A stretch of 64,000 nt of DNA, taken from Hemileia vastatrix (Eukaryota > Basidiomycota > Pucciniomycetes > Pucciniales > Zaghouaniaceae). The DNA is taken from NCBI GenBank assembly GCA_030280995.1, contig JASXTE010000019.1, positions 8,047,501 through 8,111,500 of the forward strand, given 5' to 3'. This document shows positions 1 to 64,000 of the stretch, piece by piece. Numbering within the stretch: the stretch's first letter is position 1; each line of letters starts with the position of its first letter. The notes below the pieces were generated by a model. That model saw only the letters and a list, made by a program, of their open reading frames with translations. It had not been told where the DNA came from and did not search any database. A program made the translations under genes and the position numbers.

Positions 1-914
1 TACTTTGAATACAAGTATTTATTACAAAAAGCCAATATATGTGTGTTTTTAATTGATTAAGGATGTAAAATAGCCATACAACAGGTTTAAGTATTGTTTT
101 TATAAGTGGAAGCAAAACAACATATTATTTCAGGGTGGACTCTATCCTTTGGCTGAAAGATATAGTTTATGTTCTGTTTATCACCACCTTATTTTATACT
201 AAATTGACCCCTTTGTACATACTTTTCTGACTCTTCACCTGTTTCATTTCAATTCCCTCCCCTTTCCTTTTTCTCATCATCCTTTTAACTTTGTTTTGCT
301 TTTGATGCCTTCAAACCTGAAATTTTACTCTTCTCACCCTTCCTCACCTGTTTCTCTCACACTCCATCCTCTTCCCTTTCACTTTTCAGCCCATTTCACC
401 CCTTTATCTCCAATATTGACCCTTCTAACTCTTACTTTTTCCTCTTTCCACCCCACCCCACTCCTTCCAATTGCCACATTACCCCACCACACCCTTTGGG
501 CTCCCAGTCCACACCACCATACCCCACTCACTACCACATCCTCCCCCTTGCTAACCTTTTTTATCCCACACCACCTCTTTTTCTAACTTCCCCACCTCTT
601 TTCTTCACACCATGACTCTATCGCTCTTCAATACAATCCACCCCCCACACTTTCAAACTCCTCCCTTTTACTTTCTACCTTACCTCTTTCACTATAAAGG
701 GAGTAAAAGAGGGTGGAGAAGGGAGTGAAAGGAGTGAGTTCAAGGGAGGCGGGATGGAGATTTCTGGAGAGGCAACCACAAAGTGTGGAGATGAAATATA
801 ACAGGTAAGAGAGAATTAAAATGAGCATAAGGGGGAAGAATTAATAGGGGAAGAACATGATATGGTCCAGAAATCGAAGGAAAAAATATGGAAGGAGAAT
901 TTTAAAATAAAGTA

Positions 915-948
<34 letters not shown>

Positions 949-1619
949 CATAAAAAGGAGCAGGAATGGGCTATATCCTGAAACTAAAAAAAAAACCCAA
1001 ATTCTAGTGTACTAATTATTAGACATATAGTTCATCATCATAAAGTTCCACCCTTAATATTTTGATTTATTGAAGAAGAAGGAAATTTATTATTTAAAAA
1101 TAATAGAGACCATATCATTTTTCCACTTTATTAAAAAAATGATATTTACTAATTAAGTAAATGATGCCTCTAAATTAATGTATTTTAATTATATTTGAAA
1201 GAAATTTTTAGCTTTCAAAAATATTTTAAAGCTTGAAAAAATTGATAATTCCTGATCATAATATTAGAATAAATATATATATTTACAAAACTTTTAATGA
1301 TGAAATCCAATAAAAAATATCAGTAAACTACATATTTTCTCCTCAAAAACTTATTATGATATTAAGTAATTTTTCTATATATTGATAGCTCCACAAATTT
1401 ATATGAAGATGTAAAAAAGCTTTTGATTTTATTTACATGAGAAATTTACTATTACATATGAATTAATAAATCAGAGGCACATAATTTTTAAAATTTTATG
1501 CATTTTCCAGTCTGTTAATGTTATGAACTTCACTCATATCAATATTCCTTTTATAACTAGAGTAAGTCATATTACAAGACTTTTTGAAATAATGATCAAC
1601 TGTGCTTCAATAAGTATTC
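1..1619. other. AT-rich intergenic DNA without a gene
   Basis: I see no gene here. About 230-690 is strongly pyrimidine-rich on the plus strand, with long C/T runs; the open frames in it are low-complexity Pro/Ser/Thr/Leu and look like composition artefacts. The rest is AT-rich with many stops in every frame. Confidence 0.6.
919..947. repeat. (AT)n microsatellite
   Basis: About 29 bp of uninterrupted AT dinucleotide repeat, read directly from the sequence. Confidence 0.95.
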
Positions 1620-1766
1620 AACTTGTCTTTGAGTTTATTTCAGAGAGGTTCCAAGCTTGATTGTTGGTTTTTTAATCACTGCCTCATTATGTGCTCAATT
1701 TAATATGAATCTGGGTTCAAGGTTGCGGACTTTCTAGCAAGTCCCCCCCCATATTGCGTGGTGTAT
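1620..1766 (-). repeat. End of repeat R, interrupting B1 reverse transcriptase
   Basis: On the minus strand this starts with CACCACGCAATATGGGGGG, followed by the imperfect palindrome GGACTTGCTAGAAAGTCC. The same start occurs at about 18278 and, inverted, at about 18553. It begins where the B1 reverse transcriptase reading stops (after the Gln-Lys-Leu that precedes the active-site strand in B2), so a mobile R-type element probably inserted into B1. The far end was not found and may lie left of the window. Confidence 0.55.
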
Positions 1767-3250
1767 TAACTTCTGAAAAACTGAAGGAGAATTTTTTGGC
1801 CTAAATGGCATCCTGAAATATTTATAAATTCCCATATGTGTTGTTATCAAAAAAAAGTTCTTTGAATTCTTTTCAACAGGAATTTAATGGTACCCTTTAT
1901 TTCCATCTAGGAAACTTATATACTTAGCACCTTTAAGGGTAGTATGTATAGAGGCATTACTTGGTAAGGGGTAAATATCATCTACTGTAAATGTATTTAA
2001 TGCTCTATAATCACCATGCAGTCTTTCTTTATCTTGTTCATAAGAAATTAATACTGGTGATATCACACAATATTTTGGTGTAGTTTCAACCTTTTCAATA
2101 ATGTTCATGTTTAAAACATCTTTACATTATCCTCTATGTCTTTCCTCTTCATTAGTGAAGAAGGGTATGGTTTCTTTTTAAAACTAGAAGGAATATTATC
2201 CATTTCACAGGTTAAACTAATTTTGATCTCATGATCATTTACAAGGCTAAGCTCATTGGTCCCATTTGAAATGCTTTAATTAAGTCCAAAAAAAATTTTC
2301 CTTTCAGGCTCATTTATCTGAATGCCTAATGATTCTTTTGAAATTTCTGTTTCAAAAATTTCCATCTCATGGATTTCTCTTCCTTTGCAAGGAATATCCA
2401 TTACTGACTCAATGTGTAAGACTGTGCTAAAAGAATTTATTTTAAATTTTCTTTTAACATTCATGCCAATTGTAAAATTATTATTAGCAGGGTCTTATTT
2501 CACACTAAACCTTGTCAGACTTTCATTTCCAATGATAAAAAAGCTACTATAATCAGTATTATCCATTACTTCAAATTCACAAGCTACTCTAACATGACCA
2601 TGTTGATGTTTAAATAAAACAGCAGCTTTGTAACTACAAATTGGATGTAGTACTGATCCCAACCCTCTGCAATGTTTACTTTGAATGTGTTCAAGCTTTG
2701 ACTTATAATCACTATCAGTTTTCTGTAATGTATATGCAGAAAAAACAGAACCAGAAGCTTCTGTATGTAGTAATATACTTACAGTATCTCCAGAAATCAT
2801 TGCTAGAACAATGATAGGTTTCATTCTTAAGTTTTCAGCTTGTATATCCTTAATGATTTCAGTATCTTCAAAATTCATTAATGATATATCTGAGTCCACA
2901 CTTAATATTGGATTTTCAAAGATGGAAAAATCATCTACCAACATACAGACCTCGTTTTCATCACTATATGAGATATTACTGTCATAATCACTTGAAACTT
3001 TACTTTTTTCTGTTTCATTTTCAGATTCATGCTGATTTTCAACAAAATTTATATTTTTTTCAAATTTGTGACCTTTAACCCAAAGCTTATTACACTTAAA
3101 ATAAGTATTTGTCTCATACTTTTTAGGTACTACAGGTGCACAGGGTTTTTTCTGCTTTTCCTGCAGTGCTTTTTAATTCTTATTCTTCACAGGTCCGTTA
3201 TTTTGTTTATAAGTGGTATACCTTGATTCTTAATTATGGCTTAATAGTAT
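1767..3250 (-). pseudogene. B1 protease and 5' half of reverse transcriptase
   Basis: Pieces match the B2 Gag-Pol protein. 2495-2944 matches the protease region, but the catalytic Asp-Thr-Gly-Ala seen in B2 has become His-Thr-Glu-Ala. 1884-2108 carries reverse-transcriptase text with TPKYCVISPVL and GDYRALN. 2109-2494 is the linker in several frames. The sequence reaches the PSVFQKL block just before the YIDD active site and stops at repeat R. It has several frameshifts and stops and cannot make a functional enzyme. Confidence 0.8.
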
Positions 3251-3495
3251 TTAATTTAAAATATTAATAAACTCAGAGTATTCACTAACCTTTATTGTTC
3301 TAGCTACACCAATTTCTCGGACAGATATAGGTAATTTATATATTATTTTATCTTTCCATAAGTTAAAATCTATATTTGGCTCAATGGCTTTTGATATTTT
3401 ATGTAAATTCATTAAATACCATAGGTTTGTCACCATTCAACAGATTATACCTTTTATTCTTATATAATTATTTCTGAGTTAGTCTGAATTTAGAA
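3251..3495 (-). pseudogene. B1 gag fragment, left of the solo LTR
   Basis: Encodes the C-terminal capsid segment with the motif KDKIIYKLPISVRE, matching B2 at about 26130-26190. It should continue upstream into 4314-4705, but the solo LTR at 3501-4308 separates the two. Confidence 0.75.
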
Positions 3496-3500
3496 ACTCC

Positions 3501-4308
3501 TGTCACGCACCACGTGACATTCGAGGAAAAAGCAGCTCATTAAATCAATAATACAGAGGTCTAAATCCATACTTGAAGTGCAGAAAGCAATTCTCCATAG
3601 CAACTGCGACTTTCCTTTGTGTACTCGCTATTCAACTGTGCTAGTCCAAACTCTAAATCTAAATTAGTCAATCTCTCAATAGTGTGTCTCAGTATTTTCT
3701 TCAATAAGCGACGCACAGAGCAATAGTCAATGTAATTGTGCACTAAAAGGTTTATTAAATGTCTGTGAATTATTAAAAGGGGTAGTGAGCATGGATGGAA
3801 TGGATAGTGGAGGATTAAAGGGTTAACAGATGTTAGTGGGGAGGGTCCAGGTGTAATGGATGTATTTTTAATGGTCTGTGGTGTGCTGAATAATGGATGG
3901 GTATGAGGTCAATGCGAGGAGGAGTAAAGGATATAAAAGGGGTTGGGATTTTGGTTCGACATTCTTTAGAATTAAATTATATAATGTATATATAGTTAAT
4001 AGTGGTAAAGCTTTAGGTTGAATCATTATTATTGTATCTTTCCTTATATTCTCAGTAATCATTTCTAAATCCTAAATCTTTGATGATTGAGTTTCCAACC
4101 CTTTGTGAGATTTTAAGAATTTTAACATTACCTTTAAATTATATTAGAATTCTCCTCGAACATATCTCAAAAAAGTATTTCTTCCTTCAAGTCATCTTTG
4201 AATCACTTCCTCAAACATTTCCTCTGTGTCTCGATGAAGTTTCTAAACTCCTCTCTCCTTCTCACTTCCAGGAACACCCTCGACCTTGTGCGTAGGTTGC
4301 CGGTGACA
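3501..4308 (+). mobile_element. Solo LTR of gypsy family A (A3)
   Basis: 808 bp, starting TGTCACGCACCACGTGACA and ending CGGTGACA, homologous along its length to the LTRs of A1 and A2 and in the same orientation as A2. It is flanked by the perfect 5-bp duplication ACTCC at 3496-3500 and 4309-4313. It contains a TATAAAA box followed by AGAATTAAATTATA (3968-3981), the motif complementary to the family A primer-binding site. It most likely arose by recombination between the two LTRs of a full element. CpGs of the A1 LTR often appear here as TG or CA. Confidence 0.93.
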
Positions 4309-4313
4309 ACTCC

Positions 4314-5344
4314 ACATTTTTTTTAAATTAGTTGTTTCCATTCAGACCGAGAGAATCTTTACCCTCACTTAATACAGCTTCAAATCATAATAAAGCAACA
4401 TCCTTAAATAATGAAATTATTTTTAATTTTATTTCTTCATCTGGTAACTTATATGAGAATTCTAAATTGTCAATTATTTGATTAAAATGTTGCCAATCAA
4501 AGCTGGATTCCCCATCATAAGTTGGGTACTGCTCAATTTTTGGCCAATTCTTCTGATTGGATTTATTCTCACTAATCCTGGGAAAATTCAATAATTCATT
4601 AACTTTAGATAAATGGTCTTGTATTCCCTCTTGCACTGATTTGTGACAAAAATTTGTTCTTTCATATTTGACACTTCTACCAGATGTTTTTATTTTTGGT
4701 GGCAATGGTAACAGTTAAGATACCTTTTTGCAAATGAAAGGATTATTTTTATACTGTGTATACTTATGATTTTCCTGATTCATTAGTAGATTGGAAGTTT
4801 TAATTACATCCTTAGTTAATCTTTGTAACAAATCAGAACTATTTTAATTTGATTGTGCAAAAGATAACTTTGTTCTTGATTCATACTTTAATAAATGTGC
4901 TTCATAAAATTTTTCTAACTCACAGAATTTGTTTGAAAGCTCACTATATTTATTACTTGAGGAATAATATTTAAGAGTTAGAGCCAATTTTTCTTTCTCT
5001 AATTCTTTATTTCTTGTTGCCAGTTGAAAAATATTCAATTTTAAGTACAAAATTGTTTCACTTGTGAGCTTAAATGCCTGTTCCTCAAACTTAGATATTC
5101 TATTCCAAGATGCTCAAAGAATTCTATAAACAGTTGGATTTTTGTCAAAATACTCAAAATATTCCTTCTCACATGCTTCAATATTTTTTGAAGCTCTCGA
5201 CTCACTAATAAGTGTTGGAAACTGAGGGTTAACTGTATTATTATTATAAATAGTACTATTGTTATTAACAAAAGATAAATCAAGTTTATCTACATCAAAA
5301 CCCAATTTTCTCAAGTCCTCCTCAATTTTTTGGACAGATTTCAC
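4314..5344 (-). pseudogene. B1 gag: coiled coil and capsid N-terminal part
   Basis: 4385-4705 encodes capsid text (DHLSKVNELL, then PKIEQYPTYDGESSFDW, then KLPDEEI) matching B2 and B4. 4844-5050 encodes a charged heptad-like coiled coil (KELEKEKLALTLKYYSSSNK). 5114-5344 encodes the gag N terminus. Frames change between these blocks and stops intervene. The gene continues leftwards beyond the solo LTR at 3501-4308. Confidence 0.8.
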
Positions 5345-5536
5345 ATGAATTATATTACCTTAATTTTAATAATAAGTATTATGTGTAATCTGAGAAGGCA
5401 ATCTACTTACCAAGGGATAGGAGAAAGCCCTAGTTCTTGGTGCTTTTACTTTTGCTTTTAAGGGTGAGCTGAATTGGTCTGATGAGGGGGTGCATCCCTG
5501 TTGCAGTCGTGATTGTCCCACCATTAGTGAAACCAA

Positions 5537-5947
5537 TTAAATTTCTGTTTCTCTACCAAAATCTTTTCCTGAGACTGACCTGATCCTTATTTGGTAAAGT
5601 GTGGCTAGTTTAGCTGTATTCCCTTCAGCTCTTCCAGAGTTTGGTTTAGTTGCTGGAGTCCTATCCAGCAGTTGTTTTCCACCTTTTCCACCTCTTTTAT
5701 GATAGAAGATTTTGAATCCTCCAGATTTAGAACTTATTTTGCGAAGTGCGACAGTTGATCCTGAAGAGGAGGTGATGTCTTCTTTATAGATATCTTTTAT
5801 ATGAGGGCTTTCTTTTCTTCCATGCTCATTTTGTCTGGCTGAAGGTAAGACTGACCTTCTATAATGATGTCCTGGTAGATTGTTTTTAGCTTTAGACTTG
5901 GTATCAAAAGAAGTTTTATCACTTACCTTGTCCCGTGGAGCACTCAC
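5537..5947 (-). pseudogene. B1 5' overlapping frames (ORF0 region)
   Basis: One frame is open for 136 codons. A second frame, starting from an ATG inside it, gives MSMEEKKALI, then a stop, then KISIKK, which aligns with the B2 ORF0 start MSLEEREKLLKQVSIKK. The ORF0 frame is therefore broken here while the overlapping frame stays open. The function of either product is unknown. Confidence 0.55.
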
Positions 5948-6440
5948 AATGTCTGAAATAACTTTTTTTTACGCCTAAAAAAGAGAAAACCTTTATGTTA
6001 ATCAGTAGCTAAAAAATATTACTAATATAAATACTAATTAAAGTTCTGGAGCTTACTCTCAATTTATATCCTATTTATTTAAATAAAATATAATAATTAT
6101 CTGAAAAATCAGTTAAAGATTAAATAATAGGTTTAACTAGACATTAATAAGGGTGAATAATTAGATTACCAAGATTTAACCATATAATAATTATAATTGG
6201 GTGTCATAAAGGTGACCAAATAACAAGTGAGATTTTGTTTATATTAGGCACAGTTACTACTGTAAATACCTAATTTTTATTTTGTAAAATTTGTACAATT
6301 ATTATAAGGGTTCTTTTCCACATCACTGAGTTATGATGAGCCACTAATATTCGTAAGACCCAAATATTTAGTTTATATGATCCATACTAGAGTAAAAATC
6401 ACATTCTAAGGCTTATACAAAGTAATAAGTAACAATTAAA

Positions 6441-6454
6441 GAAAGACCCCCAAT
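6441..6454 (-). promoter_or_regulatory. B1 primer-binding region
   Basis: Next to the 5' LTR the minus strand reads ATTGGGGGTCTTTC; the same place in B2 (23784 onward) reads ATTGGGGACCTTTC. The position suggests a primer-binding site. I cannot name the tRNA. Confidence 0.5.
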
Positions 6455-6474
6455 TTTCAGTGTATGCTAGTATC

Positions 6475-7251
6475 TGTCACCGGACGACCTACGCACAAGG
6501 TTGAGGATGTTCCTGTAAGTGAGATGAGGGATTTTAGAAACTTCTTTGAAGCACAGAGGAATGATTCGAGGAAATGATTCTAAGGTCACTCGAAGTAATA
6601 GCTATAGGTTCGAGGTTCGTTCGAGAAGAATTATAAACTAGTTCCAAGGTAATAATAATTCTTAAAATCTCATGAAGGGTTGGAAACTCAATAATCAAAG
6701 ATTTAGGATTTAGAAATGAATATTGAGAAAGTAAAAGAAAGATACAATAACAATGATTTAACTTTTAAGGATTTACCACTATTAATGTAAATACGATATT
6801 ATAATTTAATTCTAAGGAATATCGAACCAAATACCCAACTCCTTTTATATCCTTTGTTCCACCTCGCATTGACCTCCCTTCCATCGCACCATTCCCATTC
6901 CATTGACCATTACTAACAAACACTTAGACCCTCTTCACTAAATATCCGTCCATGCTCAATTTACCCCTTTTTAATTAATTAACAAAACTTTAATGAAAAA
7001 AAAACTACTACTGTACTATTTCGTTGAACCTAGCGCTGTGCTTCGCTTATTGAAAAGGATCAAGGTACCCCATTGGGAGATTGATTAATTTAGATTTAGA
7101 GTTTAGGCTAGCGCAGTTAAATAGTAAGTACACAAAGGAAAATTGCAGTTGATATGGAGAATTGCTTTCTGCGCTTCGAGTATAGATTTAGGACTCGATA
7201 TTATTGATTTAATGAGTTGATTTCGCCTCGAGTGTCACGTGGCGCCTGACA
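6475..7251 (-). repeat. 3' LTR of A1
   Basis: 777 bp, pairing with 14142-14916. On the plus strand it runs from TGTCACCGGACG to GGCGCCTGACA. It retains one of the two CACGTG boxes found at the outer end of the 5' LTR. Confidence 0.95.
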
Positions 7252-7261
7252 GATGCCCGGG

Positions 7262-7270
7262 TATAAAAAA
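7262..7270 (+). promoter_or_regulatory. TATA box of the antisense gene in A1
   Basis: TATAAAAAA lies 10 bp inside the 3' LTR boundary and 99 bp upstream of the ATG at 7361. It points to the plus strand, against the retrotransposon genes. A start near 7290-7300 is inferred. Confidence 0.6.
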
Positions 7271-7360
7271 GGCAAACTCCGTTGAGCTTGAGCCATCTTC
7301 CCACACTAATTTCCCTTGTCTAATACTTTTTCCCCTCACCTCTTAATTACTTATTTTATA

Positions 7361-8314
7361 ATGAACTGCCCTACTCCCACACCCACGCCTCCACACCCTA
7401 AAGCGGATGGGGGAATAATCACACAACAGTTTTCACAGACTTGCACGGCTTGTGAAAGCATGGAATATTTTTGTGTCGAAAGTACGGCGACTCGAGGCCC
7501 TCTCCAGAAATGCGAGTTTTGCCGTTGGCGGCGAGTGGCGTGCAATGCGTTGACGAAGAACGCGGAAATCGAAAAACGATTTACAAAAAATAAGTTTTGG
7601 GTAGTTCCGAAGACCAAAGAGGTGGTCGAAGACATTTGGGATGTCTCGATCGAAGATGAACAATCGGTGGGGGAAAATGATAAGGAGTTGAACAACGAGA
7701 TCTCAACCTGGGTAACCCAGGCCACGAGTTCTAAGCGAGGTGTCGACAAAGAGGTCGACGAATTGGTGGAGGAGGATGAAGATGAAGTCCCTGTTCCAGG
7801 GTGGGCACCCAAGAAACGACGGGTGGTCATCGAGGACGATGAGGAAGAGAGAGAGGTAGAGGTCGAAGTGGCGCCCAGGTTATTTCTAGAGCCTGACCCC
7901 ATCTTCGAGGTAAGTTTTTATCTGTTTATTTTAAGGATGAAGTTACTGATGAGTTTTTTGTTTTAGACATCGAATAACCTTGAAGAGCTGATTGCGGAGC
8001 CTGCACCGGTTATACCAACTGAGGTAAACCCTCCAGCCACGGAAGTAGTTGAAGAGGCCGAAGACACCCTTGACCAGGTGTGGTCGAAGAAACCTCGTCA
8101 AGGTTGACGAGTAAGGTTCGTGGAAGAACTATGTGGGGAGGTCGACGCTATTATTGACGCTGCTTCCTTCGACGTGGCAGAGGAGCTATTGGAGATGGGA
8201 GAGGTGGTTCCGGTAGGAGAGGAGGAGGTATTTGAGAAATGCAGGAAGGAAATAAGGGTAGTTTTGGAAAAAATGAAAAGATTGGTTCGAGAGAAGTTAA
8301 AAGAAAAGATTTGA
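7361..8314 (+). CDS. Antisense Zn2Cys6-like accessory gene of A1, spliced, one nonsense codon
   Basis: Exons 7361-7909 and 7967-8314 join in frame. The first ATG after the TATA box is at 7361. Cysteines 28, 31, 38, 51, 54 and 61 follow C-x2-C-x6-C-x12-C-x2-C-x6-C, the spacing of fungal GAL4-type binuclear zinc clusters. However, residues 32-37 (ESMEYF) lack the basic residues usual there, while 55-58 (RWRR) are basic. A KKRR stretch followed by acidic runs lies near residues 148-165 and could be a nuclear signal. Exon 2 has one TGA at 8105-8107, where A2 has CGA. The C-terminal part (AASFDVAEELLEMGEVVPVG) is conserved in A2. The gene converges on pol, about 940 bp away. A nuclear, possibly DNA-binding role is inference. 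Confidence 0.7.
7910..7966 (+). other. Intron of the antisense gene
   Basis: 57 bp, starting GTAAGT and ending TTTTGTTTTAG. Removing it joins 183 full codons to an exon that stays in frame to 8314 apart from one TGA. The signals work only on the plus strand, so the full-length retrotransposon RNA, copied from the other strand, would not lose it. A similar acceptor is present in A2 at 63958-63960. Confidence 0.75.
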
Positions 8315-8571
8315 AAAGAAAAGGAGATGTAAAGAAGTAGAGAAAAAAAATTGTATTTTAATTTTATTTTTTATTTTATTTTATTTTATTATTAGTATTA
8401 TTTTTTTTTTTTTTGTAGGTGAATGTTGTTAATTTTATAAGATTTGAGAGAGAGAGAAAAAGAAGAGAAAAAAAAAGAAAAAAGAAGTTTTAAATAAAAA
8501 AATTTTAGAATTTGAAAGAAGGATTTTAAAGAAAGAAAAAAGGTTGTTTTTAATTGAAGGAAGTTTTAGTG

Positions 8572-8603
<32 letters not shown>

Positions 8604-9256
8604 AAATTTTTATGTAAGAAAAGAGAGAGAAAAAGAAACGGTTTTGTGATTGAGATGAGTTTGTTAAATTGAGGATTTTAAATTTTTTTTTTTTTTTTTT
8701 AAGAAATTTTAGTTGAAAAGAGAGGAAGAAGAAAGAAAAGAAAAAAACAGAATTTAGAATTTAAGAGAATTGAAAAGAAGATTTATTTGTTTCGAAGAAT
8801 TATTATAGGGAGATTTAGAGGTTGAAGTTAAGTTCGAGGAAATGGTCGTGTCATACAAGATTTGATGATTCAAAGGAAAGAAAGTTTTTTTTTTTTTTAA
8901 AGAGAGAATAAATTTTTTGGAAGAGAAATTTTTAAAGAGAATTTTAAATTTAAGAAAAGAATGTATTTAAAGAATTAAAAAGAAAAGAAAGAAAATATTT
9001 AGAGAGATTTATTTTTATTTTATTATTAATGTTTTATTCTGTTTATTTTATTTTATTTAATTTTAATTTTAATTTAATTTTATTTTATTTTATTGTATTT
9101 AATTTTAATTTTGATTTTAATTTTAGTTGGTTTTGGAGGAAATTTTATAGAAAGAAAAGAAGAGAGAAAGAAGAAAACAAGGCTAAAAAATTTAAGAGGT
9201 TTTTTAGATTTTAAAGAAAGAAAGAAAAAGAAAAGAAAATTTTAAATAAAGAAATT
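8315..9256. repeat. Low-complexity A/T and purine-rich spacer between convergent genes of A1
   Basis: About 940 bp of T-runs, TTTTA-type tracts and GAAAG-type purine runs between the antisense gene and the pol stop. I see no gene. It probably holds the 3' ends and polyadenylation signals of both transcripts. The matching spacer in A2 is 62709-63637. Confidence 0.7.
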
Positions 9257-12200
9257 TTAAGGTTTTGGTTTTAAAGGATATTTCGAATGAAAAGATTTTA
9301 GGAGTTCAGGAGCGTTAGAAACATTGATGGCTGGTTCCCAGGATGTTTTGTCTGAGTCATTGAGGAAGCCTTCCCATTCCACGAGGTATTGAAGTTTCCC
9401 CTTGCGTATTCTTGAATCAAGGATACGACTTACTTCCCACTCTAGATGATCTTCTACTTCTACCGGTTCTGGAGGGGGTTGGTTCTTGCCTGGGTATATT
9501 TCTCGAGCCAGTTCCAGGAGAGATACATGGAAAACAGGGTGAATCGCCTGCCATTTAGGAGGTAACTTGAGTCGAAATGCAGTTTTAGAGACTTCAGAGT
9601 CGATTTCGAATGGTCCCAAGCGCTTTTCAGCTAGTTTCTTTGATGGTCTTGTTGTTCAAATGTTTCGTGCATCGAGCCATACTTTGTCGCCTGGTTTAAA
9701 GGAAGGAGCAGATTGTCGATGTTTGTCGGCCTGTTCCTTATATCTTTGAATCACTGATTCCAAATTTGTTTTAAGTTCTTCTTGGAGTCCTGATATAGTT
9801 CGAAGATAATGTTCCGCAGGATGATTAGTTCCTACATGGATTGAGTTGAATCGAGGATGTCATCCATAAATGTTTTCGAAGGGAGATTGTCGTGTCAAAG
9901 AATGAGTCGAGTTATTATAAGCAAATTCGGCCAATGGTAACCATGTGGTCCAATTGTCTTGTTGGTAACTGACATACATTCGAAGATATTGTTCGAGGAT
10001 TTGGTTAACTCTTTCTGTTTGACCATCGGTTTCAGGGTGATAGGCCGTGGAGAGATTCCTCGTGATATTGAGTTGTCGACACAGTTGGGTCCAGAATGTG
10101 GATACAAACAATGAGCCTCTATCTGAAATAATATCATTTGGTAAGCCGTGTTTGAAAAATACATATTCTAGAAACAATTTTGACAAATCTTCTGCTGTAG
10201 CAGTAGTAGTGGTTTTAATAAAAATAGACATTTTTGAGAATCTATCTACTATTACTAATATAGCATCAAAATCATTAGAAATAGGAAGTTGAGAAATGAA
10301 ATCCATCGATAAAGATTCCCAAGGTTTAGAGGGAATAGGAAGTGGTTGAAGAAACCCATGCTTCCGGTGACGGGGAGCCTTATTCCTATTACATTTGTAA
10401 CAAGCTTTTATATAGGCCTTGATTTCCCTGGTCATACCTGGCCAGAAGAAATCCCTTGCTATTAACTGGTAGGTTTTATCAACCCCAAAATGACCAGCTA
10501 ATGGAGAATCATGTCGACTGTTGAAAATCCATAATTTTATCTCATTGTTGTTGGGTATGACTACTCTACCTTCGAAGACTAATAGACCTGATTCAATACT
10601 AAATCTTTTGGCCCCTTGCTTTGAGAGTATTTTGTCTATTAACCCTAAACAATAATCGTCCTTTGACTGAGCTTCGAGGATGTAGGATAGTGGATTTTGA
10701 AAAGATTGAGTTGTCATCAAATTAAGTTGATGAGTCGTTAACATTGATTTGTTGAAGATTGATTGCACATTTGCTGGGTTCTTGTCAGCAAATGCGTCCC
10801 CCCGCTGTGGGTAAACGTCGTCCCGACGTGACAAGATATCTGGGACAATGCAGTTTTTTCCTGGGCGATAGGAAATAGAGAAAGAAAATTCAGACAAAAA
10901 TTCAGCCCACCTGGCTTGACGCCTGGTTAACACTTTAGAAGACATGAAGTATTTCAAAGCATTATGATCTGTTAAAATTTTAAAAGGACTATCTAGGCTG
11001 AGGAGAACAGAACGCCATTTTTTAAGACAATGGATAATAGCTAAAAGCTCTTTGTCATGAATTTCATAATTTAATTCTGCGGCTATGAGTTTGCGTGACT
11101 CAAAAGCAACAGGATGAAACAAATTTGTTTCAGGATTTAATTGGGAGATGACCCCTGCAATAGCATAATCGCTCGCATCTGTCTCAACTATTGTCGAGGC
11201 AGAAGGATCAAAATGTCGAAGAATCGGGGCTGTGGTGAACGCTGTTTTTAGTGCTTCAAATTCCTTTCGTGCTGTAGAAGTAAAAACAAAAGGAATATCT
11301 TTTCTAAGAAGAAAAGTAAGATTGGAAATAGTTTTAGAGTAATCTTTAATAAATCTTCTATAGAAGTTTGCAAAACCCAAAAATCCTTGGAGTGATTTAA
11401 TGTTTTTGGGCTCAGGCCATTCCAGGATTTTCTGGATTTTCTTATCATCCATGACTAAACCGTCAGTGGACAACGTAAAACCCAAAAAATCAATTGATTT
11501 GAGGTGGAATTCGCATTTATTATGCTTGGCGTAGAGACAATGATCTCGAAGACGATTTAGGATCTGTCGAACATGATGAATATGTTCATCCAGTGTTTTC
11601 AAGAATATTAAAATATTGTCTAAATAGACGACTACAAATTGTTCAACAACATCTTGAAAGATATCATTAACAAAAGTTTGAAAAGTTGAAGGTGCGTTAC
11701 ATAATTCAAAACTACCAAATCTAGTGCGCATTGCAGTCAGTGGTTCATGACCTTCCGCAATTCAAATAAGATTGTAAGCGCCTCTAAGATCAATTTTAGA
11801 AAAGAAATTAGCACCATTGAAAAGGGTAAGAAGTAATGACATAGGAGGAACAGGATATGCATTCTTCTTAGTGACTGTGTTGAGCTTTCTATAGTCAACA
11901 CACAACCTAAGACTACCGTCTTTCTTTTTTACAAAGAGGACAGGGGAGCCGGTTGGAGATTTACTGGCTCTGATGAAACATTTGGCTACATTCTCTGCAA
12001 TGTAGTCTCGAAGAACTTGAGATTCGTCCTTCGATAAAGAATAGACAGGACCTGCCGGAGGTACTGGGCCAATTAACTCTATTTGATGGTCGTAGGGTCA
12101 ATGAGGTGGTAACTTATCGGCCTTGCGGATTGAGAAAACATCGAGGAAATTGTGGTAGATTTCCGGTAGAGTTGATTTGATGGCTTCAACATTTATTTGG

Positions 12201-12885
12201 TCGTCCTCTTCATCTTCGAGAGAATCTGTCGAGGGGATACCTGTATTGAGAGAGCAGAATTCAATTACTTCGAGGCAATTTAAATCCTCTTTGAGTGAAG
12301 TCATCGAGCTAGAAGGGTTAGCCAATTGCTCATTTAAAGAAGGTACAGATGCTTGCAAGTCATCTGGCAGAGACTTGTCCTCTAGCAGGACGTTGTCAGG
12401 CGGGTTGTTTAACTCCCTATTGACCTGCATTGAAGAATCAGAAATATACTTAGAGCGTGGGGTGATCAATCCCCTAGTCCAATCAATTTCGGGATTCCAA
12501 TGCGTTAAAAAGTCATGGCCAAGAATGGTATCGTCCATCCTTGGGGCGTCCAAGACTGATAATTCCCACTCAAAGGGGGGAAAGTTTGGAAAGTTGAAAA
12601 CCCATAAAACTTTCTTACTTACCCAATATTTGGGTTCCTCTGATTCGACCAAATAGATGGGAGTTCGATCGATATCTGTAAATGTTAGTTGAAGCTTCTC
12701 GGCAAAAGATAAACTAACAAAAGAAATTGAAGCTCCAGAGTCTATAAGACAACTGAAGGGGATATCCTCCTTAAAAAGAATGAATCTCAAGCAGTTTAAG
12801 GCAACTCCAGTCCTTAAGACATGGAGTTTCTGTGCACTGGGAGAGATAAGATAGTTTGCTTTGCACACAAGTAAACTATCTACTA
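9257..12885 (-). pseudogene. A1 pol: protease, reverse transcriptase, RNase H, integrase, chromodomain (broken)
   Basis: Read in the -1 frame from the end of gag. Protease has LIDSGAS (12744-12764). Reverse transcriptase has LCVDYRKLN, but the catalytic YLDD is YLDN (11615-11626) and seven codons including the VMPFG block are missing near 11700. RNase H has VETDASDYAIAG; integrase has a His/Cys zinc part, MDFISQLP, DRGSLF and HPETDGQTERVNQ with the D, D, E residues; the C terminus is a chromodomain (EWEVSRILDSR, YLVEWEG, SWEP). In-frame TGA codons lie at 12098, 11762, 9860 and 9656. The chromodomain would target integration to modified chromatin in an active relative. Confidence 0.9.
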
Positions 12886-12892
12886 GTTTTTT
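12850..12892 (-). promoter_or_regulatory. -1 ribosomal frameshift site of A1 (slippery heptamer and hairpin)
   Basis: The minus strand has A AAA AAC (12892-12886) in the gag frame, directly followed by the gag stop TAG and, after 5 nt, an 8-bp stem GATAGTTT/AAACTATC (12880-12873 and 12857-12850) with a 15-nt loop that can pair further. Slipping one base back enters the protease frame with no stop. Canonical layout; conserved in A2 at 59100-59142. Confidence 0.85.
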
Positions 12893-14070
12893 GACTTCGA
12901 ACTAGTACCTTCTCTTTCCTTCAACTTTACACAGTCTTCCAACTTGTGCCTACCCCCACAATACATACATAACCCATTATCAGCTCGTCTCTTCCTCTCA
13001 GCTTCTTTAAGTTCCCCTTTAGGATCCAGTACTTTGCTGATATTGCCTGGGGTCGAGCCTTTTGGTCGAGGTTTATCCTTTGCCTTATTGGGTTTGGGTT
13101 GAGTCGAGGAGGATTGATTTGGTCGTGGGTGTGAAGAAGGTCCCGATTTAAAATTTAGGCCTTGAGATTTGTTGGCATATCGACGATGTTGAAGTCGTCC
13201 TTGATAAACGCCCTCAAGTTCGAGGGTTTGATCCATTAAGTCCGTTAAAGTAGTCATTTTTTGACCGTGAAGATTTAATTGATCTAGAATCCTCGAAGGA
13301 AGTCCTTTCTTGAAATGATACTTAAGGGCAGCATCATTCCAACCTACTCAAGTTTGAAGTGCTCTGAAGTTCAAGATATATTCAGAAGCTTTACCATTAT
13401 CACTCATGCGAAGAAAATCAAGTTCAATTTCCGCGTTGTCCGTTTCATTAGGGTCCCCAAACAACGTAAAAAGTTGGTCCTCAAACTTTTCCCAATTATT
13501 GATAAGTAAGTGGGTTTCTGTCGAAGAGAGCATGAGTAGATAAGGTTCAAACCATCTTGCTGCTTTTCGGGCTAGGAATGAAGAAGCGTAAACAACCTTT
13601 GATTGGTCGCTGTTAATGGTTCGAGGGTCATTATGGAACAGTAGCTTGCAGGTTTGCAAGAAGGGTCGCAATCTGTCAGGGTGATCTCCGTCAAATTTGT
13701 CAGGAGATTTAATAGAAGGAGTTTTGAACTTAGATCCCTCTGAAGATGTTGGATTTGAAAAGGTTTTCATGAAGAGTTTCATGAAATCTTCCAGAGAGTT
13801 AGATGGTCCCGGTTCTGAGGATTGGCCAGAAGGGTGATTGGCAGGGGCGGATGGTGCCTCATGCATTGTATCCTCTCCGTCTTCTTCATCACTAGAATCC
13901 TCAAAATCTTGTGGAATGTCTTCTACAGATTGAACTGAATGTTTCCGTTCCCTAAGGTTGAGTGGTTCCAAAGAGTGAGTGCGAGAAACAGACCTTGTGG
14001 CTGTTGGCCTGCCTCTAGCGCGAGCTCTAGTAGTAGCGCCCGTAGGAGGAGTGCGTTGAACAGGTGCCAT
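12883..14070 (-). CDS. gag: A1 gag (one internal TGA)
   Basis: Starts at ATG 14070 (MAPVQRTPPTG) and ends with TAG at 12883. An Arg/Thr-rich N terminus is followed by an acidic Ser-rich stretch, a capsid-like domain (SPDKFDGDHPDRLRPFLQTC, then ARWFEPYL, then LFGDPNE) and a zinc knuckle CMYCGGRHKLEDC. The knuckle is C-x2-C-x3-H-x4-C, one residue shorter than the retroviral type. One TGA at 13348-13350 interrupts the frame; A2 has CAA there, and both can derive from CGA. Gag would form the virus-like particle and bind RNA. Expression of pol depends on the frameshift site at its end. Confidence 0.9.
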
Positions 14071-14126
14071 TTAAAATTTTAGAAACACCTAAAAGGACGT
14101 AGTATTGCAAAGAATGAGAACTACGG

Positions 14127-14140
14127 AGAATTAAATTATA
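14127..14140 (-). promoter_or_regulatory. A1 primer-binding site complementary to its own RNA 5' end
   Basis: The minus strand reads TATAATTTAATTCT one base after the 5' LTR. It is an exact 14-nt complement of AGAATTAAATTATA at 14480-14467 in the same LTR, about 36 nt downstream of the start of the TATA box (14516-14510). This matches the self-priming layout known for Tf1 of fission yeast. Confidence 0.8.
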
Positions 14141-14141
14141 C

Positions 14142-14916
14142 TGTCACCAGACGACCTACGCACAAGGTGGAGGATGTTCCTGTAAGTGAGATGAGGGATT
14201 TTAGAAACTTCTTCGAAGCACAGAGGAATGATTCGAGGAAATGATTCGAAGGTCACTCGAAGTAATAGCTATAGGTTCGAGGTTCGTTCGAGAAGAATTA
14301 TAAACTAGTTCCAAGGTAATAATAATTCTTAAAATCTCACGAAGGGTTGGAAACTCAATAAGCAAAGATTTAGGATTTAGAAATGAATATTGAGAAAGTA
14401 AAAGAAAGATACAATAACAATGATTTAACTTTTAAGGATTTACCACTATTAATGTAAATACGATATTATAATTTAATTCTAAGGAATATAGAACCAAATA
14501 CCCAACTCCTTTTATATCCTTTGTTCCTCCTCGCATTGACCTCCCTTCCATCGCACCATTCCCATTCCATTGACCATTACTAACAAACACTTAGGCCCTC
14601 TTCACTAAATATCCGTCCATGCTCAATTTACCCCTTTTTAATTAATTAACAAAACTTTAATGAAAAAAACTACTACTGTACTATTTCGTTGAACCTAGCG
14701 CTGTGCGTCGCTTATTGAAAAGGATCAAGGTACCTCATTGGGAGATTGATTAATTTAGATTTAGAGTTTAGGCTAGCGCAGTTAAATAGTAAGTACACAA
14801 AGGAAAATCGCAGTTGCTATGGAGAATTGCTTTCTGCGCTTCGAGTATAGATTTAGGACTCGATATTATTGATTTAATGAGTTGATTTCGCCTCAAGTGT
14901 CACGTGGCACGTGACA
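14142..14916 (-). repeat. 5' LTR and promoter of A1
   Basis: 775 bp. In element orientation it starts TGTCACGTGCCACGTGACA, a near-palindrome with two CACGTG boxes. It contains GGATATAAAAGG (14519-14508) as TATA box, and the transcript start is inferred at about 14480-14486. It ends next to the primer-binding site. Confidence 0.93.
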
Positions 14917-14921
14917 GTATC

Positions 14922-16058
14922 TAAGTATGATTTACTAGTAATATTAATTGAAAAACTACCTATTGATAAATTATTTGGTGATTAAACCTTAGGGGAAGAC
15001 TAATAAAATAGTTATGCTTACTGTTAACTCACAATATTTAGTTTGGTGTGTGCTAGTAGTGGAAAATAGGTTAACAAAATATATTTATAGCTAATATAAA
15101 TATAATATCAATTTATAAATTCTTTAAGATATATTTTTATATGATATTATTTATTTTATAATTTTTATTTAAGCTTTAGTAAGTAAGTGATGTCCAATAA
15201 CTGGTCATATCCTCCCTTACTTATACCAAAATCCATCAGAGTGCACAAACCTTGAATCCAGATGATGTCACTGCTACCCCTGGCAATTAAAGCACTGTGA
15301 GGGCCCATAAACTCCCCATGAACCTCACTTCAAGAATTTTTAACACCCAGATCTCCATTAAGGACCTTCTATCACAATTAGTGATATCATTAACCCATAC
15401 CATAAATAGAGAAAACAGATAAAAGCAGATACCATATAGAAACAGGTAAAATAACTCATCCAAAGATTATAGAATGAAACGCAAAGAAAATAAAGGAACC
15501 AAATCAACTTTCCAAGCCCCCAAAAACATCCCCTAGCATCCATATTAGGCCAGTAATCATATCCCAACCCATAAATTGGTGATAATCCATCAAAGGAAGC
15601 AGATTAAGTTGCCCAACTGGATATATGCGCCTGGAAAAGGTGTATATGCTTGTGCAAGCATTTTTAGTCCATTGAATACATCCATATGACCTAAAATAAG
15701 CAGAAAAATAAAGCTCATAGGATATTTATAGGTTTAAACCCACATATTGACCTATATATACATTATATAACTACAAATTTTACTAAATATGAGGTTTATG
15801 CATACATATAAGCTTATGTATGTTTCTAGTTACTTAATATCACTTAATATAAATATAGTTTGGTTACATTAGCATCTTAATAAGTATTATAGAGCTATAG
15901 ATAAGCTATTTAAACTTAAATAATTCATACAAAAGTGTAATAAATATATATATAAGCAGAATAACTATATATATAAGTATTATAACCATAATTTTTACTG
16001 ATAAGCTTAATGCCATTAAGTTTATCTTATTTCAGCCCTGGGAATACCTAGGCTAAAA
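14922..16058 (-). repeat. B1 5' LTR, remainder after the A1 insertion
   Basis: Homologous to 53700-54837, the 3' LTR of B4, and continuous with 6455-6474 once A1 is removed. It ends CCTAGGCTAAAA where B4 has CCTAGGCTGACA. Short frames on its minus strand recur in B4 only because the LTR recurs. Confidence 0.85.
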
Positions 16059-17624
16059 TATTCCCACTTGGCTTCTATTGGATAATTACATGACTGAATT
16101 TTATTGATTTTTTCTTTGTCATAATCCTTCCCTCCTTTCACATCACATGACCCGGAATTTCCAATTCAGGAACACAAAAAGGAATTTTCGATGCAGAGAT
16201 TGTTAACCTATATTCTTAAATTCTTAAAAATAATATCTCTAGAGTTATTTCATCTACCAGAAAACCGCTTTATACCAGTTTTCTCCTTTAACACCTCATT
16301 ACCATAATTGGCAGTTAGACCTTTAATTCCTCCATCATCAATAAAAATACCAAAATGAGTAGGGACTTCAGATTTTACAATCCAAACCATATGTTCCTGT
16401 GAAAGTGAGAGAATATGAGAGGATGAGATATCATATTGAGATATAATAATACAAATATAATGCAATTTTGAGTCTGGTAGCTGATCCAAAGCAAAGAAAA
16501 AGGGGGAACTGGGGAGATTCATATGACAATGATCAAAAATGAAGAAGAAGTGAAGAAGATCAATTGTAAGTGTATGAATATTGGAATGATTAAGAGATGG
16601 TAGGTCACATTTCTCACTCAAATTAATAAGCCCTTAAGTAATGAGTGGAAAACAATCTGGTTGTTGGCATTTTTGTACCTAGTGCTGACTAATCATGATG
16701 AAGAATGGAAGTGTTTTGATGCATTTTTTAACCCAAAATAAGACATATTTGGTAAAAAATATGCTATTGAAATTAATCTGTTAAGGGTAGGGTTATTTCA
16801 ATTTTTGATGGCAGGTGTGGTACCTTTTTTGTGTCATATTTAGTAAGGCTTGAGACCCCCTAATAAAGATTGATTGAGGAGTGGCCAAAGGCTTATAGAG
16901 ATATTATTACAAGAAATATGATGAGTGAAATTTCTAAAAAGAACCCTTTTTTAGCACCTTTTATTATACATAATGGGGGGGTGTCAGTTCTGGAAAATCT
17001 GTACTTAACTTAAGTGAAGATCTCAAAGTAAATCAGCACTTAAATTTTTCAAAAAAGTCACTTATTTAAAAAATGAGAGTTAGTTATGACCAAAAATTGG
17101 CACTTTTTTCCTGATTATTTTTCACAACCACATTTTGGACACAACATCCCTTTCTTACCAATCTCATCCCTGTCACATGCAACACACTGACCTCCATCCC
17201 CTAATCAATCCTTGGCACACACCCCTCAATTTCAGAATGCATTTCATAACACATATCAAAATGCATATCATAGTGCTTTCATGATGCAATTCTCTTTTCA
17301 GATTCCCCCCACTATCATGCTCTTCACTTATTATTATTTTCTTTCATCAAGGTGTATTATTTTTATTCTTCTTACCATTATCATACTTTTCGTTCCTTCA
17401 CCCTCATGTTTTCTAATATCATCTGTCACTTCTTTTCTTTCTTTTCTCTATTTGCTTTCTCCACCCCTTCTAGGTGAATTTCTTACTTTTTTTTCTTCTT
17501 CTTTGATCATAGTCCATCTTACACTTATCCCAGGTTAGTACTTACAAATATTTATTTTACCTTTCCTTACTCTTACAAAATTTTCTTTCTATTTTGTTTT
17601 ATTTTTTCCCCTTGTTTTACTTTT
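16059..17624. other. Unassigned AT-rich DNA
   Basis: No gene recognised. A 123-codon minus-strand frame at 16250-16621 has no motif I know. A 7-bp G run lies at about 16976-16982. From 17200 to 17560 the plus strand is pyrimidine-rich. Confidence 0.5.
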
Positions 17625-18275
17625 TCATATTACTTTTGGAAACAGTACAAGGAAATTTCCTGACTGTTTCCAAGTGTTTTTGAGGAGTTTTTTTTGCCTC
17701 AAAAATTCTTTGGAAATTTTTTCTAAGCCTTTTCCAGAGCTCTACTGACATTTTATGTTCTTATTACTTCTGAAACAGTATCAGGATGTTTCCAAGAATT
17801 TTCGGTAAGTTTTTTTTGTCTTGGAAACACTTCAGAAATATTTACGAGACATTTCCAAGCATTTTAATTACTTCTTTTTTTTCTTATTTCTTTGGAAACA
17901 GAACCAGGATTTTTCCTGAATTTTTCTAAGCATTTTTGGTAAGTTATTTTTTTGCGTCAGAAATGCGTCAGAATAATTTTTCAAGACTTTTCCAAGCACT
18001 TCAACAACTTTTTCTTTTTTCTTGTTACTTTGGATATATATAACCAGGATTTCTCCTGATTGTTTCCAAGATTTTTGATAAATTTGTTTTTGCCTTGGAA
18101 ACACGTTGGAAACATTTTTGAGACATTTCCAAAAACTTAACTGACTCTTTTTTTGATTTTTTTCCTTAAATTATTTCTTTGGATCGAGTACCAGGATATT
18201 TCCTGAAGCTTTCTGAGTGTTTTGGGTAAGTTTTTCTCTTTCTTTGCCTCAGAAATTTTTCCAAGATGTTTCTGA
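17625..18275. repeat. Degenerate tandem array, about five units of 123-147 bp
   Basis: A recurring block, CCAGGAT(A/T)TTTCCTGA followed by TTTCCAAG, a GGTAAGTTTTT-type T-run, TTGCCTCAGAAA and a second TTTCCAAG, recurs with its CCAGG anchor at about 17648, 17781, 17904, 18044 and 18191. Units are strongly diverged, with short open minus-strand frames in two of them. The array stops where element R starts. Confidence 0.75.
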
Positions 18276-18556
18276 GAATTGTACACCACACAATATGGGA
18301 GGGGGGTGGACTTGCTAGAAAGTCCACAACCTTGGACCCAAACTCACCACAGATTGAACACACATTGAGCTATGGATAAAGGAACCATACAATCAGGGAT
18401 AAACACCACTCAGAAGAACAGTTTTAGGTGAGTTTTCAAGTATAGTTCAGTATGGGTTCAGTATGAGTTCAGTCTGAGTTCCACCTGAATTCTATCTGAG
18501 TTCAGTTTAAGGACTTGCTAGCAAATCCACCCCCTATATTGCATAGTGGTACTGAC
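18276..18556. mobile_element. Element R: about 280 bp with long inverted ends
   Basis: The left end, TACACCACACAATATGGGAG then GTGGACTTGCTAGAAAGTCC, is mirrored by the right end, GGACTTGCTAGCAAATCCAC then CCCCTATATTGCATAGTGGT. The ends match over about 45 bp with a few differences. No coding capacity. The same end cuts B1 at 1766, which supports mobility. The exact termini and target duplication are unclear. Confidence 0.6.
18444..18509 (+). repeat. Six 11-bp tandem repeats inside element R
   Basis: Consecutive 11-mers of the type AGTTCAGTATG, some diverged (AGTTCCACCTG, AATTCTATCTG), fill this stretch next to the right inverted end. Confidence 0.8.
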
Positions 18557-18879
18557 TTTTTTTTCATTTCTTTCCCTTCAGAAAAATTTTTCCATGTCCT
18601 CTTCATCTCTTTCATATTTACTACCCTTTCTTAAATCAACTCATCAAAAAATATATCCTGTTATTCACTCTCATTTATTTCTTCAATTAAATATTTGAAA
18701 GAATCACATAATATTTCTGATGAAAAATCTACAATTTCTGAGGAGAACAGAGTATCATATCAAAAATTAAAATTAATTCAAATGAAACAATGGTGTCAAG
18801 TATACTTTGGTCATCTGGAAAATCTGAATTTTTTATAAAACTTAAATATTTAATAAAAAAAGTTATCTAAAATTATTAC

Positions 18880-19740
18880 TTGAAAAAATCAAGTACATAA
18901 CTTCAACTGGAAAAGGTATTTTGGTTAATATTGTGATTAATCATTATAAACTTCAATTCATTTTAGAGGTTCATTCATTTGATAGAGTTAATGATGAAGT
19001 TTTCAAGAAATTGTCAGATCTTATATTAACTTTATACAAGATGACTTTAGTTCAACAACATTTGAATAAATAAAATATGCTAGGAGGTATTATGATTTGA
19101 CTTGGATGGAAACCTGGTTATGAAAAAGGAAAATATATTGGAAAGATTTTATCATAATTTATTTTGAAGAAACATATTATCTTACCCCAATAATAGGTAT
19201 TTATTTTTTTCTTAAAAACATAACTCTAGTGAAATGAAGGATTATTTAGAAAGATGGAAAATATTAGGATCCTTAAATATGTTTTGGCCAATCAATTTGA
19301 AAAAAAATTTATTTGAGCTTTTGAATATAATAATGAAATAGCCATTAAATTAGGTATACAAAACTTGAAAGATATAGAATGGATATAGCTTTAAGATGAT
19401 TTAATCTTTTTTTCTAACATGATCATCAACATTAGAGAATTATATAACAAGATTCATGTCAATAAAAACAGTTCTAATTTTCTTAAATCAGATATTTTCT
19501 GTTTTATAAATCCCATTACTGGTCATTAAATTCTTTCACCAGCTTTAGTCAAAGGCCATGGAATACACTTCCTGAATCATAAATCTATTATTGACTTTGG
19601 ATTGGGGAATAGAGTTGTGGAAGAAATTTGGAATTCTTCTTAAGATAACTATAAAACAACATGAGATTCTCTTGGATTAAAATCTTGTAAAAAGGTTTAA
19701 TCATCTTGGATTTAAGTTTCAGATCAACCAAAATTTAATT
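18880..19740 (+). pseudogene. Fossil of a TET/JBP-like 2OG-Fe(II) dioxygenase
   Basis: With frame changes and stops removed from consideration, plus-strand text reads LGWKPGYEKGKYIGK near 19100-19145, then NKIHVNKNSSNF near 19448-19483, then FCFINPITGH, then IIDFGLGNRVVEEIWNS near 19595-19650. These resemble, in order, the Gly-Trp entry block, the metal-binding His-x-Asp block (here His-Val-Asn) and the later Ile-Asp-Phe block of TET/JBP oxygenases that accompany fungal KDZ-type transposons. At least four in-frame stops make it non-functional. The match is from memory and has not been searched. Confidence 0.45.
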
Positions 19741-21085
19741 AATAGGCACCCCAAAAAACACCTGGAACCTTCTAGCAGGTGCCGATCCCACAATCCATTT
19801 GTGACACAAGGATAACTCAGATTTGATGCCATGAAAGCTAGAATTCTCAGTGTTCAGTACAAGGCCTTCCAAGAATAATTTCAGCTGAAAAAGAACTGAA
19901 ATATATAAAAGATATGGATTTGAACCTGCTATCAGCTTCACACATTTTTTTTGGTGATGGTAAGTAAAGTGAGATGTGGAGGTTCAAGGAAAAGTAAATC
20001 ATTAGGTAAGGAGGCTAAATATGGTAAATAAAGGATTTCCAAGCATTAATATAATTTTATTAAATTTACAATTAATTTTTAATTAAAGATAATTATCAAA
20101 TTTAAATAATGGGCCATTAGGCCTTGCTGCTGTATAAAGGTGATCATTAAAAAAATTAATTGTTTGAATGAGTTCAAAATATGATTCTATATCAAATGTA
20201 TTGTTTGAATTTGGTCACATTAGAAGATATTGGAAGTTAGTATTCTGAATTCCATTAATTTAAGTTTGTTGATTATCTTTTTTATTTGGTTTACTTATTA
20301 ATTTATTAAATAAAAATGACAATTTGGTAATCCTGACCCCCTACCATAGTGTATTGAAAGGAAGGGTATTGCCTTTTTTTTGTAATTTGGTTGGTAAATT
20401 AAATTTTATATGCATATACAAAAAAAAGTGGAAATTAAAAGATTAAAATATTTAAAAAAACAATTTAATCACAGCCTTTCTTTTAAGAATAAAGGTAGAT
20501 GTTTTATAAATTTACTTTCATGAAGACTTTCATTTAAAATTTAAACTTCTTTGAAAAAATGATATTACAAAGTAATAAAAATCTTTAAAGACTATAAGTG
20601 CACACAAATAAAATATGTCTCTATTCATAGGATGGTAAAAACAAATATAAGTGTTGAATATCAAAAATTTAACTCTTTTTCTTAGAAGCTCAAAAAATCC
20701 CATTGCTAATATCTACCATAAACCAAAATAATTTACTTAGTCCTCTATAGCTTCACTATATAAAATCTATACTAACATCATTATCTACTCAGAAAAATTA
20801 CAGTACATACAACTATAAGCTCACAAAAGTGTTGATGATGGCACAATGTATGATGTAACGTCTTTGAGCTCAATCCAGATACTCAAGGCTAATTTACATC
20901 TACTTGATATTGGAATAATGAGGAAGAAAGAGAGATTATGTAAGAGAACTTCAATATTTTTTATCTATCTTTTATATCTTTGGGTTTGACTTGTATCAAA
21001 TCTTCTAGGCCATCATATAAAACTACTAATACTAAAAAAGTTGTTGATAAAGAAGCTTCACCAGAGAACATATTCACAGAAAAAG
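19741..21085. other. Unassigned AT-rich DNA
   Basis: No coding or structural feature recognised. Stops are frequent in all frames. Confidence 0.5.
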
Positions 21086-21089
21086 AATA

Positions 21090-21226
21090 ATCTCTCTCAA
21101 ACAACAACAATCGGAGGAGGAGGAAAAGAGAGAGATCTCTCTCTCAACAACAACAACGGAGGAGGAGGAAAAGAGAGAGACTCTCTCTCAACAACAACAA
21201 CGGAGGAGGAGGAAAAGAGAGAGATT
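21090..21226 (+). repeat. 45-bp minisatellite, three units
   Basis: Units of the form TCTCTCAACAACAACAACGG then AGGAGGAGGAAAAGAGAGAG, with the CGGAGG anchor at 21112, 21157 and 21201. Each junction forms a GAGAGA/TCTCTC inverted repeat. Its open reading frame is a by-product of the repeat length. Confidence 0.9.
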
Positions 21227-21407
21227 ATAATATATTAAAATTAAAGTAGTTTCATGGACAATAAAATGATAAGAAGATATAATGGTATGATTTTTTATAA
21301 TATAATATGTATCTTATTTATTCGCGTTGAACAGTATAATTTCAAATAAAGGTTTTAATTATCAATAAATTATTTGTATTATTTATGTAAGTCTAATGTA
21401 TATAATA

Positions 21408-21605
21408 GGGAGTATCAAAGTTAGAAATCTTCCATTTCAAAATATCTCTTTTTTCCACCAAATCAACCATGATTATTTTTAAAAGTATGCCATATTGTGC
21501 CCTTAAAACATTTTTTCACTGAGAGTTAATGTCATTCTTGTGGCTTTCTTTTTGTGTTGTGAAATACATTTTCAATAATTATAAATTTTTAACTTTGATA
21601 CCCCC
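21408..21605. mobile_element. MITE copy 1, 198 bp, TA-flanked
   Basis: Starts GGGAGTATCAAAGTTAGAAA and ends TTTTTAACTTTGATACCCCC, an inverted repeat of about 20 bp. TA flanks both sides (21406-21407, 21606-21607). It aligns along its length with the reverse complement of 38165-38361. No coding capacity; TA duplication and size suggest a Tc1/mariner-type MITE. Confidence 0.85.
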
Positions 21606-21607
21606 TA

Positions 21608-22276
21608 ATTTGATAAATTTGAATCAGTAAAAAAGAGATGATCCTAAAACAACATAATAGAAACCATTTTATAGAAAAATGTAATAGAACGTCAATTTTG
21701 TTGAAGTCAAAAAAAATTGATAAATGAATTTAAGTTTTAATATAAAATTAATTTAAGACTGAAACTAAACAATAAATTGAAAGATTAAATTAAGTTTAAT
21801 AAAATAATTATAATTTAATACAAATAACATATTTTAAGTTTAAGTTTATTAAAAAACACAGTTAAACTATCCCTTAAAGTTCTAAATAAATACCAAAGCC
21901 TTTTTCCTTTCTCTCCCTGGCCCCTCTCTAGCTGGCTTCAAGAAAGTTCTGAGTCCCAGTAGTTACATAGACTTAGATCTAAAACTTTTACATGGGTTTA
22001 TTTAATTTATTTTTATGCTTTATTGATGTAATTAGTTTTTTATAAAAATGAAATGAAAATTAAATTAATTAAAATAAAAATGGTTGCATAAAATAAAAAC
22101 AAATTTAAGAACGATAAAATTCATTGCAATATAGTTAATATTATTTACACACAATATAATACTTAAAGTATGAGAAGCTTTAATATTTTAATATTTTAAT
22201 AATTAAATAATTTAATATTTGAGTAATCATTTTAATCAGGCCAGTTTAACTATTTTCAATAAGTTACTGGCTGACA
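21608..22276 (-). repeat. Probable decayed 3' LTR of B3
   Basis: The stretch ends GTTACTGGCTGACA and continues CTCCCTC, like the LTR/internal junction of B4 (GGCTGACA then CTCCCTCACCC at 54830-54847). The remainder is too diverged for me to align, so only the right end is well supported. Confidence 0.4.
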
Positions 22277-22283
22277 CTCCCTC

Positions 22284-23783
22284 TGTCAGCCTGTATATCC
22301 CCAGGACTGAGTAAAAAGTGCTTATAAGTTATTTTAAACACATGAACTATACATTGGAACAAGAAATGAGAGTACACAAACAGTATACATAAGTAAAATT
22401 ATGATAACACACATAAAATGCCATTATAACACCTTATATACACGCATATATCCATCTTTTATAAGTCTTATGTACTTAATATTAAGTTTGAATATGTTAG
22501 GGTAATCTTAAGAACCTTAAGTATAAGGCTACATAATCTTTAAGTACACTTAAAGCTGTTATATTCATTGTTTTACACAAAAAACAAGAAATGCGCTTTA
22601 TTTCACTTAAACATTGACTATATGCGCTATAAAATTGAGAATATCAAAATTGCGCTTTGACAGATCAATTGGGCTCATTTAGAACTATTGATTTGGCTAT
22701 TTAAATGTATAAAAATAACACTTTTCAAATTTGGTGTTTTTTATGCCAGAAATGGCTTCTGTGTACTGGCTACATACTGCCTGCTTTTTTCCCGTGTGAA
22801 TAGCTTCATATTTAGCAAAGTTAGCTTTTTCACACTATAATTACCCCACATTCTACGCTCACTGTGGGGAAACACACAAAAATAGGCGACAGGCGCTTAT
22901 TTAGTGTCCTAGCTTAATTAATAATGCATTGACCTTGTTTATATGCACTAATTTCATTAATAACCTTACTCTTGGCACTTTATTTCATCACCACGCTTAA
23001 ATTCGCCTAATTTTAGTCAAGGATTTACCTGTGCAAGCACCTGCAAAGGACTGCATGGAGTTACCCCACATCTCACGCTCTTTTTTAAGTTTTTGGGTGG
23101 TTTCTCAGTCAATATTGGTTATTTTTGAATGGGAATTTCACGTAGTATAATGTCAAGATTAGCCCCTCCATTTCTACTGTAGACTCCCCTTATTATTAAG
23201 CTATAATTAACCTTAAAAAGTCTCCTTTCACCTTGTTATAATATTGTTTTCCACGCATATATTCTCTTTTTGTCTTTTCTTTAATTTTGATGGATCTCCC
23301 TTATTATTAATAGGATTTTAGTGGTTGTTGTTTGTTTAATTATGTTATTGGTCACTAGGGCGTTGATGGAGAGGTCTATTACTTGTTTGAAGGCGTCATT
23401 AACATTGTATTGGGTGGTACATCAAGGTGGTTATTGGGGAAACTTAGTGTGTATAAAAGGAGAGGGTTTTTGGTCTTGTTTTCTGCATTCTTTATCATTT
23501 ACAATTTACACAATATAACCAAATCAATTACAATACATATCAATTAGTACTTTTATAATACTTTTGAATAGTATCTGAATTATAAAATCTATTTTTCTAC
23601 CAACTACAAAGATTGTAAGCCTTATATAAAATAGTGAGAGTTATATTACTGAGACCTTAATTTTGATTAAATTTTATTACTTATTGGATTTAGTTTACAG
23701 TATTCATATAGGACCATTAAAATCTTCTAGACAACTGACTATTCAAGCTAGTTCACGTCCTTGTACTTGACCTTAGCCTGACA
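22284..23783 (+). repeat. 5' LTR of B2
   Basis: 1500 bp, near-identical to 30402-31900. A 65-codon open frame at 23321-23518 is present in both LTRs, but it overlaps the promoter region and is probably not coding. Confidence 0.93.
23452..23458 (+). promoter_or_regulatory. TATA box in the B2 5' LTR
   Basis: GTGTATAAAAGGAGAGG lies about 330 bp before the LTR end, as expected for an LTR promoter. The start is inferred 25-35 nt downstream. Confidence 0.6.
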
Positions 23784-23800
23784 ATTGGGGACCTTTCCTC
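23784..23800 (+). promoter_or_regulatory. B2 primer-binding region
   Basis: ATTGGGGACCTTTCCTC follows the LTR directly. Unlike family A it is not complementary to the LTR near the TATA box, so tRNA priming is more likely. The tRNA was not identified. Confidence 0.5.
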
Positions 23801-24367
23801 AAGAATTCTGTTATAATCCAGTAAGTGATATTTTCAATAGAAGGTGCACGTAAATAATATCCCTATAGAAATATTTGGATAATTACAACAGGTTGGGGTC
23901 ACTTATATAGTGATTTCAGAAAAAGAAGCCCTGTTATATAATAAAAATTGTGATATTGAATGAACAATTTTACCACTAATTTAACATAAAATTGTTATTA
24001 GTGGGAGTCTGTCAATAGACCAATTAAATTTGTGATCTTTGCAGATAATAAACCAAATAAACTGATTAATTGTTTTCTTTTAACAGGACTCTTAATTTTT
24101 TCTTTTTATTGGTTTGTAATATTCATTAAATATTTAGAAAGAATCTTACTAACAGTTGTTTTATTTTAAATATAAAAACACGGCTACATATTGTAGACCA
24201 GTTAAATTAAGTGACCACATAAAAAGCATATTTGACTTTTGGCACTTAAAGATTCACTTCATACCAATAAGTAAGCAATAAAATTGTCTTCAGTGGTATT
24301 GATAAATACTGATAAAACTCTTTTTTGAAGTTTTTATATCTAAATTCTCAAATTCTTTAAATTCCAC
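23801..24367 (+). other. B2 5' leader
   Basis: About 570 bp of AT-rich leader between primer site and first reading frame; no feature seen. Confidence 0.6.
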
Positions 24368-24973
24368 ATGAAAATGTTTGACAACAATGACATTGTAAGT
24401 AATAAGGCAAAACCTTATAACTTAAGACCTAGAGCTGAAAGACCTGTTACAGGACATTCAAATGGAGGGCCAGGACTCTCCCATAATCAACAACACTCCA
24501 CAAATGTCTCTGGAGGAAAGGGAAAAGCTTCTAAAGCAGGTTTCAATAAAGAAGTCAAAAAATACTTTACAAGAACAAGTTCACTCCCTATCCACCCTAA
24601 TGAACACCTTGACAATAAGAGTCAACAACATAGTGGACCAGATCAACAATCTGGAAAAGAGAGCAGCTCAAGGTTTCATAGAATTCAACCAAGCTCTAGT
24701 GGACATAAAGACTCAACCACCAACAGTGGCATCCAACAATTCCATAGCAACACCTCCATCCCAAGAGGAGGACCAAAAAATTACAGTAATCAAATGGAAA
24801 TGGGATTGGTACGCCAAAAATTACAACAATCCTCCTCAACAAGGATCCAGCAGTCACCCTTACAGGGGAAAGCCAAAGAGAGGCAGGGGAAATGGAGTAA
24901 GACCTTGGTGAGTCATCCAACTTCTTATGAACAATTACATCAACCTAAAAATGAATTACTTATAGGTAATTAG
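24368..24973 (+). CDS. B2 first reading frame, overlapping ORF0
   Basis: 201 codons from ATG, starting MKMFDNNDIVSNKAKPYNLRPR; Ser/Gln/Lys-rich and without a recognised domain. It overlaps ORF0 (24504-24911) in another frame. B1 keeps this frame open for 136 codons, and B3 keeps a matching tail (PSPSLQGKEKAKSK versus QSPLQGKAKERQGK). It may be a real protein, or the N-terminal part of ORF0 reached by a frame change. I do not know its function. Confidence 0.45.
   Translation: MKMFDNNDIVSNKAKPYNLRPRAERPVTGHSNGGPGLSHNQQHSTNVSGGKGKASKAGFNKEVKKYFTRTSSLPIHPNEHLDNKSQQHSGPDQQSGKESSSRFHRIQPSSSGHKDSTTNSGIQQFHSNTSIPRGGPKNYSNQMEMGLVRQKLQQSSSTRIQQSPLQGKAKERQGKWSKTLVSHPTSYEQLHQPKNELLIGN
24504..24911 (+). 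CDS. B2 ORF0: coiled-coil protein with basic RG-rich tail
   Basis: The conserved part starts at MSLEEREKLLKQVSIKK; the frame is open from 24462. A heptad-like segment (VNNIVDQINNLEKRAAQGFI) is followed by ITVIKWKWDWYAKN and the basic tail HPYRGKPKRGRGNG. The tail suggests nucleic-acid binding. B1 and B3 carry aligned but broken versions (in B3, IVTVGKCKWDRMQNQN). It precedes gag by about 120 bp. Function not established. Confidence 0.5.
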   Translation: MSLEEREKLLKQVSIKKSKNTLQEQVHSLSTLMNTLTIRVNNIVDQINNLEKRAAQGFIEFNQALVDIKTQPPTVASNNSIATPPSQEEDQKITVIKWKWDWYAKNYNNPPQQGSSSHPYRGKPKRGRGNGVRPW

Positions 24974-25034
24974 ATTGATAAGGAAATATTGGATATAATT
25001 TATAATGATTTAAAGGATTATTCATTTGAAAAAA

Positions 25035-25883
25035 ATGTTAAACTTGTCTTTGCACAAAGACAATGTAGATAGTTTTATTGATCACCAGGATAATGCTATT
25101 AATATTAAAATGGAATCAAATGATGAGTCTTCTGAGTTGGACACAGAAAAAATAGAATATTTTTTAAAAGAAAATCCAATGGAATCAAAGATAATAAGTA
25201 AATTATTATTTAGAATTGAAAAATTGGAAGAGTTCTCAAAAGAGTCAAACAATAATACAGAAAAGGTATTATTACAGCTAACACAATCATTGAGTGCAAC
25301 GGCCAATAGATTAAAAATTATTGAAAATTCAAATAATGAATTAGTCAATGAGAATAAAGGTTTAAAATCTGAGATTAGAGATTTAAAAAATAAATTAGAA
25401 CACTCTCAGAATATTATGGCTACCATTGAGGGACGTGTTAAATTATCTCTTTCAAATGTAAATGACACCCTAACTCATGTACCAGTAATACAGGATAGGT
25501 TACAAAGAGTGGAAATAGAAGTAGAAAACATGTTGAAAAATACTGAAAGAATAAAAGATAACACTTCTTATGTAACAAGAATGCCTGTTTTCATGAAACA
25601 TGCAAATGAAACACCAATGGTGGAACATGAACATAGTATGATGGGCTCTGAGAATAATAAATCAGTAAAAGATGAAATACATGATCATCTTTCTAAAGTA
25701 AGTGAATTACTCAATATTCCTCAGGTTAGGGAAGCAAAAACTAGCCAAAAGAACTGGCCTAAGTTAGATCAGTACCCATCTTTTGACGGAGATTCAAAAT
25801 CTGATTGGCAACAATTCATACAAAGAATTGATAACTTAAAATTTTCATACAAATTACCTGATGAAGAAATTAATTCAAAGTAA
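25035..25883 (+). CDS. gag: B2 Gag N-terminal part (coiled coil and capsid start)
   Basis: First ATG at 25035. Long coiled-coil segments (IEKLEEFSKESNNN, IENSNNELVNENKGLKSEIR) precede capsid text DHLSKVSELLNIPQ and PKLDQYPSFDGDSKSDWQ, shared with B1, B3 and B4. It ends at a TAA (25881-25883) where other copies read through, and the same frame continues immediately after. So it is one gene with a nonsense codon, not a natural gag end. Confidence 0.8.
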   Translation: MLNLSLHKDNVDSFIDHQDNAINIKMESNDESSELDTEKIEYFLKENPMESKIISKLLFRIEKLEEFSKESNNNTEKVLLQLTQSLSATANRLKIIENSNNELVNENKGLKSEIRDLKNKLEHSQNIMATIEGRVKLSLSNVNDTLTHVPVIQDRLQRVEIEVENMLKNTERIKDNTSYVTRMPVFMKHANETPMVEHEHSMMGSENNKSVKDEIHDHLSKVSELLNIPQVREAKTSQKNWPKLDQYPSFDGDSKSDWQQFIQRIDNLKFSYKLPDEEINSK

Positions 25884-27773
25884 ATATCTTTATTAAAAGA
25901 TGTGGCCTTATTATGGTTTGAATCTGTATTGAGTGAGGGAATTAATTACTCCTGGAAAGAATTGAAGGCACTAATTGAAAGGCAATTTGGTGGCCCAAAA
26001 TTTAGAATCACTCAACAGAGATTGTATGAAAAGACCAGATATAATCCAAATGCTGGAGATAAACCTATGGTATTTTTAATGAATTTAATAAAAATCATGA
26101 AAGCCATGGATCCAAAAATGGATTATGAAGAGTGGAAAGAAAAGATAATATACAAGTTACCTATATCAGTTAGAGACATTATTGTAGCTAGAACTGAAAC
26201 CATCAGAGATACCTCTGGGTTCATTAATATATGTAATGAAATATTATTAAACCACAAATATGAAACCAAGTATATTAATTACAGGCAAAGTGTTGACATG
26301 GTAAAACCTACTACAAGTAAATTACCAGTAGAGAAGAAAAAACCTTCAGCTCCCCTTGTCCCTAAAAGACAAGAGAATAACACTTGTTATAAATGTAATG
26401 AACCTTGGGTTAAAGGTCACACGTGTAAGAAAAGAATAAATGTTATTGAAACCTCCCAGAATTCTGAACCAAGTAATCATGAAGATGAAAATATGGAATC
26501 CAGTGAGGATTGTAAAAGTAACATATCTTACAGTGATGATGAGAATGAGATATTTGTATTAGAACAGGATATAATGTTCCTGAATGATGCTATACCTCAT
26601 ACAGATACATCTTCAACTTCCATTGAAGAAGCTGAGATAATTAAAGATGTATCTCATGATACTTACAAAATAACACCTATCAGAGCACCTGTTATTATAT
26701 GTGGAAAAGAAATGAATGCCATTCTTGACACTGGGGCTGCAGGTAGTGTAGTTTCTAGTAATACATTCATGAAACTTGACAGTAAGTATAAGGAAAAACT
26801 AGAACGTGTTCAGACAAAGAACTGGAGGGGTTTTGGTTCAATATTAAATCCAATTGGCAAATACAAAACTGCAGTATTCTTTAAATATAATAATGTATAT
26901 GTAAGAGCAGTTTGTGAATTTTTAGTAATGGATAATAATAATTGTAGTGATTGGTTTATTATTGGCAATGATTTATTGACAAAATTTGGAATTAAACTAG
27001 ATCCTGCAAACAGTTGTTTCACCATAGGAGTGAATGGTAAGAGAAAATTCAAGATATGTTCTGAAAATTCAGTGTATGCCATTTCTCCTAGAGAAGAACA
27101 ACTACAAGGTGAAAGAACCACCAATGAAGTGGGTGAATTGGAAAATGAAATCCAAAAGGCCTCTTTCAGTCCTCAACTCTCAAAAATTGAAGAAGAAAAT
27201 ATTTTGAGATTGATTAAATCATATCCTATGGCATTTGCTCATGGTTCAAATGAATTAGGATTGGTCAAAGACCATGAGATGAAAATATCTCTAAGCTGTG
27301 ATTTGGATAATATTCCTGGCAGCCTAAAAAAGAAACCTTACCCAGCATCTCCTGCAAAAAGGAAAGATATTGAAGACAATATAAAAATGTTGTTAGAAAT
27401 GGGTATTGTTGAAAAAGTGGACACAACACCTAAGTATTGTGTCATTTCACCAGTATTGATCTCTTATGAAAAAGATAAGGCAAGATTATGCGGTGATTAT
27501 AGAGCTCTGAATACATACACAGTAGATGATATTTACCCTCTACCAAGGATAGCTTCTATCCATGCTACTTTACAAGGAGCAAAATATATTTCCTGTCTGG
27601 ATGGAAAAAAAGGTTACCACCAGATTCCTGTGGAAAGAATTTCTCAAAATTACTTATTAATAACCACACATATGGGTATATATAAGTATGTGAGAATGCC
27701 ATTTGGCCCAAAGAATGCGCCTTCAGTCTTCCAAAAATTGATGGATAGTGTTTTTTCATCAGGAAATGGTTGA
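25884..27773 (+). CDS. B2 Gag C-terminal part, protease and reverse transcriptase 5' half
   Basis: Continues in frame after the TAA. It contains capsid (ALLWFESVLSEGINYSW; EKIIYKLPISVRDIIVARTE), a zinc knuckle CYKCNEPWVKGHTC, an acidic linker, an aspartic protease with AILDTGAAGSVVS (about 26716-26754) and reverse transcriptase motifs LCGDYRALN and MPFGPKNAPSVFQK. Gag and Pol are in one frame here, unlike family A. The frame is lost at a run of six T (27751-27756); five T would keep it open into the next piece. Confidence 0.88.
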   Translation: MSLLKDVALLWFESVLSEGINYSWKELKALIERQFGGPKFRITQQRLYEKTRYNPNAGDKPMVFLMNLIKIMKAMDPKMDYEEWKEKIIYKLPISVRDIIVARTETIRDTSGFINICNEILLNHKYETKYINYRQSVDMVKPTTSKLPVEKKKPSAPLVPKRQENNTCYKCNEPWVKGHTCKKRINVIETSQNSEPSNHEDENMESSEDCKSNISYSDDENEIFVLEQDIMFLNDAIPHTDTSSTSIEEAEIIKDVSHDTYKITPIRAPVIICGKEMNAILDTGAAGSVVSSNTFMKLDSKYKEKLERVQTKNWRGFGSILNPIGKYKTAVFFKYNNVYVRAVCEFLVMDNNNCSDWFIIGNDLLTKFGIKLDPANSCFTIGVNGKRKFKICSENSVYAISPREEQLQGERTTNEVGELENEIQKASFSPQLSKIEEENILRLIKSYPMAFAHGSNELGLVKDHEMKISLSCDLDNIPGSLKKKPYPASPAKRKDIEDNIKMLLEMGIVEKVDTTPKYCVISPVLISYEKDKARLCGDYRALNTYTVDDIYPLPRIASIHATLQGAKYISCLDGKKGYHQIPVERISQNYLLITTHMGIYKYVRMPFGPKNAPSVFQKLMDSVFSSGNG

Positions 27774-29754
27774 AGGATGGCTATTGGTCTATATTGATGA
27801 CATCATAGTGTTTTCAAAAACATATGATGAACATTTAAGTCACCTGAAAAGAGTCTTTCAAAGAATGGATGAAATTAATATGACAATTGCATTAAAGAAA
27901 TGTAAATTTGGATTCCAATCTTTGAAAGTACTTGGACATGTTGTATCTGGATTACAAATTTGTGCTGACCAGAACAAGGTGGCAGCAATAAAAAACATTG
28001 GTATACCTAAGAATGTAAAAGAAATTCCAAGATTTTTAGGTATGTGTGGATATTATAGACAATACATAAAAAATTACCAATCTATTGCAGCCCCTTTGAC
28101 AACATTAATCAGGAAAAATGAAGCTTTCATTTGGAATAATGAAAGACAACACCCCTTTAATAAATTAAAGGAATGTTTAATGACAGCTCCAATTTTGGGA
28201 CTGCCTGATTTCACCTTACCTTTTATCTTGTACACTGATGCAAGCTTCATAGGTTTAGGTGCTGCTCTACAGCAAAAACAGATAATAAATGGAAAATTAT
28301 CTGAAGTAGTTATCTGTTATATATCCAGAACCTTAAGAAAAACTGAATTAAGGTATGGTGCCACACAGTTAGAATGTTTAGTCGTGGTGTGGGCTTTGGA
28401 GAAGCTTCATTACTATCTGGAAGACCAGAAGTTTGAACTTATAACAGATTGCAGTGCAGTAAAATCATTGCTAAACATGAAAACACCTAATAGGCACATG
28501 TTTAGATGGCAACTAGCTGTACAAGAGTACAGAGGAAGAATGACAATCACTCACAGAGCGGGAACATTGCATTCTAATGTGGATTTATTATCTAGAATTC
28601 CTTTGCCAAATGATGCTGACAACCCAGCTTATGTACCTGAAAATGAGGTTATACATATATTTGGGATTTATATAGTGGATTTAGAAGAAGAATTTATGCA
28701 AACTATATTAGAAAATTATTCATCTGATAAAGATTTGTCTAAAATATCTACCATTCTTAATGATCCAACAAATGCCTCCATGAGTGCATTAATTAAAACC
28801 TTGCCTCCAAAGTATAAAAATGCATTGGAAAAAGGTAAATTATCAGTTGAAGATGGATATATATATTACAGAAAAAAGTTAAGTAATGTTATAGTAATAC
28901 CACCTTCTATGAAAGAGTTAATGTTGAGTACTTGCCATGATGACATCTTAGCTGGTCATTTCGACTTTAACAAAACATTAACCAGAGTTAAAAATACAGC
29001 CTGGTGGATAAACATGAAAGAAGATGTACAAAAATACATTGAAACATGTGACTCTTGTCAGAAATCTAAAAGATTAACTGGTAAGAGATCTGGGTTGTTA
29101 CAACAAATAGAGCAGCCAAAAGCTCCATGGGAAATTATAAACATGGATTTTGTAACTGGCTTGCCATTATCAGGAAAAGAAAGTTTCAATTCATGCTGGG
29201 TAATTGTGGATAGATTAACAAAAATGTGTAAATTTATCCCTACCCATAAAGAGGTATCTGCAAAAGACTTGGCATTATTATGGTGGACTCAGATGATGAA
29301 TACTGCTGGGTTCCCCAAAGCCATAATCTCTGACAGAGATCCTAAATTTACTTCAGAGCTCTGGACATCCTTGATGGAAGTATTAGGTTGTCAATTAAAA
29401 TTGTCTACAGCACACCATCCACAAACTGATGGGCTGGCTGAGAGAAAGATAAAAACTCTAGAAGACATGATCAGAAGATATTGTGCCTTTGGATTAGAAT
29501 ACAAAGACAATGAGAAATTCACACATGACTGGGTAACATTAATTCCTGGCCTTGAATTTGCTTATAATAGCACAACTCATTCTGTAACAGAGAAGAAACC
29601 ATTTGAACTCTGGCTGGGATACGTACCAAATACCCCAGTAAATCATTTAAATAAATTACCAAGGTTAGATATACACCCTGGTACTAAATCCTTTATTCAT
29701 ATGCAACAATTGTGTAGAAAGCATGCTGAAGAATGCATACAAAAAGCATTTTAA
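27748..29754 (+). CDS. B2 reverse transcriptase 3' half, RNase H and integrase
   Basis: Begins after the T-run frameshift. YIDD (about 27793-27804) is intact. RNase H has LYTDASFIGLGAAL, the ECLVVVWALEK block and TDCSAVKSLL. Integrase has the His/Cys zinc part (CHDDILAGH, then CDSCQ), MDFVTGLP, SDRDPKF and HHPQTDGLAERK with the D, D, E residues. It ends at a TAA (29752-29754) that replaces a glutamate codon seen in B4. Apart from these breaks the enzyme looks complete. Confidence 0.9.
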   Translation: MFFHQEMVEGWLLVYIDDIIVFSKTYDEHLSHLKRVFQRMDEINMTIALKKCKFGFQSLKVLGHVVSGLQICADQNKVAAIKNIGIPKNVKEIPRFLGMCGYYRQYIKNYQSIAAPLTTLIRKNEAFIWNNERQHPFNKLKECLMTAPILGLPDFTLPFILYTDASFIGLGAALQQKQIINGKLSEVVICYISRTLRKTELRYGATQLECLVVVWALEKLHYYLEDQKFELITDCSAVKSLLNMKTPNRHMFRWQLAVQEYRGRMTITHRAGTLHSNVDLLSRIPLPNDADNPAYVPENEVIHIFGIYIVDLEEEFMQTILENYSSDKDLSKISTILNDPTNASMSALIKTLPPKYKNALEKGKLSVEDGYIYYRKKLSNVIVIPPSMKELMLSTCHDDILAGHFDFNKTLTRVKNTAWWINMKEDVQKYIETCDSCQKSKRLTGKRSGLLQQIEQPKAPWEIINMDFVTGLPLSGKESFNSCWVIVDRLTKMCKFIPTHKEVSAKDLALLWWTQMMNTAGFPKAIISDRDPKFTSELWTSLMEVLGCQLKLSTAHHPQTDGLAERKIKTLEDMIRRYCAFGLEYKDNEKFTHDWVTLIPGLEFAYNSTTHSVTEKKPFELWLGYVPNTPVNHLNKLPRLDIHPGTKSFIHMQQLCRKHAEECIQKAF

Positions 29755-30225
29755 TATGAAAATAAAAGGTGGGACAAATCTCATAAAGAATTTGAATTTA
29801 AAAAGGGAGATGAAGTCCTCTTATCAACACTACATTTTAACTTACAAGGTAATGTTAAATTAGAGGATCCCTTTGTAGGACCTTTTGTAGTAAACAAAAT
29901 GGTTGGTAATAATGCAGTGGAAGTCATATTATATGCTCCATATGATAGGAAACATCCAGTTTTCCCTATGTCATTATTAAAACCTTACCACGCAAATGAT
30001 CCTGACTTATTTCCAAAAAGAAGGGGAAGGCCTAAAAAGCAACCTGAAGAAATTGTGGAAAAAGCAGAGATTGAAAAAATACTCAAGAAAAGAATCCTTA
30101 CTAAAGAAAAAGGAACTGAGTATTTACTAAGATTTAAAGGGAAATCAAATGAATTTGATAAATGGATACCTGAAAAAGAAATTTCTAATTTATCCAACCT
30201 TCTTAAAAAATTTAAACAGAAATAA
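29755..30225 (+). CDS. B2 integrase C terminus and chromodomain
   Basis: In frame with the preceding piece. The integrase tail (KKGDEVLLSTLHFNLQ; GPFVVNKMVGNNAVEV; HPVFPMSLLKPYH) is followed by a basic RRGRPKKQPEE stretch and a chromodomain-like module (EIEKILKKR, EYLLRFKGKSNEFDKWIPEK). Ends KFKQK and stop, 170 bp before the 3' LTR. Confidence 0.85.
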   Translation, partial: YENKRWDKSHKEFEFKKGDEVLLSTLHFNLQGNVKLEDPFVGPFVVNKMVGNNAVEVILYAPYDRKHPVFPMSLLKPYHANDPDLFPKRRGRPKKQPEEIVEKAEIEKILKKRILTKEKGTEYLLRFKGKSNEFDKWIPEKEISNLSNLLKKFKQK

Positions 30226-30390
30226 ATTTCTGTTCAACCAGCTGAGGGGTTAAAAACCAGTACTCATAATATTCTATTATGTTCTATTTCTTTAAAGTTT
30301 AATCTTTAATGCTACAGAATTATTCTGAATACATGATAATTACAAATAAATAAAATGTATAACTTATCATTTTTTTTATTGTTTTTTTTT

Positions 30391-30401
30391 GTGTGGGCGA
30401 G
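30391..30401 (+). promoter_or_regulatory. B2 polypurine tract
   Basis: GTGTGGGCGAG lies directly before the 3' LTR after a T-rich run. B4 has GGGTGAGGGAG and B3 AGAGTGAGGGAG at this position, so this is the probable plus-strand primer. Confidence 0.6.
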
Positions 30402-31900
30402 TGTCAGCCTGTATATCCCCAGGACTGAGTAAAAAGTGCTTATAAGTTATGTTAAACACATGAACTATACATTGGAACAAGAAATGAGAGTACACAAACA
30501 GTATACATAAGTAAAATTATGATAACACACATAAAATGCCATTATAACACCTTATATACACGCATATATCCATCTTTTATAAGTCTTATGTACTTAATAT
30601 TAAGTTTGAATATGTTAGGGTAATCTTAAGAACCTTAAGTATAAGGCTACATAATTTTTAAGTACACTTAAAGCTGTTATATTCATTGTTTTACACAAAA
30701 AACAAGAAATGCGCTTTATTTCACTTAAACATTGACTATATGCGCTATAAAATTGAGAATATCAAAATTGCGCTTTGACAGATCAATTGGGCTCATTTAG
30801 AACTATTGATTTGGCTATTTAAATGTATAAAAATAACACTTTTCAAATTTGGTGTTTTTTATGCCAGAAATGGCTTCTGTGTACTGGCTACACACTGCCT
30901 GCTTTTTTCCCGTGTGAATAGCTTCATATTTAGCAAAGTTAGCTTTTTCACACTATAATTACCCCACATTCTATGCCCACTGTGGGGAAACACACTAAAA
31001 TAGGCGACAGGCGCTTATTTAGTGTCCTAGCTTAATTAATAATGCATTGACCTTGTTTATATGCACTAATTTCATTAATAACCTTACTCTTGGCACTTTA
31101 TTTCATCACCACGCTTAAATTCGCCTAATTTTAGTCAAGGATTTACCTGTGCAGGCACCTGCCAAGGACTGCATGTAGTTACCCCACATCTCACGCTCTT
31201 TTTTAAGTTTTTGGTGGTTTCTCAGTCAATATTGGTTATTTTTGAATGGGAATTTCACGTAGTATAATGTCAAGATTAGCCCCTCCATTTCTACTGTAGA
31301 CTCCCCTTATTATTAAGCTATAATTAACCTTAAAAAGTCTCCTTTCACCTTGTTATAATATTGTTTTCCACGCATATATTCTCTTTTTGTCTTTTCTTTA
31401 ATTTTGATGGATCTCCCTTATTATTAATAGGATTTTAGTGGTTGTTGTTTGTTTAATTATGTTATTGGTCACTAGGGCGTTGATGGAGAGGTCTATTACT
31501 TGTTTGAAGGCGTCATTAACATTGTATTGGGTGGTACATCAAGGTGGTTATTGGGGAAACTTAGTGTGTATAAAAGGAGAGGGTTTTTGGTCTTGTTTTC
31601 TGCATTCTTTATCATTTACAATTTACACAATATAACCAAATCAATTACAATACATATCAATTAGTACTTTTATAAGACTTTTGAATAGTATCTGAATTAT
31701 AAAATCTATTTTTCTACCAACTACAAAGATTGTAAGCCTTATATAAAATAGTGAGAGTTATATTACTGAGACCTTAATTTTGATTAAATTTTACTACTTA
31801 TTGGATTTAGTTTACAGTATTCATATAGGACCATTAAAATCTTCTAGAAAACTGACTATTCAAGCTAGTTCACGTACTTGTACTTGACCTTAGCCTGACA
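30402..31900 (+). repeat. 3' LTR of B2
   Basis: 1499 bp, TGTCAG to CTGACA, pairing with 22284-23783. Confidence 0.93.
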
Positions 31901-31939
31901 CTCTCACTCTACATAATAATAATAATAATGTTTAGATTT

Positions 31940-34900
31940 TTTTCTTATATTTCTTTAATAGAATATTTAATTAGAGTTTTCCTTAGCAGGGATACACCTA
32001 TCTAATCTAGTAGGATTTCTTTTATATCTTAATAAATACTCAGTTACTCTTTCTCTAGTAAGATTCCTCTCATTAAGGATATTTTAAATCTCAGCCTCCT
32101 CATTTTTTTCAAAGGTTTAAATTTTGGTCTTCCCCTTCTGTTACAGAATAACTCAGGAATATTTGAAATGTAAGGCTTTATTAAAGATATTGGAAATACT
32201 AGATGTTTTCTATTATATGGAGAATATAATAAAACTTAAAAAGAAACTTAACCAATCATCCTTTTTACAAAAAATGGACTAATAAATGGATCTATTTATT
32301 TATTGTTACCTTGTAAGTTTAAATGCACTTTAGAAATAAGAACTTCATCTCCTTCTTTATAAGTTCATTCATTATGGAATTTGTCCCAACTTTTCTTCTC
32401 ATATTGGTAAGCATTTTCAATACATTTTTGTGCATTATTTCTACATAATTGTTGCATATTAAGAAATTATTTAGCACCAGGATGTATATCTAACCTAGCT
32501 AAGTTTTTATTTACCAAAGAGCTTGAAGTTCTTGGTAAATATCCTAACCATAACTCAAAAAGTCTTTTTTCTATTGCTGAATGAAAAGTACTGTTATAAG
32601 CAAATTCAAGGCCTGACATAAGTGTTACTCAATCATGAGTATATCTATCATTATCCTTTAATTCCAAATAAAAAGCTCAATTTCTTCTTATCATGTCTTC
32701 TAAGGTTTGTGTTATTCTTTCAGCCAATCCATCAGTCTGTGGATGATGTTCTGTGGATAATTTTAAATCACAACCACAAATTTCCGTTAAGAATTCAAAA
32801 ATTCTGACATAAATTTTGAGTCTCTATCAGAGATAATAGCTTTTGGAAAACCAGCTTTATTAAGCATACTAGTTCACCATATAGAACAAATTCCTTAGTA
32901 GAAACATATTTGTGGGTAGGAGTGAATTTACACATTTTTGTAAGTATATCCACTATTACCCAAAATGAGTTAAAGTTATCTTTACCTGCTTTTGGAAAGC
33001 CTGTTACAAAATCAATGTTTATTATTTGATATGGTGAATTTGGACCTTCAATTTCTTGCATTAATCCTGCTCTTCTTCCAGTTAATTTTTTAGATACTTG
33101 GCATGAATCTCAAGAGTCAACATATTGTTTAGCATATTCTGAAATAATATCCCACCAAGCAGGATTTTTTAATTTGATGATGGTTTTTTCCAGGTCAAAA
33201 TTCCCTGCTAATATGTCATCATGACATAATTTAAGAATAATTTCTTTCATTGATGAAGATATAACTATTACATTACTAAGTGTCTCTCTATAGTATATGA
33301 ATTCATCTTCTAAAGAAAAAATTCTTTTTTTCAAAGCTTTATGATATTTTATTGATTAAGTTTTTAGCAAAGGTTGGACTGATTCACTTTTTGTATAATT
33401 AAGGATAATTGATAACTTTTTTAAATTTTCATCATCCTTATATGATTCAAAAATTGTTTACATGAATTCTTCTTCTATACCTACTATATATACTCCAAAA
33501 ATATGAATAATATTTTCTTCAGGTACATAATCAGGGTTGGAGTCCTCATTTGGAAAAGGAAGTCTTGATAACATATCAAAAATAGAGTGTAGTAAACCAG
33601 CTCTATGAAGAATAGTCATTCTTCCTTTATATTCTTGAACTGCAAGATGGGACCTATAAAAATGACTATTAGGTATTTTAATATTTAATAATGATTTCAC
33701 ATCACTACAATCAGTGATTAACTCAAATTTTTGGTCTTTTATATAGTAATGAAATTTTCCCAAAGCTCATACTACTGCTAGACACTCTAATTGAGTTGCA
33801 CCATATTCCATCTCACTTGATCTCAAGTTTTTTTTAATATAGCATATATATACTTCTGAAATTTTTTCTTTCACCACTTTCTTTTGATGATGTGTAGCTC
33901 CTAATGCTACAAAAATTGCATATGTATATAATACAAAAGGTTTAATAAAATCAAGCAACCCTAAAACAGGTGCTGAAATTAAAGAAATTTTTAATGTGTC
34001 AAAATCTTTCTGTCTTTCATCATTCAATATAAATGAAACATTTTTTACTAGATTTGTTAAACGTGCAGAGATTACTTGGAACTTTTTATTTACTCTCTAT
34101 AGTAACCACAAATACCTAGAAAGGATTGAATTTGTTTACAGAAGTAGGTACACCAACATTTTGGATGGCTGCTACTTTATTCTGATCCACACAAGTTTGT
34201 AGACCTGACACAACAAGTCCCTGAACTTTTAAAGAATGAAAACCAGATTAACATTTTTAAGAGCTAGTGTCATATTTATATCATCCATTTTTTGGAAGAC
34301 TTTAGTCAGTTTTATAATATTTTCATTAAAAGTTTTTAAGAGAATATTAATATCATCTATATATACCATTAACCATCCTTCCATTATTTCTTTATGGAAT
34401 TTGTTATCCATAACATTTTGAAATACTGAAGGTGAATTTTTTTGACCAAAAGGCATTCTTATATATCTATGAATTCCCATATGAGTATCAATAAAAAGAA
34501 AATTTTGTGATGGCTTCTCAAAAGAAACTCAATGATAATTTTTATTTCCATCTAGACAGCTGATATACTTTTCTCCGTGTAAAGTTGCATGTATAAAATT
34601 TATTCTTGGTAAAGGATAAATATCATCAGCTGTATAGGTATTTAAAGCTCTGTATTCTCCACACACTCTAGATTTATATTTTTCATAAGTTTTTAGCACT
34701 GGTGAAATTACACAATACTTTGGAGTAAAATCTACTTATTCAATTATATTCATATTTAAAAGAGTTTTAATTTTATATTTAATATCTTTCTTTAAGTAAG
34801 AGAAGCAGGATAAGGCTTCTTTTCAAGGCTAAGTGGAATCTCTTCCAAGTTACATGTTAGTTGTAGTTTCATTTCATGTTCAACCAATCCTAACTAATGA

Positions 34901-35560
34901 CTTCCATATGCAAAAGCCATTGGAAAAGATTTTACTAGATCTATAATTTTTTTTTTCAAATTCATTGAATTGTTCTCCAAAAGAAGCTTTATTAATTTCT
35001 ATTTGAAGAGTACTTATTTCTTCACAATTTCTTCTTTTTAATTGTATTAAATTATGACATGTATTAACAAGAGGTGAAATTTATGTTATAGAATATAAAA
35101 TATGAAATCTTCTTTTACCATTATTTCCTATAGTAAAGAATTGATTTTCTGGATCCAATTTTATTCCTTATTTTGTTAGAATATCATTTCCCATAATATA
35201 CCAGTTACTTAAATTATAATTGTTCAGTACAATAAATGTAAAAACTGCTCTAACATACCCATGAGTATTTTCAAAGAAAATTGAAACAGAATTCTTTCCT
35301 ACTGGTTTTAAAATTGAACCATATCCTCTCCAATCTCCTGAAGAAACAGTTTCTAGTTTATAACCATAATCATTATCACTGTTCTTCAAAGCTGATAAAG
35401 AAAAAATACTTCCTCCAGCCCCTGAATCTAAAATAATCTCAGTGTATACAACATTTATCAAAACAAGAACTTTAATGGGAATAGTGATTATAGCATTATC
35501 AGTAATATCCTTTATGATTTTTTCATCCCCAACATTAGACAAATTTTTTTGAAATAATGG
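31940..35560 (-). pseudogene. B3 pol (protease to chromodomain), broken
   Basis: Protease has ILDSGAGGS (35168-35542). Reverse transcriptase has MPFGQKNSPSVFQ and YIDD (34229-34480). RNase H pieces lie at 33458-34027 (LYTYAIFVALGA, with TDAS changed to TYAI). Integrase zinc part is at 33110-33334, core with NIDFVTGFP at 32795-33061, tail at 32300-32640, chromodomain remnant at about 31950-32160. Numerous stops and frameshifts separate the pieces. Confidence 0.85.
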
Positions 35561-36990
35561 TAATTCTTATTAACACATTTTATATCTGCTTCTAACATAA
35601 AATTACTCTTTTTTTAATCATAAGAAATATCAGTCTCAATATTTTAGGAATCATCTGATTCTTCATTATTTTCTGGTTCATTTTGTTCTACAAGATTTAA
35701 CTTTTTTTCACAAAAATGACCCTTTTTCCATTTTTTACACATTTTACACAAGTATTTGTATTATTATTTTTAGCAAAAATTCGGGCAGAAGATTTAACCA
35801 ATTTATCAGGGTCCTTATTTCCATATTTTTGGTTATCATTTTGATTATTATACTTTTTTACACTAATCTTTGGTTCATATCTATGGTTAAATAATAAATC
35901 ATTACAGATATTACTAAAAGTGGAAGGGTTAAAATTATTTTTACACCTGGCTATCACAAAGTCTCTCAATGAATTTGGCAGGTTAAACAATATTTTTTTC
36001 TTCCACAATTCAAAATCCATTTTTGGTTCCATGCCTTTCAATATTTTTATTAGCTTCATTAAGAGAACTATAGGTTTTTCATATGAGTTAGAATAATACT
36101 TACTCTCTTCATATAATCTCAGTTGAGCTAATCTAGATATTTAACCACCCAATTTTTTTTCCAATCAGCTTTTTCCATTCATCCATTGAGTATTCTATGT
36201 TATCCATATTAACTGATTCATACCACATTAATGCAACATTGGTAAATAAAGAAAGTAATTATAAATTAATTTCTTCATCTTTTAATTTGTATTATGATTT
36301 AAATTATCAATTCTTTGAATAAAATGTTGCCAGTCTGAAGCAGAATCACCATCAAAAGTTGGATATTGAGCCATTTTTGGCCAATTCTTTTGATGATTAA
36401 GAAATTCAGATTTTTTATTAATTTTATCATTATTTAATAATTCTGAAATTTTCTCAATATATACAGATAATTCTCCTTTTAAAGAACTTTAAGGAAGTTC
36501 TTCTGGTAATGTTTTTTCTGAAAAATTATCAAGTTCTGTTTCCCTTATTTTTCTTTTGAAGACTTATTTTGAATCTTTTCATTGTTCATCTAGGTAGATT
36601 TATAAGACAAATTTACATTATTTCCTTCTAATCTCAATATTTGCTCTCTCATCATTGGGATTTCAGATATTTTCTCATTCATATTATGAATTGATAAAGT
36701 GTGTTTTTTTTCATTCATTTGTAATTTTTCATTAAAAGAAGCCATTTCATTATTTATAGAATTTACTTCTTTTTTCATATTGAAAATTTTATATTTTAAA
36801 GACGCATTTTCACTTTTACAAAGAGTAAATTGTTTATTTATTTCATCAACAGTTTTTTATTTTTCTGATAGATTTTATTTCTTAATATTATTATAAAATT
36901 TCCAATGATTTCAATACTCAACTCATGAGAAATTTCTAATTGATTCAATCATTTTTCAAAGTTCTGAATTAAATTATTCATTCTATGGCT
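35561..36990 (-). pseudogene. B3 gag, broken
   Basis: 35697-36059 encodes capsid C-terminal text (PKMDFELWKKKILFNLPNS) and a damaged zinc knuckle (CVKCVKNGK). 36590-36778 encodes a coiled coil (NEKISEIPMMREQILRLEG). Frames are interrupted by stops. Confidence 0.75.
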
Positions 36991-37197
36991 TATTATCTAA
37001 CTCACATCTAATGTATTAATCTCAAGTTTATCATAAGCATCACCAAAAAATTTTGATATTTCTTCTGGACTTTCAACTTCAATACTTTAGTATTCATTTG
37101 ACAATAAAGCAACATGATTATCAAAAGACAAACAGAAACCATCATAAAAAGTAGTTAAAGTTGGATTCTCAGATGATTGTCTATCATATTTTATTTT

Positions 37198-37640
37198 TTA
37201 CTTACTAATATGACTCTCACCTAGGTAAATTTTATCAGAATTTGAACCAATTAATTTATCTGGAGGAGTGCTTAACAAGGTTTTTGAGGAATATTTACTT
37301 TTAGCTTTTTCTTTCCCTTGTAGAGATGGTGATGGCTCACTAGTGTAGAAGGAGGTCTTGAAGGACCTGGCTGGGGATTCTGGTTTTGCATCCTGTCCCA
37401 CTTACATTTTCCCACTGTTACTATGTCTGAGATCTGGAAACTTCTAGATGGGTAGAGGGATTTGATGGTGTGCTTAGAGCCCAATTGTTCTGGTTGGTGA
37501 GAAATATCTTGCATTGGTTAATAATTTTTGTGAGTTTTTCCTCTATAATTTCAACCTTTGCTTTGACCTTTATCCACTCCTGCTTGTGATTGTGTACTAC
37601 TGAGCAGAGATTGCTAATTTTCTCCTGGTCTAACATATTT
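37198..37640 (-). pseudogene. B3 ORF0 region, overlapping frames
   Basis: One frame gives a coiled coil (KVKAKVEIIEEKLTKIINQ) and then, after a frame change, IVTVGKCKWDRMQNQN, matching B2 ORF0. Another frame gives the PSPSLQGKEKAKSK tail matching the overlapping B2 frame. Confidence 0.5.
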
Positions 37641-37800
37641 TTTATTTTAAGTCATGGTGGTAGTTCTTTTGCTATCTTTGGAGAGTTGTGTGGCTCTAAT
37701 GGTTTGGCCTCCTGCAAGACTATATCCTGTATTATACATTCTTTGAGTAATATTATTACAATCAGAAATGCTAACTATTGGACTTAAAATACTTTTTTAT

Positions 37801-38164
37801 CAGCATCCATTATTAGAGTGATTTATCAGAAATATTTTATTCTAAAAAAGAAGTATTTCAGTTGTTAAAATATAATTTTTTTAATCAAGTAAAAAAATTT
37901 ACTCACAAAAAAATAATTTAATTAATTATTTGATTTTAAGTAATTTTTTTTAAATAATTTTATTTCAGTGTTATTTCTAACTCTCTTAAGGATCTTAAAA
38001 GCTCAGTACAAAACATAGATTTACTATTGAGATCTGAATTATTAAGTAATTTTTTTAAAAATTATTATATATAAAAAAAAGTTTAAATAAAAATTTGAGG
38101 TTTCAGTAATTCTAGAAACTAAAATTACTCTTTCAAAATAAAGGTTAAAATAATGACAACAATA
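37801..38164. other. AT-rich stretch without a feature
   Basis: Very AT-rich; possibly the decayed leader of B3. Nothing recognised. Confidence 0.5.
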
Positions 38165-38361
38165 GGGGGCATCAAAGTTAGAAATTTGTAATTATTTAAA
38201 AGGTATTTCACAACACAAAAATAAATCCACAAAATTGACATTAATTTATGGTAAAAAGGTGTTTTGAAGGCACAATATGGCATATTTTAAAAAATAATAA
38301 TGGTTGATTTCGTGGAAAAAGAGGTTTTTTAAAGTGGAAGATTTCTAACTTTGATACCCCA
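38165..38361. mobile_element. MITE copy 2, 197 bp, TA-flanked
   Basis: Starts GGGGGCATCAAAGTTAGAAA and ends ATTTCTAACTTTGATACCCC plus one base, with TA at 38163-38164 and 38362-38363. Its reverse complement aligns with 21408-21605. It lies 18 bp from the CACTA-like element. Confidence 0.85.
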
Positions 38362-39349
38362 TAATATATAATTTACTTGCACAACAGGGAATTAGCTGTG
38401 GCATACATTGTATGCAATTTCCAGTTGCTGAATGCATGCATCCAAAAATTCATGCATGCATATTACCATTTCCTGATGCAACAACTGTTAACATGCATAG
38501 GACAATTGCCTTTATTTTTTTATCAGTTATGTATTTACAATTTTCCTTTCATTTCTTCCTCTCTATTTATTTTGAATTCCTTTCATGTTACCTTCAACTT
38601 TTCACTTTCTTGTCATTTTCTTCCTAAACTTTCTTCCTTGCTTTTTCTTCCCATAATCTCTTCTTTCTTGCATCTTCCAAAATTCTTTTCCTTGCTTCTT
38701 CCTATACTTTTTCTCTGTAATATTCACTTTGCAATGAGCTTCTTTCATTTCATCATACCCTTTTTTCTTTTTTGTACTTGTCTGTGTCTTTCTTCAAATT
38801 CCCTTCACTTATTTCCCAACCTCTTTAAACTCTTTTAGTTCTCTTTTAATATTTTTTCTTCTTCAAATTCCAACATCTTCAGCTTCCTCTCTCTTCCTCA
38901 TGCTTTATATATTTTGTTCATTTATTTTATCTTACTTTAAATACAGGTATGCCAAATTTCTTTTCTATTTTTTTCTTCAAATCCAATCTAATCTACAATA
39001 TTTCAAAATGTGGAACAATGATTTATTCAAGGCTGATTTTGCTATGTTTCTTTCTATATATATACATTACCATACCAACACTGATTTTGTCTATATATCC
39101 TGCCCATATTATTCTAAACATATCATTTCCCTTTTTTGTTAAAAAAATTCTGTGAATTTTGTTATTTGTGAGCATTAATTACTTTTTCATATTGATTCAA
39201 ATTATTTTTCAGCTATATTTTCTTCTCTTATTGCTCCATTACTTTTAGTCATATACAATATTTACTATCAAATTAAATTAATTTTATTGTTAAATTTTTT
39301 TATTTCAAATTAATATTTGACTATTTTTTTATATTTTTATTACAGTAAG

Positions 39350-41497
39350 ATGGAATCCAACAATGCTAGGAGTAGTGTTAATTTTTCTCAAGATATTTCT
39401 CATGCTCTAGCTTTCCAAGCAGCACAGGTTGAATCCTTTTTAAATTATTTTTCCCTTGAGCAAGCTTCCAAGTATAATCATGTCATTGGTGAGTTGTGAA
39501 GTAAAATCAATGCAGTAAAAGCTTTGAGCCAAAAAGAAACTGGAAAATATTCTTGTGGTTCAAAGAAAACAGTCTGTGGTAATGTTTCAAAGAAAGAAGC
39601 ACCCAAAAAAAGTTCATGGTGGACCAGTGCCCTCTAGCTTTCCAAAACCTGGAGTTTCAGCTAAAAAAAATGTCCATGCCACCTCATCCTCACCTGCTAC
39701 TCATTTTGTTGCTTCAAAAAACTCTCAAAAGTTAGAAAAACAGGTTAATATCAGTCTGAAAACTCCTCTATTCCCATCTTCTAGGAGTAACCCTGCCCAA
39801 CTGCAGACTGGTGACTTTCCACCAGATTTTGCTACAACAAAGGTGTGTGTTTTATTTCTATTTGTATCAATACAACTTAATCAACCTTTTTTCTTTAGAA
39901 TGCAATTTTTATACATATTAAAATACTTTGGGGGTTACTGAAGTAAGATTGAGTCGCTTACACACCTGAACCAACCAAATTAAAAAAAAATTTACTTTCA
40001 ATTCTCAAATGAGAAAAAATTCAAAAAAGTTATTCAAGTGGAATTGTCACCTGCTCTAGTCCCAATTAAAGATGTCAAGACCCTTAACCACATTAAGAAA
40101 TGATGTGTGAAAGTTGGTTGATCCCTTGTGTATCTATATTAAAATTTTGTCAAGTATGCCAAAGGACTATCAACACATTTAGGAATAAGGGTGTGGCGCC
40201 CTAGCTTGGAAGAAGATCCTTTGTCTTTGTATAATTCCACTTGTAAAATTTCTGCAATCACCACTTTCTGTGAAATCGCAGCTTCAAAAGCTTACACCTT
40301 TTTGAATATAAATTCAATCTATCTTGATGACACTTCATTGCTTATTCAAGCATATAACCACTTTGTGAATTTTTTAATTCTTACCCTAACTCAAAAAGAG
40401 AGGAAACAAGCTGATAAAAATAAAAAAGATTCAATTAGGTGAAGAATACAGAAGAATTGAAAGCAATTAAGTGTTTTTGGTACTTTTTTTATAATTTTGA
40501 ATCTAATTTTGACTTAACAGCTACAAGATGCTTGATATGAGTTTGAAAAACAGCACAATTCCTAAAATTGTACCTGAAAGTGCTTAGTAAAGTTGCATCC
40601 CATAGCAATGACAAATTTGATGAAAAAAGGGATATTTTCTAATCAAGATGCTACCTTATCATTAAACAGATTCTGGCCAGTTCATGTGTTTTTAAAGTGT
40701 CAGGATGATTCAAGCTAGTGAGCAAGACCTAACCTCTCTTTGAAGGGTCTGTCAATCACCTAAAAATCCAATGGAATCAACTTTCAAAGTGGTGCCAAAA
40801 CATCTTAAATTTGATTTCTATTTCCCCAAATGGTTTCCTAATCTTACTCCAGTCCAACAACAAACAATTTTTGATGCCAGTAAAGTTTCTTTTTTCCCCA
40901 TTGCTAACTATTTGTTGCTTCTCAAACCTCATACTCATCAGAATGAAAAAGACTGTGATTCAAGATTTATGGCCAAGTATTGGAATTTCCATGCCAATGC
41001 AAATGGACTATTAAGTGACTCTGAAACTTGAGATAGCTCATCTGATGTTGAGGAAAGTGACTCATTACATACTGAAGAAAGAAGTGCTGATGATTCTGAT
41101 AAGGCCTTTGACAAAGGTGATGCAGGGCTCTTGTATGAAAATAAAGGTTATGTGTATATTTCTCAAAAATTGCGTACAAATGATGATGGGAAACCTGAAA
41201 ATAATGTAAAACCCAAGGCATGGAGAGAGTCTGAAGATGAAGGTGAGTATGGTGATCCTGATTATGCTGAAGGAGAAGATAGGGAGGAGGAGGACAAGGT
41301 GAACAAGGTGGAAAAGGAAGAAAAGGAGAAAAAAGAGGAAAAGGAGGACAAGGAGGACAAGGAAGATGAGTAGGATGGGGAGGGTGAGCAGGGTGAGGAG
41401 GGCCAGGATGAGGATGAGGAGGACAAGGAAGGGGAAAAGGAAAAAGAGGAAGGGGTTGAAATTGAAATGGATGATGTAGAGGACAGGAATATTTGAT
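39350..41497 (+). pseudogene. Companion gene of the Tnp2-type transposon, broken
   Basis: Blocks in order: MESNNARSSVNFSQDISHA at the start; at 40191-40442 SLYNSTCKISAITTFCEIAA and SIYLDDTSLLIQAYNHFVNF; at 40771-41031 LKFDFYFPKWFPNL and DSRFMAKYWNFH; then a long acidic Glu/Asp/Lys tail to about 41497. This order resembles hypothetical proteins I remember as common in rust genomes beside Tnp2-like transposases. A possible intron lies at 39843-39898 (GT...TTTAG). Stops between blocks show decay. Function unknown. Confidence 0.55.
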
Positions 41498-41999
41498 GTT
41501 ACAATGGCTTTTAATTTTTTATAGCTCATTTTATTAGCTAGGTTAAAAAAATTAAATGATACACAACAAATTTAAATTATTGATTGTTTTCTTTCATTAA
41601 ATATTTATGAAAGGGGAAGAAAGGGAGAGATTGAAATTGTTGATTTGGATGACAAATGTATCTGATGTTATCATGCCTTTTTTTCTTCACATCTCTTTTT
41701 TTTGTTGAGTTAAAAAAATTAAAATTATACACAACAACATTGAATTATTAATTATTTTTTATGATTACATATTCATATATTTTACCTGATTCTTACAAAA
41801 TGATTATGAAATTTGTGCTTTTTAAAACCATTCCACAATCAATTCTGATGAAACTTAAAGACAACTTCCTACTATGCTTTGGAAAGTTTTTACAGTTTGA
41901 CATTTCAATAAACATACTTGCAGCAAAATACAATTTATTACCCAACTCTAAAGATGTAAGATATTGGAAATTATATCATTAAGATAGGTAAAATTAAAA

Positions 42000-44900
42000 A
42001 CAGATGTATTCATTATGGGGATTAAGGTAGAATCAAGGGTTATTGGAAATATAAAGGATCATAGAATTATCATGAGTGATAAGCATGATTCCATTGAGGG
42101 CTATGGAAAATGTTTTTTTAGGTAATAACAAATACTCTTCTAAAGATATCATATCATCAGGCTCTAAAAGTACTTTATTTTTATAATCTACTTGCCCCAA
42201 CACAAATTTGAAAAGGTATAAAAGGTATTGAAATGCTGAAGATGGGTAATTCAATTTTTTTAGGCATTTATTTGTAATGGGAGAAATTATTAATATATTT
42301 TGTAAATTATTCAAATAATCATTGAATTGGTAGATATTTTCAACTAGACCATATCAGAAATTAACCTCTTAATCTTTCCACAATAGGCAGTTGTTGGGTT
42401 TTGAGACTGAGACTGTAAGGTTGCAAAACAATAATGTTTTCATTGGTGATCCAAACCCTAAACATATTTTTGAACCAGCTAGAAAAGGGATTGTGTGTAA
42501 TTGTATAGAACTTTCATCTTTTTTTGATGAAGTCCCACTAAAGATTGTAAATATCATCTGTTAAATCAATTTTTCTGGCTTTTCCATTTTGATCTGAGTT
42601 TTTTTTCTATTTGTTATAAATTTATATTCCTTCTTGGCCATCTGCCTTTGTAGTTCACAACCCTGTCTCATCATTATAATTTTCATCAAATATTTTTCAT
42701 TAATATCACCCATGATCAATAATTAATCCAAAAAAATCAAAAAAGTAATGTATGGCACTAACCAATTTTGTTACTTGTGTTGATTTTTTGTAAAAAGCCA
42801 ATAAGTCGCTTGCCCAGAAATTCTAAAATCCCAGTTAGAGGTCCCCAGTTCCTCATTTTCTCTGGATGTTTAAGTGAAAAATGATGATTGGGTTTTACTT
42901 TAGAGCCAGGGAAGAGCTTTTTTTTAAATGTGATTCTTTCCAAAGTGGGTTTCAAATCGGTTTATTGACTCTTCATCAAGACTTCTTGAGCACAAAATAT
43001 GTGTACACATTACCAAATGGCCAGTGTTGTAAAAAATTTGTACTTGGTTGGTCCAGGGAGAAGCTTGTTGAAATTTTTTACAATAAACTCTAAGATGAAT
43101 AGTGGTATTACATATGCAAAAGGGTGTACCATTGATACTCAGTAAGGCGTCCAGGCCTCTCTTCACCAAAATTTAAAGGAATTTTTTTTAGACCAGTTAG
43201 TAGAACTACACCTTTCATAATGTAACAAATTTTTTTAATGCCTCTCTGAGAAAAGAACTGCCCATAATTTCCACTTTTCAGTTACAAGTCCTCCTCTTCC
43301 TCATCATAATCAGATCTGGAATAAATAATTTCCACTTCTATATTGCTATCAAGTTGCATAAGTTTCAAAGCTTGACTCACACTTTTTGGAAGGCTTCTTT
43401 TAGAGGTTATATGTATTGGAAAATACCTGAATTTTCAATGATGTTGAAAATGATGACTATGAACACCTTTGAGCCAATTTTGAATTGCACCCAACACAAA
43501 ATGGTGTGTTGAATCCCAGTAGTTTAGCCAGTTCAGTTCAGACCACCATATACCACTTTCCTTAAGCAACATTTCTCAAGTATTTTGAATTCTTGCATCT
43601 TGTAACTTTTTTGAAATTTCAAGAACTTCATTTTTAAACCTCTTTTTTCCACACTATAATGACGGTATTTGATCACATTTAGCCATGCACCATGTACAAA
43701 ACTGAGTGTCTGAGTAAGATGTAAATACAGAAAGCCTTTTTTGTTCCTGGAAGGTCAACAACTACACATAGAAGTTTAAATTGGACCATATGGCCTTCAG
43801 GTCTCAGATAGGTTAGAACTACAGTCCCACTCTCAAGAATAATTAACTGGCCAGCAAATGGCCTCAAAATATGGTTAATTTTTTCCATGTGCTGGGTGTC
43901 AGGTCCAGGGGTTATGCCAGCAAGAGAGATCTGAATAATTTTGTTTTGGAGACAAGGTGGAAGATTAAGACAGATCAAATAATTAATTCCCATTGATTTT
44001 ACCTTTACAGATATTTTATTTCCCTTTGGATTATACCAATTGATAAACATAGATAGGGCCATGTTCAATGAATTGGGCTGATCATTCCATTCCATGCTTT
44101 TAAATGAAGAACCATGCTGTATGTTTCAGAGAGAACTATTGTTATCAACCTCCTTTGCCCAAATTTTTATTTCCATCTCAATATCTGACCTTCTTAGAAC
44201 CCATCAAAGCTAGGTTGATATTTTCTAACAGAAAAGACCAAATACAGAAAACCAGGCTCCCTGATGAAACCTTCTGATTCCTCACGGTTCTGAGTGGATC
44301 TACCAGGATTCTTAATAGCATGAGTTGAGTTTTTTAAATAGTATAGAGTCTCATTGCATAGAGTTTAGCTAGGAAACCTTTTTTAGGTACAAAGAGTTGG
44401 GGAGGTATGATTCTGTGGATACAGATAAAAACACATCAGGCAGCATATCAAATGAACAAAGCTGAAACTCAAGTTGGCTCTCTTTAGATTATTTTTGGAT
44501 CAAGGGTAATTTTATTTAGGGATGAGATAAGAAGTGTTGTATTTTGAGAATCTTTAATTATGTTTACAATCATTTTAGTTGTAGTGATAAATTTTTCCCT
44601 GCTGAGATTGAAACCAACATAAAGTCAGTTATTTATCATCCTGATAGATGCTTTTTAAAGTAATTAAAATTTAAATTCAGTTGAAAAGGTTGAGAATTGT
44701 TGTTGAGAGAAAACTAAACTTAAAAATTGGGTCACTGCCTTCATCAAGATATGTTTTCTATCTCCTAAGGACTCAATTAGAGGAAAAGATAAATTAGAAG
44801 ATGGCTCATCTGATGAGCTGTTCAGATCTTCAATATTTTTCATAAATTTATGTTTCTCAATATCTTTTAGATAATGCCTATAAAACATGAAAGAGGTAAC

Positions 44901-45000
44901 ATATTCTCTGTATTGGTGTTGACGTTTGTGAGTTAGGCACAGTTGCAGGATACATTTGGAGCATTGGAAAAATTTTATGGAAGTTGAGATTTTTTAAAGA
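42000..45000 (-). pseudogene. Tnp2-like (CACTA/Plavaka-type) transposase, broken
   Basis: The best-preserved block (43679-44095) reads NMALSMFINWYNPKGNKISV, then CLNLPPCLQNK, LAGITPGPD and INHILRPF, the core order of Tnp2-family transposases in basidiomycetes. Further text includes DSTHHFVLGAIQNWL and SRSDYDEEEDL at 43280-43510 and GRLTEYQWYTL near 43120-43160. Upstream text near 44664-44888 is the likely N-terminal part. Several stops and frame changes: not functional. It would act on the CACAACAGGG ends. Confidence 0.7.
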
Positions 45001-45231
45001 TAAAAAATAAATTTGCTTTCTTTTGCTGGAAGCTATGCAATATGGGAAAAATGAGAATAATTAAAAACACACCAGGTGAGAAGCAAAAAAAAGTGGTGGC
45101 TGGGGAGTTTTTCCTTCACTGAAGTCACATGTTTCTCCCAAATTTAGAAACAACTATTCATGTAAAACTCAAAGCCACATGATGCAACAGTTGTCAGATC
45201 AGTCTAATGCAACAGCTGATTCCCTGTTGTG

Positions 45232-46600
45232 TTACTACTCAAATAGAACTTAAAGGTACAACTATTTTGTAGTATATATTCTTAATGCAACATACCCTGG
45301 TTCAAGCCTCTCACACAACCAATTTTTATTTTTGACTCATCAACCATAAACTAATTAGTTGAGTGAAATTGAGGTTGTAGACAATCCTATAGTACTAGCT
45401 ATAGGCCTTAACCAAGGGAGTTGGAGTAAAACTGGATATAAAAACCCCTTTCCCTTTGAGAAAAACCAGGTGAGATTTATTTGCTACAGAAAATTAGAGA
45501 CTGTTACTATACCCCTTCCAAAACACTTTTTGACTGCTTAACAAATCAAGGCAGTAGCCAATAGCAGACCACTGAGAACCAAAGAACCAGAAACCTGAAA
45601 TGCAGAAAGATCCACACCAGCAAAACAAAACACTGTGCACTTGTTGCACAGAAAACAGCAATAATACTTGATGCATGTTGCAAATCTACACCAGAGAAAC
45701 CAGTTTCAAAAGTTGATTTAAATAAAAAACTAACCTTGCAACAAACACAGCCAATTGTGGCCAAAAAAAAGTGAAAACTTAGTGAGAACAATGATATCAC
45801 CTCCAGATGGTTGTATGATAATTAAAGTTTCCCCCAAATTGTCTTGTTCAGTATGTACACACAGACCACCATCTAAAAAATACATGCACAGCCACAAATT
45901 TGACACTTTTGGAAGCAAAATTGAATAAAGACGCTCTAGAAGCGCTTCCCAGCCTTCAATAACCAAGGTGGGAGGCCCGCCTAGAAGCGGCCAGACCTCC
46001 CTGAAGTCAGAAAACCACCAAAAACCTCCAAAAAATCCCAAAATACTTAGAAAAATCCACCATGACTACTTAAACCCATAAAACACAAAATTAAGCTATG
46101 AAAATGTTTAGACATAAAATATAGAGCCAAATTAGCTCTACTTAATGGTACTAAGAACTTAACCCTAAGACTTAAGGTTAGCCTGTAAAACACAAAAAAC
46201 AAAATTAAACATCAATCTTTAAGAAATGAAAAATGAGGAAATGACCCCTTGAAACTTAGAATATGAAAAATGTCAAAAGACATAAAATATATAGAAATGC
46301 TGGGGCTATCCAATGGTAGTTCCCAAATACCCATAGTCCCAAATTTCATGGAATAAAACCAGAAAAACACCCAATTTTTCAACCAATGTCAATCAAGATA
46401 TACCAAAACAGCGCCAAACAGCCCAAAAAAGGCCTCTGTCAATTTTGGAGAGCCACATCCTCCCTCCAATTGAGAAATTCCACATTCTCCTTCACCAAAA
46501 TCACCATTCTCACACATTTTTCAAAATAAATCTCTGAAATGGGTCCCTGTCAATACTGTATTGACCATAACCTCATCTGCACTATATCATTACCAATTCA
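45232..46600. other. Unassigned DNA, possibly LTR-derived
   Basis: No gene recognised. Minus-strand frames at 45494-46041 are rich in Phe/Leu/Trp and show no motif. GC content is slightly higher than in the flanks. Confidence 0.4.
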
Positions 46601-46619
46601 TCTATACAGAACTGCTTGT

Positions 46620-47130
46620 GATGCCTGCTATTCCAGAAAGAAATCTTGCTCCAGACCTGGTCCATTATAATCTGCAACATATTCACCTCCCCCTCAACCT
46701 GGCCCTTCTTCCAGCAAAACCAAAAGATCTAGGCCTTCCATCTTGACACCCAGATTAATCAACAAATTAAACCCTTCCAAAAAGTGCTCCAACACCCCTA
46801 CAACCACTAGCTCTACCATACCTGGTCCTTCTGATGGTAAACCCAATGCTTCTCCAAATTGGAATTTGAAACTGATTAATTTCCAGCTCATTCCCATCCA
46901 GACAGTGATGATGACAATGTGGGAACCATTGAAACACCACCACCCAATAAATTTCCCACCATCAAGGACAAATTCTAAAAACACTCTTCTCAACAAAAAC
47001 ATCTCATTCTAAACTACTTCAAATCTGCTCCTGCCAAGATCCACAGGAAATTGAGAAAAGAAGACACCTCATCCACCAGTTTAAGACTAATGCTGAACAC
47101 TTTGTTTCATCTCTTGATTCTCTTCTGTGA
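46620..47130 (+). pseudogene. Unidentified decayed coding stretch
   Basis: One frame gives PGPSSSKTKRSRPS and another gives DSDDDNVGTIETPPPNKFPT and APAKIHRKLRKEDTSS, a composition like the disordered N terminus of Gag or of accessory proteins. Stops break both. Assignment not possible. Confidence 0.3.
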
Positions 47131-47184
47131 TTGATTCTTGCCTGAAATTCTTGATTTAGAAATAAAAAATAAAAAATTTCCTTG

Positions 47185-47585
47185 GTTTAAAGTCTTGGGG
47201 GACTCATCCTCGGTTTTAAGTCTTGGGGACTAACAGCCCTCATTTTATAGTCTTGGGGGACTCAAAAACTCTCAATTTATAATCTTGGGTGACTTAAAGC
47301 CTAAATCATAAAGACAGAACCAGAGATCAAACCATTAAAGACCAAAGAAAATAAACTAACATTCTGCGTTAACTGTTTTGAAGAGTAGCCAGCTCATCAG
47401 TTACCCTCACACTTGCCTTAACTAAATTCAGAGACTCCCCCTTTGGATGCCCTCTTCCAGAATTACATCAACATCTTATTATCAGTTTATAGTCCTGAAA
47501 GACTCAACCATCAAACCATCCTCAGTTTATAGTCTTGGGGGACTATACCATTCTTCAGTTGAAAGTCTTGACGGACTTTCCAAAT
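47185..47585 (+). repeat. Cluster of AGTCTTGGGGGACT hairpin repeats
   Basis: The stem-loop motif AGTC-TTGGGG-GACT recurs at about 47196, 47219, 47252 and 47283 (degenerate), and again at 47492, 47529 and 47563, with spacings of about 23-37 bp, usually preceded by TTTATA or TTTAA. A copy of the module at 51430-51535 (CAGCCAGCTCATCAGTTACC) lies between the two groups at 47380-47411. Confidence 0.7.
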
Positions 47586-47731
47586 TTTTCATAAAAGGAT
47601 GGAGCCAATTCCATGCACAATACTCCACAACGGCCCTACTGATCTTCCACTTTCCCTTTATCATCTAGACATCACTGATAAAAAATTCTCCTTTTATATA
47701 TTTTCTCTTCATTGTTGTTCCAGCACAGATA

Positions 47732-49114
47732 ATGGCTGGATCCCCAGATTTTAATCCAGCAGACCTTCCTTGTTTCACTGCTCCCAAGGACTATGCTTGA
47801 AAATAGTGTATCCACATATGCAGAACTTGCACCTTCTCTCTTACAACTCCTAAAGCCAAACTCTACAACAGGCCCTGTGATTCTTGCAACTCCAAAAAGA
47901 AAAAATGTGACAGAGATCCCAATTATCCTGTACCACTACCTTCACCTTCACACAAATAAATCTCTAGATCTCCTACCAGATCCCCAGAACCATGTCCTGC
48001 ATCCTCTTCTCCATCTTCTGCTCCATCCAGAAGATCACACCACTCCGTCCCCAGAACTCTCTCCAAAAGGCCTGCTTTATACTCCCAAGAAACAGCATTT
48101 TTCTCAGAAAATCCGGCTAAAAAAGCTTCAAAATCAGATCCCAGGCTGCTAGACCGCATCCAGGCAGCCCACCCTCCTTGCTAGGAAGCGGAAATCAGGC
48201 TCAAAACCTCCAAATTCAGCTGGAAAACAACCAAAATCCACCAGTAAACAACAACAAAACCACACAACAACCTCTTATTTCTCCCAGAGCCATGCGCATA
48301 ACAATTTCTTCATCAGAAAACATTAAAAATACCAAAACTGCTAGAAGGCCTTCCAGAGGTCCTCAAGAAAACACCAAAGTGCCAAACACTGCTCCCAAAC
48401 AAAAATCTCCTTCTCAAACAAGAAGAAACAACTACACCTCTCCTCTGGAAGCCAATTAATTGTCTGATAGTTCCATTTCTTCCAGATATTCATCTAGCAG
48501 ATCCAAATCTGCTTCCAGGTCACCCTCTACTGGTCCTTCCTACAACCAACGTGGTACTCCTCCACCAGTATCCAACCCACCTACACCAAGCAATAGTATT
48601 AACAACAACAACAGCAGCCCCACTGCTCCAACCAGGACACTGGAATGTCCTTCTTCTACTAAATTTTCTCAACACCATTTAGAAGATGATCATGAAAATC
48701 CATACATTCATCTGGTTGATCCTCCTTCAACATCCATTCAACATTCTTCAACAGCCCAGATTCCAGCTGCATAAAAATTTGATGAGCTCCCAATCTGTAA
48801 TTACTAAATTAATAAATCCAATTTCTTCAACAGAGAAAATTACTGATCCAATTCTTCTGTTTAGTTGGAACCCCGCCTCTGGAAACTGCAATAGGGTTTG
48901 GCCAGCCTCTAGAAACTACCTTAACACTGGATTAGGCTGACATTAAACAACACCTAAGCATGATGGGTCCAAACATGCTTAAGGCCTTTGCTCTTCATGG
49001 TCCGTTGAATAAATTTGAAAAGAATTTGAGGAAAAAGCTCCTTGATGACCACTGGAAGATGTCTAGAATAATCAAGCACACCTTCCAACACTCTATCCCT
49101 GCTTAATCCACTTC
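47732..49114 (+). pseudogene. Cys-rich, Zn2Cys6-like gene remnant beside family D
   Basis: From ATG 47732 the frame gives MAGSPDFNPADLPCF, two stops, then CRTC (47819-47830) and, 15 residues later, CDSCNSKKKKC (47876-47908). The second half, C-x2-C-x6-C, has the spacing found in the antisense gene of A1; the third cysteine of the cluster is missing. A Ser/Pro/Arg-rich region follows, with frame changes, and near 48940-49110 a helical C terminus (GPNMLKAFALHGPLNKFEKN). It is on the strand opposite to family D pol, like the A gene relative to A pol. Decayed; function unknown. Confidence 0.5.
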
Positions 49115-49372
49115 TTCCCAAAAATTACCTTCTAACCCATTACCTGACCATTAAAATCCATATACTTTTTCCAGCCGCCTACACCACAAAGAACACAGTT
49201 CTTCTTCCAATCCTAACAAAAAGAAAAACTCCACCATAATCCGGACCAACCGCTGGTGGCTTCTTCTTCCAATCATTAAAATAAAAAGAAAGAAATTAAT
49301 AATTCACTAAATAGAGAGAACAATAATAATTAGCAGATATATATAAAAAAAAATTTTTTATTTTATTCTAAC
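49115..49372. other. Short unassigned stretch before the hexamer array
   Basis: No feature beyond increasing A/T content toward the array. Confidence 0.5.
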
Positions 49373-50690
49373 TTTTATTTTTATTTTTATTTTTATTTTT
49401 ATTTTTATTTTTATTTTTATTTTTATTTTTATTTTTATTTTTATTTTTATTTTTATTTTTATTTTTATTTTTATTTTTATTTTTATTTTTATTTTTATTT
49501 TTATTTTTATTTTTATTTTTATTTTTATTTTTATTTTTATTTTTATTTTTATTTTTATTTTTATTTTTATTTTTATTTTTATTTTTATTTTTATTTTTAT
49601 TTTTATTTTTATTTTTATTTTTATTTTTATTTTTATTTTTATTTTTATTTTTATTTTTATTTTTATTTTTATTTTTATTTTTATTTTTATTTTTATTTTT
49701 ATTTTTATTTTTATTTTTATTTTTATTTTTATTTTTATTTTTATTTTTATTTTTATTTTTATTTTTATTTTTATTTTTATTTTTATTTTTATTTTTATTT
49801 TTATTTTTATTTTTATTTTTATTTTTATTTTTATTTTTATTTTTATTTTTATTTTTATTTTTATTTTTATTTTTATTTTTATTTTTATTTTTATTTTTAT
49901 TTTTATTTTTATTTTTATTTTTATTTTTATTTTTATTTTTATTTTTATTTTTATTTTTATTTTTATTTTTATTTTTATTTTTATTTTTATTTTTATTTTT
50001 ATTTTTATTTTTATTTTTATTTTTATTTTTATTTTTATTTTTATTTTTATTTTTAATTTTAATTTTAATTTTAATTTTAATTTTATTTTTATTTTTATTT
50101 TTATTTTTATTTTTATTTTTATTTTTATTTTTATTTTTATTTTTATTTTTATTTTTATTTTTATTTTTATTTTTATTTTTATTTTTATTTTTATTTTTAT
50201 TTTTTATTTTTTATTTTTATTTTTATTTTTATTTTTATTTTTATTTTTATTTTTATTTTTATTTTTATTTTTATTTTTATTTTTATTTTTATTTTTATTT
50301 TTATTTTTATTTTTATTTTTATTTTTATTTTTATTTTTATTTTTATTTTTATTTTTATTTTTATTTTTATTTTTATTTTTATTTTTATTTTTATTTTTAT
50401 TTTTATTTTTATTTTTATTTTTATTTTTATTTTTATTTTTATTTTTATTTTTATTTTTATTTTTATTTTTATTTTTATTTTTATTTTTATTTTTATTTTT
50501 ATTTTTATTTTTATTTTTATTTTTATTTTTATTTTTATTTTTATTTTTATTTTTATTTTTATTTTTATTTTTATTTTTATTTTTATTTTTATTTTTATTT
50601 TTATTTTTATTTTTATTTTTATTTTTATTTTTATTTTTATTTTTATTTTTATTTTTATTTTTATTTTTATTTTTATTTTTATTTTTATTT
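49373..50690 (+). repeat. (ATTTTT)n hexanucleotide array, about 1.3 kb
   Basis: About 219 units of ATTTTT with strict 6-bp period, so that successive 60-base blocks are identical. The only interruptions are about five AATTTT units at 50055-50084 and two units with an extra T near 50200-50212. It lies between the Cys-rich gene and family D pol. Confidence 0.97.
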
Positions 50691-50810
50691 AAACTACTTA
50701 CATACTAAAAAAACTTGAAAATAATTAAACAAAATTACTCAAAAAATATGAGAGCTGGGAAATTAGAATGAAATGAATAATAATAAAATGAAATAAATAA
50801 TAATTACAAA

Positions 50811-51105
50811 TGGTATCCCCCAGCCAATTGATGAGCTGATCCCCTGATACCTTAGCCACATCCAAATGTACCTTGATGTGGAGTCAGCTTTAAATAATTT
50901 TTAAATTAATTGAGATGAAAAAAATAATTTAAGAAAAAAAATATCAATACAGAAAAGATAAAATAAATAGAAATTTAGAAAATAATAATAAAAAAATGAG
51001 ATAGAGATAAAAAGAAAATAGCATTTCCCGGCCAATTGATGAGCCTTTCCCCACCATTGCTTTCCCACATCCAGGCGACCCTGATGTGGTGACACTATAT
51101 AATAT
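50811..51105 (+). repeat. Duplicated GCCAATTGATGAGC module
   Basis: CCAGCCAATTGATGAGC (about 50820) and CCGGCCAATTGATGAGC (about 51030) each lead, after 35-40 bp, into a CACATCC...TGATGTGG inverted repeat. The units are about 210 bp apart, separated by A-rich DNA. Confidence 0.7.
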
Positions 51106-51225
51106 AATTTGTGATTTTTCTGCTTTTATATCCTAATAACCCCCATAAAAATTAAAAGAAAAAAATCTAAAAATTCTTTCTAAACAAAAAAAACACAGAA
51201 GAAAAAAGAAAATTTTCTGCTCAAT

Positions 51226-51749
51226 AGAAAGTCCAGTCCAAGGAAATGATCACTGGGTGGGCTCCCTCCAATAAGTAAAAATGATGGGAGACCACCAGTG
51301 ATCCACCACCAATCCAAAGAGACCAAAGAAGCCAGTCCCAAGCCAGTAAGCCAGTTTAAAGTCATAGTGGACTTGAAACCTGAATAACAAAAACCAGAAC
51401 TAGAATTCAACTAGTAAAAACAAAGACTTGAAACAGAAGTTATGGGGTAACTGTTATACAGAGCAGCCAGCTCATCAGTTACCCCTGCACTTTCCAAAAT
51501 AAAATCTAGAAGCCCCCCCCTGGGTACCTTCTAACAAAAACACAAAATCCAACACAATAAACCAAAACCCATAAGCATGAAGAGTCCAGTACTTGAAGAC
51601 CAAAATAATTTCCAGTATAAAGCCAAAGAGAACTAAAACCTGTGAAGAAAGACTAATACTAGGATTCAGCCAAATTAAGAGAAGGGGTTGGAAACAGACA
51701 ATATGGGGTAGCTGTTGATAGAGCAGCCAGCCCATCAGTTACCCCCACA
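51226..51749 (-). repeat. Two tandem ~265-bp LTR-like modules; third copy near 47411
   Basis: Each reads on the minus strand from TG(T/C)(A/G)GGGGTAACTGATG and CTGGCTGCTCT through an inverted CAG(T/C)TACCCC, starting at 51749 and at 51490; a third starts at 47411. Both are preceded by TTTATTTTGGAAAG. They may be the start of the family D 3' LTR, duplicated. The far LTR end was not found. Confidence 0.5.
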
Positions 51750-51844
51750 CTTTCCAAAATAAAATCTAGAAGCCCCATCCCAGGGTATCTTCTAACAAAA
51801 AATTTTCCAACAAAACAGATGCACAGCATCACCAAAATCCAAAA

Positions 51845-53679
51845 TTAAAGAATGGTCCGTAGTTTATCCTCATTGTGGAGACAATCTTCTTCACTTCTAG
51901 TGCCTCTTGGGTAGAATCTCTTCACCTGATCAGCAGCCACTCTCTTCTTTAAGACTACACCATCTAACTCCTCCAAAACATAAGAACCTCCAGAAAGCTG
52001 AGATCTGACTCTGTAAGGCTCATTCCATCTGTCAGAAAAAAAATTTTCCACTGACTCTCCAAACTTCTATTATACACTAAAACCAAACAAACAGGTTTCA
52101 AGGGATTCCTGAGTCTATGAGCCAACTTCTTGTCCCAGTATCTGACTGATTGATTTCTTATTTTCATCATTCTAGAGTATTCCTTCTCTTGACATTCCTC
52201 TCCACATTCCAACAGTTGCATCCTGGCACAGAGAAAATCTTCTGTTGAGCACACATCATCCCAATCAATTCCAAGATAAGAGACAGCTTACAAATCTGCT
52301 GGTAGAACAGCTTTCTTCCCAAACATTAATTCATAAGAGGAATAGATAGTTGTCCTTTTCACAGTGAGCCTATCATAAAATAACACCAAAGGTAAATAAT
52401 GCCTCCATTTTTCAGCACTATCTCCACACATCTTCACCAAAGCATTCTTGATAACTTGATGTCCTCTTTTGGCCATGCCTTCAGCTTCAGGATAATAAGG
52501 TGTAGCCACTCTGACTTTAAAACCAATACTTGCTACAGCATCTTTAAATTCTGCTCCAAGCTCTGGCCCACCATCAGGAGTCACCAACTTCATCAACCCA
52601 TACCTAAACACCCATTTCTTCTTCAAAAATTCTGCCACATTTTTAGCAGTCAAATTAAAAGGAGGCACCGCCTCAAGCCAACCAGAATAATCTTCACTGG
52701 CAAAAATTAAGTATTTATACCTGCCATCTTTAATACAGACAGCATCGAGACTGACACTTCCAAACACAGTTGTTTAACTAGTAGCATGACCAACCTCTTT
52801 AGGTTTCAAGTGACTTCTTCTTTAAAATTTTTCACAAGATTGAACCCAACCCTGCACAGCCAACTTCATACCTGGCCACCAAAATCTATCAACTACTTTC
52901 CTATAAGTCTCCCCAAAGCCTCTATGACCAAAGCCTTCATGTAAAGACTTCAATAACAACTCTTGACCCTTCTTCTGAGTCACCAACACTTGAGGATTTG
53001 GATGTCTCCTCATCAACCTCCTTCCTGACACATAGAAGCCAGGACTCTTCTTCTTGATTACCATCCAAGTATCATCATCACAAATATCTGGCCTCTCCAA
53101 GGTTAACAGATATTCAACCATAATAAAAAAACCCCCACTCTGACCCCAGGTCTCATCTTCAAAACTTAAAAAAACAACATCCAAGGGTACAACCCTGTAA
53201 TCAAAATCCCCAGTGTACACATGAGAAACACAACCAGCCCATCCAGGACACCAATCCCTAAACTTTGGTATATCCTTTTCCTTCCACTGAATCTTAAGAA
53301 AATCCAGTTCACTAACAATGACACCATTATTTAATTTTGAGCCATCCCAAAAAACAGCCCCATCTTCATCAACAAAAACATCTTTATCACCAGAATCAAG
53401 ATCAGAGCCAGCCAGTTTAACCTCATGATGGAGGAGAGAGCAATCATCCAGTTTAGCCTCATGGGGGAGGAAAGAAAAATCTTCAGCACCCTTTGTGTTG
53501 GCCCTAACCACTAGGCCATCTTCATCAAATTCTTAAGAGTCTGAATCATTATCGGTGGGTAGTTTCCTTGATAATCTATCTGGCATCGTAAAAGTCTTCC
53601 CAGGTTTGTGTACAAGGTCAAAAGAGAAATGCTGAATAAATGCCACCCACCTAGTCATTGGAGCCTTTGGAAGACTAGG
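51845..53679 (-). pseudogene. Family D Ty3/gypsy pol: RNase H end and integrase, truncated by B4
   Basis: From 53679 the minus strand reads MTRWVAFIQHFSFDLVHKPG and MPDRLSRKLP (RNase H C terminus), an acidic spacer (52822-53511), integrase zinc part (LHEGFGHRGF, FWWPGMK), integrase core at 52288-52767 with the catalytic Asp in SLDAV, Asp in VTPDGGPEL and Glu in PEAEGMAKRGH, then a C-terminal module (PYRVRSQLSGGSYVLEELDG) ending at 51845. A few stops and frame changes. The upstream part (gag to RNase H) is cut off by B4 and should lie beyond the window. No chromodomain seen, unlike A and B. Confidence 0.85.
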
Positions 53680-54837
53680 TGTCAGTGTGTGCTAGTATCT
53701 AAGTATGATTTAATGGTAAATATTAATGTTTCAATTACTAATTGATAAATGATTTAGTGATTAAACCTCATGGGAAGACTAATAAAATAATTCTTCTCAA
53801 TATAAACTCACAATACTTGGATTTTTATGCATGCTAGTGGTGGAAAATAGATCAATAAAATATAGTTATAGCTTATATAAAGATAATGTCAATTTATAAA
53901 TGCTTTATAATATATTCATATATGATAATAATTGTGTTTTAGTGTTTCTTTAATTTGTAGTAAGTAAGTGATGTCCAATAACCCGTCAAATCCTCCCTTA
54001 CTTATACCAAAATCCACTGGAGTGCACAGACCTTCAATCCAGATGATGTCACTGCTATCTTTGGCAATTACAGCACTGTGAGGGCCCATCACCTCCCCAT
54101 GGCGTCCACTTCAAAAATTCTCAACACCCAGACCTCCAGTAAGGACTCTCCATCACAATTAATGATACCACAGACCCGTACCATAAATAGAATAAGCAGA
54201 TAAAAGTGGATAAAATAAAAAAACAGGTAAAGTAACTCATCCAAAGAGTATATAATGAAAAACCAAAGCATATAAAGGAACCAATATAACTTTACAAACC
54301 CCCAATAACATCCCCAAGAATCCATATTAACCCAGTAATCATATCCCAACCCATAATTCCATGAAAATCCATCCAATGAAACAGATTAAGTTGTCCAAAC
54401 TGGATATATGTGCCTGAAATAGGTGTATATGCTTGTGTAGGCATTGTGAGTCCACTTAATACGTCCATATGACAGAAAATACGCAGAAAAAGAAAGTTTA
54501 TAGGCTGTTAAGAGGTTAAAACTCACTTATAGACCTAAATATACATAATATAACTACATATTTCACTGAATATGAGGTTTATATATACATATAAGCTTAT
54601 GTATGTCTATAATTACTTAATATCACTTAAGATAAGTATACTATGACTCCATTAACACCTTAATAAGTATTATTAAGCTATTGATAAGCTATTTAAACTA
54701 CTATAAGTCATATAATAGTGTAATAATTATATATATAAGTATTTTAACCTTATTTTTAAGTAATAATGATAATGTAATTAAGGTTATCTTATTTTAAACA
54801 AAAGAGTTACTCAGTCCTGGAGATACCTAGGCTGACA
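53680..54837 (-). repeat. 3' LTR of B4
   Basis: 1158 bp, TGTCAG to CTGACA. Homologous to the B1 LTR and, at its element-start end (TGTCAGCCTAGGTATCTCCA), to the B2 LTR (TGTCAGCCTGTATATCCCCA). Confidence 0.88.
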
Positions 54838-54848
54838 CTCCCTCACCC
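54838..54848 (-). promoter_or_regulatory. B4 polypurine tract
   Basis: The minus strand reads GGGTGAGGGAG directly before the 3' LTR, the probable plus-strand primer. Confidence 0.55.
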
Positions 54849-54954
54849 AAAATAAAAAATAAAAAATTTTTAAGACATTATAATTAATAAGTAAGGAGTG
54901 AATAGAAAAATAATTTTAAAATTTCTATGATACATATACTGAATTTCAACAGTA

Positions 54955-55710
54955 TTATTTAGATTTAAACTTTTTCAAGAGATTTTTAAGATCAGAGATT
55001 TCATTTTCTGGAATCCACTGGTCATATTCATTTAATTTATTTTTAAACCTTAATAGATACTCAACTCCCTTTTCTTTAGTAAGGTGTCTCTTTTTGAGTA
55101 TCTTTTCAATTTCTGACTTTTCAACTATTATTTCAGGTTGCTGTTTATGCCTTCCTGATCTTTTTGGAAATAGAGCAGTATCATTTGAATGGTATGGTTT
55201 TATAAGAGAAATAGGAAATACTGGATGTTTTCTATCATATGGTTCATATATTATAACTTCAACAGCATTGTTTCCAACCATCTTTTTTACTACAAATGGT
55301 CTAATGAATGGATCCTTCAATTTAAAATTACCATTTAAATTGAAATGTAGTGTAAAAATAAGGACTTCATTACCCACTTTGAACATTTGTTCTTTATGGG
55401 ATTTATCCTATCTTTTCTTCTCATACTCAAATGCCTTATTTATACATTCTTGAGCATGCTTTCTGCATAATTCTTGCATCTGATGAAAAGATTTTGTACC
55501 TGGATGGATATCCAATCCAGGTAATTTATTAAGGGTTTTAGCAGGGGCATTAGGTACACAATCCAACCATAACTCAAATGACTTTTTTCCAGTGACAGAA
55601 TGTACTGTACTATTGTATGCAAATTCTAAACCTGGGATAAGGGTTACCCAATCTTGTGTAAATTTTTCATTATCTTTAAAGTCAAGACCAAAAGCACAAT
55701 ATCTTCTTAA
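54955..55710 (-). pseudogene. B4 integrase tail and chromodomain
   Basis: 54955-55386 encodes the integrase tail and chromodomain-like module (HPVFPISLIKPYH; EIEKILKKRHLTKEKGVEYL; LNEYDQWIPENEIS). 55387-55700 encodes the end of the integrase core region (CAFGLDFKDNEKF on the minus strand) with stops. It joins the protease-proximal region at about 55710. Confidence 0.8.
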
Positions 55711-57035
55711 ATATCCTTAATGATTACTACATCCTCAAAATTCATTAAGGATTCATTTGGGTCCATACTTAATATTGGTTTTTCAAAGATGGACAAATCA
55801 TCTTCCAACATAGAGACTTCATTTTATTCACTATATGAGGTATTACTGTCATAATCAATTGAATATTTACTTTTTCTGTGTCATTTTCAGATTCATGTTG
55901 ATTTTCAACAATATTTATGTTTTCCTCACATTTGTGACCTTTAACCCAAGGCTTATTACACTTATAACAAGTATTAGTTTCATACTTTTTAGGTACTACA
56001 GGTGCTGTAGGTTTTTTATGCTTCTCCTGAAGTGTTTTTGAATTCTGATATTTCACAGGTTCATTATTTTGTTTATAAGTGGTGTACCCTGCTTCATACT
56101 GATAGTTTAAAAATATTTCATTACAAATATTAATAAATTCAGAATATTCATTAACCATTTTTTTTCTAGCTACAACAATGTCTCTGACAGATATAGGTAA
56201 TTTATATATTATCTTATCTTTCCATCAGTTAAAATATATTTTTGGCTCAATGGCTTTTAATATTTTATTTATATTCATTAAAAATACCATAGGTTTTTCA
56301 CCATTCAACGGATTATACATATTTTTCTCATATAATCTTTGCTGAGTGAGCCTGAATTTAGAGCCTCCAAATTTTTTTTCAATTAGTTGCTTCCACTCAG
56401 CTTAAGAGTAATCTTTACCCTCACTCAATAAAGCTTCAAACCATAATAAAGTAACATCCTTAAATAGAGAAATTAATTTTTATGTTATTTCTTCATCTGG
56501 TAACTTATATGAGAATTTTAAGTTGTCAATTCTTTGAAAAAAATGTTTCCAATCAGAGATGGCTTCCCCTTCATAAGTTGGGCACTGATCATTCTTTGGC
56601 CAGTTCTTCAGAATGGATTTAGTTTCATTAATCTTAGGTAAATTTAATAACTCATTCACTCTGGATAAATGGTCTTGTATCTCCTCTTGCATGGATTCGT
56701 GACTTACATTTGTTTTCTCAGACTTGACACTACCACCAAATGGTTTTACTTGTGGTGGTATGGGAAATGATTGAGATTCATTTTTGTCAATGAAAGGATT
56801 ATTAATATAATGTGTATACTTATAATTATCCTGATTCATTAGTAGATTAGCAGTCTCAATCTCAAGTTTAGTTAATCTTTTTAACAGATTAGAGACACTC
56901 TGATTTGTTTGTGAAAAAGATAAATTAGTTCTTGATTCAGATTTTAATAAATATGCTTCATGCAATTTTTCTAACTCACAGAATTTGTTTGAAAGTTCAC
57001 TATATTTATTACTTAAAGAATCATATTTAAGAGTT
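55711..57035 (-). pseudogene. B4 gag and protease-proximal linker
   Basis: 55769-56158 has the zinc knuckle CYKCNKPWVKGHKC and capsid C-terminal text. 56480-56965 has capsid (DHLSRVNELLNLPK) and coiled-coil text, ending in a TAA after DEEIT. The N-terminal part is cut off at 57035 by A2. Confidence 0.8.
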
Positions 57036-57846
57036 TTTCACATGCCACGTGACACTAGAGGCAAAAGCAGTTCATTAAATCAATAATACAGAGGTCTAAA
57101 TCCATACTTGAAGCACAGAAAGCAATTCTTCATAGCAACTGCAACTTTCCTTTGTGTACTCACTATTCAACCGCACTAGTATAAACTCTAAGTCTAAATT
57201 AGTCAATCTCTCAATAGTGTGTCTCAGTCTTTTCCTCAATAAGCAACGCACAGCGCAATAGTCAATGTAATAGTACGCTAAAAGGTTTATTAAATGTCTG
57301 TTGATTATTAAAAGGGGTAGTGAGCATGGAAGGAATGGTTAGTGGAGGATTAAAGGGGTGACGGATGTTAGTGAGGAGGTTCCAGGTGTAACGGGTGTAA
57401 TTTTTAATGGTCTGTGGTGTGGGGAATAGTGGATGGGTATGAGGTCAATGCGAGGAGGAGTAAAGGATATAAAAGGGGTTGGGTTTTTTGGTTTGACATT
57501 CTTTAGAATTAAATTATAAAACATATATATATTTAATAGTGGTAAAACTTTAGGTTAAATCATTATTATTGTATCTTTCCTTATTTTCTCAATAATCATT
57601 TCTAAATCCTAAATCTTTGATTATTAAGTTTACAACCCTTTGTGAGATTTTAAGGATTTTAACATTACCTTTGAATTATATTAGAATTCTTCTCAAACAT
57701 ATCTCAAAGCAGTAGCTCTTCCTTTGAGTCATCTTTGAATCACTTCCTCGAACATTTCCTCTGTGCATCAAAGAAGTTTCTAAACTCCTCCCTCCATCTC
57801 ACTTCCAGGAACACCCTTGACTTTGTGCATAGGTCTTCCAGTGACA
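57036..57846 (+). repeat. 5' LTR of A2
   Basis: 811 bp, starting TTTCACATGCCACGTGACA (first bases decayed from TGTCAC) and ending CCAGTGACA. TATAAAA at 57468-57474; AGAATTAAATTATA at 57505-57518. Confidence 0.9.
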
Positions 57847-57847
57847 G

Positions 57848-57861
57848 TATAATTTAATTCT
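57848..57861 (+). promoter_or_regulatory. A2 self-complementary primer-binding site
   Basis: TATAATTTAATTCT, one base after the LTR, is an exact complement of 57505-57518. Identical to the site in A1. Confidence 0.8.
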
Positions 57862-57921
57862 CTGTAGTTCTAATTCTTTGTACTACTACATCCCTTTTCA
57901 GGTGTTTTCTAAATTCTTAAA

Positions 57922-59112
57922 ATGGCACCTGTTCAACACACTCCTCCTACGGGCACTACTACTAGAGCTCGCACCAGAGGCAGGCCAACAGCCACACGGC
58001 CTGTTTCCTGCACTCACTCCTTGGAACCACTCGACCTAATGGAATCGAAACATACAGTCCAATCTGTAGAAGACATCCCAAAAGATTTTGATGATTCTAG
58101 TGATGATGAAGAATGAGAGGATACAATGCACAAGGCACCATCGGCCCCTGCTACTCACCCTTCTGGTCAACCTTTGGAACCTGGACCATCTAATGTGCTG
58201 GAGGACTTCATGAGACTTTTCATGAAGACCCTTTCCAATACAACGTCTTTGGAGGGATCTAAATTCAATACTCCTTCCATGAAATATCCTGATAAATTTG
58301 ATGGAGAACATCCAGACTGATTGCGGCCCTTCTTGAAAACCTGCAAGCTCCCGTTCCATAATGACCCTTGAACCTTCAATAACGACTGATCAAAGGTTGT
58401 TTACGCTTCTTCATTCCTAGCTGGGAAAGCAGCAAGATGGTTCGAGCCTTATCTTCTCATGCTCTCTTTGACAGAAACCCACTTACTTATTAATAACTGG
58501 GAAAAGTTTGAAGACCAACTCTTCACATTGTTTGTTGACCCTAATGAAACTGACAATGCAGAAATTGAACTTGATTTTCTTTGCATGAGTGATAATGGTA
58601 AAGCCTCTGAATATATTTCGAACTTCAGAGCACTTCAAACTCAAGTAGGTTGGAATGATGCTGCCCTTAAGTATCATTTCAAAAAAGGACTTCCATTGAG
58701 GATTCTGGATCAATTAAATCTTCACAGTCAGAAGATGACTACTTTAATGGATTTAATGGATCAAACCCTCGAACTCGACGGTGTTTACCAAGGACAACTT
58801 CAACATCGTTGATATGCCAACAAATCTCAAGGCCTTAATTTTAAATTGGTACCTTCTTCACACCCACAGACAACTCAATCCTCCTTGACTCAATCCAAAC
58901 CCAATAAGGAAAAGGACAAACCTCGACCTAAAATCTTGACCCCAGGCAATATCAGCAAAATACTGGATTCTAAAGGGGAACTTAAAGAAGCTGAGAGGAA
59001 GAGACAAGAGGATAATGGGTTATGTATGTATTGTGGGGGTAAGCACAAGCTGGAAGATTGTGTAAAGTTGAAGGAAAGAGAAGGTACTAGTTCAAAGTCA
59101 AAAAACTATTAG
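57922..59112 (+). pseudogene. gag: A2 gag, broken
   Basis: Starts MAPVQHTPPTG at 57922 and ends TAG at 59110-59112. Same order as A1: Arg/Thr-rich start, capsid (YPDKFDGEHPD; LFVDPNETDN) and zinc knuckle CMYCGGKHKLEDC. In-frame TGA codons occur after DDEE (58114-58116), after GEHPD (58318) and at further sites, several replacing arginine codons of A1. Confidence 0.9.
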
Positions 59113-59142
59113 ATAGTTTACTTGTGTGAAAAGCAAACTATC
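59100..59142 (+). promoter_or_regulatory. -1 ribosomal frameshift site of A2
   Basis: A AAA AAC at 59100-59106 in the gag frame, the gag stop two codons later, and the stem GATAGTTT/AAACTATC spanning 59112-59142. Slippery site and stem are the same as in A1; the downstream frame has acquired a TGA in the loop. Confidence 0.8.
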
Positions 59143-62100
59143 TTATCTTTCCCAGTGCACAGAACCTCCATGTCTTAAGGACTGGAGTTGCCTTAAACTG
59201 CTTGAGATTAATTCTTTTTAAGGAGGATACCCCCTTCAGTTGTCTTATAGACTCTGGAGCTTCAATTTCTTTTGTTAGTTTATCTTTTAACGAGAAAATA
59301 CAAATAACATTTACAGATATTAATCGAACTCCAATTTACTTGGTCCAATCAGAGCAACCCAAATGTTGGGTAAGTAAGAAAGTTTTATGGGTTTTCAACT
59401 TTCCGAACTTTCCCCCCTTCAAGTGGGAATTATAAGTCTTGGAAGCCCCAAGGATGGACGATACCTTTCTTGGCCATGACTTTTTAACGCATTGGAATCC
59501 TGAAATTGATTGATTGCGGGGATTGATCACCCCACGCAGTAAGTATATTTTTGATTCTTCAATGCAGGTCAATAGGGAGTTAAACAACCCGCCTGACAAT
59601 GTCCTGCTAGAGAACAAATCTCTGCCAGATGACTTGCAAGCATCTGATCTTTCTCTAAATGAGCAATTGCCTAAACCTTCTAGCTCAATGACTTCACTCA
59701 AAGAGGATTTAAATTGCCTTGAAGTAATCGAATTATGCTCTCTCAATTCTGGTCTTCCCTTGACAGATTCTCTCAAAGATGATGAGGACAACCAAATCAA
59801 CATTGATGCCATTAAATCGACTCTACAGGAAATCTATCATGATTTCCTCGATGTTTTCTCAATCCGCAAGGCCGATAAGTTACCACCATCAAATAGAGTT
59901 AATAGGTCCTGTCTATTCTCTGTCGAAGGACAAATCTCAAGCTCTTCGAGACTACATTGCAGAGAATGTAGCCAAAGGTTTCATCAGAACCAGTAAATCT
60001 CCAACCAGCTCCCCTGTTCTTTTTGTAAAGAAAAAAGACGGTAGTCTTAGGTTGTGTGTTGACTATAGAAAGCTCAACACAGTCACTAAGAGGAATGCAT
60101 ATCCTGTTCCTCCTATGTCATTGCTTCTTACCCTTTTCAATGGTGCTAATTTCTTTTCTAAAATTGATCTTAGAGGCGCTTGCACTCTTATTTGCATTGT
60201 GGAAGGTCATGAACCACTGACTGCAATGTGCACTAGATTCGGTAGTTTTGAATATTTAGTTATGCCTTTTGGATTGTGCAACGCACCATTGACTTTTCAA
60301 ACTTTTGTCAATGACATCTTTCAGGATGTTTTCAAACAATTTGTTGTTGTCTATTTAGATGATATTTTAATTTTCTCGAAGACACTGGATAAAGGTATTC
60401 ATCATGTTCGACAGGTTCTAAATCAACTTTGAGATCACGGTCTCTACGCCAAGCACAATAAATGTGAATTCCATCTTAAATCAATCAATTTTTTGGGTTT
60501 TACGTTGTCCACTGATAGTTTAGTCATGGACAACAGAAAGGTCCAAAAAGTCCTGGAATGGCCTGAGCCCAAAACCGTTAAATCCCTCCAAGGATTTTTA
60601 AGTTTTGCAAATTTATATAGAAGATTTATTAAAGATTACTCTAAAACTATTTCCAATCTTACTTCTCTTCTTAGAAAAGATATTCCTTTTGTTTTTACTT
60701 CTACAGCACAAAAAGAATTCAAAGCATTGAAAACTGCGTTCACCATGGCCCCAATTCTTTGACACTTTGATCCTTCTGCTTCGACAATAGTCAAGACAGA
60801 CGCTAGCAATTATGCTATCGCAGGGGTCATTTCTCAATTAAACCCTGAAACAAAATTATTTCATCCTGTTGCTTTTGAGTCACGCAAACTCATTGCAGCA
60901 GAATTAAATTATGAAATTCATGACAAAGAGCTTTTAGCTATTATCCATTGTCTTAAAAAATGGCGCTCTTTTCTTCTCAGCCTAGATAGTCCTTTTCAAA
61001 TTCTAACAGACCATAATGCTTTGAAATACTTTATGTCTTCCAAAGTGTTAACCAGGTGTCAAACCAGGTGGGCTGAATTTCCTTTTTCTATTTCCTATCG
61101 CCCAGGTAAGAACTGTATTGTCCCAGATATCTTGTCAAGTTGCGACAACGTTTACCCACAGCAGGGGGATGCATTTGCTGACAAGAACCCAGAAAATGTG
61201 AAATCAATTTTCAATGAATAAATTTTAAAGACTTGTCAACTTAATTTGATGACAATTCAATCTTTTCAAAATCCACTATCCAACATCCTTGAAGCTCAGT
61301 CGAAGGACAATTATTGTTTAGGGTTAAAAGACAAAATACTCTTGAAGCAAGGGGCCAAAAGATTTAGTATTGAATCAGGTCTATTAGTTTTCAAAGGTAG
61401 AGTAGTCATACCCGACAAAAATGAAATAAAATTATGGATTTTCAATAGTCGACATGATTCTCCATTAGCTGGTCATTTTGGGGTTGATAAAACCTACCAG
61501 TTAATAGTGAGGGATTTCTTCTGGCCAAGAATGAACAGAGAAATCAAGGCCTATATAAGAGCTTGTTACAAATGTAATAGGAATAAGGCTCCCTGTCGCC
61601 AGAAGCATGGGTTGCTTCAACTGCTTCCTATTCCCTCTAAACCCTGAGAATCTTTATCAATTGATATCATTTCTCAACTTCCTCTTTCTAATAATTTTGA
61701 TGCTATATTAGTAATAGTAGATAGATTTTCAAAGATGTCTATTTTTATTAAACCCACTACTACTGCTACAGCAGAAGATTTGTCAAAATTGTTTCTAGAA
61801 TATGTATTTTTCAAACATGGCTTACCTAATGATATTATTTCAGATAGAGGCTCATTGTTTGTATCCACATTCTCGACTCAACTGTGTTGACAACTCAATA
61901 TCACGAGGAACCTCTCCACGGCCTATCATCCTGAAACCGATGGGCAAATGGAAAGGTCAATCAAATCCTCAAACAATACCTTCGAATGTATTTCAGTTAC
62001 CAACAAGACGATTGGACCACATGGTTACCATTGGCCGAATTTTCTTATAATAACTCGACTCATTCTTCGACACAACAATCTCCTTTCAAAACTGTTTATG

Positions 62101-62708
62101 GAATAAATCCTCAATTCAACTCAATCCATGTAGGAACTAATCATCCTGCGGAACATTATCTTTGAACCATATCACGACTCCAAGAGGAACTTAAATCAAA
62201 TTTGGAATTAGCAATTTGAAGGTACAAGGAACAGGCCGATAAAAATTGACAATATGCTCCTTCTTTTAAACCAGACAACAAAGTATGGCTCAACGCACAA
62301 AACATTCAAACAACTTGACCATCAAAGAAACTGGCTGAAAAACGCTTGGGACCATTTGAAATTGACTCTGAAGTCTCTAAAACTGCATTTTGACTCAAGA
62401 TACCTCCTAAATGGCAGGCTATTAACCCTGTTTTCCACGTATCTCTCCTGGAACTGGCTCGAGAAACATACCCGGGCAAGAGCCAACCTCCTCCGGAACC
62501 GGTCGAAGTAGAAGACCATCTAGAGTGGGAAGTAAGCCGTATCCTTGATTCAAGAATGTGCAAGGGGAAGCTTCAATAAGTTGTGGAATGGGAAGGCTTC
62601 CTCGATGATTCAGACAAAACATCCTGGGAACCAGCCATCAATGTTTCTAATACCCCTGAACTCCTTAAATCTTTTCATCTTAAATATCCTTTAAAACCAA
62701 AACCTTAA
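59107..62708 (+). pseudogene. A2 pol: protease to chromodomain, broken
   Basis: Protease has LIDSGAS near 59245. Reverse transcriptase has [19 protein letters not shown] and an intact YLDD (60352-60363), all better than A1. RNase H (VKTDASNYAIAG) is near 60790, integrase zinc part near 61450-61580 and core to about 62150. The chromodomain (EWEVSRILDSR, VVEWEG, SWEP) ends at 62708. Many TGA and TAA codons interrupt all domains. Confidence 0.88.
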
Positions 62709-63637
62709 AAAATCTCTTTTATTTTTTTCTCTTCTTTCTCTTTTCTTTTTCTTTTTCGTTTCTCTAAATTCTAAAACTTCTTCTCTTTAAAATCTAAAAT
62801 ATCTTTACCTCTAAAAAATATCCTTATTTTTCTTTCTTCTTTCTTCTTTTTTCTCTCAAAAGTTTTCAACCTTCTTTAAAATAAATTAAATTCAAAATTA
62901 AACTAAATAAAATTTAATTTAATTTAAAAAAAAAATTAAATTAAATTAAATTAAAATAAATTAAAATTAAAATTAAATTAAAAATAAAAAAAAATAATAA
63001 AATAAAATAATAAAATAATAAAATAAAAATCTTAAAAAACAATAAATTCCTTTAAAGTTTCTTTTCTCTTTTTAAACTTTTCTTCTTTCCCTTATTTCTT
63101 TATCTTCAAACTATCAAAATTTTTCATGAACTCAATACGACAATCTTTCTCAATCTTTACTTCAACTTTTAAATCTTTCTTTTAAAATTCTTTGAACAAA
63201 TTACTTCTTTCTTTCAAATTCTTTTCTTCTCTTTTTTTCTTCTATCTTTTCAAATAGCCTAAATTCCTCAAAACTTCAATAAATGAACTTTCACAAATAA
63301 CAATTTTTTTTCATTAAATTTCCATGTCAAACAAAATTATTTCAATCAACTATTTCTTATTTTTCTTACTTAAATTTTTCTTTTCAAAAATTTAAACTAA
63401 AATTCCTTCAATTAAATATTCTTTCTTTTCTTCTTTCAAAATTAAAAAAAAATTTATTCAAATGTTTTCCTTTCTTTTTTTTTTCTTTTTCTCTCAAAAT
63501 TTTATAAAATAAATATTAAAATTTTTATTGAAACAACAAAGTAAAATAAATAAATATACAAATTTTTTCTACTTTTTTTTTCCTCTTTCTTTCTTTTCCT
63601 TTTTCCTTCCATTTTAAATTTTCTCCTTTATTTTCTC
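62709..63637. repeat. A/T-rich low-complexity spacer of A2
   Basis: About 930 bp of TTTCTTT and AAATTAAATTAAA-type sequence between pol and the antisense gene, the counterpart of 8315-9256. No gene seen. Confidence 0.7.
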
Positions 63638-63957
63638 TCAAACCAATCCCTTCATCATCTCCAAAACCAACCTTATTTCCTTCCTACATTTCTCAAAAAC
63701 CTTCTCCTCTCCTACTGGTACCACTTCCACAATTTCCAGTAATTCTTCGGCCACCTCAAAGGAGGCAGCATCGACAATCTTATTGACTTCACCGCTTAAA
63801 TCTTTTATGAATCTAGTTCGTCGACCTTGGCGAGGTTTTTTCGACCATACCTGGTCGTGAGTCTCTTTGTTGTCCTCCCTCGAATCAACCACTGGTTTAT
63901 CTGCCTCAACTGGAAGTAATGGTGCAGTCTCTGCAACCGGAACTTCTGCGATGACAT
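63638..63957 (-). pseudogene. A2 antisense accessory gene, exon 2
   Basis: The minus strand encodes the conserved C-terminal part (AASFEVAEELLEIVEVVPVG; FEKCRKEIRLVLE), close to A1 residues 235-285. The A1 nonsense site reads CGA here. The frame is open back to a splice acceptor (ATTTAG at 63963-63958) and ends early at a TGA where A1 has CGA. The exon with the cysteine cluster lies beyond the window. Orientation is opposite to A2 pol, as in A1. Confidence 0.75.
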
Positions 63958-64000
63958 CTAAATTTTAAAACAAGATCATCAGTAACAAAGTTTCTAAAAC

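Follow-up and report, generated by a model that had tools for sequence, protein, structure and literature searches.

The window considered here, a stretch of 64 kb from Hemileia vastatrix, has a GC content of 32% and holds several Ty3/gypsy elements. In one of these, a split reading frame with six regularly spaced cysteines lies on the strand opposite to gag-pol, which raises the question whether this frame is a gene of the retrotransposon, and what its protein could do. The features on which the initial annotation had based such a gene (a TATA box at 7262, an ATG at 7361, six cysteines, a 57-nt GT-AG intron and a PKKRR stretch, all antisense between pol and the 3' LTR) were all found in the sequence. 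The carrier, designated element A, is built up as follows.

6475–14916, minus strand: element A, Ty3/gypsy with chromodomain; gag-pol broken by stops and shifts
6475–7251, minus strand: 3' LTR of element A
9257–9619, minus strand: integrase C-terminus, Tf2-1-like SH3 and chromodomain (Pfam SH3_Tf2-1, Chromo)
9860–11731, minus strand: reverse transcriptase, RNase H and integrase (Pfam RVT_1, RT_RNaseH, Integrase_H2C2, rve)
12098–12868, minus strand: protease frame (Pfam RVP_2)
13348–14070, minus strand: gag frame (Pfam Retrotrans_gag)
14142–14916, minus strand: 5' LTR of element A

The element is flanked by a 5-bp target duplication, GTATC (6470–6474 and 14917–14921), and its LTRs are 97.9% identical over 775 aligned positions. 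In self-primed elements of the Tf1 type, the primer site pairs with a stretch inside the LTR, close to where the transcript is expected to begin. In element A, and also in a diverged element B discussed below, a site just after the 5' LTR is an exact 14-nt complement of an inner LTR stretch downstream of TATAAAAG (14127–14140 and 14467–14480 in element A), and a match of 14 nt was reached by none of 2000 shuffles of the element A primer site. By both criteria, i.e. the chromodomain integrase and the primer-site complementarity, the carrier can be classified from its sequence as a self-primed Tf1-type chromovirus. No long polypurine tract was found directly before the 3' LTR on the sense strand (7252–7340); in the same interval a short GGGC run adjoins the antisense TATA box, and GAGGGGAAAAAG lies about 75 nt off. 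Another Ty3/gypsy element in the window (22284–31900) has 1.5-kb LTRs with 99% identity. Its type of pol (E2) was the commonest of the types sought in a 200-kb sample from another contig, and no antisense zinc-cluster pattern was seen in the E2-type elements of this sample.

The antisense gene has moved with element A, because it sits between the LTRs. Its parts are the following.

7262–7269, plus strand: TATA box TATAAAAAA, ten nt inside the 3' LTR edge (7251)
7361–7909, plus strand: exon 1, 183 codons, starting with ATG 7361
7442–7543, plus strand: six-cysteine zinc-cluster-like region, basic half (CEFCRWRRVAC) second; weak, half-swapped match to Pfam Zn_clus
7808–7822, plus strand: PKKRR, nuclear-localisation-like
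7910–7966, plus strand: intron, 57 nt, phase 0, GTAAGT...TTTTAG, joining exon 1 to exon 2
7967–8314, plus strand: exon 2 frame, with a premature TGA at 8105–8107 in the window copy
8108–8311, plus strand: C-terminal 68 residues, predicted helical hairpin, past the premature stop of the window copy

The cysteines, at 7442, 7451, 7472, 7511, 7520 and 7541, form the pattern C-x2-C-x6-C-x12-C-x2-C-x6-C, and are followed by a conserved stretch, FWV.PKTKEVVEDIWD. Residues 85–183 are acidic (33 acidic versus 11 basic residues). The gene had been described as extending to 8314, which holds for the frame and not for the window copy, since its in-frame TGA leaves 8314 unreached; without that stop the full product would have about 298 residues. 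The C-terminal hairpin was modelled from two sequences only, with helices at residues 2–30 and 38–67 of this part (mean pLDDT 78.8, pTM 0.55), and a structure search with it gave 33 matches at E ≤ 10, none of them at E ≤ 0.001. For exon 1 the AlphaFold model was unusable (pLDDT 42), and no match to a solved structure was found. The GC content of the gene stretch, 47%, exceeds that of the LTR (36%) and of 8400–9200 (19%). When the 64-kb window was simulated 150 times with a first-order model, the six-cysteine pattern never arose, nor did it in 200,000 shuffles of the residues encoded by exon 1; the stop-free run of 222 codons is less special, being reached in 25 of 2000 simulations.

Copies of the gene were sought in the 747.6-Mb assembly (791 contigs). 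In the DNA search, the best 40 of 4254 candidates were scored and 27 of these 40, the window copy included, were read; the antisense gene itself served as query, so that elements without it would escape. The 39 scored copies besides the window are 94–97% identical to the window DNA. In all 27 copies read, which were picked by the gene itself, about 110 nt separate the ATG from the LTR edge, and on the other side of the gene pol was found in all eight copies with long flanks, in one of them partly. The TATA box and the ATG are kept throughout (27/27), as is the AG acceptor, and the GT donor is present in 26 of the 27. All six cysteines are kept in 26 of 27 copies including that of the window, in agreement with the conservation across copies on which the regulator claim had been made to depend. 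The gene is both open and splice-intact in 13 copies, one of which has a cysteine change, and not fully open in the remaining 14; the TGA at 8105–8107 is common to four of the 27. Stops in the family amount to 20 occurrences at 11 sites, and 16 of the 20 are at CpG-containing codons, which makes decay by cytosine deamination likely. A protein search with exon 1 returned 6835 candidates, and the best 150, which were scored, all cover residues 1–183 with at least 92% identity. Exon 1 is stop-free in 139 of these 150 and has stops in 11, figures that apply to the best-scoring matches and so favour intact copies.

Selection on the frame across family copies had been set beforehand as a test, and it is visible in the 27 copies, exon 1 having a pN/pS of 0.23 and exon 2 one of 0.34; in the two shifted plus frames exon 1 gives 0.97 and 1.65. 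A minus-strand frame over exon 1 (7902–7351) remains open in 25 of the 27 copies, with a within-family pN/pS of 0.32. This frame was rejected as a true gene, having a weaker ratio than the plus frame and two stops in element B, and we attribute its low ratio to selection on the plus frame, with which it shares codon positions. A chance origin of the plus frame is ruled out by the simulations, the features conserved across copies and the purifying selection. The position relative to the LTR, the conserved cysteines and splice sites and the selection together bear out the earlier assignment of the gene to the element, and on this evidence the antisense frame is taken to be a selected protein gene, the making of the protein being indicated indirectly, through purifying selection. 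The same data bear on the proposal that the antisense RNA alone matters, through double-stranded RNA or promoter interference, with the open frame as a by-product. Antisense RNAs of LTR elements have been proposed to act in this manner (PMC7264820); here, the frame-specific purifying selection within and between elements, together with the conserved cysteines and splice sites, leads us to reject an RNA-only role, to which we give scarcely any probability.

The comparison between elements was made with element B, a diverged plus-strand element that starts at 57044 and runs past the window end.

63602–64000, minus strand: 3' part of the antisense gene in copy B; exon 1 lies beyond the window

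Copy B keeps the TATA box, the six cysteines, PKKRR, the intron position and the GT donor; its damage consists of two premature stops and loss of the acceptor AG. Between A and B, pS and pN are 0.71 and 0.16 in exon 1, 0.79 and 0.088 in the zinc region, and 0.67 and 0.20 in exon 2. The resulting pN/pS of exon 2, 0.29 (95% bootstrap 0.20–0.41), is comparable to that of the gag and pol parts (0.19–0.40). The antisense protein has long been under constraint. Silent divergence is unevenly distributed, with a pS of 0.22 in the reverse transcriptase-integrase part, 0.32 in gag and 0.66–0.71 in the antisense gene, so that silent sites of the latter (7361–8314 versus 63602–64000 plus locus L009) are about three times as diverged as those of pol. 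At fourfold sites outside CpG context the divergence is 0.53 of 15 sites in the antisense gene versus 0.14 of 58 in pol, and CpG alone does not seem sufficient as a cause of the excess. It would be explained if elements had exchanged their 3' ends; against this speaks the fact that U3, spacer and intron differ by only 0.24–0.32 between A and B.

These data also bear on the idea that the gene came recently from the host, as a transcription-factor gene that was transduced and is carried along as a passenger. Zn2Cys6-type domains are typical of fungal regulators (PF00172 description and general knowledge of the family), and the intron could be a cellular relic. The location of the gene does not vary among the copies read, and A and B have diverged under constraint to near-saturation of silent sites, which points to an old, selected part of the element; moreover, the best 150 exon-1 matches, at 92% identity or more, include no diverged cellular gene. 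Recent capture is therefore considered very improbable. A product that acts on the host, e.g. by regulating host genes or silencing to the benefit of the element, would agree with the high copy number (a first look gave 6835 candidates for exon 1, and the best 150, which were scored, all matched) and with constraint persisting after near-saturation of silent sites. Nothing found here points to a host target, and we regard a host-directed role as improbable, to a lesser degree than capture.

Apart from element A, a single match to the six-cysteine pattern occurs in the six frames of the window, at 46548, and it belongs to a further element, C.

45374–46457, minus strand: 3' LTR of element C, matching the two LTRs of a C element at another genomic site
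46539–46850, plus strand: antisense gene 1 of element C, zinc cluster at 46548; stop after the cluster in the window copy
47732–48181, plus strand: antisense gene 2 of element C, degenerate, with two stops at the cluster start
51848–53532, minus strand: pol fragment (integrase) of element C, from its frames and similarity to the integrase of A

In the 200-kb sample of another contig (one stretch), one element C was found, with 1.09-kb LTRs that are 98.7% identical, pol on one strand, two zinc-cluster genes on the opposite strand between pol and the 3' LTR, and another element nested inside; no A-type copies were found in this sample. The sampled copy, at C26:30145604-30168810 (loci L043–L045), has the same features as that in the window. 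A third pattern match in the sample was a low-complexity repeat with a stop, and was discarded. In both C copies the ATG of gene 1 is 82 nt from the LTR edge. Their zinc parts have a pN/pS of 0.29 in gene 1 (43 codons) and 0.23 in gene 2 (66 codons), with off-frame values of 0.74–2.19, and longer parts of the genes give 0.42 and 0.32, respectively, versus 0.96–1.43 off frame. Gene 1 is multicopy (best 40 of 3666 candidates scored); among six copies read, the window included, an LTR end lies within 82 nt in five, the LTR match stopping earlier in the sixth, and the full cysteine pattern is present in three. A Pfam scan of the six frames of 43999–50000 gave only one weak unrelated match (E 0.029). 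The long 3' region of element C also contains a TTTTTA hexanucleotide array of about 220 units (49355–50690), and a short tandem repeat of the word GTCTTGGGGGACT (47179–47294) lies between the two zinc-cluster genes. Elements A and C are distant, with 26% identity over 446 residues from the reverse transcriptase on and 22–23% in the integrase, and the presence of the zinc-cluster arrangement in two such lineages disfavours a one-off capture.

How far does the cysteine cluster resemble a known DNA-binding domain? Zn2Cys6 domains follow the pattern C-x2-C-x6-C-x(5-12)-C-x2-C-x(6-8)-C. The cysteines of element A fit this spacing (PF00172), and as in GAL4 and LAC9 (PF00172; PDB 1d66, 1cld) there are two C-x2-C-x6-C halves of which one is basic. 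The "exact GAL4 spacing" of the initial annotation did not hold up, since GAL4 has six residues between the halves and element A twelve; the order of the halves is swapped as well, and the score is below the Pfam cut-off. The gathering cut-off of Pfam Zn_clus (PF00172) is 21 bits, and in the profile search that had been suggested beforehand the proteins of A and B stay below this level: element A scores 8.9 bits as a whole (exon-1 protein, E 2.1) and 14.4 bits as a cut piece, and the copy B piece 8.4 bits. Gene 1 of element C passes in the window (26.6 bits) and fails in the second copy (16.6 bits), and both copies of gene 2 remain below the cut-off (16.9 and 13.8 bits). All listed best stretches show the halves in swapped order, with profile positions 16–34 aligned to the first half and 1–16 to the second, so the PF00172 order, with the basic half first, is not that of these proteins.

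A profile of the A gene and the two C genes gave LAC9 as its first match (E 0.002), followed by GAL4 (E 0.08 and 0.10 in the best rows), and here too the halves align in swapped order. The match belongs to this joint profile, with both element C genes included; lower rows held AlcR and Cep3, but also ribosomal protein L30 (E 0.29–0.38). With the zinc piece of element A alone, the structure database yielded only an antibody (E 1.2), and its two half-pieces, searched separately, had no match. In protein databases, none of 126 candidates matched exon 1 and none of 7646 reached E ≤ 1 with an exon 1+2 profile; these misses say little, because the control search with the gag of element A also found none (of 337, at E ≤ 0.001). 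In viral_contigs, pol gave no pattern match, and the 54 pattern matches obtained with exon 1 included none that was confirmed. The cluster of element A plausibly works like a Zn2Cys6 domain, but the protein is not filed as a member of PF00172.

HBZ of HTLV-1 is a nuclear bZIP protein of a retrovirus, encoded by an antisense gene that is driven from the 3' LTR. The geometry of the element A gene is analogous; no homology is claimed. HBZ is also named in PMC11963269 and PMC7264820. Genes in antisense orientation between pol and the 3' LTR have in fact been described before, e.g. brtn of Boty and those of Grande and Retand, and the element A gene has the position of an aORF-3R, between pol and the 3' LTR and antisense to gag-pol. 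The Boty-like retrotransposons of Botrytis cinerea (Zhao et al. 2011, via PMC8365987, PMC7264820 and PMC4227169) are likewise fungal Ty3/gypsy elements with a chromodomain and the extra gene brtn in this location and orientation; the likeness considered here is one of element type, position and orientation. Plant examples (PMC7264820, PMC11963269) are Grande gene23, RIRE2, PvRetro13 and Retand TRP28, which share position and orientation with the element A gene and are present in most copies of a family. The Grande product is reported to be nuclear (PMC7264820, PMC11963269), and the antisense proteins of Retand contain TRP28, with DNA binding as a proposed function (PMC11963269); the plant genes differ in their domains, those reported there being TRP28, SMC and a few others. 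Further background on antisense retrotransposon genes is given in PMC5987419.

The word "zinc" is absent from the main text of PMC7264820 and PMC11963269. In the rust-genome papers PMC10067951 and PMC12210899, "antisense" is absent from the main text, as are "zinc finger" from that of the former and "zinc" from that of the latter. Our literature search, which had most subscription papers including that on brtn outside its reach, found no report of a zinc-cluster antisense gene in fungal retrotransposons. The gene had been called unusual for Ty3/gypsy; this does not apply to its position, known from plant elements and Boty, and stands for its zinc-cluster content, of which no description was found.

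We conclude from these data that the frame is a true accessory gene, carried by a self-primed Ty3/gypsy element with a chromodomain, and propose, with moderate confidence, that it most likely encodes a nuclear DNA-binding regulator of the transcription of the element. The TATA box just inside the 3' LTR would drive an antisense transcript, from which the 57-nt intron would be spliced out, as suggested by the conserved splice sites and the frame; this intron can persist through retrotransposition, since it is not spliceable in the genomic RNA, which has the sense orientation. The mRNA would be translated into a protein of about 298 residues with the half-swapped six-cysteine cluster, an acidic middle part with PKKRR and the C-terminal helical hairpin, which could dimerise. 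By its parts, such a protein may enter the nucleus, bind DNA and control LTR or other promoters, possibly including a feedback on the LTR promoter as exerted by HBZ in HTLV-1. CGG half-sites, as candidate targets, are few in the LTRs.

The cysteine cluster, the basic stretch resembling a nuclear localisation signal and the helical hairpin would fit equally well in a zinc-containing, nucleic-acid-binding accessory protein that is not a regulator and helps in a replication step, e.g. as a chaperone, in targeting integration or in bringing the pre-integration complex into the nucleus. The weakness of the Zn_clus match agrees with this, and accessory roles have been proposed for such genes (PMC7264820). 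An antisense transcript of its own, instead of that of gag-pol, would be more natural for a regulator, and the best solved-structure matches of the profile are DNA-binding domains of transcription factors. We therefore hold a replication-accessory function to be rather unlikely, and prefer the transcriptional regulator.

A wider proposal, which seems to us quite possible though short of probable, is that the retrotransposons of this genome carry a regulator class of their own, consisting of antisense genes at the LTR edge with half-swapped Zn2Cys6 clusters. These would be kept in two distant Ty3/gypsy lineages or more, either acquired separately in each or passed between them as a module, and would be the fungal equivalent of HBZ in retroviruses. 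In that case, the high silent-site divergence next to a similar pol would result from specificity groups that elements exchange together with their 3' ends. In the present gene a recognisable domain, measurable selection and many copies come together, so that one can test directly whether retrotransposons encode transcription regulators of their own, and the swapped-half zinc clusters, if real, would show an instructive deviation within a DNA-binding domain that is very common in fungi.
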